Part shown: positions 1 through 64,000 of the stretch, in pieces
How positions within the stretch are numbered: the stretch's first letter is position 1
Layout of the letters: every line of letters starts with the position of its first letter
Notes under the pieces: model-generated
What the model was told of the DNA's origin: nothing
What the model saw: only the letters and a program-made list of their open reading frames with translations
Databases searched by the model: none
Position numbers and translations under genes: made by a program
NCBI GenBank assembly: GCA_003142185.1
Contig: PLOR01000106.1
Coordinates: 62,001-126,000, forward strand
Direction: 5' to 3'
Length of the DNA stretch: 64,000 bases
Source: Bryobacterales bacterium
Lineage (GTDB): Bacteria; Acidobacteriota; Terriglobia; Bryobacterales; Bryobacteraceae

Positions 1-2
1 CC

Positions 3-245
3 GCGCTCTCTTATTGGGCGTCGATGCGCCTGCTTCGCCTGGGCCCAAACGCCGCCGGCCCGATTGCCGCGGAGTTTTCCAGCCAAGCCACTGCTCTGGC
101 GCGCCCCGGCCAGGAGTTGTTCCGCGCCCGGGCGCTGCGAGCCACGGAGTTCTTCGGGCAAGCTCTCAGCGAGCCGGACTACGACTGGCTTGCCGGCCAG
201 CCGGACACGCTGACGGACCCGCTGGTCCTGCGCCCGGATTTGTGA
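3..245 (+). CDS. Partial hypothetical protein (C-terminal part)
   Basis: The frame is open from the left edge, so the start lies outside the window; an internal ATG at 24 is the first methionine seen. The visible 80 residues have no cysteine, membrane segment or motif I recognise, and end with PLVLRPDL. It sits 38 bases before the next rightward frame and may be co-transcribed with it. I cannot name a family. Codon use is GC-rich at third positions like its neighbours, which is the main reason to accept it. Confidence 0.4.
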   Translation, partial: ALSYWASMRLLRLGPNAAGPIAAEFSSQATALARPGQELFRARALRATEFFGQALSEPDYDWLAGQPDTLTDPLVLRPDL

Positions 246-283
246 GTGCCGTGCTTCCCCGGCCATGATAATCTATTGAGGCA

Positions 284-1150
284 ATGGGGCCCACTACACC
301 AACCGCGGCTCCCCCGGTAACCGCTGAATACACGAGCGCTCTGCAGCCGCCGAAGTCCAACCTGCCGCCGGCCGAGTCCAGCTATCGATTCACCCGCGCG
401 ACCGACGGAAAAACGCGCGTGGATTCCGGTAAGACTTCGGTGATCTCGGACCCGGCAGCCGGACAGACGATTCTGCTGGACCACGCGAAGAAGACGGCGA
501 TGATCGCTCCTCAACCAGCGCCACAAATTCCCGGCATGCCGCAGATGCCGCACCTGGCGCCTCCGGGAATGCCAGCCGCGCCGCAGCCTCCCGCTATGCA
601 GGTGCAGGATTTGGGAAAAAGCGTCCTGCAAGGGCACGAGGTGGAGGGGAAACGCTACGTGATTCCTCCGCCGCCAAAGCCGAAAGCTCCCCTAATGCCG
701 AGCGCTTCGGCAGGTCAGGCGCCAGCCATGCCGAAACTCCCGCAAGCGCCTGGGATGCCCAAGCTTCCCCAGATGGCGGGAGCGCCGAAGCCGCCAAGCG
801 CTCCTCCGGTGCCTGGCGTGGCACCGCCTCCTCCGCCGGCACCTGGAGCACCACCCCCTCCGCCGGCCGCTGGCGCGCCGCCGGCCCGCCAGTTGCCCAC
901 CACGGCGGAAGTCTGGACCAGCCCCAGTATGCAACTGCCCATGCTGACCAAGATGAAGGGAAACTTCGGCCAGCTCACCCAGGTCTGCCATCGCGCCGTC
1001 CCCGGCGAACCACACCCGGCGGCCTTTCAGATTCCACCGGGCTACAAAGTGATTACTCCGCAACGACCGAAGCCACCGGCCATGCCGAAGCCGCCGGCCG
1101 TGCCGAACCTGCCAGCGGCGCCGAAGCCGCCAGCCATGCCGAAGCTGTGA
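284..1150 (+). CDS. Proline-rich protein with a split DUF4412-like core
   Basis: A 288-residue protein. Residues about 30-80 (TRVDSGKTSVISDP, then an ILLDHAKKTAMI stretch), about 109-120 (VLQGHEVEGKRYVIP) and about 208-250 (AEVWTSPSMQLPMLTKMKG) follow the order of DUF4412-type cell-envelope proteins, whose core binds an unknown ligand. Between them lie long low-complexity segments built from PKPPAMPKLP-like units, and another closes the protein. I see no signal peptide at this ATG; an in-frame stop at 266-268 prevents extension, so the protein is either cytoplasmic or has lost its leader. The stop is followed by a pyrimidine-rich repeat and the convergent PAAR-like gene. Function is unknown. 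Confidence 0.55.
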   Translation: MGPTTPTAAPPVTAEYTSALQPPKSNLPPAESSYRFTRATDGKTRVDSGKTSVISDPAAGQTILLDHAKKTAMIAPQPAPQIPGMPQMPHLAPPGMPAAPQPPAMQVQDLGKSVLQGHEVEGKRYVIPPPPKPKAPLMPSASAGQAPAMPKLPQAPGMPKLPQMAGAPKPPSAPPVPGVAPPPPPAPGAPPPPPAAGAPPARQLPTTAEVWTSPSMQLPMLTKMKGNFGQLTQVCHRAVPGEPHPAAFQIPPGYKVITPQRPKPPAMPKPPAVPNLPAAPKPPAMPKL

Positions 1151-1230
1151 CGGAGTAGCGCATCTCGAAACGCCTCTGGACGCGGGGTCAAACGCCGCTC
1201 GAACAGACAATACCGCGAGCCAAGATGCAT

Positions 1231-1275
1231 TCTGTCTTCTGACTTCTGACTTCTGTCTTCCGACTCCCGACTTCC
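1231..1275. repeat. Short pyrimidine-rich tandem repeat
   Basis: Five imperfect copies of a 7-8 base unit (tctgactt / tctgtctt / ccgacttc) lie between the stops of two convergent genes and run up to the stop codon of the PAAR-like gene. It has no hairpin potential, so it is more likely a slippage-prone spacer than a terminator. Confidence 0.5.
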
Positions 1276-1664
1276 TACGGCACTTCTACCGTCATCTCGC
1301 CCGGCGAGGTGAACGTGATGACCCCGCCCCAGATGCACATCAACTGGGAAACGTTGTCCAAAGCTGGGAAGTTGCCGAGCAGGTCCGTGACCGCGCCTGG
1401 AACCCACGGCGCGGGCGTTGCCGGAATGCAGGGCATGGGAGTGAGCACACCCAGAGCCGCGGCGGTGGCGGCGGCCACTACGGGGTTCGACGGCGACATG
1501 CACATCCCAAACGGCATGATGTTCACCATGGGAATGTGATCCATGATGTTGGCGTCGGGCACCATATTCGTGAAAACCTTGTTGGTGGGCAGTACCACCA
1601 GGGAACTGGGCGCCACCCCGAATGTGCATGCCATCATGGCTCCCATACAGACCTGCATCGGCAT
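1275..1664 (-). CDS. PAAR-like DUF4280 spike-tip protein
   Basis: A 129-residue protein made almost entirely of one DUF4280 (PAAR-like) domain. Family features visible are two early cysteines (C6, C13), the NIMPFGMC block (C55), PC at 78-79, a W-P-G turn near 87-90, and MCIWGG (C110) followed by the closing strand FTSPGEM. DUF4280/PAAR proteins cap the spike of type VI secretion or extracellular contractile injection systems and carry effectors; that is family knowledge. Here no tube, sheath or baseplate gene is visible, so the partner apparatus must be encoded elsewhere. The ATG at 1664 has a perfect AAGGAGG six bases upstream. It lies downstream of, and on the same strand as, the kinase and small protein, with a 160-base gap. 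Confidence 0.8.
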   Translation of the reverse strand: MPMQVCMGAMMACTFGVAPSSLVVLPTNKVFTNMVPDANIMDHIPMVNIMPFGMCMSPSNPVVAAATAAALGVLTPMPCIPATPAPWVPGAVTDLLGNFPALDNVSQLMCIWGGVITFTSPGEMTVEVP

Positions 1665-1824
1665 CCAATACCTCCTTGTCGCGCGCTCTACATTCTATCG
1701 AACTATCAGGGGTGGGAGAGGGTGCGCGGCCGACAAGTCAGCAAGTCACCCGATGGTGCTTAGCCGTGCTTAGCTGATCGGAGCCGCGACCATAGGGAGC
1801 GGTCGGTTGGTACGGAACGAGTGC

Positions 1825-2262
1825 TCACTCCAGCGACGATCCATCCCACTCGTGCCCCGCGTCGGGGTAGAACGTCACACCGGTGCCGCAAGCTACCAGC
1901 CATCCGCCCGGAACCTTGGCTCGCGCCACGGCATAGACGCCTGCGTCCAGCCGCTCAAACTTCAGTTTGGCCTCTTTGGCGCCCGGTGCGGTGGATGGTC
2001 CCGATTCCACCAGTGCTGGAGCCACTGCTGGCGCGGCGGCCGACGCGGCAGCCTCATCCGGCCTGGTAGCCTCCAGAAATGTTTCGCGGCGCACCGAATA
2101 CGGCTCGCCCAGGTAGCGAAACTTCTCGCGATCGCGATCTCTCCCCATTGACTCAACCAGCGCGCCGAAGGGTATCGTCACTTCCGGCCCGGCGAGTGGC
2201 GCTCCTGTCCGCTCGTGGAGTTTGGTGGCTTCGATCCTTTTGTTCAACGATATTTTGGCCAA
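1825..2262 (-). CDS. Hypothetical protein with SH3-like N-terminus
   Basis: A 145-residue soluble protein of unknown function. Residues 1-60 (GPEVTIPFGALVES, then FRYLGEPYSVR) look like a small beta-barrel module; 66-95 is an alanine/proline linker; the C-terminus (FERLDAGVYAVARAKVPGGW, then TFYPDAGHEWDG) looks like a second beta domain. The start is TTG and not ATG: a strong AGGAGG lies four bases upstream at 2267-2272 and no other start fits. It begins 26 bases after the kinase stop, so the two genes are almost certainly one transcript. A role as kinase substrate or adaptor for the PAAR-like protein is only inference. Confidence 0.65.
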   Translation of the reverse strand: MAKISLNKRIEATKLHERTGAPLAGPEVTIPFGALVESMGRDRDREKFRYLGEPYSVRRETFLEATRPDEAAASAAAPAVAPALVESGPSTAPGAKEAKLKFERLDAGVYAVARAKVPGGWLVACGTGVTFYPDAGHEWDGSSLE

Positions 2263-2266
2263 CTTA

Positions 2267-2272
2267 CCTCCT
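2267..2272 (-). promoter_or_regulatory. Strong Shine-Dalgarno deciding a TTG start
   Basis: AGGAGG on the minus strand four bases before the TTG at 2262-2260. No in-frame ATG is near, so this site fixes the start of the small protein downstream of the kinase. Confidence 0.65.
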
Positions 2273-2288
2273 TAGTCACCCTCCCTGC

Positions 2289-3947
2289 TTACTTCGCATC
2301 TTTCGCGCAGCGAAATCCCACCCTAAGATCCTTCCAGCGTTCGGGGACGGCGTTCGAATCCCAGATCGCGTTGTCAACCAGGGACTCCCAGGCGGACTCG
2401 CCCCGGATCATGTACCAGGCTTCGCCGGGCTGCATGGGCGGCTTCAGGGTCTTGAAGGGACTCGGGTCCGAGGGAGGCGCACGCCGTTTGTCCACCAACT
2501 CCCAGGCGTTGCCGACCATCTGTAAGGCGCCGTATGGACTGGCGCCCGATGGAAAGCTGTCGACCGGCCGCAGCAGATCGGCGCTGTCCGGCAGGAACTT
2601 CCCGCTATTGTTCGTATTGGCACGCGAGATTTCGCTCACGTTGCCCCACGGATAAGTGCGTCCGTCGGTGCCCCGCGCAGCCTTTTCCCACTCCAGGTCG
2701 TTCGGCAGCCTCTTGCCCGCCCACCTGGCGAATTCGCGCGCGTCATCGATGTTCACAAATACCACCGGAAGGTTCGGCTGGTTGCCGGGAAAGTGCTCGG
2801 GAAGCGGCCGGCTCGTCGCCTGGCAGAACTGGCTATAAGCGGCATTGCTCACTTCGGTCTTGTCTATGTAATAGGCGGGAAGGGACGCAACCTGCTTGTT
2901 CTCCCCAAAACGGAATTCCCCGCTCGGCACCAACACCATCTCGCCGGTGGGAGTGGAGATGGTCTTAGGCAGTTCCACCACCTTGGGCGCAGCCGCGGGC
3001 TTGAAAGCGAAATATCCGCCGATCATCCCTATCGCCAGCAGCACGGCCAAACCGGCCAGGAGCACAGGCGTACGGTTTTTTCGCGGCGCGGGGGAAGCGG
3101 CCGGGCGCTCCGCTGCTGGTGTCTCTCCAGACAGGCTGGCGATCATGCGCTCCAGGTCGGCGATGATGGGAGCGAAGCCCTGCGGCCGTTCCGCGGCCAC
3201 CTTGGCGTTGCAGGCCGACACCAGTTGGATCACCGGTTGGGGCACACCCGCACTCTGCAACGGCGCCACGTCCAAGGGGACATTCAAGATGCTGTAGAAG
3301 ATCCGATCCACCGAATCCGCCACGAAGACTTTCTGCCCCGTCAGCAGTTCATATAGCAGGACCCCGAAGGCATAGACATCTACCAGGCCGGTGAGTTGCT
3401 CTCCCCGCACCTGTTCGGGCGCCATGTAGTAGGGCGTCCCGAGCACATAGCCCGGCTGCGTGCGCGAGAGATCTTCGCTCTTGGCAATTCCGAAATCCAT
3501 CAGCTTGACCACGCCGGCGGTGTTGATGTGAACGTTCTCCGGCTTGATGTCGCGGTGGATGATTCGGTTCTTGTGGATGAAATCGAGAGCGCGGGCGATT
3601 TGCAGCGCGATTTGCAGTTTGCTGCGCAGGTCGCCCGTATGGCCGTTCTTGATGGCGTGCCGCAGGTCTTCGCCCTGCAGGAACTCCATCACCATGAACA
3701 GGCCCATCTCGTCGTCGGTACCGAAATCGTAGATGCTGATGACGTTTTCGTGGGTTACCTTGGCGGCGGTTTGCGCTTCCGCCAGGAAGCGGTCGCGGGC
3801 TTCGGGATCCTGCGATGCCGGCTCGACCAGGATTTTAACCGCCACCGTGCGTCCGATAACCGTATCGAAGGCCTTGTAGACATGCGACATCCCACCACCG
3901 AGGAATTCTTGCAGCTCGTACTTGCCGAGGCGGGCGGGCAGTTGCAT
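2289..3947 (-). CDS. Membrane Ser/Thr kinase with SUMF1-like C-terminal domain
   Basis: A 552-residue protein. The N-terminal PknB-type kinase spans about 8-275: glycine loop LGGGMSHVY (16-24), VAVK lysine K38, HRDIKPEN with D133 and N138, DFG at 151-153, APEQ at 176-179. All catalytic residues are present, so it should be active. A proline/alanine linker is followed by one membrane segment near 300-322. Outside the membrane is a formylglycine-generating-enzyme-like (SUMF1) domain with YIDKTEVSNAAYSQF, RLPNDLEWEKAARG, YPWGN, MVGNAWELV and a closing VGFRCA; this fold often serves as a ligand-binding module in bacteria. It heads a leftward unit with the small protein and the PAAR-like gene. It probably senses an extracellular cue and phosphorylates cytoplasmic partners. 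Confidence 0.9.
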   Translation of the reverse strand: MQLPARLGKYELQEFLGGGMSHVYKAFDTVIGRTVAVKILVEPASQDPEARDRFLAEAQTAAKVTHENVISIYDFGTDDEMGLFMVMEFLQGEDLRHAIKNGHTGDLRSKLQIALQIARALDFIHKNRIIHRDIKPENVHINTAGVVKLMDFGIAKSEDLSRTQPGYVLGTPYYMAPEQVRGEQLTGLVDVYAFGVLLYELLTGQKVFVADSVDRIFYSILNVPLDVAPLQSAGVPQPVIQLVSACNAKVAAERPQGFAPIIADLERMIASLSGETPAAERPAASPAPRKNRTPVLLAGLAVLLAIGMIGGYFAFKPAAAPKVVELPKTISTPTGEMVLVPSGEFRFGENKQVASLPAYYIDKTEVSNAAYSQFCQATSRPLPEHFPGNQPNLPVVFVNIDDAREFARWAGKRLPNDLEWEKAARGTDGRTYPWGNVSEISRANTNNSGKFLPDSADLLRPVDSFPSGASPYGALQMVGNAWELVDKRRAPPSDPSPFKTLKPPMQPGEAWYMIRGESAWESLVDNAIWDSNAVPERWKDLRVGFRCAKDAK

Positions 3948-4087
3948 CAGAGTGAGAGAAATCTTTAGCAGCTCCGATCACTCGGGGCTTCCAGTTGCAT
4001 GCGATTTTCGATACTATACCATAACAGCTTTCGGCCGCGGACGATGCAGGATGAAAGTGGTCGAAACGCATGACGGAGAGAAAACGG

Positions 4088-4930
4088 ATGCGAAGATTAC
4101 TGGCCCTGGTGACGGCCCTTGGTGCAACTGCCGGCATGGCGCAACAGCCGCCGCCGGCGGAGGGCGCACGGGAACTTTTTTTCGCCGGCGCCGCGCCGAA
4201 GGACGAATTGCCTCCGGTCCGCCAATCGGCGCCGGCCAAGGCAGCTCCGGCAACCGTACCGCCAGCCTCGCAGCCGGGGCGCGCCACGTCCGGCTCGGCG
4301 GCGGCGCTCGGCGCGGTGCACCTGGGGCTTCGGTATAACCTGCTGCTGGTGAGCGCGCGCGGCGACCGCGGCCAGCCGGTGGATCCGGATCGCAACTTCC
4401 GCAAAGGCGACTGCGTGGCCGTCGAGCTGGAGGCGAACCGGTCCGGGTATCTGTATGTGCTGTCGAAACAGTCGAGCGGCGACTGGGTTCCGCTTTTTCC
4501 CACGCCGGAACTGTCGGATCAGAGCAATCGGATCGACCCAGGCCGGATCGTTCGGACGCCGAAGCACGCTTGCTTTGAAATTGACGACCCGCCCGGGACA
4601 GAGACCTTGTTCGTGGTGCTGTCGAGGGACCCCCGCGACATTGACGAATTGTCCGAAAGCATCAAGGGTCCGGGGGATCGGCCGCAACCATCGTCAGGCC
4701 CGACCCAGATTGCCGCCTCCGGACGAATCAATTCCGCCGTGGGACGGATTACCGAGCAGTATGGCACGCGCGACCTGCCGTTCCGGCAGGTTGCCCAGCC
4801 GGCTTCGGCGCAGAAGGCATCTGCGGGACCGGCGGTCAAGAATGAGCCGCAGCATGCGGTGTACGTGGTGAACGGGTCCGGCAAGCCGGCAGCTACCCTG
4901 GTGACCAAGGTGGAGATCCTCCACCGTTAA
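4088..4930 (+). CDS. Secreted DUF4384 protein
   Basis: A 280-residue protein with an N-terminal signal peptide (MRRLLALVTALGATAGMAQ) and a proline/alanine linker. The DUF4384 domain follows at about 75-205: FRKGDCVAVELEANRSGYLY, VPLFPTPE, then a FEIDDPPGTETLFVVLS strand pair. DUF4384 is a beta-rich domain often linked to caspase-like peptidases in bacteria, and such a gene lies just downstream on the other strand. I chose ATG 4088 over ATG 4070 because GGAG sits nine bases before it and the leader then has a proper charged N-terminus. The C-terminal 75 residues are unassigned. It is divergent from the kinase gene (about 140 bases apart) and convergent with the TPR gene. Confidence 0.75.
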   Translation: MRRLLALVTALGATAGMAQQPPPAEGARELFFAGAAPKDELPPVRQSAPAKAAPATVPPASQPGRATSGSAAALGAVHLGLRYNLLLVSARGDRGQPVDPDRNFRKGDCVAVELEANRSGYLYVLSKQSSGDWVPLFPTPELSDQSNRIDPGRIVRTPKHACFEIDDPPGTETLFVVLSRDPRDIDELSESIKGPGDRPQPSSGPTQIAASGRINSAVGRITEQYGTRDLPFRQVAQPASAQKASAGPAVKNEPQHAVYVVNGSGKPAATLVTKVEILHR

Positions 4931-4960
4931 GAGGGCCAACTTCTGGCTCGTGGCGCTCCG

Positions 4961-6136
4961 CTACTTCTGTTCGCCTTGGGAAGCCGGCGGCGCGGCAGGC
5001 CAGCCCGAGATCTTCGACGGGTCGGAAACGACCGTTAATGCAAACGGGCTCTTGACGAAGGAATCGACGGCCCCCTCGAATTCCAGAACGGTTCCGGCGG
5101 CGGCATCGTTCGGGAACTCGATAGTCAGTTTGAGCACGATCTCCGCCTGGGCCGGGTCGATGACGCCAATCGTCAGCTCGTTCGGCTTGCCGGGCGGGTC
5201 GGCCTTGATCAGCACGCCCTTCAATTTGGGAAGCGGGCTGTTGTGCAGGGTTTCCGCAAAGTATTTGTCGCCGTCGGGAGCTTCCAGCTTTTGCCGCATG
5301 CGGACCCACGCCAACAATTGCGGGTTGGTGCGGCTGAGTTCCTCGTCCTGCTTGCGTAGGGCTGCCGCCGCCACCGATTCGATGTCAAAACCCACCGGCG
5401 GAAACGGCGCTGCGGCGGCGGCGGTGCGCAGTTGATCCAGGCCGCTCGAATTGCCGTGGTAAGAAGTGTAAAGGCGCTCCAGAACCTCGCCGAACTGGCG
5501 CCGCAGCCCGTCGGGCAGTGCCCCCGAATCCTGGTAAGCCGAAGCGCGCGCAAGCTGCCACAGCGCGGGCACCCGCTTGTCCGGCTGCTGCTCGGTCGCG
5601 AGTACCGTGCCCAGCCAGCCCGATATCTCGGCGGCGGTGGGATTCACTTGCAAGCACTTTTGGAACTCCTCTTCGGCCTGCGTGTATTCGCTCCGTTGCC
5701 AATGAATCCAGCCCAGCGTGCGGTGGGCCATCGATTCGACACCGCCGGCCGGTTTCGGGTCCGCAAGCAATTGACGGCTGGCCTTCTCGCCCACAGCCAA
5801 TTGCTCGGGTAAGGCCGACTTTTCTTCCGGCAGCAATAGGGTGAACCAATACGCGCCAACCGGGTTGTCCGGCTGGGCCGCCAGCATCTCCCCGGCGACG
5901 CTGAGCGTGTGCGGGCTGTCTCCCAGCGCTTGATAGGTTGCAAGGTACAATTCCAGGCGGGCCTGCCCGAGTTCGCTCTTGGGGTATTCGCTCTTCCACT
6001 GGTCGAGCAACCCCAGCCTCTTTTGAGGCGAGGTCTCGGCCCGGATGTTCAGAACCAGGTCGTATTCCTTGCGGTCGGTCCAGTTGGCCGCGGTGGCGCA
6101 AATCGTCCACAGCAGCGTGAGAGCGAGATATTTCAT
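4961..6136 (-). CDS. Secreted TPR protein, last gene of the caspase operon
   Basis: A 391-residue protein starting MKYLALTLLWTICATAA, a short signal peptide. TPR-like helices fill about 30-190, with recognisable units such as AHRTLGWIHWQRSEYTQAEE followed by a second repeat; the C-terminal 130 residues form a beta-rich region without a family I know. The ATG at 6136 overlaps the stop of the caspase gene by ATGA, so it should be translated by coupling. The frame is open farther upstream but that extension is antisense to nothing useful and overlaps the caspase gene out of frame, so I reject it. Likely exported and part of a complex with the two proteins encoded upstream. Confidence 0.75.
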   Translation of the reverse strand: MKYLALTLLWTICATAANWTDRKEYDLVLNIRAETSPQKRLGLLDQWKSEYPKSELGQARLELYLATYQALGDSPHTLSVAGEMLAAQPDNPVGAYWFTLLLPEEKSALPEQLAVGEKASRQLLADPKPAGGVESMAHRTLGWIHWQRSEYTQAEEEFQKCLQVNPTAAEISGWLGTVLATEQQPDKRVPALWQLARASAYQDSGALPDGLRRQFGEVLERLYTSYHGNSSGLDQLRTAAAAAPFPPVGFDIESVAAAALRKQDEELSRTNPQLLAWVRMRQKLEAPDGDKYFAETLHNSPLPKLKGVLIKADPPGKPNELTIGVIDPAQAEIVLKLTIEFPNDAAAGTVLEFEGAVDSFVKSPFALTVVSDPSKISGWPAAPPASQGEQK

Positions 6137-7914
6137 GGCCGCTTCACCTTGAATGTTTGCGTGGAGAGTGGCGTCACTTCCAGATCCTGCCGGTTGACCA
6201 CTTTCCCTTCGTCCACGGTGCGGATTTCGTATTTTCCAGTGGGAAGCTTGAGCTTGGTGGGAAGCACTACCTGTTTGCCCGCGAACACCACCGGGGTTTC
6301 GCCGGCGGGACCGTCGAACTGCACGTAGCCGAACTCCTCGGCGGCGTCGGGGCGGAGCCGCAGGTTCCTGGTATCTCCAGTGGGAACCACTTCCACATGA
6401 AAGATGGCGTTGTTCACGGCTGCGGCTTGCGCGTCGTCTGCGTGGTCGGCCGCCGTCTCGGCGGTAGCCTGCGCGGTGGTCTCGGCGGCCGGCGCCGGTG
6501 TCGCAGTCGCGGCCGACGCGACCAGCACCGGCATCGGAACCTCCATCTTCAGGTCCTTCGTCCACCGCGTGATATCGACCTCCGCGGTTTCGAGGTGCCG
6601 CTTCCCGGCATCCCAATCGGGAACTCCAAAGTGCATGCCGCTGAAGACCTCCTCGATGGGAGGCGGCTGGGGCACGCCTGACTGAACCTCCGTGGCGGCC
6701 TCGGGCGATACCGCGGCAAGCTGTTTTAACATCAAGTCGGCGGTCTGAACGGCCTCGGAGGTTCCACGGAGACGCATGGCTTTGAGCAGTACGATGGCTT
6801 CCGGCAGATGGTCCTGCAGCAGGTAGCTGTTGACGCCCTGCAAAACGGCATTCATCGCGAACGGGTCCAACTTCAGGGCTTGTTCGTAAGAGTTGGCCGC
6901 GGCCGGGTAGTCGCCAGCCTCAAAGCGCGCCTGGGCATTCTTGCGGGCAGTCAGGTAGGGCAATCTCTCTTTCGCCAGCGTTTCGAGGGCTCCGCCGGGC
7001 TTCCTCTGCAGCACCTGATTGACCAGGTCGATGGCCTCTGCCCACTCTTCGCGCTGCTCCCGGACGCGGGCGTCCTCCATCCATTTCTCGGCCACGGTGG
7101 AATCGCTATCGGAGTCGCCGTTCGGGGGCATGTGGAAGTAGAACCGGCTGGTGAGGTTGGAGGTGGTCCAGGGCGTTTGCCGGCCTTCGGTCGCCTGCGA
7201 GACCCGCTTCTTGACACGCGTAAACACCTCGTTGATTTCCACGGTGAGCGCGGATTGCGAGATGTAGTCGGCCAGCGCTTCGGTGAACCAACTGTCGCGG
7301 CCGTTCGGATTGTCCGTGGCGGTCTGGCCAGGACCCGTGGAGAAGGCCACGAACGATTCACTCGGAGCATCCTGCGGATTAGCCAGGCCGGCCTCGAGCG
7401 AGTACTTCTCAGCTACCGGATTGCTCCGGCAGGCGTCCAGAATGACGATGTTCCGCTTGGCCCGTTTGCGTTTCAGCTCATCGAAAATCCGGGCTACCGA
7501 CATGCAGGCGAACTTGGCGGCCGATATGGTCGCAACCGAGGGAAAGTCCACGGGCACCAGAAAATTTTCGTTTTCGATCTGGACGCCGTGGCCGGCAAAA
7601 AAGAACAGGGCGGTGTCATCGGGGCCGAGCTTGTCGAGGAATTCGCCGATGGCGCGATCCATGTCCGCTTTCCTGGCGTTCTCCAGTGTGACGGTCAGGA
7701 AGCCCGCGCTCTTGAGCGCCTTGTCCATGGCGCGCGCGTCGTTCACGGCGTTCTTCAGCGGGCTGATCGAATAGGCATCGTTACCGATGATCAACGCCAG
7801 GCGCCTGCCGGTTTCCTGAGCGTGGAGCGCCGGCGCGAGGGCCGCGAGAAACAGCAGACTGCAATTCAGCCAGGCAGACTTGCCCCGCCCGGTCGATCGA
7901 ACGATTTGCATCAT
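6133..7914 (-). CDS. Secreted caspase-like peptidase (C14) with TPR and beta C-terminus
   Basis: A 593-residue protein. After a signal peptide (about 1-32) comes a p20-like caspase domain from ALIIGNDAY (40-48), with catalytic histidine H109 in FFFAGHGVQ and catalytic cysteine C162 in VILDACRSNP, followed by SFVAFSTGPGQTA. Both dyad residues are intact. TPR helices cover roughly 275-390, and the last 90 residues form a PEGA/Ig-like beta domain (FDGPAGETPVVFAGKQVVLP). Two consecutive ATG codons (7914, 7911) are possible; the first overlaps the upstream stop by ATGA. Bacterial caspase homologues act in proteolytic signalling or cell death; an exported one is harder to place. Likely works with the 800-residue protein upstream and the TPR protein downstream. 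Confidence 0.88.
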   Translation of the reverse strand: MMQIVRSTGRGKSAWLNCSLLFLAALAPALHAQETGRRLALIIGNDAYSISPLKNAVNDARAMDKALKSAGFLTVTLENARKADMDRAIGEFLDKLGPDDTALFFFAGHGVQIENENFLVPVDFPSVATISAAKFACMSVARIFDELKRKRAKRNIVILDACRSNPVAEKYSLEAGLANPQDAPSESFVAFSTGPGQTATDNPNGRDSWFTEALADYISQSALTVEINEVFTRVKKRVSQATEGRQTPWTTSNLTSRFYFHMPPNGDSDSDSTVAEKWMEDARVREQREEWAEAIDLVNQVLQRKPGGALETLAKERLPYLTARKNAQARFEAGDYPAAANSYEQALKLDPFAMNAVLQGVNSYLLQDHLPEAIVLLKAMRLRGTSEAVQTADLMLKQLAAVSPEAATEVQSGVPQPPPIEEVFSGMHFGVPDWDAGKRHLETAEVDITRWTKDLKMEVPMPVLVASAATATPAPAAETTAQATAETAADHADDAQAAAVNNAIFHVEVVPTGDTRNLRLRPDAAEEFGYVQFDGPAGETPVVFAGKQVVLPTKLKLPTGKYEIRTVDEGKVVNRQDLEVTPLSTQTFKVKRP

Positions 7915-10352
7915 TTCACCAGTGTGGAAGGTGAGTTCGCCAGGAACGTCACCTTGCGGTTGCGGTTGTCCAGGGTCGGGTCGGTGGCCGCCTCCGCCGA
8001 TACCAGCCGATTCGCCATGTAGTTGTATTTGATGTGCGAGGGCTTGCCCTGGCCCTGAATTTCTTCCGATACCAGCCGCCCGTCTTCATATTGCATTGTG
8101 CGCTCGTAGTTCTTGGTCTTCCCCAGATAGCCGCGGATAGCGGTCAGTTGCATCCCGTTCCATTCGAATTCGAGTACCTGCTCGGCGGGGGAGCCCGCGG
8201 GGCCGGTCAGCTCCTGGGCGCGGCTGATTCGTCCGCTATCGTCGTAGGCGATCCGGAAATAGTAAAGCTTCTCCCATACGAACGGGTTGAAGAACGGGTT
8301 GCCTGCGATGGCCACCGCCAGGTTCTTTCCGGTGATGCGCTGCACCGCGACAGGGTCCACAAACGGGCTGTTGCGCACGAGTACGGTAGAGCGTCTGTAC
8401 GCTTCGTCGGGATCGGCGGGTACGGGCGGCCGGGCTTCTTCGCCATCGGTGGCCCACACCACCTGCGGCACATGGTCTTCGTAGCCGAACGTAATGGTTT
8501 TCTCGCTCGTCGCGTGAGCGGCGTTTTCAAAGGTGGGTCTAACGGACTTCAACCGTTCGCCATCCCATTCGAACGCCACGTGAAACTTGTTGGACCCGTC
8601 GATGTGGTCGATACGCGGCTGGAAGGCGAGGCTGACGGGGGAATAGAACACCCCCTTGGGCAGTTTCTCTCCGGAGAGCCAGTTGGGGTCGCCTCCGGCG
8701 GCGCCGGCGGGTATCGCGACGGAAGCCAGCAGCCGGCTGACTAGTGTCCGTTGCTCGGTGTTGGCATCCAGCGTGTCGGAGGCTTCCAGGTAGTGTGTGA
8801 GACGGTCGTGGGCCAGTTTGGGCGCCCGCTCGATCAGTGCCGACACGCCCGCATAATACAACAGGTCGGCGTCCTCGGCATCCATCCTCAAACCTTGGGC
8901 GGACAGTTGATGGGCCAAGCCGAAATTCCCTTCGGACCAGGCCGCCTGCAGCTTGGTTTTCAAATTTTTCAGCGACGCATTCAGGTTGAACAGAAGTTGA
9001 TTGCGCAGCGCCTCGGCCGGTGCGCGCTCCTCGTCGACGGCATGCAGGTCGTACGTATCGAGCGCCGCCAGGGCTTCGGCAATGCGATCCTCCGCCGCCA
9101 GGATATCGGCCTCGGCGTACCACACCTTCAAGGTCGTGTTGCTGATGCTGCCCCCCGGCTGGGAAGTTCGCAACGCGGTTTCGGCATCCTGCACGCTCTT
9201 CAGGGCTTCCTCGAGCTTCTTCTCGCGCTTATTCTGGTCGGCGAAGTAGAGAGCGCGATCTACGGTGCTCTGCGGGCCGGCGCCGAGCTTGGTCCGTTTT
9301 GCTTGCAGGTCCATGGCGTTCCGCCGCGAATACTCGGTCCACGCCTGCATGGCGCGCTCGCGCAACGCGGAGTCCGATGGCTTGCGCAGACCGGCCAGTA
9401 GGAACTCGCGGTACGCATCGCCATAGTCACCCTCACTCTGGCGTGCCGTGGCGAGCTTCAGGTGCAGTTGGAGGCTGCCCTGCAGGGCCTGCCGGTGATC
9501 GTTCGCCATCTCCGGGAAAGCCTGCTGGTAACGCGCCAGGTCGCGGTCGCCTAAAAGGAACGCATCCCACTGGGCAGCCGCGGCGAAGGCCTTCTCGACC
9601 GCGATCTTGCGATCGAGCCATGCCTTGCGCGTGATTAGAAGCTGCCGCAGTTTGTCCTGCTCCAGCGACTTGGGGTACGCCGATTGCGACAGCGTGGCGA
9701 AGTCGAGCCCCTGGTTCAGAACGTCGATGCCGCCCACGCCGTTTTCGAAGGCTTCATATCGGCTGCGCATCCCCTCTCCGACATACTTTTCGAGCGGAGC
9801 CATCGCCGGATCGGTGCCGTAAGCCTTCACCGCGGCGGACATCAATTCGACTTGGGTGGGAAAACTCTTGCCCTTCCCGCCGATCAACTGCAACGCGCCG
9901 GTGTCCTTGCACAACGCGGCCAGATCCGCCACTCCTGCCGGGAGGAACGCCACGAAGCTGTCGAAAGGAACCTCGGTTCCAGCCTTGTCGGAGGAGGACT
10001 GTTTGTATACGATCCTGGCTTCCTTCCAGGCGCCCGCCGGGTCGTCCGGTGCGTTCTTAGGCAGGCCTTCGGGAAGCAGGTAGTTGGCGTTGCCGGAATC
10101 GTACTCCAGCAGGACGCCGGCGTCGCCGTCTTTGAGCAGTGTGCCTGCCAGGCGAGCCGAAGACCGTTTGGAACCTGCGGTGCCGGTGGGCTGGCTGCCC
10201 AGGCTAAGAGCTTTGTCTTTGCCATTGACCGCGATCGATACCGCGTCGGTGAACTGGAGACCATGTTCGGACCGGACGACCAGGATGCCGGCGCGTGCGG
10301 ATACGCACAAAACCAGGCACGCCATCACACGGTGTAAAGGGAGCCTCTGAAT
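7911..10352 (-). CDS. Large secreted TPR protein heading the caspase operon
   Basis: About 813 residues, unknown family. After the leader (LPLHRVMACLVLCVSARA) come a beta-rich N-terminal domain (to about 120), helical TPR-like repeats (about 220-540) and a C-terminal beta region with short repeats typical of YD/RHS-like strands (FEWNGMQLTAIRGYLG, MQYEDGRLVSEE). The start is uncertain. GGAGG at 10361-10365 (minus strand) lies eight bases before an in-frame ATT at 10352 that gives a normal signal peptide; an ATG at 10325 gives a leader with almost no charged N-region; a TTG at 10397 lacks a convincing ribosome site. The stop overlaps the caspase ATG by ATGA. Probably an exported partner of the caspase. 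Confidence 0.72.
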   Translation of the reverse strand: MQRLPLHRVMACLVLCVSARAGILVVRSEHGLQFTDAVSIAVNGKDKALSLGSQPTGTAGSKRSSARLAGTLLKDGDAGVLLEYDSGNANYLLPEGLPKNAPDDPAGAWKEARIVYKQSSSDKAGTEVPFDSFVAFLPAGVADLAALCKDTGALQLIGGKGKSFPTQVELMSAAVKAYGTDPAMAPLEKYVGEGMRSRYEAFENGVGGIDVLNQGLDFATLSQSAYPKSLEQDKLRQLLITRKAWLDRKIAVEKAFAAAAQWDAFLLGDRDLARYQQAFPEMANDHRQALQGSLQLHLKLATARQSEGDYGDAYREFLLAGLRKPSDSALRERAMQAWTEYSRRNAMDLQAKRTKLGAGPQSTVDRALYFADQNKREKKLEEALKSVQDAETALRTSQPGGSISNTTLKVWYAEADILAAEDRIAEALAALDTYDLHAVDEERAPAEALRNQLLFNLNASLKNLKTKLQAAWSEGNFGLAHQLSAQGLRMDAEDADLLYYAGVSALIERAPKLAHDRLTHYLEASDTLDANTEQRTLVSRLLASVAIPAGAAGGDPNWLSGEKLPKGVFYSPVSLAFQPRIDHIDGSNKFHVAFEWDGERLKSVRPTFENAAHATSEKTITFGYEDHVPQVVWATDGEEARPPVPADPDEAYRRSTVLVRNSPFVDPVAVQRITGKNLAVAIAGNPFFNPFVWEKLYYFRIAYDDSGRISRAQELTGPAGSPAEQVLEFEWNGMQLTAIRGYLGKTKNYERTMQYEDGRLVSEEIQGQGKPSHIKYNYMANRLVSAEAATDPTLDNRNRKVTFLANSPSTLVK

Positions 10353-10360
10353 CGTAATCC

Positions 10361-10365
10361 CCTCC
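10361..10365 (-). promoter_or_regulatory. Shine-Dalgarno before a possible ATT start
   Basis: GGAGG on the minus strand with an eight-base spacer to an in-frame ATT (10352-10350). The next in-frame ATG is 27 bases farther on with no site before it. Confidence 0.4.
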
Positions 10366-10536
10366 AAACGTTTTAGTAGTAGAACGCCGGGTCGCAAGCA
10401 CCTGCGAACCGTAATGATGGATTGAGTTTACACACAACGGGCTCGGTTTGGCAAGCTGGTTGGCCGGTTGCGCACGGGGGAGTAGGACCAGTACGAAACC
10501 ATGGTCCTGGGTTATCCCTGCTTGGCTTCGCAATCT

Positions 10537-10566
10537 GGCGGCGCCGCCGGTCCGTGCGGCGCCGCC
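10537..10566. terminator. Strong GC hairpin between two leftward genes
   Basis: Perfect 11-base arms (ggcggcgccgc at 10537-10547 and its complement at 10556-10566) with an eight-base loop, eight bases past the stop of the beta-lactamase-like gene. There is no U-tract, so it is either a transcript-stabilising hairpin or a Rho-assisted stop. Confidence 0.5.
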
Positions 10567-10574
10567 CGCTGCAC

Positions 10575-12200
10575 TTACTTCCTCGGCGCCTTCGTTTCCC
10601 GCCCGCCCTGATGAATCACCAGGTGCGTCACGGTTCCGCTCGGGTCCACAAAGAACTCCACCTGCGCGTCGATTACCTTCAGGAAGAACCTGGTCTCCGA
10701 CTCGGCGAATAATTCGAACTTCGGCTGACCCGTGATCTGGGTCATCAACCGGCCGCCCTCCACCGTCATCGTCACGTCAACGCCCGGCCCCAGATCGTAC
10801 GTCCCCGCATACCTTGCCAGGAGTTGCGGCGAAACTTGAATCTCTTTCCGCGGAGGAGGACCCTCCGCCTTATCGCTGGTCCGTGGTGCCTTCTGATCGC
10901 GTCCACCCTGATGCAACACCAGGTGCGTCACCGCGCCGCTCGAGTCCTTTACGAACTCAATCTGTGCATCCACCACTTTCAGGAAGAACATCGTCTCCGA
11001 TTCCGGAAAAATCGGAAACGCCGATTGGCTCGCCAGCTTCTCCGAAAGCTGATTGCCTTCGAGCGTGATCAGCATGTTAGCGCCCGCCATCAATTCATAC
11101 GTCCCCACGTATCGAGCCAGCACCTTCGGATCCAGCGTGATTTCCTTCCGCTCCGCCGGCAGCTTCACCGCCTCGCCATGCGCCAACGCCGCCAGCTTCG
11201 CGGCAATATCCCCCGGCGCCGAGCCGCTCACGTTCCCCAGCACTATCACCGTCAGCATGTCCTCCGGGTAGTACGTCAGTTGCGTGTTGAAGCCTTCGAT
11301 GCCGCCACCGTGCTGGATCACCTTGCGCCCGTCCTTCGTCTCCACAAACAGGCCGCACGCATAATTGCTTTGGAACGGCTTGGTCATCTGTAACAATGAC
11401 GCCGCTGTAAGCAGCTTGCCGCCGAATAACCCCTGCTCCCACTTCAGCAGGTCTTCGGTGGTGGAATCGAGCGCTCCCGCGGAAAACGGAATGGTCATGT
11501 TCACGAACCCCGCATTCACCGGCTCACCCTTACTGAGCTCGTAACCCGATGCGCGCCTCGGGATGATGGCGGAGTTCGAGTCGTAGCCCGAGTCCTTCAT
11601 ACCCAGCGGCGCGAAAATATTCTCGCGCACGAACTTTTCATAGCTGCCGCCCGTGATCTTCTCGATCAGGTACCCCAGCAGCACATATCCCGAATTGCTA
11701 TAGCTCCATTTCTCGCCCGGCGCGAAATCCAACGGTTTGTCGCGGAAGCGCGCCACTTCTTCCGCGGGCGTGGCCGCGAACGGCTCCCATTTAGGGTACT
11801 CGGGAAAACTGGTGAAACTCGGGATCCCCGACGTATGGGTCAGCAAGTGATAAATGGTGATCTTGTCCCACGCCGCCGGAGCATCGGTCATATACTTCTT
11901 GACCGGGTCTTCCACATTCAACTTCCCGCGGTCCTGGAGTAGCAGAATCGAAGCCGCCGTGAACTGCTTGGTGATCGACCCCAGCCGGAACTTCGTCGCC
12001 GGTGAATTCGGCACGTCCCATTCCAGGTTGGCAAACCCGTATCCTTTACTCAGCAGCACCTGAGTGCCCTTCGCCACCAGCACCGACCCCATGAACTGCC
12101 GGTTCGCCGCGTAGGACTGAATCACCTCTTCCATGCGCGCGATGTCCTGAGCCCAGCCGCCGCCCGCCACCAGGAGTACAATCGCAAATCGAAGTATCAT
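10575..12200 (-). CDS. Secreted serine hydrolase (beta-lactamase/class C type) with two C-terminal repeats
   Basis: A 541-residue protein with signal peptide MILRFAIVLLVAGGGWAQ. The class C beta-lactamase/DD-peptidase fold is complete: S75-x-x-K78 (SITK), Y167-S-N (WSYSNSGY) and H297-G-G (IQHGGGIEGF). Two tandem domains of about 90 residues follow; each begins LARYxGTY and ends THLVxHQGGR, and the pair is close in sequence, so one copy arose by duplication. Such DUF3471-like tails are common in esterase/peptidase members of the family. Substrate cannot be told: D-amino peptides and esters are both possible. I chose ATG 12200 because earlier in-frame methionines give no leader. The hairpin at 10537-10566 follows its stop. 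Confidence 0.88.
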   Translation of the reverse strand: MILRFAIVLLVAGGGWAQDIARMEEVIQSYAANRQFMGSVLVAKGTQVLLSKGYGFANLEWDVPNSPATKFRLGSITKQFTAASILLLQDRGKLNVEDPVKKYMTDAPAAWDKITIYHLLTHTSGIPSFTSFPEYPKWEPFAATPAEEVARFRDKPLDFAPGEKWSYSNSGYVLLGYLIEKITGGSYEKFVRENIFAPLGMKDSGYDSNSAIIPRRASGYELSKGEPVNAGFVNMTIPFSAGALDSTTEDLLKWEQGLFGGKLLTAASLLQMTKPFQSNYACGLFVETKDGRKVIQHGGGIEGFNTQLTYYPEDMLTVIVLGNVSGSAPGDIAAKLAALAHGEAVKLPAERKEITLDPKVLARYVGTYELMAGANMLITLEGNQLSEKLASQSAFPIFPESETMFFLKVVDAQIEFVKDSSGAVTHLVLHQGGRDQKAPRTSDKAEGPPPRKEIQVSPQLLARYAGTYDLGPGVDVTMTVEGGRLMTQITGQPKFELFAESETRFFLKVIDAQVEFFVDPSGTVTHLVIHQGGRETKAPRK

Positions 12201-12308
12201 GCTTTGTAGGGTATCCCCATGGCCTGCCCGCGTCCAGCCCTCGGAAACGGGCGCGCGGCTGGCGGAGGACGCTAGCGGCAAGGCAGGCATCTCGCCGCGT
12301 TCGAACAT

Positions 12309-12515
12309 CTAAGGACGATTGTGTCGCAGATTGTCCATTGCCCAGCAGTATTCGATGACCAGGAACGGTATCCATTCGGCGATGTGCTTTTCGACGAGGA
12401 TCCAGATTCCGAAAATCAGGGCGAGCGTTTCGATCACCCAGAAGATCGCATCGAAGGCCTCTTCGTGGCGGGATTTTGCCTCGTTATTGGTGATGTATCG
12501 CAGAAATTTCCACAT
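12309..12515 (-). CDS. Small single-segment membrane protein
   Basis: A 68-residue protein with a charged N-terminus (MWKFLRYITNNEAKSRHEE) and a hydrophobic stretch at about 22-50 (FWVIETLALIFGIWILVE, then IPFLVI) that could form one or two membrane helices. A TTG at 12548 would add 11 residues. No ribosome site is clear before either. It lies 108 bases upstream of, and on the same strand as, the hydrolase. Function unknown. Confidence 0.5.
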   Translation of the reverse strand: MWKFLRYITNNEAKSRHEEAFDAIFWVIETLALIFGIWILVEKHIAEWIPFLVIEYCWAMDNLRHNRP

Positions 12516-13149
12516 GAGGTTGGTCTCGCCGGAGGAACGCCACTTCAAACAGTTTTAGCAGAAATGGTAACTGCACGAGGAAGTGAGTATGGGAACACGA
12601 ACGCTGGATTGGAAACTACGCCAGCGGAATTCAACTGCCGGAAGGGGTTGGTCTGTTGCCCGGAGGTTTCCTGCGGGTTTGTTCATCTGAATTGGCCTAC
12701 TTTGAACGCAATCGCCAGCATCTGGAATACAGATCGACTTTTCACTTGTTTCTCCTCTGTTTGTCCTCTGCATCGACGTATGGTGCGCGGCTGCGAAGAT
12801 GTGCTATCTAGCCCAAAGGCGTGAGAAAATGCACCCCGCGAAATGCCGCCGATGCCGTAGTGCCACAAACAGACGCGAGTATCCTCTTGGCGATGGGGGC
12901 TGTGAAGTTAATGGCGGGTGAACCCGGCCAGGAGTCCAATCAGGGCGCCGACAAGGAGCGCAAAGCCAATCGTTAAGGTCTTCATCGAACGGCGCGCGGC
13001 TGGCTCTTGAGTCTTCCGGGGTTCAGGCTTTACCGCCACCTCACGAAACCGAAGAATTGAAGCGGAACCGGTTCCGGCAGCCACGTCCAGTAGCGGCGTC
13101 GGAACTCGACCGGAGTACAATAGGATGGAGTTTCGGTTCTGAAACCCCA
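12516..13149. other. Gene-poor stretch
   Basis: No convincing gene. The minus strand holds a 25-codon hydrophobic frame at 12908-12985 (MKTLTIGFALLVGALIGLLA) without a clear ribosome site. The stretch probably carries the promoters of the leftward membrane protein and the rightward histidine kinase. Confidence 0.4.
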
Positions 13150-15129
13150 ATGAGCGGGGAACAACCCAGCAGCGCACACCAACCTGAGACTGGACGGAGC
13201 CTACTCGAGAGCGAGCGTCGTTTGGCAACACTGCTCTCGAATCTCCCCGGCCTAGCCTACCGTTGCAAGAATGATAAAGACTGGACGATGGAACTTGTCA
13301 GCGATGGCTGCGAAGCCCTGACCGGCTACAAAGCCACTGAACTGGTGGGGGTCGGCGCTCGGACCTACAATTCGCTGATTCATCCTGATGATCGGAATCG
13401 GATTTGGCACGAAGTGCAAGTGGCGCTGACCCAGCGGCTTCCATTTCGGCTGACTTATCGCATCCTCGCAGCAGATGGCCGTGAGAAGTGGGTTTGGGAA
13501 CAGGGCGTGGGAGTTTTTTCGGGGGTCGAACTAGAGGCGTTGGAAGGATTCATCACAGACATCACTGAACTCAAGGAAGCTGAGAGACAATATCGAGACA
13601 TATTTGAGGGTGCGCTCGAAGGGATGTATCGAACAACCCCTCAGGGGAGAAGTCTGGCTGCGAACCCCGCTCTGGCGAAGATGCTAGGCTACGATTCGGC
13701 GGAGGAGTTCATATCAGCCATTACCGACACGGCCCATCAACTCTGGATGGAGCCGGATGAGCGTGCTCGCTGTATGCAGCTACTCGAAGATCACGAGGTC
13801 GTCCGCGGCTTCGATTGTCAATTCAGGCGCAAAGATGGGACCACAGTCTGGGTGTCCATCAATCTGCGGAAGGTCTCCCCAGATGAACAGACGGTCTACT
13901 ATGAGGGCTTCATTGAAGACATCACCGAGCGCAAACGGGTGGAAGGAGAGAAGGCCAAGCTGGAGGATCAGTTGCGCCAGGCTCAAAAGCTGGAAAGCAT
14001 CGGTAGACTGGCGGGTGGCGTGGCACATGACTTTAACAACCTTCTCACGGTTATCAATGGTTACAGCGAATTCTTGCTCAAACGATTGAAAGCCACTGAT
14101 CCGTTGAGGTCCTATGCAAACCAGATCAGAGAAGCCGGGGAACGTGCGGCGAGTCTGACCAAGCAACTTCTTGCATTTAGTCGCAGGCAGGCGATTGAAC
14201 CGAGGGTGCTGGACCTGAATATGACCATCCGGGAGTCTGCACCCATGCTGCGACGTTTGATCGGCGAGGACGTTGTCCTGAAAACACAACTCGAGGAGTG
14301 TCTAGGGCAAGTGCTGGCAGATCCCGATCAAATTCATCAGGTTCTTATGAACCTCGTCGTCAACGCCCGTGACGCAATGCCAGACGGCGGAAGACTCGAC
14401 ATCGCGACAACGAACATGGAACTTGACGAAGAAAACGCCGCCATTCACCCTGCCGCAACTCCGGGACACTACGTTCTGATGACTGTGACGGATACCGGAA
14501 ATGGTATGGACGCAACGACTCGTCAGTGGATCTTTGAGCCGTTTTTCACGACAAAGGAAATTGGCAAGGGAACCGGCCTCGGGCTTTCCACCGTGTACGG
14601 CATCATCCGACAGAACGGCGGGTGGGTTGATGTGTCAAGTGAAGTTGGAGTGGGAACGTCATTTGAGGTATATCTTCCACGAATAGATGCCTGTCCGGTG
14701 CCCGATAAACATGGAAGTAGAGCGGCAACGGGAGGGGGCCGGGAAACGATCTTGGTGGTCGAAGACCAAACTACCGTGCGGCATTTCGCCGGAACCGCAC
14801 TGAGACAGTATGGCTATCACGTCGTCGAAGCATCTGATGGCTACGAGGCGATGTCTCTTGCCGATCAATATGCGGGAGAAATCCAGTTGTTGCTGACCGA
14901 CGTGGTGATGCCGGGAATGAACGGCAAGGAGTTGTCTGAACGCTTGAAGGGATTGCGCCCGAATCTGAAAATACTGTTTACCTCGGGGTACACGGCGGAT
15001 GTGATTGCTGACCGCGGAGTACTTGATCGTGGCGTGGCGTTCCTTCATAAGCCGTTCGGCCCAGAGGAACTGGCAGCGAAGGTTCGAGAAATGCTCGCCG
15101 ATCCTTCAAAGCCGATCGTCGGATCGTGA
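13150..15129 (+). CDS. PAS-PAS hybrid histidine kinase with receiver domain
   Basis: A 659-residue soluble kinase. Two PAS domains (about 25-140 and 143-262; each ends in an ITDITE/IEDITERK signature) precede a short coiled linker. The HisKA box VAHDFNNLL has phospho-accepting H293. The ATPase domain follows with NLVVNARDAMPDGG (N box), VTDTGNGMD (G1) and GTGLGLSTVYGI (G2). A receiver follows from about 535: E-D at 538-539, phospho-acceptor D584 in LLTDVVMPGMNG, and the conserved lysine in FLHKPFG. No membrane segment is seen, so the signal is cytoplasmic. ATG 13150 is preferred over an upstream ATG at 13057 because the extra 31 residues are not PAS-like. It converges with the response regulator 12 bases away. 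Confidence 0.92.
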   Translation: MSGEQPSSAHQPETGRSLLESERRLATLLSNLPGLAYRCKNDKDWTMELVSDGCEALTGYKATELVGVGARTYNSLIHPDDRNRIWHEVQVALTQRLPFRLTYRILAADGREKWVWEQGVGVFSGVELEALEGFITDITELKEAERQYRDIFEGALEGMYRTTPQGRSLAANPALAKMLGYDSAEEFISAITDTAHQLWMEPDERARCMQLLEDHEVVRGFDCQFRRKDGTTVWVSINLRKVSPDEQTVYYEGFIEDITERKRVEGEKAKLEDQLRQAQKLESIGRLAGGVAHDFNNLLTVINGYSEFLLKRLKATDPLRSYANQIREAGERAASLTKQLLAFSRRQAIEPRVLDLNMTIRESAPMLRRLIGEDVVLKTQLEECLGQVLADPDQIHQVLMNLVVNARDAMPDGGRLDIATTNMELDEENAAIHPAATPGHYVLMTVTDTGNGMDATTRQWIFEPFFTTKEIGKGTGLGLSTVYGIIRQNGGWVDVSSEVGVGTSFEVYLPRIDACPVPDKHGSRAATGGGRETILVVEDQTTVRHFAGTALRQYGYHVVEASDGYEAMSLADQYAGEIQLLLTDVVMPGMNGKELSERLKGLRPNLKILFTSGYTADVIADRGVLDRGVAFLHKPFGPEELAAKVREMLADPSKPIVGS

Positions 15130-15141
15130 GCGGCTTCAAGG

Positions 15142-15528
15142 TCAATCGGACGCACCGACTGGATCTTTGGTGCCCAGCACGTCGCTCACCGCCGAAAGCA
15201 GCGAATCAGGAGAGAATGGTTTAGCGAGTGTTGCAACCGCACCTTGCAGTCTCGCAACCGGAAGCATTGTTCCAGTCATAAATCCAGATATAACGATGAT
15301 CTTGAGCTTCGGCAACTCGGCACGAACAGCGTGCAGGAACTCAAAACCGTCCTGGTCGGGCATACACAAGTCGAGCACGATCAGATCAAAAACTGTTTCT
15401 TTAATTGCTTCTAACGCTTCCTTGCCGTTACTCGCTTCGCTGACGAAGTAGCCGGTTTCCTCGAGGGTCGTCCTGCATAGCGCCCGGATCTGTGGGTCAT
15501 CATCAACGAGTAGGATGGTTTGGTGCAT
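15142..15528 (-). CDS. Single-domain response regulator
   Basis: A 128-residue CheY-like receiver with no output domain. Visible residues: acidic pocket LLVDDDP (D9-D11), phospho-acceptor D53 in LIVLDLCMPDQDG, a conserved S81 before the switch helix, and K103 in TLAKPF. It most likely shuttles phosphate or acts on a protein partner; the convergent hybrid kinase is the obvious candidate. The start at 15528 (ATG CAT CAA) was chosen since the longer frame upstream does not resemble a receiver. Confidence 0.9.
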   Translation of the reverse strand: MHQTILLVDDDPQIRALCRTTLEETGYFVSEASNGKEALEAIKETVFDLIVLDLCMPDQDGFEFLHAVRAELPKLKIIVISGFMTGTMLPVARLQGAVATLAKPFSPDSLLSAVSDVLGTKDPVGASD

Positions 15529-15904
15529 ACCGATAGTGTGAACCTTCACCGGTTTAAGCGTATCATAGCCGTCATCACCAGCATTTGCGCCGGAAATCGG
15601 CAAAGGGAACACGCCGAGAGCCAAGAAACCTGGGTGGTGATATGCAGCAACGGCAGCGGAATGGCCGAATCGGTTGCCGCCAGCCAGCGCGGGGGTCCGT
15701 GATATACGGATTCGGGATATGTCCAATTGGTATCGGCGAAAACGCAAATCGTATGGACGCTTCGAAGGCAATCTGGGGATAAAAATCCATGGTGCGCCCG
15801 GAAAGGCTGGCAACACAGACACACGGAGATCAGGACCGGGCGCTGTCTATATCGGAAATGCGCTACAACCTTTGACCGATTCTATAATCCGAACGAATGA
15901 AGCC

Positions 15905-15930
15905 ACGCCGTGAGCGTACGCTCGCGGCGT
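15905..15930. repeat. Long GC-rich palindrome
   Basis: Twelve-base arms (acgccgtgagcg and cgctcgcggcgt) with one mismatch around a TA centre. It stands alone in the 490-base space between the divergently placed regulator (starts 15528, leftward) and the stop of the 1185-residue kinase (16019). It could be a REP-type element or a terminator for the leftward kinase. The rest of 15529-16018 holds no gene I can support. Confidence 0.5.
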
Positions 15931-16018
15931 AGGGCGGCCGGCCTGCCCGAAGAGTTGCAAACCAATATCGAACCATAACGCCCTCTCTTATAATAAGCCA
16001 GTCAAAGGATCAACGATT

Positions 16019-19000
16019 TCACTCCGGTGGCTTTCGCGCGGCGCTCAAGTCTGGACGGGCGGGGAGGCTTGCCAATGCATCGTCCAGCGCCGCGGTTTGA
16101 ATCGGTTTGGAAATATACGAGTCCATCCCGGCCTGCTGGCACTTTTCGCGATCTCCCTTCATGGCGTGGGCGGTCAACGCGATGATCGGGATGTGCGCTC
16201 CATTTCCCGACTCCCGGGCCCGGATGAGGCGGGTGGCTTCATATCCGTCCATCTCCGGCATCTGAATGTCCATCAGAATGCAGTCGAAGCCATCCTGGCG
16301 CCACGCCGCCAGCGCGGCGGCTCCGGTCCCGACCACGGTCACGCGATGACCGCGCTTCTCCAGGAGGGTCCGGATGAGACGCTGATTGACCGCGTTATCT
16401 TCCGCGACCAGGATGGAAAGGGGTCGGCGCAGGGACTGCTCCGCTGGCGATTGGCCACATGGGGCGATAGCGGGTTGCTCGCCCCCAGCCGGGGCTTGGC
16501 CCGGTGGGATCGGTGCGGTGATGAAGAAGGTGCTGCCCTGGCCCTCGGCGCTTTCCAGCCACATTCTTCCCCCCATCATGGCGACGAGTTTCCGGGAGAT
16601 GGCCAAACCGAGGCCGGTACCTCCAAAACGCCGGGTGACGGACCCGTCAGCCTGCCGGAAGGGCTGGAAGATGACCTCCCGTTGTGGCTCGGGGATGCCA
16701 ATGCCTGTGTCGGAGACGGCAAACTGGATCTGGCGCGGCACCTGAGCGTGATTGGAGCCAGCCGCAGCAGCGTCCTGTTCCGGAGCCAAGAATACGCGCA
16801 CTGCGATGCCGCCAGCCGCGGTGAATTTCACTGCGTTGCCTAACAGATTGAGAAGAACCTGGCGCAGCCGGTATGGGTCGCCCCGGACCCACTCCGGCAC
16901 TTCATTATCGATCTGAATCGAGGTCGCGAGGCCTTTTTCGGCGGCTAGCGACTGAACGGAACCGAGAGCCGCCTCGACGCACTTGCGAACCGAGAAATCC
17001 AACGATTCCAGTTCGAGCCGGCCCGCTTCCACACGGGAGAAGTCCAGAATATCGTTGATGACAACCAGCAGGTTCTCGGCCGACGAACGCACGGCTTCGT
17101 TGTGTTCCCGCTGGAGGCCGGTAAGCTCGCTTTCCGCCATCAGTCCGGCGAACCCCAGGATGCCGTTCAAGGGTGTCCGGATCTCATGACTCATGTTGGC
17201 CAGAAACTCGCTCTTGGCCCGGCTGGCCTGCTCCGCGGCGTGCTTGAGCAGTTCTTCCTGTTGTAACTTCTTGCTGATCACGGCGGTCTGTAACACGACC
17301 TTGTGTCGCAGTATCGCCACCCAGGACAGGACGGCGAGCAGCAAGGCCGCCATGGAGCCCAGCACGGCCAGCAGGCGGCCGGGAGTCCACCATGGCGCGG
17401 ACCGGACCACGGCGATGTCCCCCGCGCTGCGCAGAACGAGGCTGAACGACTTCGGGATGCGATAGGCGAGATTCCTTTCGGCTGCAACGGAGCAGACCCC
17501 GGTCACACGGACGATGCTGCCCCGGTCCAGCAGTGGTATCCGCCCGTGATCCAAGGTGGCGTTGAACAACTTACCGCCAACTTGGAGCATCACGTCGTTT
17601 TGGGTGGTGCTTCTGAGCTGGTCCACGACGGCGGCATCGATGCTGACCAACCTGGAATCGTAGGCGCCTTCCAAGGCTTCGTCCACGGTTATGGACGGCG
17701 GTGACGGCGCGGGTCCCCGTTCGACGAGCGCGACCCGCGCGTCCCGCATTTCCGGGCTGAAGGAGCCAGAGTGCCCGAAGCCGAGCACGTCGACCACATC
17801 GCCGGGGTGGAGATCCATGCGCGCATGGTTGACGATCTTGACGCCGGCCCCGCTATCTTCGACGTACGACGGGCCGGAGGGGCTGGCCAGAGTGACGACG
17901 CCGCGGATTCGCGTGCGGTGCCCCGGCGAATCGGCGAAGGAGAAGCGGAGGAGTTCATCAATCGGCCGCGGCCGCAGTGCGGCCGGATCCGGACCGGGCT
18001 CCAGCAGACGCACGAAATCGGGCGAGGGCACGTAGATCTGAACGCCGACGATTTGGCGCCGGGCGTTGAATATCGTTCCGCAAACACCCTGGACCTGGAC
18101 GCGGCTATCCGGCGGCGGCAGGGGGCGCGCATCTGGATTGTGGATGAGGAGCACGTACAGGTAGTCTCCCCACTGCAGCGAAACGACGTCTTCCAATGTG
18201 CTGCCGCGCTGGGTCTCGACACTTTGCACAACGCCTTCGGTCTGAACCCAGGCGCTGTCCATCCTTCCGGAGAACAGTTCATCGAAAGCGACTGGCGCCG
18301 GCGGCGGCATGGAAGATGAGGAGACGCGTTCCACCGAAGCACTGAAAATGACGGGCGCGAACTGGCCCGGCGCGGTGACGCCGGATACATCTACCAGATC
18401 GCCCGCCTGCACTTTCAACTCGCCGATACGGGGAGCGGACACGTAACTGGGACCGGTCTGATCCTGCACAAAAAACACTGCGGTTGCGGGATTAATGTAG
18501 GTCACCGTGGCCCGGACGCGAACCGGAACACGCCTGCCAGCCTCTTCCGGGCTGAGGGCGTGAACTTCGGCCACCGTGGTGATGATGTGGCCCTTATCGG
18601 CGGGATGGGCCGGGGGATTCCCCAGCGCCAGTGTGGCGTCGGTGATTTTGAGCTCGCCCCCATCGAGTTCGGCAAAGCCGGACACATCGACCACCTGTCC
18701 GATTGGCAACACTGCATTGGAGGCCTGGCAGATGCGGATGGAGCCGCTGCCATCCTCAAATCGCAGCCCCTCGCGCACGCCGTCGGATCGAATGCTGCCA
18801 TGAAGGTGGAGCACGCGCTCGGTCAGCGAATTCCCAGGCAAAGCAGCCACCTCGCGAATGGTTTGAACGGGAATGCCTTGGGGAGCCGGCGCGAGGACTT
18901 CGACGTCCGTGGCGCTAGGGATCAACACCCGCACGCGGGCCATGCGGCCGTAGATGTCACGGCTCAGATTCGCCACGGCGCGGACGCGGATGCGGGAGCC

Positions 19001-19576
19001 GACTGCGCCGTTGAGATCCGGCAGATCCGTTGAGCCGATGTAAGCCTCGAACACCATTGCGCCGGAGCCCATTCTAATGACGGAGTTGCCCGCGCGGTCC
19101 TGGTGCCAGAAGCGAAGAACGCCTTCCACGCTTACATAGCGGAAGCCGGCGCGACCCGCGACGAGGTCCGCGACCTGGATGGAGAGCGCGTGCGGTTCGT
19201 GGACACCCTCCAAGAGCCTGACTTCGCTGGCGACAACCGTGGGCGCGGCCCCCCCCTCAGTCACTTCGCCGACCACCTCCACCACGTTGCCCGGCCTGGG
19301 GTCAAGGTGGAGGAAGGGAAGAGCCACACGGGCGGCGCCGGTATCGTCTTCCAGGAACATCAGATTGGTGGTGGGATCCGAGAGGGTGACCCAGCCTTTC
19401 AGGTGCACCGGCAGGCGGTGGCCGGAGACCTGAAGGGGCAACGCCGCGACCTGCGAAATGCGATCGAACGGCGCCCCGACGTGGCGGCCGATGCAGGAGC
19501 CGGCGGCGAGCACGGCAACCGCGACAAAACCGGCGTAGAAGCACTTTGTTCGTTCCGACATGAGCCGATCGGTCAC
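16019..19576 (-). CDS. Membrane hybrid histidine kinase with OB-like repeats and receiver
   Basis: A 1185-residue protein. An N-terminal hydrophobic segment (about 12-28) exports about 670 residues made of repeated OB-fold-like units; phrases such as GNVVEVVGEV, GQVVDVSGFAEL, GDLVDVSGVTA and GDVVDVLGFG mark at least five copies. A membrane helix at about 705-725 (LLAVLGSMAALLLAVL) leads to the HisKA box with H797 (NMSHEIRTPLNGILG), the ATPase domain (NLLGNAVKF, DTGIGIP, GGTGLGLAISRKL) and a receiver (ILVAEDNAVNQRL, ILMDIQMPEMDG, K in YISKP). The GTG at 19576 overlaps the stop of the PEP-CTERM-like gene (GTGA); an ATG at 19561 is the alternative. It is coupled to that exported protein, which may be its ligand or target. 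Confidence 0.9.
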   Translation of the reverse strand: MTDRLMSERTKCFYAGFVAVAVLAAGSCIGRHVGAPFDRISQVAALPLQVSGHRLPVHLKGWVTLSDPTTNLMFLEDDTGAARVALPFLHLDPRPGNVVEVVGEVTEGGAAPTVVASEVRLLEGVHEPHALSIQVADLVAGRAGFRYVSVEGVLRFWHQDRAGNSVIRMGSGAMVFEAYIGSTDLPDLNGAVGSRIRVRAVANLSRDIYGRMARVRVLIPSATDVEVLAPAPQGIPVQTIREVAALPGNSLTERVLHLHGSIRSDGVREGLRFEDGSGSIRICQASNAVLPIGQVVDVSGFAELDGGELKITDATLALGNPPAHPADKGHIITTVAEVHALSPEEAGRRVPVRVRATVTYINPATAVFFVQDQTGPSYVSAPRIGELKVQAGDLVDVSGVTAPGQFAPVIFSASVERVSSSSMPPPAPVAFDELFSGRMDSAWVQTEGVVQSVETQRGSTLEDVVSLQWGDYLYVLLIHNPDARPLPPPDSRVQVQGVCGTIFNARRQIVGVQIYVPSPDFVRLLEPGPDPAALRPRPIDELLRFSFADSPGHRTRIRGVVTLASPSGPSYVEDSGAGVKIVNHARMDLHPGDVVDVLGFGHSGSFSPEMRDARVALVERGPAPSPPSITVDEALEGAYDSRLVSIDAAVVDQLRSTTQNDVMLQVGGKLFNATLDHGRIPLLDRGSIVRVTGVCSVAAERNLAYRIPKSFSLVLRSAGDIAVVRSAPWWTPGRLLAVLGSMAALLLAVLSWVAILRHKVVLQTAVISKKLQQEELLKHAAEQASRAKSEFLANMSHEIRTPLNGILGFAGLMAESELTGLQREHNEAVRSSAENLLVVINDILDFSRVEAGRLELESLDFSVRKCVEAALGSVQSLAAEKGLATSIQIDNEVPEWVRGDPYRLRQVLLNLLGNAVKFTAAGGIAVRVFLAPEQDAAAAGSNHAQVPRQIQFAVSDTGIGIPEPQREVIFQPFRQADGSVTRRFGGTGLGLAISRKLVAMMGGRMWLESAEGQGSTFFITAPIPPGQAPAGGEQPAIAPCGQSPAEQSLRRPLSILVAEDNAVNQRLIRTLLEKRGHRVTVVGTGAAALAAWRQDGFDCILMDIQMPEMDGYEATRLIRARESGNGAHIPIIALTAHAMKGDREKCQQAGMDSYISKPIQTAALDDALASLPARPDLSAARKPPE

Positions 19577-20316
19577 TCATGCCACTTATCGACGGCATTG
19601 GCTGGCGACTTTAGGTTGCGGGGGTGAGAGCAACCAGCGCCAAGCCGCTTGCGGAAGGCTCCGAGGCACACCAGCAGCGTTCCTTCCAACAGGTAAGTTG
19701 CCGGTTCCGGGGTGGTCTGGACCTGATACTGGAGGAACTCCTGGTTGCCCGCGGAGTTGGTCATCGGGTCGGGCGTGTAGACCGCCGTGGTGGCGTAAAC
19801 GGTGCTGAGCCAGCCCGCGCTCGATGTCACCGCCGAAACTGCATTGGCCTGCAAAGCCTGCTGGCTGCTGTTGAGCACCATGGACGAATCGAACAGGTTC
19901 CAGATGGTGTATTGGTAGTCGGTCACGTTCTCGGGAGAGGCCTGGGGTCCCAGCGAATAGAGATCATAGTCGAGTACGGCGGCTTCGTCATACAGGGTTT
20001 GCGCATTCGCCACGCCGCCAAAGTGCAAGCTGCCCGGATTGCCGGAGCTGGCCAGCGTGGAATAGTCGAAGGCAAGGGGTCCGCTCGGAACGTATGTCTC
20101 ATCGACGTAATCGTCGCAGATCAGCCATTGGCTGGGGATTCCGTTCACGGCGGCAGTGACATACCCATTGTAAGTAGCGCCCGCCGAGCCATAGTCGTCA
20201 TTCAGGTCGGTGTAGGGCAAAGCCGTGAACGTGACCGCGGCGGTGGTGGAGGCGAAGGCGGCGGCAGTGAAGCCGATCGCGGCCCCAAACAACATGAGGG
20301 AAACGCTGTTTTTCAT
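19573..20316 (-). CDS. Exported PEP-CTERM-like protein with extended tail
   Basis: A 247-residue protein: signal peptide MKNSVSLMLFGAAIGFTAAAFA, a serine/tyrosine-rich exported domain, and a C-terminal sorting signal with the PEP motif (TTPEPATYLLEGTLLVC) plus RKR. In the family the protein ends within a few residues of the basic cluster; here another 22 residues (starting LGAGCSHPRN) follow and run into the start of the kinase gene. Either the sorting helix tolerates the tail or the original stop was lost. A hairpin lies just before the ATG. Expected fate is exosortase-dependent sorting to the surface or exopolysaccharide; no exosortase is in the window. Confidence 0.8.
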   Translation of the reverse strand: MKNSVSLMLFGAAIGFTAAAFASTTAAVTFTALPYTDLNDDYGSAGATYNGYVTAAVNGIPSQWLICDDYVDETYVPSGPLAFDYSTLASSGNPGSLHFGGVANAQTLYDEAAVLDYDLYSLGPQASPENVTDYQYTIWNLFDSSMVLNSSQQALQANAVSAVTSSAGWLSTVYATTAVYTPDPMTNSAGNQEFLQYQVQTTPEPATYLLEGTLLVCLGAFRKRLGAGCSHPRNLKSPANAVDKWHE

Positions 20317-20326
20317 CGCAATTGGA

Positions 20327-20355
20327 CTATCGGCGGCGCGACGCGGTGCCGATAG
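20327..20355 (-). promoter_or_regulatory. Hairpin in the leader of the PEP-CTERM-like gene
   Basis: Perfect eight-base arms (ctatcggc / gccgatag) with a 13-base loop end only ten bases before the ATG at 20316, where a ribosome site would be. It could modulate initiation. I compared the leader with the c-di-GMP (GEMM) consensus and saw no match. Confidence 0.35.
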
Positions 20356-20506
20356 TTACATTCGTACGGCTCAGATCTTAGAACGGTCGGACCTCAATCT
20401 GGGTTTTAGCCCCAGCTACGTGGCAAGGAGGTGCGCAAGATTCCTGAACCGCGCGGCCAGTTATGAGCGTTTACCGCCGGCGCCGATTCCGCTGTAGATT
20501 AAGACT

Positions 20507-21904
20507 ATGGGTATGCGAGCGGCAGGGATGCTGGCCGCGCTGGGTTGGGTCTCGGGTTGGTGCGCGCCAGCGCCGCAGGCTTGGGTTCCGATGCGCTGGC
20601 CGTGGCAGGACGCGCGGTCGCTCGAACTGCTGGCCGGCACGCCCATCAATTGTCTCCTGCTGGAAGGCTATGCACCGGAGCTGGTTGCCGCCGCGGAAAA
20701 GCGCGGCCTGGTAACGCTGGCGCGGATCGCGCCGGGCGGCGACACGGTGGCGGTGGCGCGCGCGGCGCTCGCCCGCGGCGTGAGCGGAATCGTGCTGGAA
20801 GGCTCGTTCGCGGAAGGAACCGCAGCCGCGGTGAGGGCGGAGGCCGGATCGAGGCCGGTGGTCGAGATCACGGCGCGCAACCGCCTGGCGCTGGGGTCGG
20901 CAGCGGCGGTGCTGGGCACGTGGCAGGGCGTTTGGCCGGGCATTCCGGCGGAGGATCGCGGCAGCAGCAGAATGGCGGGTCCCAGCGGCTCGGCTTGGAT
21001 CGACACGAACACCGGCTTCATCCGCGCGGTGCGTGCGTGGGGCGACGCCGCGGTGTGGCTCGCCAACACACCGCCGGCGGGCGAGGTGGTCACTACCGTT
21101 CGCTACCTGCAGGCGATCGCGGACGCCGCCATTTCGGGTGGGCGCTGGGTGGTGGCGCTGGACCGCGGCTTCGCCGGGCGGCTGGCCGCCGGGGACGAAA
21201 ACGCGCGGGTGAGTTGGCAGCGTATGGGCGGCCTGCTGGCTTATTTTGAGCGCCATCCGGAATGGCGGGCGATGCGCGAAGCGGGCAAGCTGGCCCTGGT
21301 GCAGGACCCGGCGAAAGGCGGCCTGCTTTCGGGCGGCATCCTCGACATGATCGCGGTGAAGCACACGCCGGTAACGCCGGTGCCGCCGCAGCGGTTGACG
21401 CCCGAATCGCTGGCCGGCAGTACCCTGGCGGTGGATGTGGACGCCGGCGCGCTGACGGCCCCCGAAGAAGCGGTGCTGCGCGACTTCGCGCATTCCGGCG
21501 GCACGGTGTTGACCAGCCCCGCCGGATTCAAGGACGAGCGGCCGCCGGGCGACAGCATCACCCTCAGCAAGGCCGAGTTGGACCGGTTCAACGACATCTG
21601 GCGCGACGTGAATTCGCTGGTGGGCCGGCAGAACCTGGGCGTCCGCCTGTTCAACGTGTCCACCATGCTGTCGAACGCGCTGGTTTCGGCCGATGGCAAG
21701 ACCGAGATCGTTCACCTGTTGAACTATTCCGATTACCCGGTCGAAAACGTAACCGTGCAATTCCTCGGCGGCTACCGCCGCGCCACGCTGCTGACACCCG
21801 ATGGCGCCGAGAAGAGCCTGCAAGTCTATGCGACCGACGAAGGCTCCGGCGTGGACATAGACAAGGTGGCGGTGTGTGCCACTCTCAGACTGGAGTTGTT
21901 TTGA
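20507..21904 (+). CDS. Secreted hypothetical protein, possibly glycosidase-like
   Basis: A 465-residue protein with a signal peptide (MGMRAAGMLAALGWVSGWCA). Alternating helix/strand periodicity in residues about 30-330 (LARIAPGGDTVAVARAALAR, VSGIVLEGSF) suggests a TIM barrel; the last 100 residues (IVHLLNYSDYPVENVTVQF) resemble a beta-sandwich such as the tail of some glycosidases. I cannot point to catalytic acids, so this is a fold guess and not a function. It starts a rightward group with a 68-residue protein and a DUF362 protein. Codon use is strongly GC-biased like the core genes. Confidence 0.65.
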   Translation: MGMRAAGMLAALGWVSGWCAPAPQAWVPMRWPWQDARSLELLAGTPINCLLLEGYAPELVAAAEKRGLVTLARIAPGGDTVAVARAALARGVSGIVLEGSFAEGTAAAVRAEAGSRPVVEITARNRLALGSAAAVLGTWQGVWPGIPAEDRGSSRMAGPSGSAWIDTNTGFIRAVRAWGDAAVWLANTPPAGEVVTTVRYLQAIADAAISGGRWVVALDRGFAGRLAAGDENARVSWQRMGGLLAYFERHPEWRAMREAGKLALVQDPAKGGLLSGGILDMIAVKHTPVTPVPPQRLTPESLAGSTLAVDVDAGALTAPEEAVLRDFAHSGGTVLTSPAGFKDERPPGDSITLSKAELDRFNDIWRDVNSLVGRQNLGVRLFNVSTMLSNALVSADGKTEIVHLLNYSDYPVENVTVQFLGGYRRATLLTPDGAEKSLQVYATDEGSGVDIDKVAVCATLRLELF

Positions 21905-21942
21905 ACGCATCCAGTCCTTCGGCTCGAAGGAGCATGCGATTT

Positions 21943-22149
21943 ATGATTCAAGCCGTCTACAAAGGCCGCGAAATCGAGATGGAGCTTCATCAACTGACGC
22001 ACGGGTACTGGAAGTGCGATTACACCGTAATCCGGCATCCCGATCGGGCCGAAACGATTCATCACGGAGACGAAGAGTTCCCGACCATGGATCTTGCCAG
22101 TGAGTTCGCCTTGCGGGAAGCTCGCCGCGCAATCGATCACGCCAGGTAG
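21943..22149 (+). CDS. Small hypothetical protein
   Basis: A 68-residue acidic/basic mixed protein (MIQAVYKGREIEMELHQL) with the look of a small beta-sheet domain, then a helix rich in A/R/E. AAGGAG at 21927-21932 lies ten bases before ATG 21943; the ATG at 21934 is only one base from it and is rejected. It lies between the secreted protein and the DUF362 gene with short gaps, so it may be co-transcribed. No family recognised. Confidence 0.6.
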   Translation: MIQAVYKGREIEMELHQLTHGYWKCDYTVIRHPDRAETIHHGDEEFPTMDLASEFALREARRAIDHAR

Positions 22150-22178
22150 CCCATGATCACCCGGAGAGGTTATCGCTC

Positions 22179-23318
22179 ATGATTACTCGCAGAGAATGGA
22201 TCGCTACGATGTGTGCGGCGCCGGGCGCGGCGTTGCTGGTGCGGAGCTCCGTCGCGTCTGCGGCGCCGGCATCGCCGGTTGCGATCGCCCGCTGCGTTTC
22301 TTACGACGAGGACGTGACTGCCCGCCTGGCCCCCATGTTCGACCAGTTGGGCGGCCTGGAGCGGTTGGTCCGCGCGAAGACGGTGACCATCAAAGTCAAC
22401 ATGACGGGCAGTCCGGGGATGCGCGTGCGCGGCAAAGCTCCCGCGCTGACGCACTACACGCACCCGAAAGTGCTGGGCGCCACGGCGTACCTGATGGGCC
22501 GGGCGGGCGCGCGGCGCATCAGGTTCGTCGAAAGCGCCTGGGCTTCGGCCGGGCCACTGGAAGAGATGATGCTCGACGCGGGATGGAATGTGCGCCAGTT
22601 GGCTGCCGCGGCTCCGGTGGTGGAATTCGAGAACATCAACGCGCTGGGCAAGCACAAGCAATACGCGCGCTTCCCCGTGCCGGGCAACGCTTACATGTAC
22701 CCAGCCTACGATTTGAACCAGGCACTCGAACAGACCGATGTCCTGGTGAGCGTGGCCAAGCTGAAGAACCATGCGACGTGCGGGGTCACGCTCTCGCTCA
22801 AGAACTGTTTCGGCAATCTGCCGGCCTCCATCTATGGCGACGACGCGGGCCGGGACGAACCCAATGAAAAGCCCGCCAGCGGGCGCGATCTGGTGGGTCA
22901 CCAGGGCACCCGGCAGCCGTCGAAATCGGCGCCGCAGGAACTTCATTTCGGCGCCAGCCATGACCCTGGCTACCGCGTGCCGCGCATCGTGGCGGATCTG
23001 GCGGCGGCGCGTCCCATCGATCTGGCGGTGATCGACGGGGTGGAGAGCGTCGCCGGTGGCGAAGGCCCGTGGATCGGCAATCTCAGACTCGTCCAGCCGG
23101 GAGTCCTGCTCGCCGGGCTGAATCCGGTTTCGACCGATGCCGTTGCCGCCGCCGTGATGGGCTACAACCCGCGCGCCATGCGCGGCGCCGCACCCTTCCG
23201 CGCCTGCGACAATATGCTGCTGCTGGCCGAAGCCCACGGCGCAGGCTCGGCCGACCTGAGCCGCATCGATGTGCGCGGCCTCGCGATAGCGCAGGCGCTG
23301 TACCGGTATGAGCGTTAG
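22179..23318 (+). CDS. Tat-exported DUF362 protein
   Basis: A 379-residue protein beginning with a Tat leader (ITRREWIATMCAAPGAALL). The DUF362 core is visible: VTIKVNMTGSPG (about 68-79), TDVLVSVAKLKNHATCGVT (about 188-206), SLKNCFGNLP, and IDGVESVAGGEGPW followed by NPVSTDAVAAAVMGYNP. Family members are cytoplasmic or exported, often with Fe-S clusters; this one has no ferredoxin cysteines, so it is the cluster-free form. Reaction unknown. Start chosen from GGAGAGG upstream of ATG 22179. It converges with the beta-propeller gene, separated by about 100 bases that include an eight-base C run. Confidence 0.85.
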   Translation: MITRREWIATMCAAPGAALLVRSSVASAAPASPVAIARCVSYDEDVTARLAPMFDQLGGLERLVRAKTVTIKVNMTGSPGMRVRGKAPALTHYTHPKVLGATAYLMGRAGARRIRFVESAWASAGPLEEMMLDAGWNVRQLAAAAPVVEFENINALGKHKQYARFPVPGNAYMYPAYDLNQALEQTDVLVSVAKLKNHATCGVTLSLKNCFGNLPASIYGDDAGRDEPNEKPASGRDLVGHQGTRQPSKSAPQELHFGASHDPGYRVPRIVADLAAARPIDLAVIDGVESVAGGEGPWIGNLRLVQPGVLLAGLNPVSTDAVAAAVMGYNPRAMRGAAPFRACDNMLLLAEAHGAGSADLSRIDVRGLAIAQALYRYER

Positions 23319-23423
23319 TTTCGCCGGCATCGGGCGCCACGCCCGGCCTCATCTGAACGCGTGTTTCGCCGGGAATCTTGCGGTTTACCTCCCCGCGAGG
23401 CACCCTACCCCCCCCGGAACTCT

Positions 23424-24479
23424 TTAGCGTCCATAAATCAACAGGTGGAATGTCCCCGGCTTGGCTTTGGGCCGCGGATTCCCTTTCTGCGCAATGGCAG
23501 CGGGAGGCGGATCAAAATCCGCGGTATCCACCATGAGATTGTGCGTCTCCGGATCGAGCGCCATCGTCTTAGCGCCGAACTCGGTCTGCACGGTCTCGAC
23601 TTCGCTGAGTTTGTCCGGAGAGTCTTCGTGGAATACGTGGATCGTGCCCTCGCCTGTCGAACTGGCCACCAGCCGGGTTTCCGGGTCGTAGACGTTCGCA
23701 TCCACACGGGCGCCGATTGGGAAAGGGTGGCCAATGATGTTGCCATTGTCCGCATTCATGACCACCAGAAGTTGCGGGTTGCGGCCTGCGATGAAAAGCC
23801 GCCGGTGTTCCCGATCCATCGCGATGGCAACGGGCTGTCCGGCCGGCGCGACCGGCCGCCGCGCCGTAATTTTGAGTGCGCGGGAGTCAATCCCGATTAC
23901 CTCATTCTTATCCTCGAGATTGTCGTAGATCATCCCCTTACCATCGGCGACCGCTTGCTCGGGAGCGCCACCCAACGGAAGAGTCGCCACCACCGTCTCG
24001 TTCGCGGGATCGATCACCGTACAGGTGTTGGGTTCGCCATTGAAAACGAATATCCGCTTCGAGGCTGGATCGTAAACAATGGAATCCGCGTCCCGATCGG
24101 CTTTTACCCGACCCACCGTCTTTAGCGTTTTCAGATCGAAAATAACGGCCTGACCCGCGTCGCCATCGCTGATGAATCCGTGGCCAAGTTCCGGAACCAG
24201 GGCGACTCCGTGGTCACGCTTTAAGCCGGTAATATTGCCTACCACGGCCCCGCTATCGGCATCGACCACCTTGACCTCCGTGCCATGCGAGAGGTAAGCG
24301 CGCCGTGCCGCCGCATCGACGGTAATGTAGTCGAAATACTCGCCGCCGCCCTCTGCTGCGCCAAAAGGAACTTTCTTTAGCAAATGGTAACCGCCCGGCG
24401 CTTGAGACCCGAAAACGTAACCGGCCGCCAACAGAAGGCAGGAGCCAACCGCCCAGGAAACGAGACTGGAACTCTTCAT
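23424..24479 (-). CDS. Exported YncE-like seven-bladed beta-propeller
   Basis: A 351-residue protein with signal peptide MKSSSLVSWAVGSCLLLAAG. The rest is a repeat of about 45 residues with the YVTN-type pattern: YITVDAAARRAYLSHGTEV, VALVPELGHGFISDG, SIVYDPASKRIFVFNGE, AIAMDREHRRLFIAGR. Such propellers are surface or periplasmic binding proteins with no enzymatic residues. ATG 24479 has GGAGG seven bases upstream; the earlier methionine adds residues without a leader. It starts 48 bases after the phosphoesterase stop on the same strand, so both are probably one transcript under the 11-bp direct-repeat site at 25656-25677. Confidence 0.85.
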   Translation of the reverse strand: MKSSSLVSWAVGSCLLLAAGYVFGSQAPGGYHLLKKVPFGAAEGGGEYFDYITVDAAARRAYLSHGTEVKVVDADSGAVVGNITGLKRDHGVALVPELGHGFISDGDAGQAVIFDLKTLKTVGRVKADRDADSIVYDPASKRIFVFNGEPNTCTVIDPANETVVATLPLGGAPEQAVADGKGMIYDNLEDKNEVIGIDSRALKITARRPVAPAGQPVAIAMDREHRRLFIAGRNPQLLVVMNADNGNIIGHPFPIGARVDANVYDPETRLVASSTGEGTIHVFHEDSPDKLSEVETVQTEFGAKTMALDPETHNLMVDTADFDPPPAAIAQKGNPRPKAKPGTFHLLIYGR

Positions 24480-24527
24480 AGAAACCTCCGCCCATGACAA
24501 TCTAAGCACGATGTGTATCCACCCTCC

Positions 24528-25625
24528 TCAATGCGCGGCCGCGGCCGATTCCCTCGATCCGCCTTCCAGCTCGAACTCATCGATCGTCGTTCCGTCCGGT
24601 GTTATGGCCTCGACGTTCGCCTTCTTTCCATCCACCCGTACCCGCACGAAATTCTCGGTGCTGGCCACCTTCTGCGTGATGCCCTCGGGCGGCTTGTCCA
24701 CATCATAAAGCGGAGCTCCGCCACCGCCGGTGATGACATAGTGAATACCGTTCTTGAGATAGTGCTGGTAATTGTGATCGTGCCCAAAAAACGCCGCCGT
24801 CACGTGGTATTGCTCCAGCAGCGGCGTCAGCGCAATCATGTGCGGATTGTCGCCCTGCCGGTTGGACACGGCTGTCATCGGCGGGTGATGTCCGGCCACG
24901 AAGCGGAATGCCGCCTTCTGGTTCTTCTCAAGATCGCTGGCCAGCCAATCGGTCTGTTCCTTCCAATACGTCTGCCGCGCCAACTCACTCGGGGCGGCGT
25001 TGCCCAGGTCGGTGTCCAGAATCGCAAAATGCGCGTTGCCCCAGTTGAAGGAATAATACGGCGCGGCTTGCATGAAATCGCTGTAGTTGTGCGAGTGCCG
25101 TTCGTGGTTGCCGAGCGCCGGGTAATAGGCAACTTGGCGCAGCAAATCGCGTTCAATCTCGAAGAAAATCGGCCATAGCGCTGGGTCGCCGCCGTCGTTC
25201 ACCAAGTCGCCCGTCTGCACCGCGAAGTCCGGATGGCAGTGCTCCAGCAGCGCCGCGATCACCTTGCGGTGCACGTCGTGCCGCGTCCGCGTGTCGCCAT
25301 AAACCACGAACTCGAATTGCCCTTCTCCGGCGGGGGGTGTCTTGAACGAGCCTTTTAGGTCCGGCCTGCCCGGCACTTCATACTGGTACCTATTCCCCGC
25401 TTTGAGACCGGTGAACCGCGCCGATTCCGAATGCAGCAGGGGCGCATTGTGAACTTCGGAACCGTCCGCCGTTTTCATCACGGCTTCGTCCGATTGCACG
25501 ATCCAAACCACGGTTGCGGTTCGCGCAGTGACATTCACCACCAACGGGCCGCCGACCACCTTGTCCGCCGCCATGAGCGGCGTGAGACCGGCTAGAAGCA
25601 GAAGCGAAACGAGTGTGTTTCTCAT
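24528..25625 (-). CDS. Secreted metallophosphoesterase (calcineurin-like)
   Basis: A 365-residue protein: signal peptide, fibronectin-like domain (about 25-100), and a calcineurin-like catalytic domain with all metal ligands visible: YGDTRTRHDVH, QTGDLVNDGGD, LGNHERH, AGHHPP and FGHDHNYQ. It should hydrolyse phosphomonoesters or diesters outside the cytoplasm using two metals. ATG 25625 is preferred (leader MRNTLVSLLLLAGLTPLMAA); an in-frame ATG at 25637 adds four residues. It is followed by the beta-propeller gene. The direct-repeat motif 30 bases upstream is shared with a broken TonB receptor gene, which argues for a common regulator, perhaps phosphate starvation. Confidence 0.9.
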   Translation of the reverse strand: MRNTLVSLLLLAGLTPLMAADKVVGGPLVVNVTARTATVVWIVQSDEAVMKTADGSEVHNAPLLHSESARFTGLKAGNRYQYEVPGRPDLKGSFKTPPAGEGQFEFVVYGDTRTRHDVHRKVIAALLEHCHPDFAVQTGDLVNDGGDPALWPIFFEIERDLLRQVAYYPALGNHERHSHNYSDFMQAAPYYSFNWGNAHFAILDTDLGNAAPSELARQTYWKEQTDWLASDLEKNQKAAFRFVAGHHPPMTAVSNRQGDNPHMIALTPLLEQYHVTAAFFGHDHNYQHYLKNGIHYVITGGGGAPLYDVDKPPEGITQKVASTENFVRVRVDGKKANVEAITPDGTTIDEFELEGGSRESAAAAH

Positions 25626-25655
25626 AAAGAGCACCATCCCGATTAGATCACTAAC

Positions 25656-25677
25656 ATCTAAAGAAAACCTCAAGAAG
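25656..25677 (-). promoter_or_regulatory. Direct-repeat operator candidate (11-bp period), copy 1
   Basis: Two CTnAAGAA half-sites 11 bases apart, 30 bases before the phosphoesterase ATG. The 22-base block matches 18 of 22 bases of the block at 34487-34508 that precedes a TonB receptor gene at the same distance. Spacing of 11 bases is typical of PhoB/OmpR-class tandem sites; that regulator assignment is inference. Confidence 0.5.
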
Positions 25678-25756
25678 CGGCAAATTCATGTGAAATTCAT
25701 ATTCCCTTTGCTGATCGGAAACACCAGGCTGAAGGTGGACCCTGCTCCCTCGGCCC

Positions 25757-26162
25757 GCAGCCCGACGCGACGGAAACTCTTGTGCCGCGCAACTATGGCC
25801 GCGCACCGGCGCTGATTTCGGTGAATCTGCGCATCGGAAAGGCTTTCGGTTTTGGACCGAGCAAGGAGAACGCTGCCAAGCCCGCCCAGGGCGGCTCCGG
25901 CCCGGCGCCGCTGGGCCCGGTGACTAATCAAGGGCTGCGCGGCCTGCTTGGTTAGCCGAGCGCGGGACGGCGCTATAACTTGAGCGTCTCAATGTCGATT
26001 CGCAACTTACTCAACCACACGAACCCGGGTCCCATCGTCGGCGACATCACCTCTCCGCTGTTCGGCCGCTCCAACCAGATCGCGGATGCACCCAACGGAG
26101 AGGGCTTCTTCGAGACCGCCAACAACCGGCGCCTCGAAATGCAGATTCGGTTGACGTTCTGA
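25757..26162 (+). pseudogene. C-terminal remnant of a TonB-dependent receptor
   Basis: One continuous rightward frame reads LVPRNYGRAPALISVNLRIG, KAFGFGP, a glycine/proline linker, then GLRGLLG, a TAG stop near 25955, and continues in the same frame as GRRYNLSVSMSIRNLLNHT, GDITSPLFGRSNQI and the barrel-closing LEMQIRLTF. This is the last roughly 130 residues of the large receptor family that also occurs at 27.9 and 32.7 kb, with one nonsense mutation and no 5' part. It is on the opposite strand to the surviving receptor. A 30-base copy of its extreme end recurs at 27288-27317 beyond the P1 peptidase gene. Confidence 0.75.
26133..26162 (+). repeat. Direct repeat, copy 1 (end of receptor remnant)
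   Basis: Thirty bases coding LEMQIRLTF plus stop; copy 2 at 27288-27317 differs by one base. The two copies flank the P1 peptidase gene. Confidence 0.7.
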
Positions 26163-26164
26163 GG

Positions 26165-27235
26165 CTACCGCAGTACCCCGTGCGCTCTCAGAATTTCTTT
26201 CGTCTCTTCGATCGGCAGTGCTTGCACTGTGTGCCCGTTCCCCGTCACCGTTACGGCCTTCAACAGGGAGTTGTAGATCGCCTCTTCGGTGGCCTCGATC
26301 GTGGCGACGAACAGACCCGACATACCGTCGTTCGTGACTAGCTTCGGAGGATTGCGCGCGGTGGAAAAAGCGATGGCGTAATCTCCACTTCCGTTAGAAC
26401 CGTCCGCGCCCGTGCGAGCCAGGCCGAACATGGTGCGCGCCGCCATCCGGCGCAGGTTGCGCGCGTCCACCGGCGCATCTGTCGCAACGACGATGACGAT
26501 GCTGCCATTCCCCGAGTTCGGCCCCACGCTTTTCCTCAGTTCGCGGCCCACCGGAATACCGGCGATCGTCAGGTCCCCGCCGAAGTTCGTCTGCACCAGC
26601 ACGCCGATGGTGTACTCTCCGGCTTTGCGCGACGACGTGCCGATCCCGCCCTTCCATCCGAACGCGACGGATCCCGTTCCCGCTCCCACCGCTCCTTCTT
26701 CCACTGGCCCGCCTTTTGCATTCTGAATCGCTGCGAACACCTCGTCGTGTCCGACGTGCCGGCCGCGAATATCATTGAGCAGGTATCCGTCATTCGTCTC
26801 CGCGACCAACGGGTTGATCGAGCGCACAGCCTCGTTGCCGGGCAGTGCAAGCATGTAATCGATTAGCGCGTCGGCGGCACGCGGGACATCCAACGTCGAG
26901 GTCAACAGAATTGGCGTCTCAATCTCGCCGAGTTCGTTGACTTGTGTCGAGCCCGCCAGCTTCCCGAATCCGTTGCCGACGAACACTGCGGCCGGGACCT
27001 TGTCGCGAAAGAGGTTTCCCGCGTGCGGCAAGACCGCCGTGACACCTGTTCGGATCGTATCGCCACGAATCAGAGTCGTGTGGCCGACGAGCACGCCCGC
27101 TACGTCGGTTATTGCGTTCAAAGGTCCTGTGGGAAGGATACCGGCGACGATGCCCAGATCGCGAGCGCGCGGACGTGTCTGACCGGCAGCCAAACCCACC
27201 GTCCCACAGAGGAAACACAGCAGAGCCACTCGCAT
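26165..27235 (-). CDS. Exported P1-family aminopeptidase (DmpA/BapA type)
   Basis: A 356-residue protein with signal peptide (MRVALLCFLCGTVGLAAG). It has the P1 hallmarks: GPLNAITDVAGVLVGHTT near the N-terminus and the self-cleavage site GNGSIVIVVATDAP with nucleophile S245, generating two chains as an N-terminal hydrolase. Family members release D- or beta-amino residues from peptides. ATG 27235 was chosen over an ATG 45 bases earlier, which spoils the leader. The gene sits alone between two 30-base copies of the end of a receptor gene, so it may have been inserted there. Stop is three bases from the stop of the receptor remnant. Confidence 0.9.
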   Translation of the reverse strand: MRVALLCFLCGTVGLAAGQTRPRARDLGIVAGILPTGPLNAITDVAGVLVGHTTLIRGDTIRTGVTAVLPHAGNLFRDKVPAAVFVGNGFGKLAGSTQVNELGEIETPILLTSTLDVPRAADALIDYMLALPGNEAVRSINPLVAETNDGYLLNDIRGRHVGHDEVFAAIQNAKGGPVEEGAVGAGTGSVAFGWKGGIGTSSRKAGEYTIGVLVQTNFGGDLTIAGIPVGRELRKSVGPNSGNGSIVIVVATDAPVDARNLRRMAARTMFGLARTGADGSNGSGDYAIAFSTARNPPKLVTNDGMSGLFVATIEATEEAIYNSLLKAVTVTGNGHTVQALPIEETKEILRAHGVLR

Positions 27236-27287
27236 GGGTCCAATGTAGCAGCAGGCGCGAGGATAAAGGCCCACGCGCAAACCGAAT

Positions 27288-27317
27288 CTCGAAATGCAGA
27301 TTCGGTTGATGTTCTGA
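27288..27317 (+). repeat. Direct repeat, copy 2 (detached receptor end)
   Basis: Same 30 bases as 26133-26162 with one change, reading LEMQIRLMF and a stop, with no receptor sequence before it. It lies upstream of the P1 gene start and marks a duplication or insertion scar. Confidence 0.7.
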
Positions 27318-27352
27318 TTGGCTCTGCTAGAGCGGGTACGAGTCGGCTTGGG

Positions 27353-27829
27353 CTACTTCGCCGCGAGTGCAGTCACTGCGGGCGGCGTCGAGTAGATGAT
27401 CTTGTAGCCACTGCCCGTAATCGCTCCGATGCCGGCGCCGATCGCAACTCCGCCTCCCAATGTCACCGCGGTGATGTCCCGCCCCTCATTGGCAAAACGC
27501 GCGCCCAGCGTGGCGTTGACAATCGCGCCGCCACCCAGCCCGATCGCCGCGCCCAGCAGCGTTCTCACGGTCCGGCTCAGGCGCGGTCTTCGGGAGACGC
27601 GGATGATATCGGCCCGGCGCACCGTGAATTCGCGAGAGGCTTGATAGGTAAGGTCCGCTTCTGAGGCGCGCGCAAATCGACCTTCGACGCGTCTTTGATC
27701 GGAAAGATCGATCGCGATCCTGGTTCCGGCGTGAAGTCGCCGCACGCGGTTCCATTGGCCGGCGTCTCCAGCAACCCCCGGCAGCACGGCCATCGCGAGA
27801 GCACCAACGATCAGAGCGATACGTTTCAT
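27353..27829 (-). CDS. Exported protein with Sm-like module and glycine-zipper segment
   Basis: A 158-residue protein: signal peptide (MKRIALIVGALAMAVLPGVAG), an Sm/LSm-like beta module (LHAGTRIAIDLSDQRRVEG, then LTYQASREFTVRRADI) and a glycine-rich hydrophobic region (LLGAAIGLGGGAIVNATLG, VAIGAGIGAITG) that may insert in the outer membrane. This layout is common among acidobacterial envelope proteins of unknown role. It lies between the P1 peptidase and the TonB receptor, all leftward; 118 bases separate it from the receptor stop. Confidence 0.7.
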   Translation of the reverse strand: MKRIALIVGALAMAVLPGVAGDAGQWNRVRRLHAGTRIAIDLSDQRRVEGRFARASEADLTYQASREFTVRRADIIRVSRRPRLSRTVRTLLGAAIGLGGGAIVNATLGARFANEGRDITAVTLGGGVAIGAGIGAITGSGYKIIYSTPPAVTALAAK

Positions 27830-27947
27830 CCTGGGCCACTAGGTCCTGTTCAGTTTATACCGCGCCGGGCCCGATGCGGCAGACGCCCGCGGGAGGCGTA
27901 CGTCGTTCAACTCGAACCCTCGTTGGTGGCTGCCGGCGGGCCGCTCG

Positions 27948-30926
27948 CTAGAACTCGGCCCGGAACATGAATTCGAGACGGCGGGGCGCGCCCGTTCCGA
28001 CAGCGCCGGTGTTGATGATGCTGGTGATGGTCCCGAAGCTGCCGCTAACCGACGGTGGGTTGCCGGTCAGGGTGCCGATCTTTCCGGATGGCGAGCTGTA
28101 AACCGGGTGGTTGAGGAGGTTGTACACGCCGGCTCGGAAATTCAGCGCCAGACGCTCGGTCACCCTGAATCTCTTCTGCAGCGAGCTGTCGATTTCAGAC
28201 ATGCCGGGCCCGTTGGCGATGTACCGGCCGAGATTGCCCCAAGTACCGCTGGCTGGAAGCGAGAAGGCAGCCGGGTTGAACCAGCCGTCGATGCTGGGGT
28301 TGGCGGCGTAAATGGATACGCCGGGCACGAGGTTGGGGCGCTGGCCGGAAGTGTTGCCATCTAACAGCGCACCCGCTTTACGCGTCATCGTGATGTTGAC
28401 CGGCAGACCGGTCTGGGCGCTGGCGATGGCGGCGAACTTCCAGCCGCCGAAGATTCTGGACGCTGTGCGGTCTTGCAGAAACTGCTTGCCGTGCCCGAAA
28501 GGCAGATCGTAAACGGCATTGGCGGTCATCGTGTGCCGCACGTCGATGTTGGTGCTGCTGCGGTCGCAGGCGCGGCAAGCCATGTCCTGGAAACCGACGG
28601 ATTCGCCGGAGCCGATGGATGCGTCGGCAATGCCGTGCGAATACATGTAGTTCATCTGGAACAACAGCCCGCGCGTGAACCGGCGGTGCAGAGAGGCTTG
28701 CAACGCGTTGAAGTTGTCGTTGCCATCGTTGGCCTTCAAACCGAACGAACCGAAGCCGGCCAGTGGACGCGTGCCGGTGAGCGGATTGATCAGATTGACG
28801 GTGTATTTGTCGAACAGGTGGTGGCCTTCGGAGCCGGTGTAACCCACCTGCGCCATCCAATCTTGCGGCAATTGCTGTTGCACCACCAGGTCCCATTCAT
28901 TGTAGGAGAGGTCTTTGCGATCGCGAGCGATCGCTTTCGGGCTGTAGAGCTGGTTGGCGGGATCGAGAAACGCGGTCAGCGGGTAGGCCAGGGCCGGAAA
29001 GTCCGACGACGCCAGCGAGTAGCGGGGCACGGCGCTTTCCGCCGGATCGCTGAAGTCATCGTTCTGGTTGCCGCCGTAGTAGATGCCGAACCCCGAGCGA
29101 ATCGAGGTCTTGCCGTGCAGCGCCGCCGGCGCCCACGCCAGACCTAGACGAGGTCCGAGATCCTTGGTGTTCGGGGCGTAGTAGGGCGTACCCTTTGGGC
29201 AGAACCCGCCGCAGCCAAGAATGTCCACCACCGCGGAGCGATTCAGGATTTCGTGCGCCACCGAATAGTATTCATAGCGCAGGCCCAGGTTCAGCGTCAG
29301 GGTCGGCGTCACGCGGAACTCGTCCTGCGCATAGCCCTGATAGAAGGTCCGCCGGTTCCCAACCACGCCCTCGCCTTGCAGATAAGTGGCAGTATCGGCG
29401 GAGTTGTTGATGAAGTCGGTAACGGTCGGATAGTCGATAGTCGACGTGGTCAGCGTGTTGCCGGAATTGTTCAGGCGGATGCGGCGGAAGTCGACCCCGA
29501 ACTTGAGTGTGTGGCGCCCGTGGTTCCAGGTCAAGTTGTCGATGTAGGAGAACGTGGTTCCAACCTCGGTATCGAGCGAGGTGTCGCTTATCCCGTCATA
29601 GTTCGCCGCTGTCACGGCGACCGGCGCAGTACCGTAGGTCCAATCGTGGTAATTGGCGCGGTTCAAGCCGAACTTCACTTCGTTAACGACGGTCGGAGAA
29701 AAGATCCGCAGATACTCGAGAACGAGGTTGGTGGGAATCAACGGGATGACTTCGTGATCTCCTAGGGCGTCGCTTGGGCTGTCGCTATAGGCGTTATCGA
29801 TGTTATAACGCACATACGTTGTGTTCGTGTCGTTGAGGCGGTAGTCGAAGCGCAACATGCCGGCGTCTTCGCGGACCGTATCGGTAGCCACCTTGGACAC
29901 CATGTCGGTGTAGGCGTCCACCGGCGTCTCCCCTATCGGATAGGCGTCAATGATCGGTTTCATCGCCGGCGATGTCGCCAGTACCTGCGCTCGAACGGCG
30001 GCGTTCGGCACAAAGTTTTCGAACGTCTCGCCAAGATTCTGGCGGAGGCCTTCGTAGTTGGCATAGAAGAACGCCTTGTTCTTGACGATGGGGCCGCCAA
30101 AACTGGCGCCGAATTGATTCAGGGTGAACGGAGGCAGCGTCGCGCCGTCGAACGGCGACCGCGCGTCCAGTGCATCGTTGCGCACGGCGTAAAACGTGCT
30201 GCCGTGGTATTCGTTGGTGCCGGTCTTCGAAACTACGTTGATCTGCGCGCCGCCGGCAGCGCCGCTCTCGGCCGTGTAGTTGGCGGTGCTGACGCGGAAT
30301 TCGGCGATCGAGTCAAGCGCGATGTTGAGCCGCGCATTGGCCTTCTGCGTCTGCTCCTGCACGCCGCTGGTGTCGACGCCGTCGAAGGTGAAATTGCTGT
30401 CGTCCAGCGAATGGCCGGAGAAGCGGATCTCGCGCTGGCTGCCATCGGCGTAGTTGATGGCGCCAGGCGCCAGCAGCATCAGGCTGGCCCAGTCGCGGCC
30501 ACTGACGGGGATTTCCTTGATCTGCTCGGACTCGATCACGCCGCCCACTTCGGCGTTGGTGCGATTGAGCGACTCTGCCGTGGCAGTGACTGCGACCGCG
30601 TCGGAGGTCGCGCCCACCTCTAACTTGGCATCGACGGTCCTGGTTTCTCCATATCGAAGATCGACACCGGTGACAGTCACCGGCTTGAACCCGGCTTTGC
30701 TGATGCGCAGCGAGTACACACCCACGCCGAGCGGCGCAACTTCGTAGAGCCCGGAGTCACCCGTCACTGCGGCGCGATGGAAGCCGGTGGCGGCCAACTC
30801 AACCTCGACCGCGGCTCCGGCGACCAGCGCTCCCGATGGATCTGTTACGGTGCCGCTAATGCCGGCACGATCCTGCGCGCACAACGGGAGCGCAAGTAGG
30901 GATAGACACAAAAACAGTCGATTCAA
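27948..30926 (-). CDS. TonB-dependent receptor with carboxypeptidase-regulatory-like N-terminus
   Basis: A 992-residue outer-membrane receptor that is intact. Signal peptide (LNRLFLCLSLLALPLCAQ), a CarboxypepD_reg domain (GISGTVTDPSGALVAGAAVE, about 20-110), the plug (IPVSGRDWASLMLLAPG, ITFDGVDTSGVQ-type block), then the barrel ending PRRLEFMFRAEF. The start is TTG at 30926 with GGAGG five bases before it; earlier in-frame ATG codons are far upstream, without a leader. Substrate unknown; two extracellular phosphatases nearby suggest uptake of phosphorylated compounds or their products. Gene order places the metallophosphatase at 31142-32530 just upstream on the same strand. Confidence 0.9.
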   Translation of the reverse strand: MNRLFLCLSLLALPLCAQDRAGISGTVTDPSGALVAGAAVEVELAATGFHRAAVTGDSGLYEVAPLGVGVYSLRISKAGFKPVTVTGVDLRYGETRTVDAKLEVGATSDAVAVTATAESLNRTNAEVGGVIESEQIKEIPVSGRDWASLMLLAPGAINYADGSQREIRFSGHSLDDSNFTFDGVDTSGVQEQTQKANARLNIALDSIAEFRVSTANYTAESGAAGGAQINVVSKTGTNEYHGSTFYAVRNDALDARSPFDGATLPPFTLNQFGASFGGPIVKNKAFFYANYEGLRQNLGETFENFVPNAAVRAQVLATSPAMKPIIDAYPIGETPVDAYTDMVSKVATDTVREDAGMLRFDYRLNDTNTTYVRYNIDNAYSDSPSDALGDHEVIPLIPTNLVLEYLRIFSPTVVNEVKFGLNRANYHDWTYGTAPVAVTAANYDGISDTSLDTEVGTTFSYIDNLTWNHGRHTLKFGVDFRRIRLNNSGNTLTTSTIDYPTVTDFINNSADTATYLQGEGVVGNRRTFYQGYAQDEFRVTPTLTLNLGLRYEYYSVAHEILNRSAVVDILGCGGFCPKGTPYYAPNTKDLGPRLGLAWAPAALHGKTSIRSGFGIYYGGNQNDDFSDPAESAVPRYSLASSDFPALAYPLTAFLDPANQLYSPKAIARDRKDLSYNEWDLVVQQQLPQDWMAQVGYTGSEGHHLFDKYTVNLINPLTGTRPLAGFGSFGLKANDGNDNFNALQASLHRRFTRGLLFQMNYMYSHGIADASIGSGESVGFQDMACRACDRSSTNIDVRHTMTANAVYDLPFGHGKQFLQDRTASRIFGGWKFAAIASAQTGLPVNITMTRKAGALLDGNTSGQRPNLVPGVSIYAANPSIDGWFNPAAFSLPASGTWGNLGRYIANGPGMSEIDSSLQKRFRVTERLALNFRAGVYNLLNHPVYSSPSGKIGTLTGNPPSVSGSFGTITSIINTGAVGTGAPRRLEFMFRAEF

Positions 30927-30945
30927 GTGGACCTCCAGGCTGAAA

Positions 30946-31015
30946 CAGATAATATAGGAGTACTTTATCTGATAGATGTTTCGAGGCGATGAATGGATGT
31001 TGACAATACGGTCAA
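30946..31015 (-). promoter_or_regulatory. Two dyads before the intact receptor gene
   Basis: An inverted repeat CAGATAA-N12-TTATCTG (30946-30971) overlaps a TATATTAT that could be a -10 box, and a second dyad TTGAC-N6-GTCAA lies at 31000-31015. Both precede the TTG start at 30926. Which protein binds is unknown. Confidence 0.4.
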
Positions 31016-31141
31016 TGCGCACCAGCATCCTACCGCTCGCGGCACGTGGAAAATTGGCAGATTCGCGCTGAAATCGCGAGACTTCGCCGACGGCCATCGG
31101 CAGGCTCGTGCGGCGCCACAGACTGTATTCACGCTGGCGGC

Positions 31142-32530
31142 CTATGCCCGTAAAGCGGTCGCGGTGATATTCCGTCCCGCCGACTTGCTCGAGGAGTGGT
31201 CGATGTAGATGGAGGACGCTCCGTTCTTGCGCAACTCGAAACCGTCTACCACGGCGCCGTCAATCGAATATGCCGTAAGCGCCAGCCGCTCCGGCGATAC
31301 ATCGACGATCTGGTAGAACTGTTCGTTCTCGATCATCTTCGCCATGTATTGGCTGTTCACCTTTTGGGTCTTGTACATCTTCGGGCCACTGACCGAAATG
31401 GCGTAAATAACGCCGGGCGCCGAAGGGTCTACGATCCGGTCGCGGGCGATCTTGTGGGTGCGGGCATAGACATGGTCATGCCCTTGTAGAACCAGGTCCA
31501 CATGGTACTTCTCGTAGAGCGGCGCGAGAGCGGCGCGCATTGCCGCGTACTCCCGACCTTGCGCGATGGCGTAGATCCCCTGGTGCTGTACGACGATTGT
31601 CCAGTGATTCGGGTTATCGCTCAGCACCTTGGTGAGCCACTCGACTTCCTTGTCGGTGACGCGTTTTCTTGCTGTAGCCTCGAAGTTTTCCTCGGCGAAA
31701 GCGTTCACATCCAGAGCAATGAAGCGGACTCCCTGATAGTCCAGATAATACGACTGGCCCGGCATGTCGTCCAGATTCGGCCCGTTTGCCGGCAGAACGA
31801 AGTGGCGGCGCCATGGCCACGGAGCGGCGAGCGTCGTATTGGCCTCCGGGGAGCCCGCGGGCCGATGCAGGTCGTGGTTGCCCGGAACCGGAATACTGGG
31901 GACGGTGGCGGAGATAAAGCCCAGAGCGTCGCTCCATTCGCCCCACAAACGGTCGTCATATCCCTCGGCGACCAGGTCGCCCGCGTGCACCAGGAACCGC
32001 GCATCGGGAGCGGCGGCGTACGCGCGCCGGATAGATCGCGACCACAGGGATTTGATGGCGTTCTGCTCGTCGCCCACGTAGAGGAACCGGAAAGGCTCGG
32101 GCTTGGTGGAGGCTGTGCGAAACACGTTCCATTCGCTCCAGACTTGGCCATCGCCCACCCGGTAGCAGTACGTCGTGTCCGGCGACAGCCCTTCGAACCT
32201 CGCGGCGTAATGCGCGGCGGAGCGGCCGTCACCCAAATCGTCTTTTTCGCAAGTGGCACCGACCGTGCTGGCCGACGGTTCGAACTTGGGATCGGGCGTA
32301 AATTTCGCGACCTGTGCCTGCGGAGACGCCGCCGCAACCTCCGTTCGCCAAGTCACTGCCTGGGTCCGGGCGGGATCGCCCGTCCACGTGAGAACGATCC
32401 GCGACGGAACCGCTCCTGGAGCGGCTGGCGCAGCCGGCGCTGCCGAGCCGCGAGAAGCGAGCGAAAGCAGCAACGGGCCGGGCGCCAGTCGCGCGAATTG
32501 CCGGCGAGTGAAGTTAGACATGTTGTTCAT
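31142..32530 (-). CDS. Tat-exported purple-acid-phosphatase-like metallophosphoesterase
   Basis: A 462-residue protein. A Tat leader (FTRRQFARLAPGPLLLSLAS) precedes a PAP-type fibronectin domain (about 45-140: IVLTWTGDPARTQAVTWRTE) and the catalytic domain with ligands in FLYVGDEQNAI, LVHAGDLVAEGYD, PVPGNHDLH, VVQHQGIYA and LQGHDHVYARTH. It should act on phosphate esters outside the cytoplasm. ATG 32530 and ATG 32521 are both possible; the second has a better-placed GGA. A TTCGAA-CA-TTCGAA dyad lies 27 bases upstream. The TonB receptor follows on the same strand. Confidence 0.9.
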   Translation of the reverse strand: MNNMSNFTRRQFARLAPGPLLLSLASRGSAAPAAPAAPGAVPSRIVLTWTGDPARTQAVTWRTEVAAASPQAQVAKFTPDPKFEPSASTVGATCEKDDLGDGRSAAHYAARFEGLSPDTTYCYRVGDGQVWSEWNVFRTASTKPEPFRFLYVGDEQNAIKSLWSRSIRRAYAAAPDARFLVHAGDLVAEGYDDRLWGEWSDALGFISATVPSIPVPGNHDLHRPAGSPEANTTLAAPWPWRRHFVLPANGPNLDDMPGQSYYLDYQGVRFIALDVNAFAEENFEATARKRVTDKEVEWLTKVLSDNPNHWTIVVQHQGIYAIAQGREYAAMRAALAPLYEKYHVDLVLQGHDHVYARTHKIARDRIVDPSAPGVIYAISVSGPKMYKTQKVNSQYMAKMIENEQFYQIVDVSPERLALTAYSIDGAVVDGFELRKNGASSIYIDHSSSKSAGRNITATALRA

Positions 32531-32556
32531 CCAAGATTTGAGAGTTTCAACTGCGA

Positions 32557-32570
32557 TTCGAACATTCGAA
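32557..32570. promoter_or_regulatory. TTCGAA-CA-TTCGAA dyad
   Basis: Two TTCGAA hexamers around a CA centre, 27 bases before the phosphatase ATG. A plausible operator; no regulator is visible beside it. Confidence 0.35.
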
Positions 32571-32651
32571 CCTTAACACAACCTATGGTTTTGCACTGTA
32601 ATCGAAGATTCACAAAACGGCAGCTGCTGTAGCTTAATCCGCGGGCTCGAT

Positions 32652-34463
32652 TCAAAACATCAGCTTGAGAGCGAACTGCACCTGCCGGGCGGGCAACGTG
32701 CTGGTGGTAGTTCCGAATGTGGCTTTGGAAACGTCACCGCTCGGCGGCGAGAAGTTCGTTTTGTTGAGTGCATTGAAGAATTCGGTGCGGAACTCGAGTT
32801 TCTTGTTCTCGATAGCTTGGAATTCGTATCCGGCTTTCAGAGTGGCGGCCCAAGATCTTGGAGTAGTTCAACTTAGGATTGACCACCAGGGGGTTCTGCC
32901 ATTGCGGGCTGGTGTAATCGCGGCCGTAGGATTGATAGCCGGTGATGTTTTGCGTGTTCAATCCGCCAGTGAGTGCTGTGATGGTTGGCAGTCCCGGGAT
33001 TCCGTAGAGTTGCAGCATGTTTGGGCCCCCATCGAGCGTGGCCGGCGTCTTCATGCCTTCCACCTTGGACGCGCCCATGCGGAACTCCAGCAGCGACGTT
33101 GGATCGACGGTCCAGGTAATACCATTCGCCGTTTGCCAGTTCATAATGCGGCTGACGATCCCGGCGCCTTGCCCAGACGGTCCGGGAATCCCGCTGTTGG
33201 GCGCGGCAAGCTGGTATTCCAGCCGGTCGCTGAACCGCGAGAAGGCCGTGATCTTGTTGTTAACGTACCAGTCGCCGCGGATGTCGCCCTTGTTACTGGT
33301 ATCAGTGGCCGGTAAGAGAGCGGAAAAGTTGCTGACATTACCGGGAAGATTAGGCGCCGGCAGGGCATTGAACACCGTAGCTCCGAACTGCGTGATCTGC
33401 GACGCCGGAATCGTGTTATTGGGGTAGATCGTTCCACTGTAAGGATTGGCGACCGCTACGCTGAAGACTCCTTGGCGCTGGGCGAGCGTTGGCACGCTCG
33501 CGAACGAAAGCGCTTTTTGCAGGAGCCTGAGGCCCTCATAGTCGGCGAACACGAAAAGCTTATCCTTCTTGATGGGACCGCCGGCCGCGGCGCCGAACTG
33601 GTTCTGAATGAAGACTGGCTTTTGCCCCCCGGTCGGCTTGAAGAAGCCCGTGGCGTTCAAGTCCGTGTTGCGCAGAAACTCCCACACGGTTCCGTGGAAC
33701 TCGTTGGTTCCGTTGCGAACGGAAGCGTTGATGACACCGCCGCCCACGCGTCCGTACTCCGCGCTGTAACTGTTGGTGATTACCTTGAATTCCGCTACCG
33801 CATCCGGCGCCACCTGGATCACCTGGTTGGAAAGGCCCTGGTTCGAGGTGCCGTAAGCGTTGTTATCCACTCCATCGAGAATGAAGTCGTTGAACTGGCT
33901 GCGCAGGCCGCCGATGTTGAAGGAAGATTCCCGCTTCGAGAGACCGTACGCCAGCCGTACGCCAGGCGAAAGCAGTGTGAGGGCGGCGTTGGAGCGGCCA
34001 TTCAGCGGCAGGTCCACTATGGACTGCTGATTCACCACTTGGCCGCGGTCGCTGGAGTCGGGTTCCAGCGGCGAGGCGGACGCCTCCACTTGAACCGTTT
34101 CCTTCACGTCACCCACCTGGAGAGTGACGTCCACGCGCTGACGGGCGCCAATGTCCGCTTTGAACGTAGGTGTTACCGCTTTCTTGAATCCCGCCATTTC
34201 AGCTACTACGTGATACCGGCCGACGCGCACCTCAAGAAACTGGTAGTTTCCGTTGGCATCGGTCACGGTGGCTTGGGCGGTTCCGGTGTCCAAATCTTCC
34301 AGGGAGACGCTGGCGTGCGGAATCCCTCCGCCATGTGCGTCCAGAACGGTCCCCAGCACGGACGCTGTTTCAAACTGACCCCAGCACGTGGGAACCAGGC
34401 AAGCCCAAGCAGAGCGGCAAAAGCTGCAACGCGAGCGGATTGGTTTTTCTTTCGGGAGTGCAT
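32652..34463 (-). pseudogene. TonB-dependent receptor broken by two frameshifts and a large internal deletion
   Basis: Starts with a signal peptide (MHSRKKNQSARVAAFAALLG) at 34463, then a frameshift near 34390 moves the frame to QFETASVLGTVLDAHGG, the CarboxypepD_reg domain and plug. The barrel runs normally to NPKLNYSKILGRH near 32860, where a second frameshift occurs; the shifted frame reads LKAGYEFQAIENKKLEFRTE, FFNALNKTNFSPPSG and ends QVQFALKLMF. In intact relatives several hundred residues separate LKAGYEFQ from the KLEFRTEFFN block, so most of the barrel is missing. Total 604 codons against about 1100 expected. Cannot make a working receptor. Confidence 0.8.
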
Positions 34464-34486
34464 ACCAGGAGCATTAGAGCACCGCA

Positions 34487-34508
34487 ATCTGAAGAAAATC
34501 TAAAGAAA
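34487..34508 (-). promoter_or_regulatory. Direct-repeat operator candidate (11-bp period), copy 2
   Basis: Same arrangement as 25656-25677: two CTnAAGAA half-sites 11 bases apart, here 23 bases before the start of the broken receptor gene. Confidence 0.5.
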
Positions 34509-35029
34509 TGGCCGTGTCACCATAAATTTATGGAATGGGTCCCGTTTCGGGCGCGACCCGCCCTGGGTTTTCACCTGGTGCGGATCTGACGGAATTGAAG
34601 CAATCACAGTGTACGCTCGCACACGTGAAGCCTCATCGGCCGTGGTTCACGGCAGTCGTTCTTGCCAAACCCCCTTGTTGAGCGCGCTAGCCGCGCGCGC
34701 CGCCAATATCTGCTCGGCGCTCACCGAAGCTGAAGTATCGATAGCCGTAGGGACGCCGCTGAAGCGCAGCCCCACCGGCGCCTGCGGATTCGGCCCCGGG
34801 CGCTCCTCTGTCTATCTCACGATGCATGCGTCAGGCGCGAGCCAGTTCGAGACGTATGCGAGCCAGCTTGCCTTCGAATTCTCGGGCCGTAACTCACTGA
34901 TATTACGACTCCGGAATTCTGTCACGGTCTTTGCCCAACATCGCGTTTTGTCGCGGTTTTGCGACGGTCAAGATCAGAAGCCCATTGCGAGGCCGGAGAA
35001 AGCGGTTTAGAATCAAAGGAGTAGAATGT
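34509..35029. other. Stretch without a supported gene
   Basis: A rightward open frame at 34609-35010 has no family likeness and no ribosome site. The sequence is less GC-rich toward 35000 and leads directly into the tRNA half. Confidence 0.4.
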
Positions 35030-35071
35030 CGGGGCGTAGCGCAGCCTGGTAGCGCACCTGCCTTGGGCGCA
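35030..35071 (+). tRNA. 5' half of tRNA-Pro (anticodon TGG), truncated
   Basis: Acceptor strand CGGGGCG (35030-35036), TA, D-arm GCGC-AGCCTGGTA-GCGC, then anticodon stem CCTGC and loop CTTGGGC with TGG. The descending stem starts GCA and then diverges; the variable loop, T-arm and 3' acceptor strand are missing. No matching 3' half is present elsewhere in the window. The break lies just past the anticodon loop, a usual crossover site for tyrosine integrases. Confidence 0.75.
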
Positions 35072-35407
35072 TCCTGACCCCTTCCAACGGTTCCTTCAGT
35101 TCTCCACACTTCTAATGATTTCAATAAGTTGGGGAATCTGCTTTTCGCTCAAAGCTAACCCCAGCAGCTCCAACGCAAAGAGTTAAGACACGGTTTTGAC
35201 ACGGTACGAACGGCAGAACGTCGATGTTCGGTGTTTTCACCGGCCTGTCGGTCGTTCGAGTTCTCTGAGATCGGCGAGCATGGTCTCCGGCCAGCCGCGT
35301 AGTACATATATATCCGTCTATGCGTATCGTGGGTATACCAGTGGGCATACCGTAGATTGGGCATTCTTGAGTCGATTTCCTCTTGAGGACGGCCCGATGT
35401 AAAACCT
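35072..35407. other. Junction stretch beside the cut tRNA
   Basis: No supported gene. AT content is higher than in the flanks (for example a run of tacatatatatccg near 35305). Leftward frames here have no recognisable product. It probably holds the junction of an integrated element. Confidence 0.4.
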
Positions 35408-36209
35408 TCAAGGCAGGTTTGCCTGTCTGAGCGTTCGACGCACGGCACGAAAAACCTCCTCAAACCGCGGCAAATGGGTCATCTGGTAGGCCAGACGAGC
35501 CGACCAAAGAGCTTTCAGACGGGTCTCCTTCTGGAGAATCGCGTTTTCGATGGTTCTGGCAATCCCGGTCGCGAAACTCCAGTTTTCGGCAGATTGCGTC
35601 GCTCAAATGATCCCAGAGGTCATAGAGATCTCGCCGTTCATTCCGGGCTCGATCCATCAAGGCGATCACTTTCTCGGTTGCGACCTCTTCGAGTGAATAG
35701 ACGCGGACCAATCGGTTCTCGGGAATGTCGGTGAATTCGGCATAACCGCGGTGAACGGCCCGATCCTCGAGTGGAAACATCAAACGCTCGCGGACGGTGA
35801 TGTCCACTTTGACGCCGTTACCGGCAGGCAGCGGGCCAAAGTACGTGAGATAAAACGTGTGACTGTTGGTGTGTTGCTGGCGGTCCTGACGGTCAAACGC
35901 GAACGAGATTCCGGAGCCTTCATGCACTTCTCGGTAAACGGCGTCCAGCCGACGGAGGATTTCTTCGAAAGGTATCTCTTCAAGCAGTGTGAAATCGAGA
36001 TCTTCCGAGAACCGGTAGTCGTCGAAATAGCAACGCTTCAGGGCCGTTCCGCCCTTGAATCCCAGAGCCGGCTTGAGGTCCGACTGCGAAAGCACTGCCA
36101 GGAACCATGCCAGACAGTAGTCGCGTTCGAGCACATCCTCGCGGATGCGGCGCCCGCCGCCGGCTGCCAGGCGGTTCGACAGCAGCGAGATGTTTCGCTG
36201 TGGAATCAC
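35408..36209 (-). pseudogene. abiEii: AbiEii nucleotidyltransferase toxin, frameshifted near its end
   Basis: The gene starts GTG at 36209, one base after the AbiEi stop. The nucleotidyltransferase core is intact: GFKGGTALKRCYFDDYRFSE then DLDF, VDITVRERLMFP and a VATEKVIALMDRARNERRDL helix. At the TTT at 35576-35574 (minus strand) one extra T shifts the frame; the annotated frame then ends at 35460 in a nonsense tail. In the other frame the sequence continues as FATGIARTIENAILQKETRL, KALWSARLAYQM and ends RQANLP at 35408, which is the proper family C-terminus. The catalytic half remains, so a truncated product could still be made. Homopolymer error is an alternative. Confidence 0.8.
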
Positions 36210-36210
36210 T

Positions 36211-37002
36211 TCAGGTCGTGCGGACTCCTTCGAGTTCTTCTGGAGAGATGTTGAGCTGCAGGCGCCAGCGCGCGACGTGCGGACCTTCCCGCGGGAGGAC
36301 TGGATCGAGTGGAAGATAAGTTAACGTCAGAACTCGCCGTAATCTTGCCAACTCCACTTCGGGCGCGATGCCAGATAATTCAAGCAGGTATCCAAGGCGG
36401 CGTGCGACTGCTCCGACGCCCAAACGCAGGGCGTAATCGACGAGCTTGCTTGGTTGCATATCCTGCCGCCGCATCCATAGAGCTTTCGCTACTTCTGTCA
36501 CGCCGCCGCAGTATTCCGGCTGCCGGAGTCCGTCGATCACCGTCCTTTCGAGATCGCTGATTTCCACAGATTCCTGTTTGGTCACCCAGTGTTTGGTCGT
36601 GCCGAAGGAATGGTTCGGCTTGATGAGAACGAACCGGAATTCCGTCCCTTCCAGGGTGCGGTTCGGAATGCGTTTTGTGCTCGATGTGAAGATCACGAAC
36701 TGCGGCTGGGTGACCATGCGGTGGATTTCCATCGCGGAAGCGTGCGAGATGAAATTGGGCGCGTCGCCAGCGAGGCGCCGTGCGACCAGATACGGGTTCC
36801 CCGAGTAGTCAGTAGCGCTTCCCAATTCTGGCGGAACCAACACAAAAACACCACGCTTCAAGTGCGAGACCAGCCCGCGCTGGGCGGCTTTATGAAGGAG
36901 GCTGCTGGCCAGTGCTGGCCGCAATCGTGTGATCTCGACCGCATCCGCCAAAGTGAAGGTGGTTTGTGCGCGATCATAGAGAGCGCTTAGAAGCGACGCC
37001 AT
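36211..37002 (-). CDS. abiEi: AbiEi-type antitoxin / transcriptional regulator
   Basis: A 263-residue protein of the type IV toxin-antitoxin AbiEi family: an N-terminal winged helix (LSALYDRAQTTFTLADAVEI, then SLLHKAAQRGLVSHLKRGVF), a central domain (ISHASAMEIHRMVTQPQFVI, TLEGTEFRFVLIKP) and a C-terminal helical part (DLERTVIDGLRQPEYCGGVT). Family knowledge: AbiEi represses its own operon and opposes AbiEii, a nucleotidyltransferase toxin, giving phage abortive infection. ATG 37002 is the first residue of the winged helix; the start could lie a few codons farther up. It overlaps nothing and is followed one base later by the toxin GTG. Confidence 0.87.
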   Translation of the reverse strand: MASLLSALYDRAQTTFTLADAVEITRLRPALASSLLHKAAQRGLVSHLKRGVFVLVPPELGSATDYSGNPYLVARRLAGDAPNFISHASAMEIHRMVTQPQFVIFTSSTKRIPNRTLEGTEFRFVLIKPNHSFGTTKHWVTKQESVEISDLERTVIDGLRQPEYCGGVTEVAKALWMRRQDMQPSKLVDYALRLGVGAVARRLGYLLELSGIAPEVELARLRRVLTLTYLPLDPVLPREGPHVARWRLQLNISPEELEGVRTT

Positions 37003-37033
37003 CTGGTTGCCGACGGTCTTCCGAGGCTTCTCT

Positions 37034-37125
37034 TTTGTGTTCAATAGATTGCCTGACAAGCGATCTTCCAAGCATAAAGCATAACTTTGTTCTTGTTTTG
37101 TGTCAAGTAGTTTGCCTGCCGGGCG
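37034..37125 (-). promoter_or_regulatory. Paired repeats upstream of abiEi, candidate autoregulatory operator
   Basis: Two imperfect 29-base copies (37034-37062 and 37097-37125), 63 bases apart, share TTTGTGT..CAA, TAG and TTGCCTG; each contains a partial dyad around TTGCCTGACAA. AbiEi proteins are known to bind repeats in their own promoter, and the position fits. Nothing else in 37003-37577 looks like a gene. Confidence 0.45.
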
Positions 37126-37325
37126 AATTATTGCACACAAACAATAACAACGGCTGGTCCGGGATTGGCGTTTGGGGGAATAGGCCCTTCGGTCGGCCCT
37201 GGGGAAACCAGCCGCAAGACCAGGCACACTCTTCGGCGGGCACGTGACCTCGGGACGATCTCTGGCGCACAATCGGCCCACGGATGAGAGTGTCCGCAGG
37301 CCGAGCTTGGTTAAACCCTCGAGTG

Positions 37326-37349
37326 TTTGGCGGCTGACCACCAGTCAGT
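37326..37349 (+). repeat. 24-bp direct repeat, left copy (possible att site)
   Basis: A 24-base block containing CTGACcaccaGTCAG, a small dyad. An exact copy lies at 55962-55985; the sequences diverge immediately outside on both sides. The copies bound 18.6 kb that includes a tyrosine integrase fragment near the right copy. Confidence 0.65.
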
Positions 37350-37577
37350 CTGCGCTTTGCACGGCCCAACCGCTGACGTCCAGCTTGGGAAATTAGTCGG
37401 CGTTTGTCAATAAAAGACTTATGCGTCCAAGGCGTTGATACAAGGCAACCTAACTCACTGATTCCTCGTGACCGCTTCCTGAATCCGTTGTTAATGGAAT
37501 AAATGGAATAATAACTGCCGTCAGGCTCGACAGAAAGATCGACAAGCAGTGACCCCAGCTCGCGCTTCGCACGTCGA

Positions 37578-38495
37578 TCAGGAGCGTGCCGGCGGACAAT
37601 GGGGATCGGGCCACCCCCCGAGCACCGGTTCACGCCCGCAAGCACCGACCAGACGTTTACGCGGGCTGGTTCCATGTCTCAAGGAATCGCCCGCAGGTTC
37701 GAGACCGCCGAAGCCCCCGCTCTGCTGATGTTTCAAGAATGGTAAGGTTTGGAGCCGGGGCAAAACCAATCCGACTCCCGTTCTTGACATGGCCTTCAAC
37801 CGAAAAGAGGTTCCGGCGGGCGGTGAGTCGGGTAGAACGTCTTCGAGAACGTAAGTGTTTGTAGGAACGAAGCGCCGAAAATCGTCGGAATTGTAATATC
37901 CAAGGTACAGGCGCGGCGGCTCCTCGAATGACAGACCGAAAAACAGGCCCTGCCGCCGAAGATCCAAATCCACGAGGAATAATGCTGGTTTCACCGGATC
38001 GCCCCCGATCGGCCCGTTGAAAATGAGAAGTGCAAACCTTCCGGTCTGCTTGTTGATCACTGCGGCCGCGAAATCGGTCTTGCCATCGTGAGCGAAATCG
38101 CCCGTCGCGGTATAGGGATGTGCGCCCGGATTTAATCGAAGCAACTCATCGCAGGCGCAGTCCGCGTCCACCGCGGCGCGATACTCAGGATGCTGCGCCA
38201 GCCAGGCGATGAGCACTTTCTGCTCCGTCCCACCGCGGGAGTGTCCTTGATCGTCGGCGGCCGATGTTTTGACTTCCTTACCACCGCCCCCAATCATTAC
38301 GAGCGTTTTTTTGGCGGGATCGAACCGGAAGGCAAAACCGGCGTTCTTTACGGCGCGGAGGGCAAGGAAACCAACCGCCAGCGTCGCGCAGACCAGGAGG
38401 CCGATCCCGCCGAGAATCCACACCAAAAGCTTGATCTTTCTTGCCGGAGCTGTGCGCGTTCCAGCCGGCAGATCCGGAGGTGTTGGGCTGGACAT
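37578..38495 (-). CDS. Membrane-anchored hypothetical protein
   Basis: A 305-residue protein: proline-rich cytoplasmic start, one membrane helix at about 23-48 (LLVWILGGIGLLVCATLAVG), then an extracytoplasmic domain with GDFAHDGKTDFAAAVIN, which resembles VCBS/FG-GAP calcium-type loops, and NGPIGGDPVKPALFL. The last 50 residues (from about 255) are rich in G/R/P and unlike the rest, so a late frameshift is possible. Opposite strand to the secreted protein that starts at 38581. Function unknown. Confidence 0.55.
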   Translation of the reverse strand: MSSPTPPDLPAGTRTAPARKIKLLVWILGGIGLLVCATLAVGFLALRAVKNAGFAFRFDPAKKTLVMIGGGGKEVKTSAADDQGHSRGGTEQKVLIAWLAQHPEYRAAVDADCACDELLRLNPGAHPYTATGDFAHDGKTDFAAAVINKQTGRFALLIFNGPIGGDPVKPALFLVDLDLRRQGLFFGLSFEEPPRLYLGYYNSDDFRRFVPTNTYVLEDVLPDSPPAGTSFRLKAMSRTGVGLVLPRLQTLPFLKHQQSGGFGGLEPAGDSLRHGTSPRKRLVGACGREPVLGGWPDPHCPPARS

Positions 38496-38580
38496 GACGA
38501 GTTCATCCCCCTGCGCCCCATCCTAGCGGATAATCGCCGCTCATGCGGCACGGAGCTTCCAGAGATATACTTATTTCAAC

Positions 38581-39390
38581 ATGAAAAATTGCGTGTTTCC
38601 AGCAAGCTGTTTAGCCGGCTTGAGTTTCCTGCTGGCTGGATTCGCAAGAGAGACGCAAGCGGCGCCGAGTTCGGAGTATCCGACGCCCAGAGTTCGTGAA
38701 GAACAGAAGGTTATGGTGGACGGAGTCAGCGAGACCTGGCGTCTGCAGTGGATGACCAACCCCAAGCCAGAATGCGAACCGAACCAGGACTCTCTGTACT
38801 GTCAATGCACCGGTTTCGCCTACGGCGAGGCTGGCGAACTCGATCTTGTTCGCCTGCGCAATGGTGTCGAGATCGATCGATTACATCTGACGCCACTGTT
38901 CGCCGGCGGACCATTCCCCAGCGAGAGCGCCGTCATCCGGCGGTGGGAAATTGACTACGACAAAGACCCCAAGGATTCGCAGCGTCAGGATTTCCCGCTT
39001 CTTGTCGGCAAGCGCCCGACAGTCCAGGTGATGGAGTTTTGCGATTATGACCACACCGGTTCGAAAAATGAATTCTACTTGCAGAGTGGGGCTGTTGCTT
39101 GCCACACCGAGGGCTTCGTGGTTGGTGTCTCCAAGAGGAACCCGCGGCTTCACGTGCTCGGCACCGCTTCATCCCCGGGTAAACCACTCTATCTGAGTTA
39201 TGGGGAGTGGGAGGCGCTGCGTGGCGCATCTGGTCCTGTCGAAGTTGTGGACTGGATGTGCGGCTCTCATGGCGCTGAGACCGAAACTACTGTGCGGCTC
39301 CGTTGGACGGCTGACGGTATCACAGGAAGCTGGTGCCACTACACCTGCCCTCCTGACCGCAAGCTAATCGACGAAGAACCCATAAAGTAA
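38581..39390 (+). CDS. Secreted hypothetical protein
   Basis: A 269-residue protein with signal peptide (MKNCVFPASCLAGLSFLLAG). The mature part has eight cysteines, suggesting disulfides, and reads as a beta-rich domain (DLVRLRNGVEIDRLHLTPLF, VQVMEFCDYDHTGSKNEFYL). No family recognised. Its promoter must lie in the 85 bases shared with the divergent membrane protein gene. Its stop overlaps the edge of the fragment that follows on the other strand. Confidence 0.6.
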   Translation: MKNCVFPASCLAGLSFLLAGFARETQAAPSSEYPTPRVREEQKVMVDGVSETWRLQWMTNPKPECEPNQDSLYCQCTGFAYGEAGELDLVRLRNGVEIDRLHLTPLFAGGPFPSESAVIRRWEIDYDKDPKDSQRQDFPLLVGKRPTVQVMEFCDYDHTGSKNEFYLQSGAVACHTEGFVVGVSKRNPRLHVLGTASSPGKPLYLSYGEWEALRGASGPVEVVDWMCGSHGAETETTVRLRWTADGITGSWCHYTCPPDRKLIDEEPIK

Positions 39391-39927
39391 TTGGGGTTGC
39401 GCCGAAACCCGCAACGGAATCCTCGTCGCCGTGAGCGTGACGACGGTTCCTGCGGCGAAGCTCAGGCAACCTGAGCCGCTGCCCGTGCCCTGCGTCGTAC
39501 TCCCATCTCCGTAAGTGCCTGTGGCGGCCAACTGCAACGTTTTCCCCGCTTGCATCGTGGAGTTACCCGGAGTTAGTGCAAGCGATACCAGAGTTGCCCC
39601 GGCGCTTGCGGAAGCTGTCACAGAGAGATTGTCAAAGTAGATCGAATCCGTCCCACCAAGCGGGCTTCCACCCTGAGCGTCGAATGCCTATAACCCAAGC
39701 GTAGTACAGGTCGAAGAGAAAGGGGCATCTTGAAGAACCGGGGCGCCGTTGTAAAAGCCGCTCACCGTATCGTTGATCAAATGAACTTGGAGTTTGTAAT
39801 TATTCCACACGCCGCGCGTGATGGATACTCCTGCAGGGTGGTCGGTCCCCATAATGAAGATGTGAATTTGGCCGCACCGCGGGTCGATCGCTACCGATCT
39901 GGCTGGGTGCGTGCCCACTGTCCCCAA
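39364..39927 (-). pseudogene. Fragment of a secreted LamG/Ig-repeat protein fused to an InlB-like repeat
   Basis: A single leftward frame reads RGVWNNYKLQVHLINDTVSG, FYNGAPVLQDAPF (LamG-like), meets a TAG near 39690, continues as FDAQGGSPLGGTDSIYFDNL, then a Big_2-type Ig start (LVSLALTPGNSTMQAGKTLQ), and jumps into CLSFAAGTVVTLTAT, copied from the InlB-type repeats of the neighbouring subtilase (39429-39481 matches 41805-41850). Upstream, a 14-base tandem duplication (cccaactggtcgct twice, around 39925-39952) breaks the frame again. A decayed gene patched by recombination. Confidence 0.6.
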
Positions 39928-40058
39928 CTGGTCGCTCCCAACTGGTCGCTATGGTCTTCGGCCTCGCAAGCGCAGCCGGTGTGCATGGTCCGCAGAGGTA
40001 ACACGGCCTCTTCCAAAATTGATATGAAGGCCCGCTCCCCACATCAGCGCAGGCGCCA

Positions 40059-43000
40059 TCACTGCTGGGTCGCGCTGCAAGTTTCGGTTACGGTTCCACC
40101 TGTGCAAGAGGGCACGGGCGGGGGGATACACGAGATGGCAAAAGTGGCCGAGGTGCTGGTCACCGCTGCCACATTACACGAAAAGGATACACAACCGGCC
40201 GCACCTAAGGCGGCATCCTCAATGGCGCACACCTGCGAAGTGAATTGCGAAAGCGAGGTTCCTGGCACCAGCGTAAAGCCGAATGTCCCTTGGGTCGAAA
40301 CTCCGGGAGCTGTGGCGCAGAATCCAGTCTCCGGGTCGCAGCACGTTGTCGCGGAGACCTGAGCGGCACAGGCCCCCGAGTACGTCCCAGGCGATGGCAG
40401 AGTCGACGGCGGGGACTGGATCACCGCAACCACCTGATCCGGGGTGGGGAGTGTCGGTAGGCCATTCACGATCGGGCCGGCCGTCATGATCGCCTGTACG
40501 ATCTGCGCCGTGGTCAGATTGGGGAAACGCTGCGCCAGTTGGGCTGCGAGGTTCGCGACTTGCGGCGCGGCGAAGGAGGTGCCATTCGCCAGGCAGCCCC
40601 CAGTCTGCGGGATCACCACGCCGAGACCGGGCGCGTAGAGCATCGCGGCTGGATTGCTGGAATGGTTGTACCCAAGATACGGCTGGCTGCCTGCTCCAGT
40701 GGCTCCCACAATCAACATATGAGGAAACGCATTCGGAAGAAGCGTCTGGATGAGGCCGGTCTCATACGTCAGATCAAGGCCCGAGTTGCCGGAGGAGACC
40801 ACCACCAGCGTATTGTCCCGCAAACTGGCCGGCATAAACTCCAGCGCGCCGGCGATGCCCACCAGGAACGAAAACTCATCGGTCTTCCAAGAAGCGTACC
40901 CTGCGCCTGGGACCCATGTGGATGTGGCGCTGTTCCATACCGCCGAGCATTGAGGGTATTGTGGGTCATTCGGATGGGTCTCGCAAATACTTCTATCTAT
41001 TCCATCATTCGGCTGGCCACCCGCTTGCAGCGACACGTTCACCACGAGTTTTTGCCCGCGATCCAAGGCACCCTGGGCTGCTCGCGCCAGGCCGAATCCG
41101 ATGTCCGAGCTGTGCGCCAGCGCGTTCAACCCCTCGTCCAGAGCCACTTGGTTCGTGCCCTGCTGGAGTTCCGAGATGTCATAGCCGGTCGCGGTCAGCC
41201 CGCCCGCTTCCAAAAGGGTATTCACTGCTGCGCCATGAGACTGGCCGCAAACTTGATGTCCCACCGGTTGGAAATTGTCGAATTGTGCGATCAGACCGTT
41301 TGGAATCAGAGGTATCAGAGAGGTGGCGCCCGAGAGGTCTACAGCAGGAGCTTGTGAGCCGGTCGCAGGAACGTCCGGCCCCACAAATATCACCGCCGGA
41401 TTGTTCTCGACCGCCGCAATGAACGTGGCCTCGGCACCAACTGTCACCCGAACCCAGTACAGGCCAGAGGTAGGGATCTGCGCGATGATCGAGCCATTAT
41501 GCGCTGCGACCAGTGCGGTCGCAGCGCTGACATCCATCTGGTTCGGCGCTACGAAAAGGAAGATCTGGCCCGGATGCGCATGGCTCGTGATGGTCTGGCC
41601 TGCTTGATTCGTGTAGACAACAGGTCCGGGCAGCGGATACGGTCCGGGAAAACTGAAAGCGCCCGCGAGCTGCGGGGTTATGTCCACCGTCGGGTCAAAC
41701 GTGGCGGTAACCGCCTGGCTGGAGTTCATCGTCACCGTGCAACTACCCGTCCCCGAGCACGCGCCGGACCACCCGGCAAACGTGGAGCTGGTGTTCGGCG
41801 TCGCCGTGAGCGTGACCGTCGTTCCTGCGGCGAAGCTCAGGCAACCTGAGCCACACGAAGTCCCTGTAGGAGAAGAACTGACTGTGCCGCTGCCGGTGCC
41901 CGACGTCGTTATGGTCAGGGTTGGATTAACAGTAACGGTCAGGTTGAACGCGGCGGTAACCGCCTGGTTGGAGTTCATCGACACGGTGCAACTGCCCGTC
42001 CCCGAGCACGCGCCGGACCATCCAGCGAATGTGGAGCCGGTGTTCGGCGCCGCCGTAAGCGCAACGACTGTTCCCGCAGCGAAGCTCAGGCAACCTGAGC
42101 CGCACGAAGTCCCTGCCGGAGACGGACTGACTGTGCCGCTGCCAGTGCCCGACGTCGTTATGGTCAGGGTTGGATTAACAGTAACGGTCAGGTTGAATGC
42201 GGCGGTAACCGCCTGGTTGGCGTTCATCGTCACCGTGCAATTGCCCGTTCCCGAGCACGCGCCGGACCAGCCGGCGAATGTCGACCCGGCGTTCGGTGTT
42301 GCGATCAGTGTGACCACGGTTCCCGCCGCGTAAGACGGACCTGGCGGACTCGCGGAGATGGACCCGCTCCCGCTCCCCGCGGTAGCCGCGGTCAAAGTGA
42401 ATTGCTGTGCGCCGCCCGATTGCACCACAATGTCGGCCGTCGTCGAGTTGCCGCCGTTGGAAAGCACGAGCGGGGCCGCACTGGCACTGACCGCGTTCGC
42501 CGGCACCTGGACATTCACCTGGTAGAGCCCCACAAAACCCGGCGCCAAGCCCGAATAGGGGACGTACGCCGAAAGTCCCTCGATCGTCACTGTCGAGTTT
42601 TGAGCCGTGTAGGCGAGCGGACTAAATGGCCCCGGAGCGCCGGTGGGCGGTTCGTTTGTCACCATCCCCAGGCCGGTGCAGTAAATGCGCAGATACTCTC
42701 CTGGTACAGCGGGCCTGGCGGAAGTTACAAGGGTGCTATCGGCATCATGCGTGATGACGAAAATCCCAGGCGCGGTAATAGCCAGAGCCGCGGCAACCAC
42801 ATTGGACGGCACGTCGTTCGAAAACACCTTGACCGTAAGATCAGTCGTAAACAGCCCGGTGACCTCCCAAGGAACCTGGGCGTTGATCTGAGAGGGGGAG
42901 ACGTAAAACAGCGGAGCTGCGATTCCATTAATCAGAACCTGGGTACTCTGCAGCGTGGTAGGGAGCGAAGCCGTCGTCGCCTGCGCGGTTCCACTGGCAA

Positions 43001-43526
43001 GAACGGTGCCAAAGATGGAAACGATGGAACCCGGGGCTACGGGACCGGGCTTGAAGCTGGCGCCATCCACAACACCACCGGCTGAGATGGTAGGGCCGCT
43101 CACCGCCGGGGTGCTGACGCTGAACGATACCGAAAAGAGAAGCTGACCGTTATCGTACACGCGAGCCTGCCAGGAACCGAGCTGGCTGGCGGGGAGATTA
43201 CTGATGCTCAAGCTAGCCCCAGTGAAGCAAAAGTTGCCAGGACTCGAGTTCCAATTGGAGGCGGCGACAACCGTGCCGTCGGGCGCCAGCCAGTTGTTGG
43301 TGAGCGTATCGCTCGTTGTAACTATGGCCTCGAAATAGAGGTAGACCGTGTTGTCCGTGGTCAAGAATGAGGTTGCTGGAGTTGGCCGTACGCAACCCGT
43401 GGAAGGCGGAGCCTGAGTCGTGACAACCTGGTTGCTGAAGGTCGCCTGTGCCAGCGCCGGGGCCCCAGCCAGAAACAGACAAACCGCCGCAGCCCAAAGC
43501 AGCTTGGCACTAGAGCTGATTTTCAT
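40059..43526 (-). CDS. Secreted subtilisin-like protease with TIGR03437 and InlB-type repeats
   Basis: A 1155-residue protein. Signal peptide (about 1-27), an Ig-like N-terminal domain, a TIGR03437-type domain (about 150-375: GGVVDGASFKPGPVAPGSIV, INAQVPWEV), three nearly identical InlB/Flg_new-like repeats of about 82 residues (about 380-620; FAGWSGACSGTG in each), and a peptidase S8 domain. The triad is D750 (LIAQFDNFQ), H764 (CGQSHGAAV) and S984 (NGTSFAAPQVA), with oxyanion N in VVSSGNSG. The D-H spacing of 14 is shorter than in most subtilases. A cysteine-rich tail (about 1070-1155) ends it. Probably cell-surface and processed. Preceded by a small lipoprotein-like gene overlapping its start. 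Confidence 0.88.
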   Translation of the reverse strand: MKISSSAKLLWAAAVCLFLAGAPALAQATFSNQVVTTQAPPSTGCVRPTPATSFLTTDNTVYLYFEAIVTTSDTLTNNWLAPDGTVVAASNWNSSPGNFCFTGASLSISNLPASQLGSWQARVYDNGQLLFSVSFSVSTPAVSGPTISAGGVVDGASFKPGPVAPGSIVSIFGTVLASGTAQATTASLPTTLQSTQVLINGIAAPLFYVSPSQINAQVPWEVTGLFTTDLTVKVFSNDVPSNVVAAALAITAPGIFVITHDADSTLVTSARPAVPGEYLRIYCTGLGMVTNEPPTGAPGPFSPLAYTAQNSTVTIEGLSAYVPYSGLAPGFVGLYQVNVQVPANAVSASAAPLVLSNGGNSTTADIVVQSGGAQQFTLTAATAGSGSGSISASPPGPSYAAGTVVTLIATPNAGSTFAGWSGACSGTGNCTVTMNANQAVTAAFNLTVTVNPTLTITTSGTGSGTVSPSPAGTSCGSGCLSFAAGTVVALTAAPNTGSTFAGWSGACSGTGSCTVSMNSNQAVTAAFNLTVTVNPTLTITTSGTGSGTVSSSPTGTSCGSGCLSFAAGTTVTLTATPNTSSTFAGWSGACSGTGSCTVTMNSSQAVTATFDPTVDITPQLAGAFSFPGPYPLPGPVVYTNQAGQTITSHAHPGQIFLFVAPNQMDVSAATALVAAHNGSIIAQIPTSGLYWVRVTVGAEATFIAAVENNPAVIFVGPDVPATGSQAPAVDLSGATSLIPLIPNGLIAQFDNFQPVGHQVCGQSHGAAVNTLLEAGGLTATGYDISELQQGTNQVALDEGLNALAHSSDIGFGLARAAQGALDRGQKLVVNVSLQAGGQPNDGIDRSICETHPNDPQYPQCSAVWNSATSTWVPGAGYASWKTDEFSFLVGIAGALEFMPASLRDNTLVVVSSGNSGLDLTYETGLIQTLLPNAFPHMLIVGATGAGSQPYLGYNHSSNPAAMLYAPGLGVVIPQTGGCLANGTSFAAPQVANLAAQLAQRFPNLTTAQIVQAIMTAGPIVNGLPTLPTPDQVVAVIQSPPSTLPSPGTYSGACAAQVSATTCCDPETGFCATAPGVSTQGTFGFTLVPGTSLSQFTSQVCAIEDAALGAAGCVSFSCNVAAVTSTSATFAISCIPPPVPSCTGGTVTETCSATQQ
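41690..42400 (-). repeat. Three in-frame DNA repeats of about 246 bp in the subtilase gene
   Basis: Each unit codes about 82 residues including TSCGSGCLSFAAGT and FAGWSGACSGTGSCTV. Near-identity at the DNA level means recent duplication, and a 50-base piece of the unit has been copied to 39429-39481. Confidence 0.75.
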
Positions 43527-43827
43527 TTGTTCTCCCTAGGTCGTGTCCCTTTGCCCGTAAGAACTCCGTCATTCCCAACACGGCGGAGGCTGACGCCTCC
43601 TCAGTCTTCTGCAGGACCACCTTCTGCTGCGCCGGGGACTGCGGAGGGGCCGCGCTGGGAGCCATGTAAAACTCCTTCAGGGCTGCGCTGACCACCTGCT
43701 CCGCCTCGGGTGCGGGTCCCCCCGCGGCGCTTCTCGCGGCAGTGTCGCAGGAAGCCAGGTTGCAGGCGACCATCGAGACAACGGGTACACCACAAGAACG
43801 CCTCCACATATTGGAGCGTACATCCAC
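43510..43827 (-). CDS. Small lipoprotein-like protein before the subtilase
   Basis: About 105 residues with a possible lipobox (VSMVAC) after a basic start (MWRRSCGVP from an internal ATG), then a soluble helix-rich part (EQVVSAALKEFYMAPSAAPP, EEASASAVLGMTEFLR). Its stop overlaps the subtilase start by 17 bases. Family unknown; codon use is ordinary. It could be a chaperone-like partner, but that is a guess. Confidence 0.35.
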   Translation of the reverse strand: MDVRSNMWRRSCGVPVVSMVACNLASCDTAARSAAGGPAPEAEQVVSAALKEFYMAPSAAPPQSPAQQKVVLQKTEEASASAVLGMTEFLRAKGHDLGRTNENQL

Positions 43828-44066
43828 ATTGGATTTCTGAACAGAGATTTTTCACAGTTTGACGCAAATTTCGGCACAGCATAGGACTGAGAGGTCCTTA
43901 TATCCCATTTTATAGCTTCGCAATGGGCAGTTTGCCGAAAAACACCACACCGTGCCGGCCCGCCGAAGCACGCCCAGCGTGGAGGTTGCGCCTTCGCGGC
44001 GATCTCGCAAGCGCGCGCGGACATCGGAGACCGGCAGAACGCCAGTTTGAGTCGGGTTTTCCGACA

Positions 44067-44552
44067 TCAATCTTGCCTCAACGCCTGGGCATCATGTTTC
44101 GGCAAACCGCCTAGCCGACATCGCGAATGAACGTGGGACCGTGCGGGTTTCCCCAATTCTCCCGAGCAATCGAGAGCCCCGCCATGCCCGGGCGGCGCAC
44201 CACATTTTGAAGCCGGACATTTGGCACAGGTCAACCCCGCGATTGGCGCGGCTTCGGCGAATGGGTCCAAATTACTGTGGATAGTACCGGGACTTTGGCA
44301 AACGGCGATACATTTACTTGCCCAATCGCTTTAGCGCTGCGAGGGCTTGAGCGTCGCCCCCGTCCGCCGCCTTGCGATACCAGATATCACATTGCCCCCA
44401 TCCGCCGCCTTACGCCACGAGGCGACCGCCTGAGCCTCGTCCTTCGGCAAACCGCCGCGCCCGATCGCGTACATGTTGCCCAGATTGCTCATGCCATTCG
44501 CATTGCCCCATCCGCCGTCTTGCGATAGTTGTGTGAGATCGCTATTGATCAA
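44067..44552 (-). pseudogene. Decayed Sel1-repeat protein
   Basis: Two pieces in different frames retain Sel1 signatures: MSNLGNMYAIGRGGLPKDEA plus VASWRKAADGGN at about 44380-44500, and RLGGLPKHDAQALRQ at about 44080-44130. Sel1 units are 36-residue solvent-exposed helical repeats used as adaptors. Frame changes and stops separate the pieces and there is no plausible start, so this is a remnant. The 240 bases before it (43828-44066) hold nothing I recognise. Confidence 0.55.
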
Positions 44553-44567
44553 AGCCGTTTGATCGGG

Positions 44568-45630
44568 TTACGGGAACATCGAGCGCGCGGGAAAACTGTC
44601 GTCCACGTCTTCCCAGAGCCCCGGCTGTGTCTTTTGCCGCGCGACCCAACGGCCGCCCTCGAAGTGATACCGGATGAGCGTCGTATCAAACTCCACGTTC
44701 CGTTGGATGCACACCCTTCTCCAGCGATGCCGCATTCGGATAACATGACACAGCCAGCAGCTCCTTGCCGCCATCGCTGCTCGCCGCGATCCGCCATCCC
44801 GATTTCAGCGTCGCGCGCAGTTCCAGCGGGTACTGCTCCCGCGTCCCCTCGTTCTCGACCCGCAGCCCCACCAGCCGCTCGCCATCCAACTCGACCGGAT
44901 AGGTGAAGGGACCGGTATACGAGCCCATCCCTATGCTCTTGTCCACCGTGACGAAAAATGTCGGGCGTTCGTCGACGTACAAATGCTCGACCGATACATC
45001 CGCGAGATACGACCCCACCTCGAGTCCGCGGGCGTCGATCGCAACCAAGCCGGCGGTACTCTGGACCGCGCCGCCCGGAAAGGCAACCGCGCTCCCAGGC
45101 GCGCCCACCAGCCGCACGATCGCCAGCCGCAGCTGTTCCTTCGCGATCGAAGCGCAAAACTCGGGAGTCCCCGCGCCGATCTCGCACATCCCGTCCAACT
45201 GGCCAGTGCGCCACGCCTCAGTGTGTAATTCCGGCGTGATCCGTGCGTCTTCCAGAATCTCGACGAACCATCCGTCCGCGCGCGGCACTCGCTGTAAAGT
45301 GTTTATCCGGTACCCGGCCACATCCCCGTCGCCTCCGATCGCCACCAGCGTATGCTTGCCGGGATCGAACCCGAAGACCGTGACCTTGCCAGTACTCTTC
45401 CCCCACATCGTGATCGTGCCGGCCCGCTCGTCCATGGAAACCGTCTCTAACTCCGGATGCTCGGCAGCCGCCAACGCGGCCATGCCAGGCCTTGGATCCT
45501 TGCGGCCCGACTCCGCCGTGGATGCCGTGCGGCCGCCAAAGTGACCAGTCACGGCGCCCGTGATCGCGACCGCGAGCAGTAACACGCCGATCGCGGCCGG
45601 TATCCACACCCGAGCTTGAATCCTTCTCAC
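44568..45630 (-). pseudogene. Membrane-anchored hypothetical protein, frameshifted near the C-terminus
   Basis: Begins GTG at 45630, overlapping the upstream stop (GTGA). One membrane helix at about 8-28 (WIPAAIGVLLLAVAITGAVT) and a beta-rich exported domain (ITMWGKSTGKVTVFGFDPGK, FFVTVDKSIGMGSYTG). The frame stops at 44686, but a second frame continues from about 44720 to 44568 as VEFDTTLIRYHFEGGRWVAR then QKTQPGLWEDVDD and FPARSMFP, which reads as the natural end. A one-base indel near 44690-44725 explains it. The product may still be made minus about 40 residues. Family unknown. Confidence 0.55.
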
Positions 45631-46862
45631 CGCAGTTTCACTTCCCACTTTCCCCAGTCTCCACAGCGCTTCTGAAACTCTTCCACCCAACTCTTCACTT
45701 TCGGCAGCTCCGCCAGCCCTGTAGCTCGCGGCTTGCTGAATACCGAGATGACGTTCATGCTCTCGCCGGCCGTAACGGCCACCGCCAGCCGCCTGCCCCC
45801 ATTCACCGAGACGATCGCCTCCACGGCGCAGTTCATGTTACGCATGTTTCCCGTGATGGTGCCAGGATCGTCAGGAAGGTAGACATGTACAATCCCCATC
45901 GCGTCTTCGAATGCATTGTACGTATCCCCGAGCAGTGACTTCAGCTCCTGAAGCAACCCCGGCAATAGCCGGAACCGCCATGGATAGCGCGTGAGAAACG
46001 CCGTCATCGCCATACCATTCACACCAATATCGTCGTGCGCCGCCGCCTGGTATTCCTTCAGAAACGCGATGCGCTCGTCGTACTGCTTCTGCAGGCATGC
46101 CCCGTCCTTGCACGTGGCATTCTCCCGGGTCCACTCGATTTGATCCCGCTTCAGATTTGCCGCGGCATCCGGAAAAATGTTCCTTGCAAACGTTATCGAT
46201 CGCCCGTACAGCACCGCCATCACCGCGTCCGCATTGGACAGCGCCGGGCTCGAACAGATCAGCTTTTCGCTCCGCGAGACCGCCTTCGAACAGTCGAAGC
46301 TGGCGGTTGGCGCCACAGCCGCTGGTCCGGCGGCGGACATCGGCGTCCCGGGACAGGCGTCCATCGCAAGTGCCTTCAACATATCCGCCACCATGCCCTG
46401 AATCTGCGCGGGCGTATAGAAGCCCTCCTTGCCCAGCGCACGCCCAACCCGCTGACTTCCGTCCCACTCAGTTCCGCCCCCATCGAGCACCATGAATTGA
46501 AAGAGCGCCCCAGTACTTACCGTACGCCGTGCCGCGTCGCGAATCTCGGTGTTTTCCACATATGTCGCCAGCACCTTAGAAGAGTTTCCCGCCGATTTCT
46601 TCCGCGGGCTCGTTCCTGGCAATACTTTCCAACAGGTAAGATGTTCCAACTGTTTGCTGATCGCATCCGCGAATTCAGCGCTTGCTGCCCCATTGACCTC
46701 CGGGGCTGGATGTGTGCCCATCGCTCCATCCAACACAATCACCTCGCGAGTTTTCTTCAACTCCGCCACGTTCTTCTCCGCCACCACGACAGGAGCGTTC
46801 TGTGATTGTGCCGGCAAGAGTGCCGCCATCGTCAACCAGCCAGCAAACAGTGTAAGGTTCAT
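45627..46862 (-). CDS. Secreted protein with LprI-like (DUF1311) domain
   Basis: A 411-residue protein: signal peptide (MNLTLFAGWLTMAALLPAQ), a central region of unknown type (30-180), an LprI/lysozyme-inhibitor-like domain at about 195-280 with paired cysteines (FDCSKAVSRSEKLICSSPAL, then REN-ATCKDGACLQKQYDER) and a C-terminal beta domain. LprI domains in other bacteria inhibit lysozyme; whether this one does is unknown. Translationally coupled to the membrane protein downstream through GTGA. Confidence 0.75.
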   Translation of the reverse strand: MNLTLFAGWLTMAALLPAQSQNAPVVVAEKNVAELKKTREVIVLDGAMGTHPAPEVNGAASAEFADAISKQLEHLTCWKVLPGTSPRKKSAGNSSKVLATYVENTEIRDAARRTVSTGALFQFMVLDGGGTEWDGSQRVGRALGKEGFYTPAQIQGMVADMLKALAMDACPGTPMSAAGPAAVAPTASFDCSKAVSRSEKLICSSPALSNADAVMAVLYGRSITFARNIFPDAAANLKRDQIEWTRENATCKDGACLQKQYDERIAFLKEYQAAAHDDIGVNGMAMTAFLTRYPWRFRLLPGLLQELKSLLGDTYNAFEDAMGIVHVYLPDDPGTITGNMRNMNCAVEAIVSVNGGRRLAVAVTAGESMNVISVFSKPRATGLAELPKVKSWVEEFQKRCGDWGKWEVKLR

Positions 46863-46978
46863 GCAAATCGTTACCTAAGTAGGACAGGCCTCCCGGCCGG
46901 TCCCAGCGTCAGCTTCACATATTCAGTCCGTAGCGAAGGACAGCAACCTCGGCGAATCCAGCGCGTTCAGGGGAGTAA

Positions 46979-47104
46979 GCAGGCAACGGATCCCGGGGCT
47001 TCGCCGGTGACGGCGGGCCAGCGGCTTCGGCGTCGTTGAATTACCCCTACGGCGTTGCCGTGGATGCTTCCGGGAATCTCTTCATCGTAGATTTCCCGTC
47101 GTGA
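46979..47104 (+). pseudogene. NHL-repeat fragment
   Basis: One NHL unit in frame: AGNGSRGFAGDGGPAASASL, NYPYGVAVDASGNLFIVD, then a stop at 47102-47104. The unit is typical of secreted acidobacterial NHL proteins. It has no start and points at the inverted fragment that follows. Confidence 0.7.
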
Positions 47105-47180
47105 TTATGCCCCTTTGCCCGCTCGCTAGGCGAGCAAAACCCAAGGAGAAAACCAGTACACAGATGACTAGCCGATTCAT
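47082..47180 (-). pseudogene. Signal-peptide fragment of an NHL protein, inverted
   Basis: Leftward ATG 47180 gives MNRLVICVLVFSLGFARLAS then GQRGIITT, which is how secreted NHL proteins of this lineage begin (the next residues are normally VAGNG). The frame breaks after GIITT exactly where the rightward NHL unit starts. Together they look like one gene cut and inverted. Confidence 0.6.
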
Positions 47181-47471
47181 TCCAATAACTCCGAAGACCA
47201 AGTTGTCGGTCGCCGCCGGTCGGAACTTGACCGTGCCCTCAGAAAGGCCATCGCCGAGAAGGAGCCTGCGCCAGGCGGTCTGGATTTTCGAGCTAGATCC
47301 CCGTACGGCCTTTGCGAGCCGTGAAAGCACCGCCACAAAGCGAGTATGCATCTGCGAGCAATATCCTTCCTGCAATGCTCTAGAGTTTGCGGAGTGGACG
47401 AGTCGCGAGAACGTCGCCGGGTAGCTGGGCAAAGACCAAAGTCGACTGAGTGTATCACCTCTTCTCTCCCG

Positions 47472-47505
47472 TCAAGTACTCGACTTTCGAGTTTCGAGTA
47501 CTCGA
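47472..47505. repeat. Pair of 12-bp palindromes 22 bp apart
   Basis: TCGAGTACTCGA at 47494-47505 is a perfect palindrome; 47472-47483 differs by one base. Spacing is two helical turns. They lie beyond the stop of the TPR/TonB gene in a 346-base gap (47181-47526) with no other feature. Confidence 0.5.
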
Positions 47506-47526
47506 CCCTTCGAGCCGAATCGCGTT

Positions 47527-48969
47527 TTATTGACCGGTGAGCGTGAAGTTTATCGTAACGGGCGTGTTCACTTCGACTGCGTTCCCGTTCACCAGGGTCG
47601 GTTTGAAGACCCAGTGCTTTACGGCTGCGAGCGCGGCGGGAACCAGCAGAGGATGGCCCGAGACCACCTGAAGATTCAGGATACGGCCATCCGTTCCGAC
47701 AGTGGCCATGAGATGAACCACACCCTGGATGCGCGCCTGTTTGGCAAGCGCCGGGTAAGTAGCGTTGATTTTGGTGACGATGTTCGCCTCTGCGACTTTC
47801 GGATCGAGCAGGATACGCTTGCCAGTCGGATCGGGCAAGGGCTCATAAGCCACAGAATCAGGCCCGAGAGGAAAGGCGAAGCTCGAGATGGCGATACGCA
47901 AGGTCGCGCCGCTGAACGCTGGGAAATCTGGTCCGAGGGTGACACTCACCCGGGAATGCTCGTCGATCTGACGGATTTCTGCCGCGACGCGGCCGATCGT
48001 CTCCGGGGTGGCCGGATCGCCCACATGCGCCCAGAGTCGACCGCGCACCATCTCTGCGACATGCTCCGACACGCCGGCGATCTCGATTCTCCCGATGGTG
48101 GACGACATGCGAAGCGCTGGAGGAGGCGGAGGTGGAGGAGGCGGGGGCGGAGGTGCGACCAGAAACCTCGCGAGCGATTCGACGGTGGCGCCCGCGAGAG
48201 CCCCTCGTCCAGGCCCCTGCGCGCTTGTTCGCCTCGCGTCCAGCGCCCGCTTCACCCAGCCATCCGCTTCCGCGACATCGCGGCTGAACTGCTCCGGGGT
48301 GTCACGATACTGCGCGCGTTCTCGTATTAGAAGGTTGAGGTATGTCATCGCGTCGGCGTATTGCGGGTCGAGCTCGATCGCCCGGCGCAGGTGGGCGATC
48401 CCGTCGTCGACCATCGATCCGTACTTAGTCGACAGTTCGAGTCTGGTAGCCGCCGATGGTATCAGTCCATCTTCGGGCTTCAAATGAGCATTGGCGCGAG
48501 CGGCCATAAGCGCCCGATGGAGATCCAGCCATATGATGGTACCGGCCCAATAGTGTGCTTCTCTATTTTGGGGATCGACGGCGAGCCATCGCCGATTCCA
48601 CTCGCGAGTCTCTTCCAGCTTGCGTATCCTTTCGTCACCGGAAGCGCCTCCTCCGGCACGCGAATAGCTCATCGACGTGAGCAACGCGAGCGCCGTCGTA
48701 TTGTTCCCATTGAGTTCGAGAACCTTTGTGAACACGACTTCGGCGCGGCTCGCATACGCAATGTTCCCGGGCGATGGCTCTCCGGGAATGTACATCGCCA
48801 TGTAGGAGGTTCCCATGTACAGCAGGGCCGCGACATCCTGGGGGTTCATCATTGCGGCGCGCTCAAATGCATCCGCGGCCGGCTGATACCTCGCATTTGC
48901 AAACCACGCGACGCCGTACTGCTTCCAGCCGTCGACATCGGTTGGCGGTGGAGGCAGCACCTTAACCAT
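47527..48969 (-). CDS. TPR protein with TonB C-terminal domain, 5'-truncated
   Basis: A 480-residue frame: TPR units (about 10-230; DGWKQYGVAWFANARYQPAA, YLNLLIRERAQYRDTPEQFS), a 12-proline run (about 272-283), a linker domain and a TonB_C domain (about 395-480) with YPALAKQARIQGVVHLMATV, AALAAVKHWVFKP and VNTPVTINFTLTG. TonB_C proteins normally start with a membrane anchor; none is present. Coding likeness continues upstream of the ATG in the same frame (DHYSRDITEATAWTQRAIDV) to about 49118, where stops appear and the neighbouring gene ends, so the original 5' end is lost. Product may be inactive. Confidence 0.7.
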   Translation of the reverse strand: MVKVLPPPPTDVDGWKQYGVAWFANARYQPAADAFERAAMMNPQDVAALLYMGTSYMAMYIPGEPSPGNIAYASRAEVVFTKVLELNGNNTTALALLTSMSYSRAGGGASGDERIRKLEETREWNRRWLAVDPQNREAHYWAGTIIWLDLHRALMAARANAHLKPEDGLIPSAATRLELSTKYGSMVDDGIAHLRRAIELDPQYADAMTYLNLLIRERAQYRDTPEQFSRDVAEADGWVKRALDARRTSAQGPGRGALAGATVESLARFLVAPPPPPPPPPPPPALRMSSTIGRIEIAGVSEHVAEMVRGRLWAHVGDPATPETIGRVAAEIRQIDEHSRVSVTLGPDFPAFSGATLRIAISSFAFPLGPDSVAYEPLPDPTGKRILLDPKVAEANIVTKINATYPALAKQARIQGVVHLMATVGTDGRILNLQVVSGHPLLVPAALAAVKHWVFKPTLVNGNAVEVNTPVTINFTLTGQ

Positions 48970-49024
48970 CGCATCGAACCACGCGGCCGTTCCGACCGCC
49001 GCTGGTTGCGGCCGCAGCGATTTC

Positions 49025-51445
49025 TCACGCCGGACGTCGATCGCGCGCTGCGTCCAGGCGGTAGCTTCCGTAATGTCGCGCGAATAATGATCGCGCGCAT
49101 CGCGAAGGTCGGCACGCTGGGGTTACCAAGGCTACGGCTCCGGTCTGTGGTGTGTTCGTCACCGCACCCAACCCGGTTGCGTAAATCTCGAGGTAGTCCC
49201 CGGCATGGGCGGGCGCGTTGGCATCCACCACGATTCCGGCGAGGTTCACGATGGCGCCTTGCCCGCCCTGCGGCGCGCCCAGGGAGAAAATACCCGGGTC
49301 GGCTTCGCCCACCGGGATCGTCTGTGGCGCGCTGCTGATTGAGTTGGCCGTTACCGTGACCGACGTGCTCGACTTACCCTGCAGTTCCCACGGCACTTGC
49401 AGATTCAGTTGCGACGAAGAGCTATAAATCACCGGAGCGGCAATGGCGTCAAACTGCACCGTTGCCCCGTTTAGGTTGAGACCAAACAAGCTGACCAAAG
49501 AGCCGGGAGCCAGAGCGCGCGCCTGGAACGACGCGGCGTTGGCCACGCCCGCGGTAACGAACTGGGGCGCGTTCGCGGCACTGGAGATTTGGGAAATCGA
49601 TATCGTGTTTCCGGTGGCGCCAGCCAGGTTGGCGAAAAGGGAGGCGTCGCCAAGCACTCCGGCGACCAGGTTGTCGTACACACTCAATTGGTTCACCTGG
49701 TTTCCGGTCGCGTCAAGGAGTCCGGCGGCCACGTTGATGCCTTTGATCCCCGTGTAGAACCCATGTTGGACGGCAATCGTGGGGGTCTGGTCCACCTGGT
49801 TGCAGAAGATCTGGGCACCGGACACGACATTATTGTCGGCCGGGGATGGAGGGGAGTTTGCCGGCGCTCCGCCTCCCAATCCTGCGATAACGCTGATTCC
49901 AACCAGCGGTGTGTCCACATCATTGTTGGTAATGGAAATGTCGTTGAAGCTATTTCCAGGCTCGTTCCCTCCTACCCAGAGCTGAATGCCTCCGAAGGTG
50001 ATGCCTGTATAGCCGTCGTACGCGCCATAACAGTTGCAAGGTTGCTGAACAACCGGCGTGGCCTGGATGCTGTTCGACTGGATCACCACGTTGGAAAGCG
50101 TATTCGCACTTGTGGTCCGGCTGTAGGAATCACCGACGCCGCCGCCGTTGAGCATCACTCCCAATTGCGTTACGGCGATCGTATTTCCCAGGATGGAGAG
50201 ACCGCTGATGGTGTTGTTGCGGTTGCCGCAGCACGCCACTTGAAGGTCGATTCCGAAGCTGCCGGTTCCGGTAATGGTGTTCGAGAGAACACCGATGTTA
50301 CGGGCAATGTTGTTCTCCGAGTACTGGATCGGCCGCAAGTCCGGTTGTGCATCGTCGCTGGCCGCATCGCCGCTCAACAGTGTGATGGCTGCTGGGAATG
50401 TGGATGTGCCCCAGGCGGCGCCGGTGATGCCAAGCTGATTGCCAATCACCTGCACGCCGTCAATCAGGTTCCCCGATGCGGCGCCCACACCCGTGGCGAT
50501 CCGAATTTCATACTCGGGAAAAGGGGAGGAAATGACATTGTCCGCGATCAAGGTATCGAGCGCCTGGTTGTTCGTCGCCCCAAGCCCCGCTCCGATGTTC
50601 ATCTCGATGCCTCCCGCACCCGGCATCGGAAGATTGATATTGTTGTTGGCGATGGTGGTGTGCTGCGCCGTTTCCCCGGCGCTCCCAAGTTCCATATCGA
50701 TATCCAGCAGCGGGCCGGCGGCGTTGCCGGTGATCGTGTTGCCGGTAATCAGAACATGATCCAAATTGATCGGGGTGGTTGCGCTGATGGGTGAGGGTGG
50801 ATTGACTCCGATTCCCGTCATCTGGATGTTGGTCAGCACCAGGTTGCTGATGGTGATGTTGGATAAGATCGTCGCGGTGGCTCCTGGCTGCCTTGGTCCC
50901 GGAGAACTGATCCAAACCCCGTATGTGAAATCCTGGAGAGCAAGCGCGTAAACGGTGTTGCCCCCGGAAGCGATAGTAATGCCTTTGGTGAAGTCGGACT
51001 GGCTGGTGCTGAGGGTGATATCGGGCTTTCCATCGCCATCGATGTCGCCGTTGATGGTGACGTTGCCCCCGGTAAGACCGGGCAATGTCCCCCCAGGGGC
51101 GGAATCGACCACGATGGTCGAGCCCTTCAGCGCCGGCGCAAACTGGATGACCCAGATGCCTGGGTCATTGTTCGTAGCCATGATCGCTTCCTCGAGAGAA
51201 ATTCCATCCGGGCCGGGATTGGCTTCGAGCGCCACCACCGAGGACGTGTCGCCATTCGCTGCCACCGTGGCATTCGTGACCGTGATCACCGTTCCGCGAT
51301 TCAGAACCACAGGCGGAATGGTCACCGCGGGCGGCGTATAACTTTTCGCGCCGATCGCGCCGCAATACGCCGGCAAGCTCTGCGCCCATGCCGGGAGTGC
51401 ACCGATGGCCAACAAAAAGGGGATGGCCCCCATCGCGTGTCGCAT
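49025..51445 (-). CDS. Secreted beta-helix protein with truncated TIGR03437 domain
   Basis: An 806-residue protein. Signal peptide MRHAMGAIPFLLAIGALPAW, a calendar of parallel beta-helix turns (about 100-600; asparagine-rich rungs such as TLSNVVIQSNSIQA, NDISITNNDVDTPLVGI), and a C-terminal TIGR03437 domain (FVTAGVANAASFQARALAPG, SQLNLQVPWEL). That domain stops at TNTPQTGAVALVTP and is replaced by 28 unrelated residues; compared with the copy in the subtilase about 60 residues are missing. The junction at about 49118 coincides with the lost 5' end of the TPR/TonB gene. Right-handed beta-helices bind or cut polysaccharide; no catalytic acids were identified. Confidence 0.8.
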   Translation of the reverse strand: MRHAMGAIPFLLAIGALPAWAQSLPAYCGAIGAKSYTPPAVTIPPVVLNRGTVITVTNATVAANGDTSSVVALEANPGPDGISLEEAIMATNNDPGIWVIQFAPALKGSTIVVDSAPGGTLPGLTGGNVTINGDIDGDGKPDITLSTSQSDFTKGITIASGGNTVYALALQDFTYGVWISSPGPRQPGATATILSNITISNLVLTNIQMTGIGVNPPSPISATTPINLDHVLITGNTITGNAAGPLLDIDMELGSAGETAQHTTIANNNINLPMPGAGGIEMNIGAGLGATNNQALDTLIADNVISSPFPEYEIRIATGVGAASGNLIDGVQVIGNQLGITGAAWGTSTFPAAITLLSGDAASDDAQPDLRPIQYSENNIARNIGVLSNTITGTGSFGIDLQVACCGNRNNTISGLSILGNTIAVTQLGVMLNGGGVGDSYSRTTSANTLSNVVIQSNSIQATPVVQQPCNCYGAYDGYTGITFGGIQLWVGGNEPGNSFNDISITNNDVDTPLVGISVIAGLGGGAPANSPPSPADNNVVSGAQIFCNQVDQTPTIAVQHGFYTGIKGINVAAGLLDATGNQVNQLSVYDNLVAGVLGDASLFANLAGATGNTISISQISSAANAPQFVTAGVANAASFQARALAPGSLVSLFGLNLNGATVQFDAIAAPVIYSSSSQLNLQVPWELQGKSSTSVTVTANSISSAPQTIPVGEADPGIFSLGAPQGGQGAIVNLAGIVVDANAPAHAGDYLEIYATGLGAVTNTPQTGAVALVTPACRPSRCARSLFARHYGSYRLDAARDRRPA

Positions 51446-51611
51446 TTTCAGGAGGCTCCAAGAGGCAAGTCTTAACCTGGGATTTCCATTTCGGACTCAC
51501 AGGTCGAGTTCAGTATACACCAAGCCACCATCCCTTGATCCTAAATAGGGGTGCGACGCTGTATCTTTCCGGCCTGATCGCCGGCGTGCTGCGCTGGTGG
51601 GGAGTTCGCGT

Positions 51612-53846
51612 ATGAAATGGAAACGGCTGGCGCTGATGGGCGCCGCCTCATGCATTTCGGCCTGCCTGATTCGAGCCGATGATTTCGACAAGGAACTGGC
51701 GGCTACCCTGAAGCTCGTGGTCATGGTCCACGCACAGCTCGCTGCGGCTCCGGTCTTCGGCGCTGGTATCGTGTTCGGCCGCGAGAAGGACCGGCTGTAC
51801 ATCCTCACCGCCAACCACGTGGTGCGGCGGGGCAATGCGGAGGCTACCGGCATCCAGGTCAAGCTGCGGTCGCACCCCGGTCAGGCGCTGGGGGCGCGCC
51901 TGCTGCCGAAAGCCGACCGCGACCTGGATATCGCGGTGCTCGCGGTCGACAACCTGGCGAGCCAGGGAGTTGACATCTGCGCTCTTCAGCTCGACCGACT
52001 GGGCGATCCTGCCGATCTGAAGCGTGGAAGCGACGTCTACCCTGTGGGCAACCCCAATGGCGCCGCCTGGGGAATGGCGGTGAAACCGGACCAGGTTTCC
52101 ATGGTCACACGAGACGAAATTGCCTTTCAGTCGCCTTTCCTCGCGGTGGGAATGTCGGGTGGTGCTTTGCTGAACGAGGATGCAGACCTGGTTGCCATGG
52201 TCCGCAAGGACGAGCCACCCTTCGGCTTGGCGCTATCGCTGGACAAGGCGCTGGCGACGATTGCCAAGTGGGGATATCCGGAACAGCTTTGGCAAGACGA
52301 AGAGGATCGCTCGACCCCGCTGCACAAAGCGGCAACTGACCCCGCCAAAGTAAAAGCTCTGCTGGCAGAGGTGTGCGTCGACGTAAACCCTGTGGATAAG
52401 TCTGCCAACACTCCTCTTTATTACGCGGCGCGAGAGGGCAAAGCGGAAGTCATACAACTGTTGCTGCAGGCTGGGGCGAAGGTAGGTGTCAGAGGGGAAT
52501 ACCAGCTTACGCCGCTCCATGAAGCGGCCGGAAAGGGAAGCGTGGCTGCCGCGACTCTGCTTGTGGCGGCCGGCGCGGATGTCGATGCCGCCGACGATCA
52601 GAACCTCACGCCCCTCTACAACGCCGTCGCGGCCCGCAGCCCGGAGATGGTCAAGTTCCTGTTGGCACATGGGGCCAAGGTCAATACTGCGAGTGCCGCT
52701 CTCTCTGCCGCCGCGGGGAATGGCGATGTCGAGATGCTGCGCCAGCTTTTGGCCGCTGGGGCCAGCGTCAACGCATCCTGGCGCTCGCACGGTACGGCCC
52801 TGGAAGCTGCTGTGAGATCGAAGAGCCTGGAAGCGGTGCGGGTGTTGCTCGCAGCCGGCGCGGATGCCCGATCCGTTTCGTGGGACAACGCGGCGGGAAC
52901 CATGCTGCATCTTGCGGCCCGTCAAGGATGGGTAGATGGGATGAAGCTGCTGCTTGCCGCCGGTGCTCCCCTAGACGTGTACGCGTTACAAGGCGAGACG
53001 CCGCTCTTAGAAGCGGTGATAAGTGGCAGCCCCGCCGCAGTGGAACTCCTGATCGCCTCAGGCGCGGGTCTGGCGGTCCGCAAGGACCGAGGAGAGAACT
53101 TGCTTTGCCTAGCCTCTCGCCTATACTCATCGAACAACCAGGACATCGAGGCGGCGCGCCTGGAGATTTTCAAAACGCTGATTGCGCACTCCGGCGGAGG
53201 CATCGATACTCTGGCGGGCCCGTACTCGGGTGAGGGAACCTGCCGGCTGTTCGACAGGGCGGCCGAAAACGGAGAGGTGGATTTCGTGAAAGCGCTCCTG
53301 GCTGCCGGCGCGGATCCCAATGGGAAAGAATTGAATCATCCTCTGATTACCGCGGCGGCGGGGGGGCAGGCGGAAATCGTCAGGATCCTGATGGATGCCA
53401 AAGTCAATCTCAATGCCACGGACGCCAGCGGCGTGAGCGCCCTCGACGCGACGCTCGACGGCAAACCAACCAAGGGCCGGCTTGAAATCGCCAGGCTGCT
53501 GTTGGCCGCCGGGGTTAAGGTAAATACGGCGCGTGAAGCAGGTGGCACTGGCGCCATCGGCTGGACGCCCCTGCACAGCGCCGTAGCGTCCCGTTGGCCG
53601 GTGGAGATCGTCAAACTGCTGTTGGCTGGGGGTGCTGACCGGAACGCGGCGAATGATCGCCGCCAGACTCCGATCTCGATCGCGACCGAGCTGAACGAGA
53701 ACTGCCAACCACCCTTCCTCCATTCAAGCGTGTGGGAAACGCTGGCCGTCCCGCGTTCGAGGTCGAGGTCGTTCCACGTCAGCCCAAGGTATTCACTGGG
53801 GCGCATGCCTGTGGTCAGGGCGATTGCGAACAGATCCGAATATTGA
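51612..53846 (+). CDS. Secreted trypsin-like protease fused to ankyrin repeats
   Basis: A 744-residue protein. Leader (MKWKRLALMGAASCISACLI), a trypsin/DegP-like domain with H69 (LTANHVV), D106 (DLDIAVL) and S182 (VGMSGGALL), then from about 215 to 690 some 14 ankyrin repeats (STPLHKAATDPAKVKALLAE, TPLYYAAREGKAEVIQLLLQ and so on). ATG 51612 has GGGAG seven bases upstream; an ATG at 51597 is weaker. The last 45 residues (after TELNEN) are not ankyrin and are antisense to an integrase gene, so the original 3' end was lost at about 53703. Protease-ankyrin fusions are known and may present substrates; here the target is unknown. Confidence 0.85.
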   Translation: MKWKRLALMGAASCISACLIRADDFDKELAATLKLVVMVHAQLAAAPVFGAGIVFGREKDRLYILTANHVVRRGNAEATGIQVKLRSHPGQALGARLLPKADRDLDIAVLAVDNLASQGVDICALQLDRLGDPADLKRGSDVYPVGNPNGAAWGMAVKPDQVSMVTRDEIAFQSPFLAVGMSGGALLNEDADLVAMVRKDEPPFGLALSLDKALATIAKWGYPEQLWQDEEDRSTPLHKAATDPAKVKALLAEVCVDVNPVDKSANTPLYYAAREGKAEVIQLLLQAGAKVGVRGEYQLTPLHEAAGKGSVAAATLLVAAGADVDAADDQNLTPLYNAVAARSPEMVKFLLAHGAKVNTASAALSAAAGNGDVEMLRQLLAAGASVNASWRSHGTALEAAVRSKSLEAVRVLLAAGADARSVSWDNAAGTMLHLAARQGWVDGMKLLLAAGAPLDVYALQGETPLLEAVISGSPAAVELLIASGAGLAVRKDRGENLLCLASRLYSSNNQDIEAARLEIFKTLIAHSGGGIDTLAGPYSGEGTCRLFDRAAENGEVDFVKALLAAGADPNGKELNHPLITAAAGGQAEIVRILMDAKVNLNATDASGVSALDATLDGKPTKGRLEIARLLLAAGVKVNTAREAGGTGAIGWTPLHSAVASRWPVEIVKLLLAGGADRNAANDRRQTPISIATELNENCQPPFLHSSVWETLAVPRSRSRSFHVSPRYSLGRMPVVRAIANRSEY

Positions 53847-54418
53847 TGACCGGCGAGTGCCTTGACGAATATTCTCGCTTGTTCGACGGTCAGCACCTCG
53901 ATTTGCGGGCGCTCTTGTCTGGGTAGATCGACCGAGTCTGCCGGGTTTGCCAGGATGAAGTTCCAGCGCATAGCCTGCTTCAACGCCGACCGCAAAACCG
54001 CGTGGGTATAACGGATCGAACGCGCCGACAGGTTTCGGACTAGCAGATCTCGGTAGAGCGCCTGAATGTCCAACGATGAAATGGATGCTAACGCCTTCGG
54101 GCCAAGCCGAGGACGCACGTAACGGCGTAGCAGGCCCTCGTAATCCTTGAGGCTCTTCGCGCGCAACCGCGGCTTCGCACAAAGCTCAAGCCAGTAGTCC
54201 AGGTGTTGGTTGAGCGTCTGCTTCGACGAATCGAGCTTTCGCCCGAGGTCTCGCTCACTGAGCATCTTGTTGAGATGAGCTTGCGCATCCCGCAGTCCGC
54301 CGTGGATGGTCTGGTTTAGATACTTTCGCCTCTTGGTTTCGGGGTCGCGGCCGCTGTATACGCGCACCAGCCAAGTACCAGTTTCGCGTCGGATGATCTG
54401 GCCGACTTTTCGTGCCAT
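53703..54418 (-). pseudogene. Tyrosine integrase, C-terminal catalytic part missing
   Basis: Starts at ATG 54418 (GGAGG eight bases before) as MARKVGQIIRRETGTWLVRV, with the SAM-like core-binding domain (LNQHLDYWLELCAKPRLRAK) and the first catalytic arginine in ALTTGMRPSEYLGLTWNDLD. After SVSHTLEWRKGGWQF homology stops at the junction with the ankyrin gene; the H-x-x-R and the nucleophilic tyrosine are absent. The frame runs on to 53336 antisense to the ankyrin gene, but that part is not integrase. A phage-type integrase remnant, fitting the island reading of the region. Confidence 0.85.
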
Positions 54419-55010
54419 AAGGAACACCTCCGCTAGTGCGGGGCGAAACAAACGGCATATCTTGTCACGGCAAAAACATGTTTCGGTGGGGGCTAGATCA
54501 ACCAAAAGCCGGCCGACGTTCTGACGTCACGCGGCATTCCAGCGCTTCAAAACTGCCGTTCCCAGAGAGCGGAAGACATTCGGGAAGCCAGGGAGAGGGC
54601 GACAAGCATGGATAGCGCCGGCAGCCCCGCCGCGAAACGCGTTATGGTTGGGGTTGGCAGACACGAGACAATTCACCTGCAGTCGAGGAGTGCTTCTTGA
54701 TGGCTGAACGGCGGGCGCTGGTGCCAGCAGGCTATTCGAAATTGCTGAGCGACCTGAAGCAGCGTATCCAGACCCGCCCAATTGGCGCACCTGGATTGTG
54801 CGCACGGGGACGCTGTCGGACGCCTGGCCGTGCCCGCTTGATGCCACGCGAGGCGCGAGCGAGCGCTCCGTCATTTGACAGACGCACCGCTCTTTGAAGC
54901 GATTGCGCAGGTACATCCCCGCGGCACCCTCTTTTTAAAGAAAATGCGGCGGCCCGGAGCGGTCTATTTTTTGAGGCAGAAAGCGAGTTATCCTGGTAGA
55001 GGGCTCGACT
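54419..55010. other. Stretch without a supported gene
   Basis: Open frames here (for example leftward 54527-54916) show no likeness or ribosome site. Position next to the integrase start suggests it once held the element's promoter or excisionase. Confidence 0.4.
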
Positions 55011-55262
55011 ATGAGTAACGCCGCTATTCCATCGTACCTGGAGATCATCGATTTCATCGCTGCCGGCACCACGCCGCAAACCATTGTCGACTATCGCCCC
55101 TCGCTCGAAGCCCAGCAGCGCGTTGCCGAATTAATTGAGCGGGAGAAAGAAGGCGGTCTGTCGCCCGAGGAACGATCAGAGCTGGATCATTTCATTGATC
55201 TGGAACACATCCTTCGGATGGCCAAAGGGCGCGCGCGACAGATCCTGATCAGTGGCTCGTGA
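55011..55262 (+). CDS. Small partner protein of an HNH endonuclease
   Basis: An 83-residue acidic protein (MSNAAIPSYLEIIDFIAAGT) with two predicted helices around EAQQRVAELIEREKEGGLSP and ERSELDHFIDLEHILRMAKG. The same layout (about 80 residues directly before an HNH gene) recurs in bacterial genomes; I recall the arrangement but not a name. Its stop overlaps the HNH start by 11 bases, so they are coupled. An antitoxin-like or inhibitory role is possible. Confidence 0.7.
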   Translation: MSNAAIPSYLEIIDFIAAGTTPQTIVDYRPSLEAQQRVAELIEREKEGGLSPEERSELDHFIDLEHILRMAKGRARQILISGS

Positions 55263-55665
55263 TATCGATGAGTCGGCGCGCCTTCTAGTCATAGAACGAG
55301 CCCGTCGACGGTGCGAATACTGCCTGGTGCATGAGGACAACGCCGGCTTTCCTCACCAAATCGATCACATCATTAGCCGCAAGCACGGCGGCTCCTCTGG
55401 TATCGGCAATTTAGCCTACGCCTGCATCCTCTGCAATCGTTACAAAGGTACGGATATCGCGTCGATCGATCATTCCGGCCGTCCGATCCGGCTGTTCGAT
55501 CCCAGGCGGGACTCATGGGACGAACACTTCAAGCTGGACGGCCCGATCATCCAACCCTTAACGCCGGTTGGAGAGGTGACCGCGCGCATGCTGCGGCTGA
55601 ATGCAGCCGAGCGTGTCATTGAGCGCCGCCTGTTCCAGGCACTGGGTTCCTACCGAAAGGTGTGA
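55252..55665 (+). CDS. HNH endonuclease
   Basis: A 137-residue protein starting with GTG. The HNH finger is complete: RRRCEYCLV (C21, C24), QIDHIISRKHGG (H39, H45), N53 in SGIGNLAYAC and CILCNRYKG (C58, C61). The cysteines bind zinc and the histidine activates water for DNA cleavage. The C-terminal 60 residues (RLFDPRRDSWDEHFKLDG) are the usual companion domain of this subgroup. It overlaps the small partner gene. May be a DNA-degrading toxin, a mobile-element nuclease or a restriction factor. Confidence 0.88.
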   Translation: MARDIDESARLLVIERARRRCEYCLVHEDNAGFPHQIDHIISRKHGGSSGIGNLAYACILCNRYKGTDIASIDHSGRPIRLFDPRRDSWDEHFKLDGPIIQPLTPVGEVTARMLRLNAAERVIERRLFQALGSYRKV

Positions 55666-56525
55666 CTCAGCCGCTCAATGGACCGCGGCTCCGCAAAAAT
55701 GGGCGCGATCGAGCCTTTTGGTTCAGCCTCAACCTACCGTAAAGGCTCTGGCGAAGGAGCACATACGCAGCCGTGCGCTTTCTGCCGAGATGAAAGAACT
55801 CGCCCTGTTGCCGCGAGAATCTGCGGGCGCTAGCGAGTCTCTGTCATCCTTGGCGATCAAATGCGAGCCCCGAACAATCTCCGTTTTGCGATGTATCGAC
55901 CGGCATACAGTCAGCACACACTGCCTTTGGCGAAGAACCGGTTTCGTTTCGCGAGTCCAGATTTGGCGGCTGACCACCAGTCAGTGTACGCGAGCCGAGT
56001 CGTGCGGTCTGGTCATGGCCTGGGCACTGATTCGGGTTATCGGTCCAGGAACAGTTGCTGGAGTGTAGCATGCACCAAAATCCGAGGTCTACGTGCCGGA
56101 TATGTGCACGACCACGAGTGCCGCCACATTCGCCACTCGAAGGCCGGAGCCCGCTCAGTCAATCTGGTGTCCCCGACACCTCGGACTGAAGTGTTTGCTC
56201 CTGTGCTGATTATGGCGAACCAGTTTTCAATGACTTGCCGCTCTTTAAGAAATGGCGCAGAGTGGAGGTAGCCTTTGCTGTCGGCACCGAAATCGCGACC
56301 AAGTCAGGTTCCGTCCAGACGGCTTTGCCGCTCGTCATGTCCAGACGGTACATGGTGATCTTCAGGCTGCCGCGATTCGACTTCCACCTGTAAGTAGTGG
56401 TAATTCACTTCCTTACTCTGGAACGGATCGTCCTTTGCGCACTCGACCGGATAAGCGTGCGCTCCGGCGCCGCCGGTCACGAAGTCGACACCGGTTCACG
56501 GTTCGACCGTCCCTCCCCGCTACGA
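55666..56525. other. Long gap with a repeat and a coding-like remnant
   Basis: Holds the right copy of the 24-bp repeat (55962-55985). From 56190 to 56393 one rightward frame is open and protein-like (YGEPVFNDLPLFKKWRRVEV, then FAVGTEIATKSGS) but begins after a stop without a start codon, so it may be a gene tail. Nothing else is supported. Confidence 0.4.
55962..55985 (+). repeat. 24-bp direct repeat, right copy (possible att site)
   Basis: Exact copy of 37326-37349, 1.5 kb beyond the integrase start and 297 bases past the HNH stop. Confidence 0.65.
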
Positions 56526-57575
56526 TCAGGGATGGGTAAACTCGTTGGCGTGGGGTACCAGCTCGAAGTATGTGTCGCTGGGAAGATTGGTGTACCAATG
56601 ACCGGTGAGACGGGCATACCCGAAAACGCCCAGGAACAGCGTGGCGATTCCGGCGGCCACAACCCACGCCGGCACCCGTTTCGCGCGAGGGGTTGAAAGG
56701 AACAGCGCGCCGGCTGCCGGGCAAACGGCAACGCACTCCAGGCAACCTGTGCATTCGGCGGAACGGATCGTGATCAGCCGATCCACCGGCAACACGTTGG
56801 GGCAGGCTTTGGCGCACTTGGCGCAATCAATGCACAGGCTGGGATTGCGCCGGATGCGCAAAGGGCTGGCCAGTGCTGCGACTCCCATCAGCGCGCCGTA
56901 CGGACACAGATAGCGGCACCAGAAGTTCTGGATGAAGATCGAAGCGATCAGCAGGATTGCGGTCACGATGCCGCCGGTCAGGCCCAGGAAGCGGAAGAAG
57001 TTGAGCATCTTCACGTCGTCCACTAACCCGTAAGGTCCGCTGAGAAACGTGCGAATCGCGGGGACCGGCATCGAGCCGACCGCATAGAGAAACAGGCCCA
57101 ATAGGATGTATTTCAGGCCACGCAGGGCGATGTCCGCAGGGCGTGGCAAGCAGAAATTGCGGTCGAAGGCGCGGCGGCCCAGGCGCCACAGGTACTCGGA
57201 AACGGTTCCCACCGGACACAGCCAGCCGCAGAAGCTCTTGCGAAAGATCCACGATGCAGCCAGAAAAGCGATCAGCAGGAACATACCGGCAGGATGGAGT
57301 GCCGGCACACTGCCGGACATCAGCAGGACCTTGAGGTTCATCAGAGAGGCGATCGGCAGCCACCCTTCGACACCGGGCGGACGGACGGCGTACGCAGACC
57401 GGCCGCCGGTTTCGTAGTAGCGGACGAAGAGATAGAACTCGACGCCGATCCAGACATTGAGCGCCAGGAAGGCAAGCTGCAACGCGCGGCGCAACGTTTG
57501 CGAACGGTCCTTGGCAGCGCGCTTCACCAGCTTCTTCCGGATCTTGATCGGCGGCGGTGCGGCAGTGGCAGCCAT
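56526..57575 (-). CDS. NapH/NosR-like membrane protein with two 4Fe-4S ferredoxin sites
   Basis: A 349-residue protein with five or six membrane helices. Two CxxxCP motifs in membrane loops (SFCGWLCPVG and NFWCRYLCPYG) and two ferredoxin clusters (CIDCAKCAKACP and CTGCLECVAVCP) follow the NapH/NosR/CcoG plan. Such proteins pass electrons from quinol toward periplasmic reductases. It is the last gene of the Crp/Fnr - RIC - ferredoxin unit, with a 15-base gap to the RIC gene, so a role in electron supply to Fe-S repair or NO handling is likely but not shown. Confidence 0.87.
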   Translation of the reverse strand: MAATAAPPPIKIRKKLVKRAAKDRSQTLRRALQLAFLALNVWIGVEFYLFVRYYETGGRSAYAVRPPGVEGWLPIASLMNLKVLLMSGSVPALHPAGMFLLIAFLAASWIFRKSFCGWLCPVGTVSEYLWRLGRRAFDRNFCLPRPADIALRGLKYILLGLFLYAVGSMPVPAIRTFLSGPYGLVDDVKMLNFFRFLGLTGGIVTAILLIASIFIQNFWCRYLCPYGALMGVAALASPLRIRRNPSLCIDCAKCAKACPNVLPVDRLITIRSAECTGCLECVAVCPAAGALFLSTPRAKRVPAWVVAAGIATLFLGVFGYARLTGHWYTNLPSDTYFELVPHANEFTHP

Positions 57576-57590
57576 GGGCGCCCCTTACTC

Positions 57591-58316
57591 TCAGTGCGAA
57601 CGTTCCATCTCGATCGCCCGCGGGAAGAGAACGTTGTTTTCCAGATGGATGTGCTGGTGCAAGTCGGCTTCGAATGCCGCCAGCGCTCTATAAAGCGTTT
57701 GGAAGCTGATGCAGGCATCAGGCGGCGCGGCATATCCGTTGCTGATCTGGCGCATGTTGCGTAGCGCGCTGCCGGCCCCATCGTGCTCGTTCATCATCAT
57801 CGCGACCGGATTGCGCACGCTGCCGAAGGGAGGCGGCAGCACAGGCTCTTTCGCTACCACGGCCTCTTCCATGCGTAGGATGTACGGGAACAGAACCATC
57901 TCCTCCTTCATCAGATGAGTAGTCAACTCTTCGGCGAGCCCGCTGAAAACCTCGCGCAGGTGCGGCAACTCGGGATGATTCCCGCCGTGCACCGAGCACA
58001 CCTTGTCAAACAGCGGGCCCAGCCTGGCGATTTCCTCGCGCGTATAAACGTGGTGCGTGCCCTGGATGTGCGCCAGCAGCTCGGAAAGAGGCTCGGCTTG
58101 CCAGTTTCGGGCTGGCGGGGCAGCGGACGCGAGACGGCTCGCCTCCGCGAGTGAATCCGCTACCTGGTTGACGGATGCATGAGCCGCCTGGCACGCCTGT
58201 TCCAAAGTTTGACCACCGCCGCAACAGTAGTCTATGCCCAGCTTTTCAAACACGCGGGTTGCGCCCAGGTTCCCCAGCGCCAGTTCGCCTACCGTCTTTT
58301 CCGTCATAACACTCAT
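57591..58316 (-). CDS. RIC-family di-iron protein for Fe-S cluster repair
   Basis: A 241-residue protein. The N-terminal ScdA domain (GELALGNLGATRVFEKLGID, YCCGGGQTLEQAC) is followed by a hemerythrin-like di-iron domain with metal ligands in HHVYTREEIARL, HGGNHPELPHLR, HLMKEEMVLFPY, NEHDGAGS and HIHLENNVLFPRA. YtfE/ScdA proteins repair clusters damaged by nitric oxide or peroxide. ATG 58316 has GAGGAG seven bases upstream. A TGAC-N4-GTCA site lies 53 bases upstream, so a Crp/Fnr-type regulator, presumably the one encoded next door, should control it. Confidence 0.92.
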   Translation of the reverse strand: MSVMTEKTVGELALGNLGATRVFEKLGIDYCCGGGQTLEQACQAAHASVNQVADSLAEASRLASAAPPARNWQAEPLSELLAHIQGTHHVYTREEIARLGPLFDKVCSVHGGNHPELPHLREVFSGLAEELTTHLMKEEMVLFPYILRMEEAVVAKEPVLPPPFGSVRNPVAMMMNEHDGAGSALRNMRQISNGYAAPPDACISFQTLYRALAAFEADLHQHIHLENNVLFPRAIEMERSH

Positions 58317-58368
58317 CGTTATTCTCCTCGATGTATCGAGCGTACTCCGCGTGGGCATGCCGCGCCTA

Positions 58369-58380
58369 TGACTTTTGTCA
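58369..58380 (-). promoter_or_regulatory. Crp/Fnr-type binding site before the RIC gene
   Basis: TGACAAAAGTCA, a perfect TGAC-N4-GTCA dyad, matches the FNR/DNR half-site pattern apart from the outermost bases. Centred about 58 bases before the start codon, compatible with activation from about -41 of a start site near 58333. Confidence 0.6.
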
Positions 58381-58422
58381 CAGGGAGATGCAAACTCCGG
58401 CGGGGTCGCGATGGGGCGCAGC

Positions 58423-59166
58423 CTATTCGGCGGGGTCGAGTTCGGCTTCGAAAGCCTTCAGATCGAGGATTACGGCGCGCCGGCCTTCCAGCTTGAGAAG
58501 TCCTTCCGCCTGCAAGCGGGACAGATTGCGCGAAACCAGCTCACGGACGGTCCCAAGTTGCGCGGCCAGTTCCTGGTTAGTGCCAGGCAGCGAGAATTCC
58601 ATGCCCGCCGCCGACGCCTTTCCTTCGCGCTGAGCAAGATGTAACAGAAACGACGCCAGACGATGGCGCACAGTGGCGAACGACAGCTCTTCGATAATCC
58701 CCACTAGCCGCCGCAGGCGCGCGCCGACCACCCGAAGCACCTTGAGGGCGACGTCGGGGTGCGACAAACAAAGAGCCTGGAAATCCTGCTTCCCGACAAA
58801 GAGCAGCGTGGCGTGATCCACGGCGGCTCCGGAGGCCGGATAATTGCCACCATCGAAAACCGGCACCTCGGCGACGGAACTGCCCGGACCATCGATGCTG
58901 AGCACCTGCTCGCGGCCGCCGGACGAGCTCTTGAAGATGCGGATGTTTCCGCGTTCGATCACGTATAGTCCCGCGCACGGCTCTCCCTCGCCGAAAACCA
59001 TTTCTCCGGGAGCGAACTGGCGCGGCACGGCGCGTTCGGCCAGGAATTGCAGTTCCGGATCCGTCAGGCCGGAGAAGATGGCGACCTTCGCCAGCGTCCG
59101 CCGATAGTCCGCGCGCGATTCTGCCACGGAGCTTATTGTAGCGAACGCATCGGCGAATGCTGCCAT
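58423..59166 (-). CDS. Crp/Fnr-family regulator
   Basis: A 247-residue protein: a cyclic-nucleotide-type beta-barrel (about 30-145; FAPGEMVFGEGEPCAGLYVI), a dimer helix and a winged helix (LPGTNQELAAQLGTVRELVS, RNLSRLQAEGLLKLEG). It lacks the N-terminal cysteine set of an Fe-S FNR, so it is closer to DNR/NnrR-type heme or nitric-oxide sensors. It is followed by the RIC gene with the dyad between them, hence likely its regulator. A GTG 14 codons in is an alternative start. Confidence 0.9.
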   Translation of the reverse strand: MAAFADAFATISSVAESRADYRRTLAKVAIFSGLTDPELQFLAERAVPRQFAPGEMVFGEGEPCAGLYVIERGNIRIFKSSSGGREQVLSIDGPGSSVAEVPVFDGGNYPASGAAVDHATLLFVGKQDFQALCLSHPDVALKVLRVVGARLRRLVGIIEELSFATVRHRLASFLLHLAQREGKASAAGMEFSLPGTNQELAAQLGTVRELVSRNLSRLQAEGLLKLEGRRAVILDLKAFEAELDPAE

Positions 59167-59300
59167 TCGGGCCGGTGGCTCCTAATCCTGGGTCATCCTG
59201 GCGCGGCCTCTGAATGGATGGCGCAGGCGCAGGACGGGTTCGCGCGCGCCCTGTTTTCATTCGGTGTCCCGAATCGGTGGCGTGTCGCATCTCGAAATAG

Positions 59301-59313
59301 ATCGTGATACGAT
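59301..59313. promoter_or_regulatory. ATCGT-GAT-ACGAT dyad at the MarR start
   Basis: A perfect 5+5 inverted repeat ending six bases before the GTG start of the MarR gene and overlapping a TATATT run. Typical of autoregulated MarR operators. Confidence 0.45.
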
Positions 59314-59319
59314 ATATTC

Positions 59320-59760
59320 GTGAATGCAGACAGCGATCTAACCATTGATCGATATCGGGATCTGGCCGAATTCCGCAGGCAGATCCGGCAGTTTCTCCAT
59401 TTCAGCGAACTGACAGCGAAGGAACACGGCATTGAGGCGCAGCAACATCAATTACTGCTGGCCGTGCACGGTCTGCCGGACGGAACAAACCCGACAATTC
59501 GGGAGATTGCCTCGAGACTGTTCATTCAACATCACAGTGCAGTGGAACTGGTCGACCGGCTGGAGGTTACGGGAACGGTCGTCAGGCATCCGGGAAGCCA
59601 GGATAAACGCGAAGTGTGGGTGCGGCTGACGCCGGCTGGCCGCGCGATCCTGCGTAGGCTCGCATTGGCCCACCGCACCGAACTGGAACGGTCTGGTCCC
59701 GAGTTGGCGCAGGCGCTGAACTCGGTGCTGCGTCACAGCAGAAGGGTGGCGGCATCATGA
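59320..59760 (+). CDS. MarR-family repressor
   Basis: A 146-residue protein with the winged helix-turn-helix at about 55-105: TIREIASRLFIQHHSAVELV (recognition helices) and DKREVWVRLTPAGRAIL (wing and dimer helix). The start is GTG at 59320; no ribosome site is clear, and the dyad ends six bases before, so a leaderless transcript is possible. The stop overlaps the channel gene (ATGA), so repressor and transporter are co-expressed. The inducing ligand is unknown. Confidence 0.87.
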   Translation: MNADSDLTIDRYRDLAEFRRQIRQFLHFSELTAKEHGIEAQQHQLLLAVHGLPDGTNPTIREIASRLFIQHHSAVELVDRLEVTGTVVRHPGSQDKREVWVRLTPAGRAILRRLALAHRTELERSGPELAQALNSVLRHSRRVAAS

Positions 59761-61577
59761 GCAACCCCGGCGTCAGAGAGAAAGGCTCCAGCGCCTATTC
59801 TCAGGAATTAGGCGATTTCACGACCACGGCGCGCGTGATTCCGCTTTCAGCGGCAGCGATCGGGATCGGCATTTTGAGCACGTTTGTCGCATGGGCGTTG
59901 CTTCGACTGATTGCCTTTTTCACGAATGCTTTCTATTACGGGCGGGTGAGCACGGTCTTCCGTTCTCCCGCTGGCAACCACCTCGGCTGGTTCGCGGTGT
60001 TGATCCCAGTGGCGGGCGGTCTCGTCATCGGTCTCATGGCGCGATACGGTTCGGAGCGTATTCGCGGGCACGGCATTCCGGAAGCGCTCGAATCGATTCT
60101 GATCAACGGCAGTAAAGTGCAGCCACGGCTCGCGATTCTGAAGCCTGTTTCGGCCGCAATTTCGATCGGCTCGGGCGGTCCCTTCGGCGCCGAGGGTCCG
60201 ATCATCATGACCGGCGGCGCTCTGGGAAGCGTCATCTCGCAACTGTTTCACCTCACTGCGGCCGAGCGGAAGACGCTGCTGGTTGCGGGCGCGGCCGCGG
60301 GAATGTCCGCCACATTCGCGACACCCATCGCGGCCGTGCTGCTGGCGGTTGAGTTACTGCTATTCGAATGGAAACCGCGGAGCGCGATTCCGGTGGCGCT
60401 AGCGAGCGCGACAGCGGGCGCGGCGCGACGCTACGTTCTCGGCCTGGGCCCGCTCTTTCCTGTGCCGCACCACGCCATCTTCATCGGTCCGCAGGGCCTT
60501 CTGGGATGTGTCCTCGCCGGCCTGCTGGCGGGTGGCCTCTCAGCGCTCCTGACGATCGGCGTCTACGCCGCCGAGGACTCGTTCAAGAAGCTGCCGATCC
60601 ACTGGATGTGGTGGCCCGCGATCGGCGGCCTCGCGGTCGGATTGGGCGGGATGATCTTCCCGCAGGCGCTGGGCGTTGGATACGACACGATCCAATCTCT
60701 GCTGCAAGGCGACGTGCCGCGCGAGGTGATTGCCGGCGTACTGCTGGTCAAATCGGCAATCTGGGTGATCTCGTTGGGCTCGGGAACTTCCGGTGGCGTG
60801 TTGGCGCCCCTGCTGATGATGGGTGCGGCGTTGGGAGGCGTTGAGGCGATGTTCCTGCCCAACGAAGGCGCCGGCTTCTGGCCGCTGATCGGCATGGGAG
60901 CGATTCTGGGCGGTACGATGAGGGCGCCGTTCACGGCGATACTGTTTGCGCTGGAACTAACCCATGACGTCAATGTTCTGCTCCCATTGCTGGTAGCCGC
61001 AATGCTGGCGCATGGCACCACCGTGCTGCTGCTGAAACGCTCCATCCTGACGGAGAAGGTCGCGCGGCGAGGCTTCCACCTGACACGCGAATATGCGACC
61101 GATCCGCTCGAGGTCCTGTTAGTGCGAGAGGCCATGCGAACGAAGCTTGCCGCGCTTCCAGCCGAAGCGACGATCGAGGATCTGCGCCACATCCTGGTTC
61201 GCGCGCCGGCGCACCGCCGCCAGCATCTCTATCCCGTGGTGGATCGGGAACGAAGGGTGAAGGGTGTGATTACGCGCAACGAACTGCGCAAGCTGACCGA
61301 ATCGCCCACGGCGGAGGCGTCGCTAGCCGATGTGCTGAGAGAACCCGTGGTGGCTTATCCCGATCAGTCGCTGCGTACCGCCGTGTTGCGTATGGCCGAA
61401 ACCGGTCTCACCGGGTTTCCCGTAGTCGACCGTGATAACTGGCAACTTCTCGGGATGATTTCGCTTGATGACCTGCTGCTCGCCAGAGTTCGGAACCTGC
61501 ACGAGGAACACCGACGCGAACGAGTGTTGCGACTGCGCTTGCCATTTGGAGGCCGCACCAAGGTGACCAGGAACTAG
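59757..61577 (+). CDS. ClC-type chloride channel/transporter with CBS pair
   Basis: A 606-residue protein with about ten ClC helices and two C-terminal CBS domains (about 455-590). Selectivity motifs are GSGGPFGAEGP (138-148; glutamate E146 is the gating residue), the GTSGGVLAP block (about 343-351) and the GGTMRAPFT segment. ClC proteins carry chloride, nitrate or fluoride; the residue set alone does not tell. CBS domains suggest nucleotide control. Coupled to the MarR repressor by ATGA. Ends 66 bases before the stop of the convergent hemerythrin-like gene. Confidence 0.92.
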   Translation: MSNPGVREKGSSAYSQELGDFTTTARVIPLSAAAIGIGILSTFVAWALLRLIAFFTNAFYYGRVSTVFRSPAGNHLGWFAVLIPVAGGLVIGLMARYGSERIRGHGIPEALESILINGSKVQPRLAILKPVSAAISIGSGGPFGAEGPIIMTGGALGSVISQLFHLTAAERKTLLVAGAAAGMSATFATPIAAVLLAVELLLFEWKPRSAIPVALASATAGAARRYVLGLGPLFPVPHHAIFIGPQGLLGCVLAGLLAGGLSALLTIGVYAAEDSFKKLPIHWMWWPAIGGLAVGLGGMIFPQALGVGYDTIQSLLQGDVPREVIAGVLLVKSAIWVISLGSGTSGGVLAPLLMMGAALGGVEAMFLPNEGAGFWPLIGMGAILGGTMRAPFTAILFALELTHDVNVLLPLLVAAMLAHGTTVLLLKRSILTEKVARRGFHLTREYATDPLEVLLVREAMRTKLAALPAEATIEDLRHILVRAPAHRRQHLYPVVDRERRVKGVITRNELRKLTESPTAEASLADVLREPVVAYPDQSLRTAVLRMAETGLTGFPVVDRDNWQLLGMISLDDLLLARVRNLHEEHRRERVLRLRLPFGGRTKVTRN

Positions 61578-61643
61578 GATGCCGTCAGCCTCGCGACATG
61601 CCGCACAGCACTGCTGCCCCGTCACCATCATGGCCAGAGACGA

Positions 61644-61961
61644 TCACAGCAACAAGCTCGCCGGCCCAGTGCGGCGTTCAGCGCCGAACAACCGCAGGTC
61701 ATTGAGCCAGCGAGATTCGGGAGTCAGTGGCGGATCTGACAGGAGGTCCCCAACGTATTGCTCCACTTCGCGAACCTCGTCGTGCTGGTGGTCCATTTCG
61801 GTCAGCAGATCCGGAAACGCGAGTCGTAAGCTCGGGTAGAAGACGACCTCTTCTTTCTCGAAATGGATCGAGGACAGGCGCCGAATGTCTCGGACGGCTG
61901 CCTGTGCCTCCGCAATCAGTGCAGGACCGAGTTGCTGCAAAGCTGCGAGGAGGTGAACCAT
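61644..61961 (-). CDS. Hemerythrin HHE-like protein, probably truncated
   Basis: A 105-residue protein with the central part of an HHE domain: SIHFEKEEVVFYPSLR (H33, E37) and LLTEMDHQHDEVREVEQYV (H58, H60). In complete domains a first iron-binding histidine lies in an N-terminal helix; here that helix (VHLLAALQQLGPALIAE) has only H3, and the in-frame stop just upstream blocks extension. Another frame upstream reads GHDLALA, so a frameshift may have removed the first helix. Role may be oxygen or NO sensing, in line with neighbours. Confidence 0.55.
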   Translation of the reverse strand: MVHLLAALQQLGPALIAEAQAAVRDIRRLSSIHFEKEEVVFYPSLRLAFPDLLTEMDHQHDEVREVEQYVGDLLSDPPLTPESRWLNDLRLFGAERRTGPASLLL

Positions 61962-62224
61962 GCCAAGGCGAGGTCATGACCTGGAATATGCAATGCCGCC
62001 GCCCAGACAACCGCAACGCCTGCCGCCGCGTCCCTATCACCACTGGCTGCGCTGTTCGGACTACAGAAACCCGCTAAACTCAGACAGAATGACAAGCCAG
62101 CAATTGACTGAGAAGGTCGCACCCAAGACTGAATTGGGGAAAGCTGACGTCGAAGTCGCGGTGGGCAACACTCTAGAGCCGATCCCGGAGGCTTTTCGAT
62201 CCAATGAACGGGTAACTGATTCCC

Positions 62225-63520
62225 ATGATGGATAGCAACCCGGCAGTGATTGAGGTCGCACTACAGCGGTTGGTGACGGTCTACATCGTCACTGGCCTGC
62301 TATTTCTTTTGCTGCCGGGGACATTCCTGGGAGTCTGGAATCTGGTTTCGATTAGCGGCCGGCATTCCCTGGCCGGCCTTTCACCATCTTGGCTCCAAGC
62401 TCACGGGCATGCTCAGATTTTCGGCTGGATTGGCACTTTCATCATAGGCATCGGCTACTACTCCTTGTCGAAGATGGGCCGGGTCATGCCCTTTGCCGCC
62501 AGCCGTGGCTGGGTATGCTGGGCCCTTTGGACCGGCGGAATCACCCTGCGCTGGGTGGCTAATGTAGCCGAGTGGTATTGGCGCGTCCTGCTGCCGGCCT
62601 CAGCGGCGCTGCAACTCGCGGGTTTCCTGATCTTCTTTGCGACCGTGAGCCGTCATCAGTCCAGACCGGCTTCCGCGCCGCCGGCCGCGCTTGAGACGTG
62701 GATGAAGCTGGTTATGGCTTCCACCGCCGGCTTCTTGCTTGCACTATTGATGAACCTGGTGGTGAGCATCGATCTGGCCATGACCAGCATGCATCCGGAG
62801 ATACCACATTGGCTGGACCAACGCTATCTGTTTCTCGCCGCCTGGGGGTTTCCTCTCCTGGCGGTATGGGGCTTCAATGCCAGGTGGTTGCCTGTCTTCC
62901 TGGGGCTGCGTAAGCCCTTAGGGGGCGGCCTGATGGCCGCGCTGAGCGCTTGCGGCTGCGGCGTCGTAGCGGCGCTTCTCGGTCAGTTACGTCTGGCGAC
63001 TGGGCTGCTGCTGACGGCCTGCATCCTCGCCTCCATCGCTCTGAGAGTATTCCAGCGGTCACAAAAGCCGGCGAAGACTCTCGGGGTCTCCCCCTCTTTT
63101 CCTTATTTCGTGCGCGGTGCCTACGCCTGGCTTCTTGTTGCGGCCTCGCTCGGTGTGTACGCGGCTCAATCCGATGCGCACGGCGGCATCTGGGGCGCCT
63201 CACGCCATGCTCTCACCGTCGGGTTCCTCGCCACCATGGTGTTCGCAATCGGCCAGAGAGTCCTACCCGCCTTCTGTGGGATGCGCCTCCTCTATAGCAA
63301 GAAGCTGATGTTCGCTTCTCTGGCCCTCTTGAATCTCGGCTGCCTCCTTCGCGTGGCCTCTGAGATCCCCGCTTACGAGGCCAATCTGCAGGCAGCGTGG
63401 ACGATTCTGCCAATTTCGGCCATGACCGAATTGACAGCGGTGACCCTGTTCGCGCTCAATCTCGGCATCACGTTGTTGCTGCCGCCCCCGTACCCTGCTG
63501 TTTTGACGCAAAGCCCATAG
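62225..63520 (+). CDS. NnrS-family membrane protein
   Basis: A 431-residue protein with 11-12 membrane helices. NnrS features are SWLQAHGHAQIFGWIGTFI (about 56-74), SRHALTVGFLATMVFAIGQR (about 326-345) with VLPAF, and histidines suited to heme/copper binding. NnrS protects against nitric oxide and is usually under NNR/DNR control, matching the Crp/Fnr and RIC genes four kilobases away. Two adjacent methionines (62225, 62228) are possible starts. No TGAC-N4-GTCA site was seen in the 263 bases upstream. Confidence 0.87.
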   Translation: MMDSNPAVIEVALQRLVTVYIVTGLLFLLLPGTFLGVWNLVSISGRHSLAGLSPSWLQAHGHAQIFGWIGTFIIGIGYYSLSKMGRVMPFAASRGWVCWALWTGGITLRWVANVAEWYWRVLLPASAALQLAGFLIFFATVSRHQSRPASAPPAALETWMKLVMASTAGFLLALLMNLVVSIDLAMTSMHPEIPHWLDQRYLFLAAWGFPLLAVWGFNARWLPVFLGLRKPLGGGLMAALSACGCGVVAALLGQLRLATGLLLTACILASIALRVFQRSQKPAKTLGVSPSFPYFVRGAYAWLLVAASLGVYAAQSDAHGGIWGASRHALTVGFLATMVFAIGQRVLPAFCGMRLLYSKKLMFASLALLNLGCLLRVASEIPAYEANLQAAWTILPISAMTELTAVTLFALNLGITLLLPPPYPAVLTQSP

Positions 63521-63731
63521 CGGCGTCACTCCGAGCCGGGGACAAAATCGGTCTGGCCAGGAACGGAGGTTTTGAACAACATTGCCGGGGCGACACCTGC
63601 ATCGAGAGAATAGTGCGTTCCGAAGGGCACAAGAACGATAGCGCCCCGCGCGGTCCGGCATCGGGAAGGCGGTGATGTTGTTGTTGCTGCTGGTGGTACG
63701 GTGAAAGAGAAGAATTGAGTTTTTGGGTCAC

Positions 63732-64000
63732 ATGGAGCAGGACTACAGGATCGAGCGCGACACCATGGGCGAGATGCGCGTACCGCGGGACGCACTCTAC
63801 GGAGCTGAGACCGCGCGCGCGGTGGAGAACTTCTCCATTAGCCGGATGCGGTTTCAGCGGCCCTTCTTGCGCGCGCTCGGCCTGATCAAGGCCACCGCCG
63901 CTCAGGTGAACGGCCGGATGGGCTACCTGCCGCAGGCCAAGGCCGCCGCCATCGAGGCTGCCGCCAATGAGGTTGCCGAAGGCCGCCACGACGACTCGTT
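63732..64000 (+). CDS. fumC: Fumarate hydratase class II, N-terminal part
   Basis: The first 89 residues, cut by the window edge: YRIERDTMGEMRVPRDALYG and the family phrase ETARAVENFSIS, then FLRALGLIKATAAQVN. This is the N-terminal helix-loop region of class II fumarase, a TCA-cycle enzyme (fumarate plus water to malate). Aspartase is closely related; DTMGEM-VP and ALYGAET favour fumarase. ATG 63732; a weak GGG precedes it. Confidence 0.85.
   Translation, partial: MEQDYRIERDTMGEMRVPRDALYGAETARAVENFSISRMRFQRPFLRALGLIKATAAQVNGRMGYLPQAKAAAIEAAANEVAEGRHDDS

What the first reader, a model, noticed from the sequence alone, without database searches (positions are those of the whole stretch)
4961..10352. 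Coupled export operon built around a caspase-like peptidase
Seen: three genes joined by two ATGA overlaps, all with signal peptides; the middle one has an intact His/Cys caspase dyad (H109, C162). A DUF4384 gene converges on it and a SUMF1-fused kinase plus PAAR-like gene lie next to it. Known: DUF4384 and bacterial caspases often co-occur. Inference: an extracytoplasmic proteolytic signalling or contact-dependent module with its own surface partners; I know no named system with this gene set.
Basis: partly seen in the sequence, partly recalled or inferred. Interest (0 to 1): 0.62.

Follow-up and report, generated by a model that had tools for sequence, protein, structure and literature searches.

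The report
Exported caspase operon tied to T6SS
A three-gene operon in soil Acidobacteriota encodes an apparently exported, apparently active caspase-type protease with two scaffold-like proteins, and it travels with a kinase that is wired into these bacteria's type VI secretion (contact-killing) machinery, so it may be a protease switch on that weapon.

Summary
Three genes (P828, caspase P593, P391) overlap twice by ATGA, have hydrophobic export-like N-termini, and the caspase has its His/Cys dyad. The set is real and inherited: it occurs in 15 of 200 genomes of the order (13 with all three genes on one contig), the dyad is intact in 17 of 17 trio caspases, and trees give one origin each for trio caspase and trio P391.

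The neighbouring kinase (kinase–TM–non-catalytic FGE-like domain) is a T6SS gene in this order: it lies within 6 kb of tssM in 44 of 75 genomes that have both (0.2 pairs expected). All 15 trio genomes carry TssF or TssM, against 109 of 185 others. But the trio shares a contig with TssF/TssM in only 2 genomes.

Best reading: a periplasmic caspase held by TPR scaffolds that feeds envelope signals to the T6SS kinase, a proteolytic variant of the TagR/RtkS/TssW–PpkA pathway. Linkage is shown; export, substrate, interaction and direction of control are inferred. New variant of a known kind.

The parts
7911..10352 (-). P828 (813 aa from ATT 10352; 828 aa from TTG 10397): export-like N-terminus, N-terminal beta domain, TPR-like helical solenoid, C-terminal beta sheet (about residues 580-803 of the 813)
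   Evidence: pLDDT 85; full-length homologues only within the order in the samples searched
6133..7914 (-). caspase (peptidase C14), 593 aa: export-like N-terminus, caspase domain 37-259 with H109/C162, TPRs about 275-390, PEGA-like C-terminus
   Evidence: ATGA overlap with P828. PEGA matched in 7 of 17 aligned members, not in the window's own copy at E<=0.001
4961..6136 (-). P391: export-like N-terminus, TPR solenoid, C-terminal beta domain; paralogue of a near-universal protein family of the order
   Evidence: ATGA overlap with caspase
4070..4930 (+). DUF4384 protein, convergent with the trio
   Evidence: a DUF4384-type gene neighbours the trio in 9 of 13 loci that could be judged
2289..3947 (-). 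Ser/Thr kinase (HRD, DFG present), one hydrophobic TM-like segment (about residue 295), FGE-like domain without the catalytic Cys pair; the T6SS-linked kinase of this order
1825..2262 (-). 145-aa ORF of unknown family between kinase and PAAR-like gene
   Evidence: no Pfam match
1275..1664 (-). DUF4280 / PAAR-like protein, probable T6SS spike-tip protein
   Evidence: PF14107 E=4.1e-32; NCBIfam T6SS_IglG E=5.2e-16, below its cut-off
284..1150 (+). proline-rich 288-aa ORF at the end of the VgrG-side gene run
   Evidence: (no Pfam match)

Best explanation
The operon makes a periplasmic caspase held by two dedicated TPR scaffolds (P828, P391), and works as the extracytoplasmic arm of the T6SS kinase that lies beside it. 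In the model, an envelope or contact signal is collected by P828, P391 and DUF4384 and lets the caspase cut a periplasmic regulator (or clear an inhibitor). That changes the state of the kinase's FGE-like periplasmic domain, and the kinase then licenses T6SS assembly or position by threonine phosphorylation, as PpkA does downstream of TagR, RtkS or TssW. SHOWN: gene content, conservation, dyad, common origin, kinase-T6SS linkage, co-occurrence of trio with T6SS. INFERRED: export, complex formation, protease activity, substrate, direction of control.
For: Trio kept as a unit: 15 of 200 order genomes in 10 genera, 13 with all three genes on one contig (genera). Pairwise distances of the three proteins correlate at r=0.94-0.95 over 12 genomes, 0 of 2000 permutations as high (shared species history alone could give this). 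Trio caspases form one group (98/97; the dead G152 copy lies inside it) and trio P391s one group (100/100). Dyad intact in 17 of 17 trio caspases. T6SS core in own island: TssM, TssL, TssK, a TssB/C-like gene, TssA, TssE, TssF, ClpV-type AAA, VgrG, TssG. Kinase is T6SS-linked: within 6 kb of tssM in 44 of 75 genomes with both; 45 match pairs seen (G181 counted twice), 0.19 expected; directly next to tssM in the same direction in G118, G163, G164, G175, G081, G152 and G169. Kinase genomes with TssF or TssM 78 of 82, others 46 of 118. Trio genomes with TssF or TssM 15 of 15, others 109 of 185, p=0.0006 uncorrected for phylogeny. Trio genomes with kinase 14 of 15. A second caspase type with two DUF4384 genes abuts the kinase after tssM in G118, G175, G164 and G081; in the own genome it lies on the tssM side of the island with one TssB/C-like gene between; its dyad is intact in 7 of 7 read. 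Precedent for periplasmic or outer-membrane input to PpkA: passages of PMC10482370 and PMC12607579.
Against: The trio shares a contig with TssF or TssM only in G000 and G072. In G121, G109, G066, G148, G152 and G089 no T6SS structural gene was found in the flanks read, about 2.5 to 46 kb a side. Caspases as a class were not clearly enriched near TssF: 3 seen, 1.4 expected, two of the three being the trios of G000 and G072, on a truncated list. Only 15 of the 124 genomes with a T6SS marker have the trio, so it is at most an optional regulator. G066 and G148 have neither kinase nor DUF4384 beside the trio. Related P828 loci pair with proteins that lack a caspase domain (own genome C37, G131, G154) or carry a dead one (G152 C74), so P828 does not always serve a protease. 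No interaction, cleavage or localisation was tested.
Confidence: 0.42

Rival explanations
1. Immunity: the exported caspase with its TPR scaffolds captures and cuts toxins that neighbours inject into the periplasm, and the FGE-like domain of the kinase is a toxin-sensing or immunity-type domain.
For: Sits with T6SS genes in G000 and G072; export-like N-terminus would place it where incoming effectors arrive; FGE-like proteins are reported as a family of T6SS immunity proteins (only the title of Lopez et al. 2021 seen, in the reference list of PMC9612521). TPR spiral adaptors that feed a periplasmic protease exist (LbcA-CtpA, abstract of PMC8764530).
Against: Inherited as one group with no sign of rapid exchange, whereas immunity genes generally turn over fast (general knowledge); PADLOC finds only a generic caspase model and kinase-domain models. 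No effector gene was identified beside it, but none was specifically searched for.
Confidence: 0.2
2. A general envelope-stress or housekeeping proteolysis module that merely tends to lie in T6SS-bearing genomes; the T6SS link is phylogenetic habit.
For: Trio lies away from T6SS genes in six of the eight genomes whose flanks were read at length; P391 belongs to a family matched in 196 of 200 genomes, and in the 20 loci read outside the trio two recurrent neighbour genes (19 and 18 loci) look by eye like a sodium:solute symporter and an amino-acid permease; co-occurrence test not corrected for phylogeny.
Against: 15 of 15 trio genomes have a T6SS marker against 109 of 185; kinase or DUF4384 lies next to the trio in 11 of 13 loci that can be judged, and that kinase is tssM-linked.
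Confidence: 0.25
3. Programmed cell death or abortive infection by an orthocaspase.
For: Caspase domain with intact dyad; PADLOC caspase model E=9e-19.
Against: Export-like N-termini (12 trio caspases inspected by eye); NCBIfam EACC1-type caspase model well below cut-off (76.9 of 140 bits); no death-effector domain such as NACHT or gasdermin among the neighbours scanned with Pfam, apart from sub-cut-off ATPase-type matches of ClpV; conserved TPR partners.
Confidence: 0.06
4. The caspase is itself an exported toxin or a toxin-processing peptidase, perhaps T6SS cargo.
For: Caspase-like domains act as releasing peptidases and sometimes as toxins in polymorphic toxin systems (PMC3482391, passages); PAAR-like gene 4.5 kb away; P828's model gives weak Foldseek matches to T6SS Rhs proteins.
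Against: Here the caspase domain is N-terminal and no toxin domain follows it; Sec-type N-termini; no PAAR/VgrG/Rhs fusion; no VgrG or PAAR match in the flanks of the six other genomes read at length.
Confidence: 0.05

Closest known systems
T6SS threonine-phosphorylation pathway (TagQRST/RtkS/TssW - PpkA - Fha - PppA)
   Same: Membrane-type Ser/Thr kinase with a probable periplasmic domain, encoded next to tssM; exported-looking partner genes nearby; an FHA+SLT protein near the module in G072
   Different: Kinase and FGE-like domain are fused; the partners are a caspase and TPR proteins, not TagQ/R, RtkS or TssW; no phosphatase or FHA target was identified in the own genome (not specifically searched). 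That TagR is FGE-like is recalled; it was not found in the library
Bacterial caspases (metacaspase/orthocaspase, peptidase C14)
   Same: PF00656 domain, AGHG/AGHA and DACR motifs with intact dyad; TPR is among the commonest fusions of the family (PMC3501461, passages)
   Different: Export-like N-terminus and operon-bound to two conserved TPR proteins; closest PDB sequences over the caspase domain are MALT1 paracaspases (best E=1.3e-10)
LbcA-CtpA periplasmic protease-adaptor pair
   Same: A TPR spiral adaptor serving a periplasmic protease (abstract of PMC8764530); LbcA (7rqf) is row 42 of P391's Foldseek list, E=1.6e-3
   Different: Different protease class; the LbcA match is one of many TPR matches and shows no relationship; no lipobox was established for P391 or P828
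YS pseudo-orthocaspases
   Same: The paralogous locus G152 C74 has H to Y and C to S, the same pair reported for pseudo-orthocaspases (PMC6426788 abstract and passages)
   Different: The window and all 17 trio caspases keep His/Cys
Caspase-like peptidases of polymorphic toxin systems
   Same: Secreted caspase-like domains in bacterial conflict gene neighbourhoods (PMC3482391, passages)
   Different: There the domain is fused into the toxin; here it is a separate TPR-fused protein with its own operon partners

Membership tests
Peptidase C14 (bacterial caspase) | Pfam caspase domain over cut-off | tested here: met
   149.5 bits against 21.4
Peptidase C14 (bacterial caspase) | His/Cys catalytic dyad | tested here: met
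   H109, C162; 17 of 17 trio caspases
Peptidase C14 (bacterial caspase) | proteolytic activity | not testable with these tools
   needs assay
T6SS (the island) | core genes tssA,B/C,E,F,G,K,L,M, clpV, vgrG present together | tested here: met
   Pfam matches, on about C42:32-59 kb; Hcp and the separate tssB and tssC genes assigned by eye/BLAST only
T6SS (the island) | outer-membrane lipoprotein TssJ | tested here: inconclusive
   PF12790 found in 0 of 100 order genomes, 48 of which have TssF or TssM; E. coli control found. Short divergent lipoproteins can be missed
PpkA-type T6SS kinase (window 2289-3947) | Ser/Thr kinase with TM segment and further domain beyond it, encoded in the T6SS locus | tested here: met
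   (TM by hydropathy)
PpkA-type T6SS kinase (window 2289-3947) | phosphorylates Fha or TssL and is needed for secretion | not testable with these tools
   needs bench work
Catalytic formylglycine-generating enzyme | Cys pair near the C-terminus, as in 6muj | tested here: not met
   no Cys opposite the two-Cys stretch of 6muj in the alignment; window has one Cys in its last 110 residues (GFRC); of 14 kinases 10 have one and 4 have two, none as such a pair
Known anti-phage defence systems (PADLOC) | match that identifies a known system | tested here: inconclusive
   caspase model E=9e-19; kinase matches PD-T4-6 models (best 4.6e-77) over the kinase domain only (residues 8-274); P391 a weak Unk_06 match; nothing for P828 or DUF4384
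LbcA-type protease adaptor (P391) | TPR solenoid that binds and activates a periplasmic protease | tested here: inconclusive
   TPR fold predicted (pLDDT 89); binding not tested

The most novel reading that the evidence does not exclude
Type VI secretion in this order (Bryobacterales) is controlled by extracytoplasmic caspase proteolysis: caspase modules (the window's trio, and a second DUF4384-DUF4384-caspase operon beside the tssM-kinase end) cut a regulator when the envelope is disturbed and thereby switch a kinase-FGE fusion that licenses the weapon. It would be a caspase-driven firing switch in bacteria.
Probability: 0.3. Interest if true: 0.8.

Novelty: new variant of a known kind. Interest (0 to 1): 0.6.

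Why it matters
From general knowledge, bacterial caspases are mostly discussed for cell death or phage defence, and few have known substrates. A caspase that looks exported, is inherited with two scaffolds and is tied to the T6SS kinase gives a concrete place to look for a substrate (periplasmic regulators, the periplasmic parts of TssM or of the kinase) and a concrete phenotype (T6SS activity). It would also supply candidate periplasmic input for T6SS control in a phylum for which my one search on its T6SS clusters listed a single review.

Tried and rejected
Reading the trio as T6SS structural genes: rejected, because six of eight trio loci with long flanks read have no T6SS gene there. Reading P391 as trio-specific: rejected, its family is matched in 196 of 200 genomes; the trio copies are a separate group. 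Reading P828 as caspase-specific: rejected. P828 outside the order: in a phylum sample of 297 genomes full-length matches appeared only in the own genome; the other 80 matching genomes hit only the helical TPR part (model positions 264-552). VIA-align rows for P828 and P391 are generic TPR matches and leave the C-terminal sheets untested; absence of other families there proves nothing. The Rhs/YD resemblance of P828 rests on weak Foldseek rows (8qjd, 8qja, 8cp6, 7pq5; TM-scores at or below 0.13); the model range was not printed, so that it concerns the C-terminal sheet is my inference. Literature (open-access library only): no paper holds 'type VI secretion' with 'DUF4384'; with 'metacaspase' 8 listed, with 'peptidase C14' 2 listed, with 'Acidobacteria' and 'caspase' 4 listed. 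Of these PMC9612521, PMC10328246 and PMC3482391 were opened as passages and those passages describe no such locus; the rest were seen as listings only.

Limits of the counts: P828 matched 20 genomes; I sorted them by hand into 15 with the trio and 5 without a caspase (G131, G134, G141, G154, G192). In G171 the P828 copy is cut by the contig end; G122 and G043 are broken by contig ends. Kinase list: 111 genomes matched at E<=1e-60; I kept 96 rows in 82 genomes whose listed match reaches the FGE-like domain and dropped kinase-only rows; rows past the listing were not seen. DUF4384 and C14 lists are cut at the listing limit. The genome search for PF00656 missed the own genome's second caspase, so caspase counts are lower bounds. 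Expected numbers assume 6.3 Mb genomes and ignore contig breaks. 'Loci that can be judged' (13 of 17 trio loci) leaves out G174, G197, G043 and SbA3, cut by contig ends; counted by hand. In one search, 41 caspases were collected and 39 kept (casp2_G000 and casp2_G175 dropped: aligned stretch too short or none). No p-value is corrected for relatedness.

After the filing check I recounted: G171's dyad and the second-type caspases were read, PMC3482391 was opened, and the Cys count, flank lengths, overlap count and PADLOC status were mended; the toxin rival went from 0.04 to 0.05 because; no other odds changed.
Full report
OBSERVATION. The middle protein has a full caspase domain (PF00656, 149.5 bits) with H109 and C162, then TPRs and an end that aligns with PEGA-bearing relatives. 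P391 gives only TPR matches and P828 only one weak TPR-type match. The convergent DUF4384 gene, the kinase-FGE fusion and the DUF4280/PAAR-like gene are confirmed. The first gene's start is uncertain: TTG at 10397 gives 828 aa, ATT at 10352 after GGAGGGG gives 813 aa.

CONSERVATION. In an even sample of 200 genomes of the order (own genome included), P828 matches 20. In 15 of these (10 genera) it goes with a close caspase and P391; 13 show all three genes in the same order on one contig, and G122 and G043 are broken by contig ends. Named records add two more loci (SbA3 and palsa_243); their titles place the set in Bryobacterales/'Candidatus Solibacter' and other Acidobacteriota MAGs. The dyad is intact in 17 of 17 trio caspases. 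Distances among P828, caspase and P391 correlate at 0.94-0.95 over 12 genomes. Trees give one group for 16 trio caspases (98/97) and one for 12 trio P391s (100/100), with largely matching sub-groups. A phylum sample of 297 genomes gave no full-length P828 outside the own genome.

WHERE THE PARTS COME FROM. P391 is a paralogue of a family matched in 196 of 200 genomes. In 20 loci of this family read outside the trio, two recurrent neighbour genes (19 and 18 loci) look by eye like a sodium:solute symporter and an amino-acid permease. P828 also has paralogues whose partner lacks the caspase domain (own genome C37, G131, G154) or has H to Y and C to S (G152 C74), as in YS pseudo-orthocaspases (PMC6426788 abstract and passages). 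So the constant theme is P828 plus a TPR partner, to which, in the trio, an active caspase belongs; the tree fits one origin of the trio caspase.

THE ISLAND. The window starts at base 62001 of contig C42. Before it lie a TssB/C-like gene, TssM, TssL and two TssK genes, ImpE, TssA, TssE, TssF, a ClpV-type AAA protein and VgrG and TssG; VgrG ends about 2.7 kb before base 1. The window's first 10.4 kb is the end of that island. At the other end are two DUF4384 genes and a second caspase with TPRs and PEGA (697 aa); relatives of that caspase form a group far from the trio's (six relatives; the own copy was dropped there), and its dyad is intact in 7 of 7 read.

THE KINASE IS A T6SS GENE. The kinase-FGE gene lies directly next to tssM in the same direction in G118, G163, G164, G175, G081, G152 and G169, and in G118, G175, G164 and G081 the second-type caspase with two DUF4384 genes abuts it from the other side. 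Over the sample, 45 kinase-tssM match pairs in 44 genomes lie within 6 kb, of 75 genomes with both; 0.19 pairs are expected by chance. 78 of 82 kinase genomes have TssF or TssM, against 46 of 118 others. The protein has kinase motifs, one TM-like segment and an FGE-like domain without the Cys pair of the enzyme. This is the layout of PpkA kinases, which take input from periplasmic or outer-membrane proteins (TagR, RtkS, TssW; passages of PMC10482370 and PMC12607579). That TagR is FGE-like is recalled and was not found in the library.

HOW FAR THE TRIO IS TIED TO T6SS. For: all 15 trio genomes have TssF or TssM, against 109 of 185 others (p=0.0006, uncorrected); 14 of 15 have the kinase; kinase or DUF4384 lies beside the trio in 11 of 13 loci that can be judged, the exceptions being G066 and G148. 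Against: the trio shares a contig with TssF or TssM only in G000 and G072; in six genomes with flanks read (G121, G109, G066, G148, G152, G089; about 2.5-46 kb a side) no T6SS structural gene was found; and caspases as a class were not clearly enriched near TssF. I therefore call the trio a T6SS-associated, optional module, not a T6SS component.

STRUCTURE. P391 is predicted as a TPR solenoid with a C-terminal beta domain (pLDDT 89); P828 as a beta domain, a long helical solenoid and a C-terminal meander sheet (pLDDT 85). PDB matches are mostly generic TPR proteins; LbcA, the adaptor of the CtpA protease, is row 42 of P391's list, and T6SS Rhs proteins are among P828's weak matches. The LbcA-CtpA pair (abstract of PMC8764530) is the functional model for a TPR scaffold serving a periplasmic protease.

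MECHANISM. I favour an extracytoplasmic proteolytic input to the T6SS kinase (0.42). An unrelated envelope function (0.25) and immunity against incoming effectors (0.20) are the serious rivals. TssJ was found in 0 of 100 order genomes, 48 of which have TssF or TssM, while E. coli gave a hit, so these T6SSs may use other outer-membrane-side partners; the TPR or DUF4384 proteins are candidates, which is speculation.

VERDICT. The gene set is real and conserved within the order. The combination of T6SS kinase with exported caspase modules was not found in print by the searches and 88 of an open-access library, mostly seen as listings. New variant of a known kind; interest 0.6.

Noticed in passing
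own genome C42:27090-30878 (L110:90-3878): Tandem DUF4384-DUF4384-caspase(TPR, PEGA) operon on the far flank of the T6SS island; the same arrangement recurs in order genomes and abuts the tssM-kinase end in G118, G175, G164, G081; dyad intact in 7 of 7 read.
   Followed up: partly
order-wide sample: TssJ (PF12790) detected in 0 of 100 order genomes although 48 of them have TssF or TssM; the outer-membrane anchor of these T6SSs is unknown.
   Followed up: partly
own genome C37:23277-33568 (L030:2277-12568): 1999-aa kinase with a long repeat-like C-terminus, then a P828 paralogue and a TPR-PEGA-type protein without caspase domain: a second kinase-P828 system.
   Followed up: partly
L029:12387-14207 and L029:14220-15245 (C42:59387-62245; the second runs into window 1-245): Two proteins of unknown family (606 and 341 aa) between VgrG and PAAR, candidates for T6SS cargo or adaptor; no Pfam or NCBIfam match.
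   Followed up: no
window 18500-18581 (-): ARAGORN tRNA-Phe call lies inside the 1185-aa ORF 16019-19576 on the same strand; probably a false positive.
   Followed up: no
window 51597-53846 (+): Trypsin-like peptidase domain fused to a long ankyrin-repeat array.
   Followed up: no
window 57591-61577: ScdA_N-hemerythrin protein, Crp-type regulator and a CLC-CBS channel close together.
   Followed up: no
L044 (G152:C74:161001-181000): Dead (Y/S) caspase whose P391-like neighbour lies about 1.2 kb away on the other strand: caspase death and break-up of the operon coincide in this one locus.
   Followed up: partly
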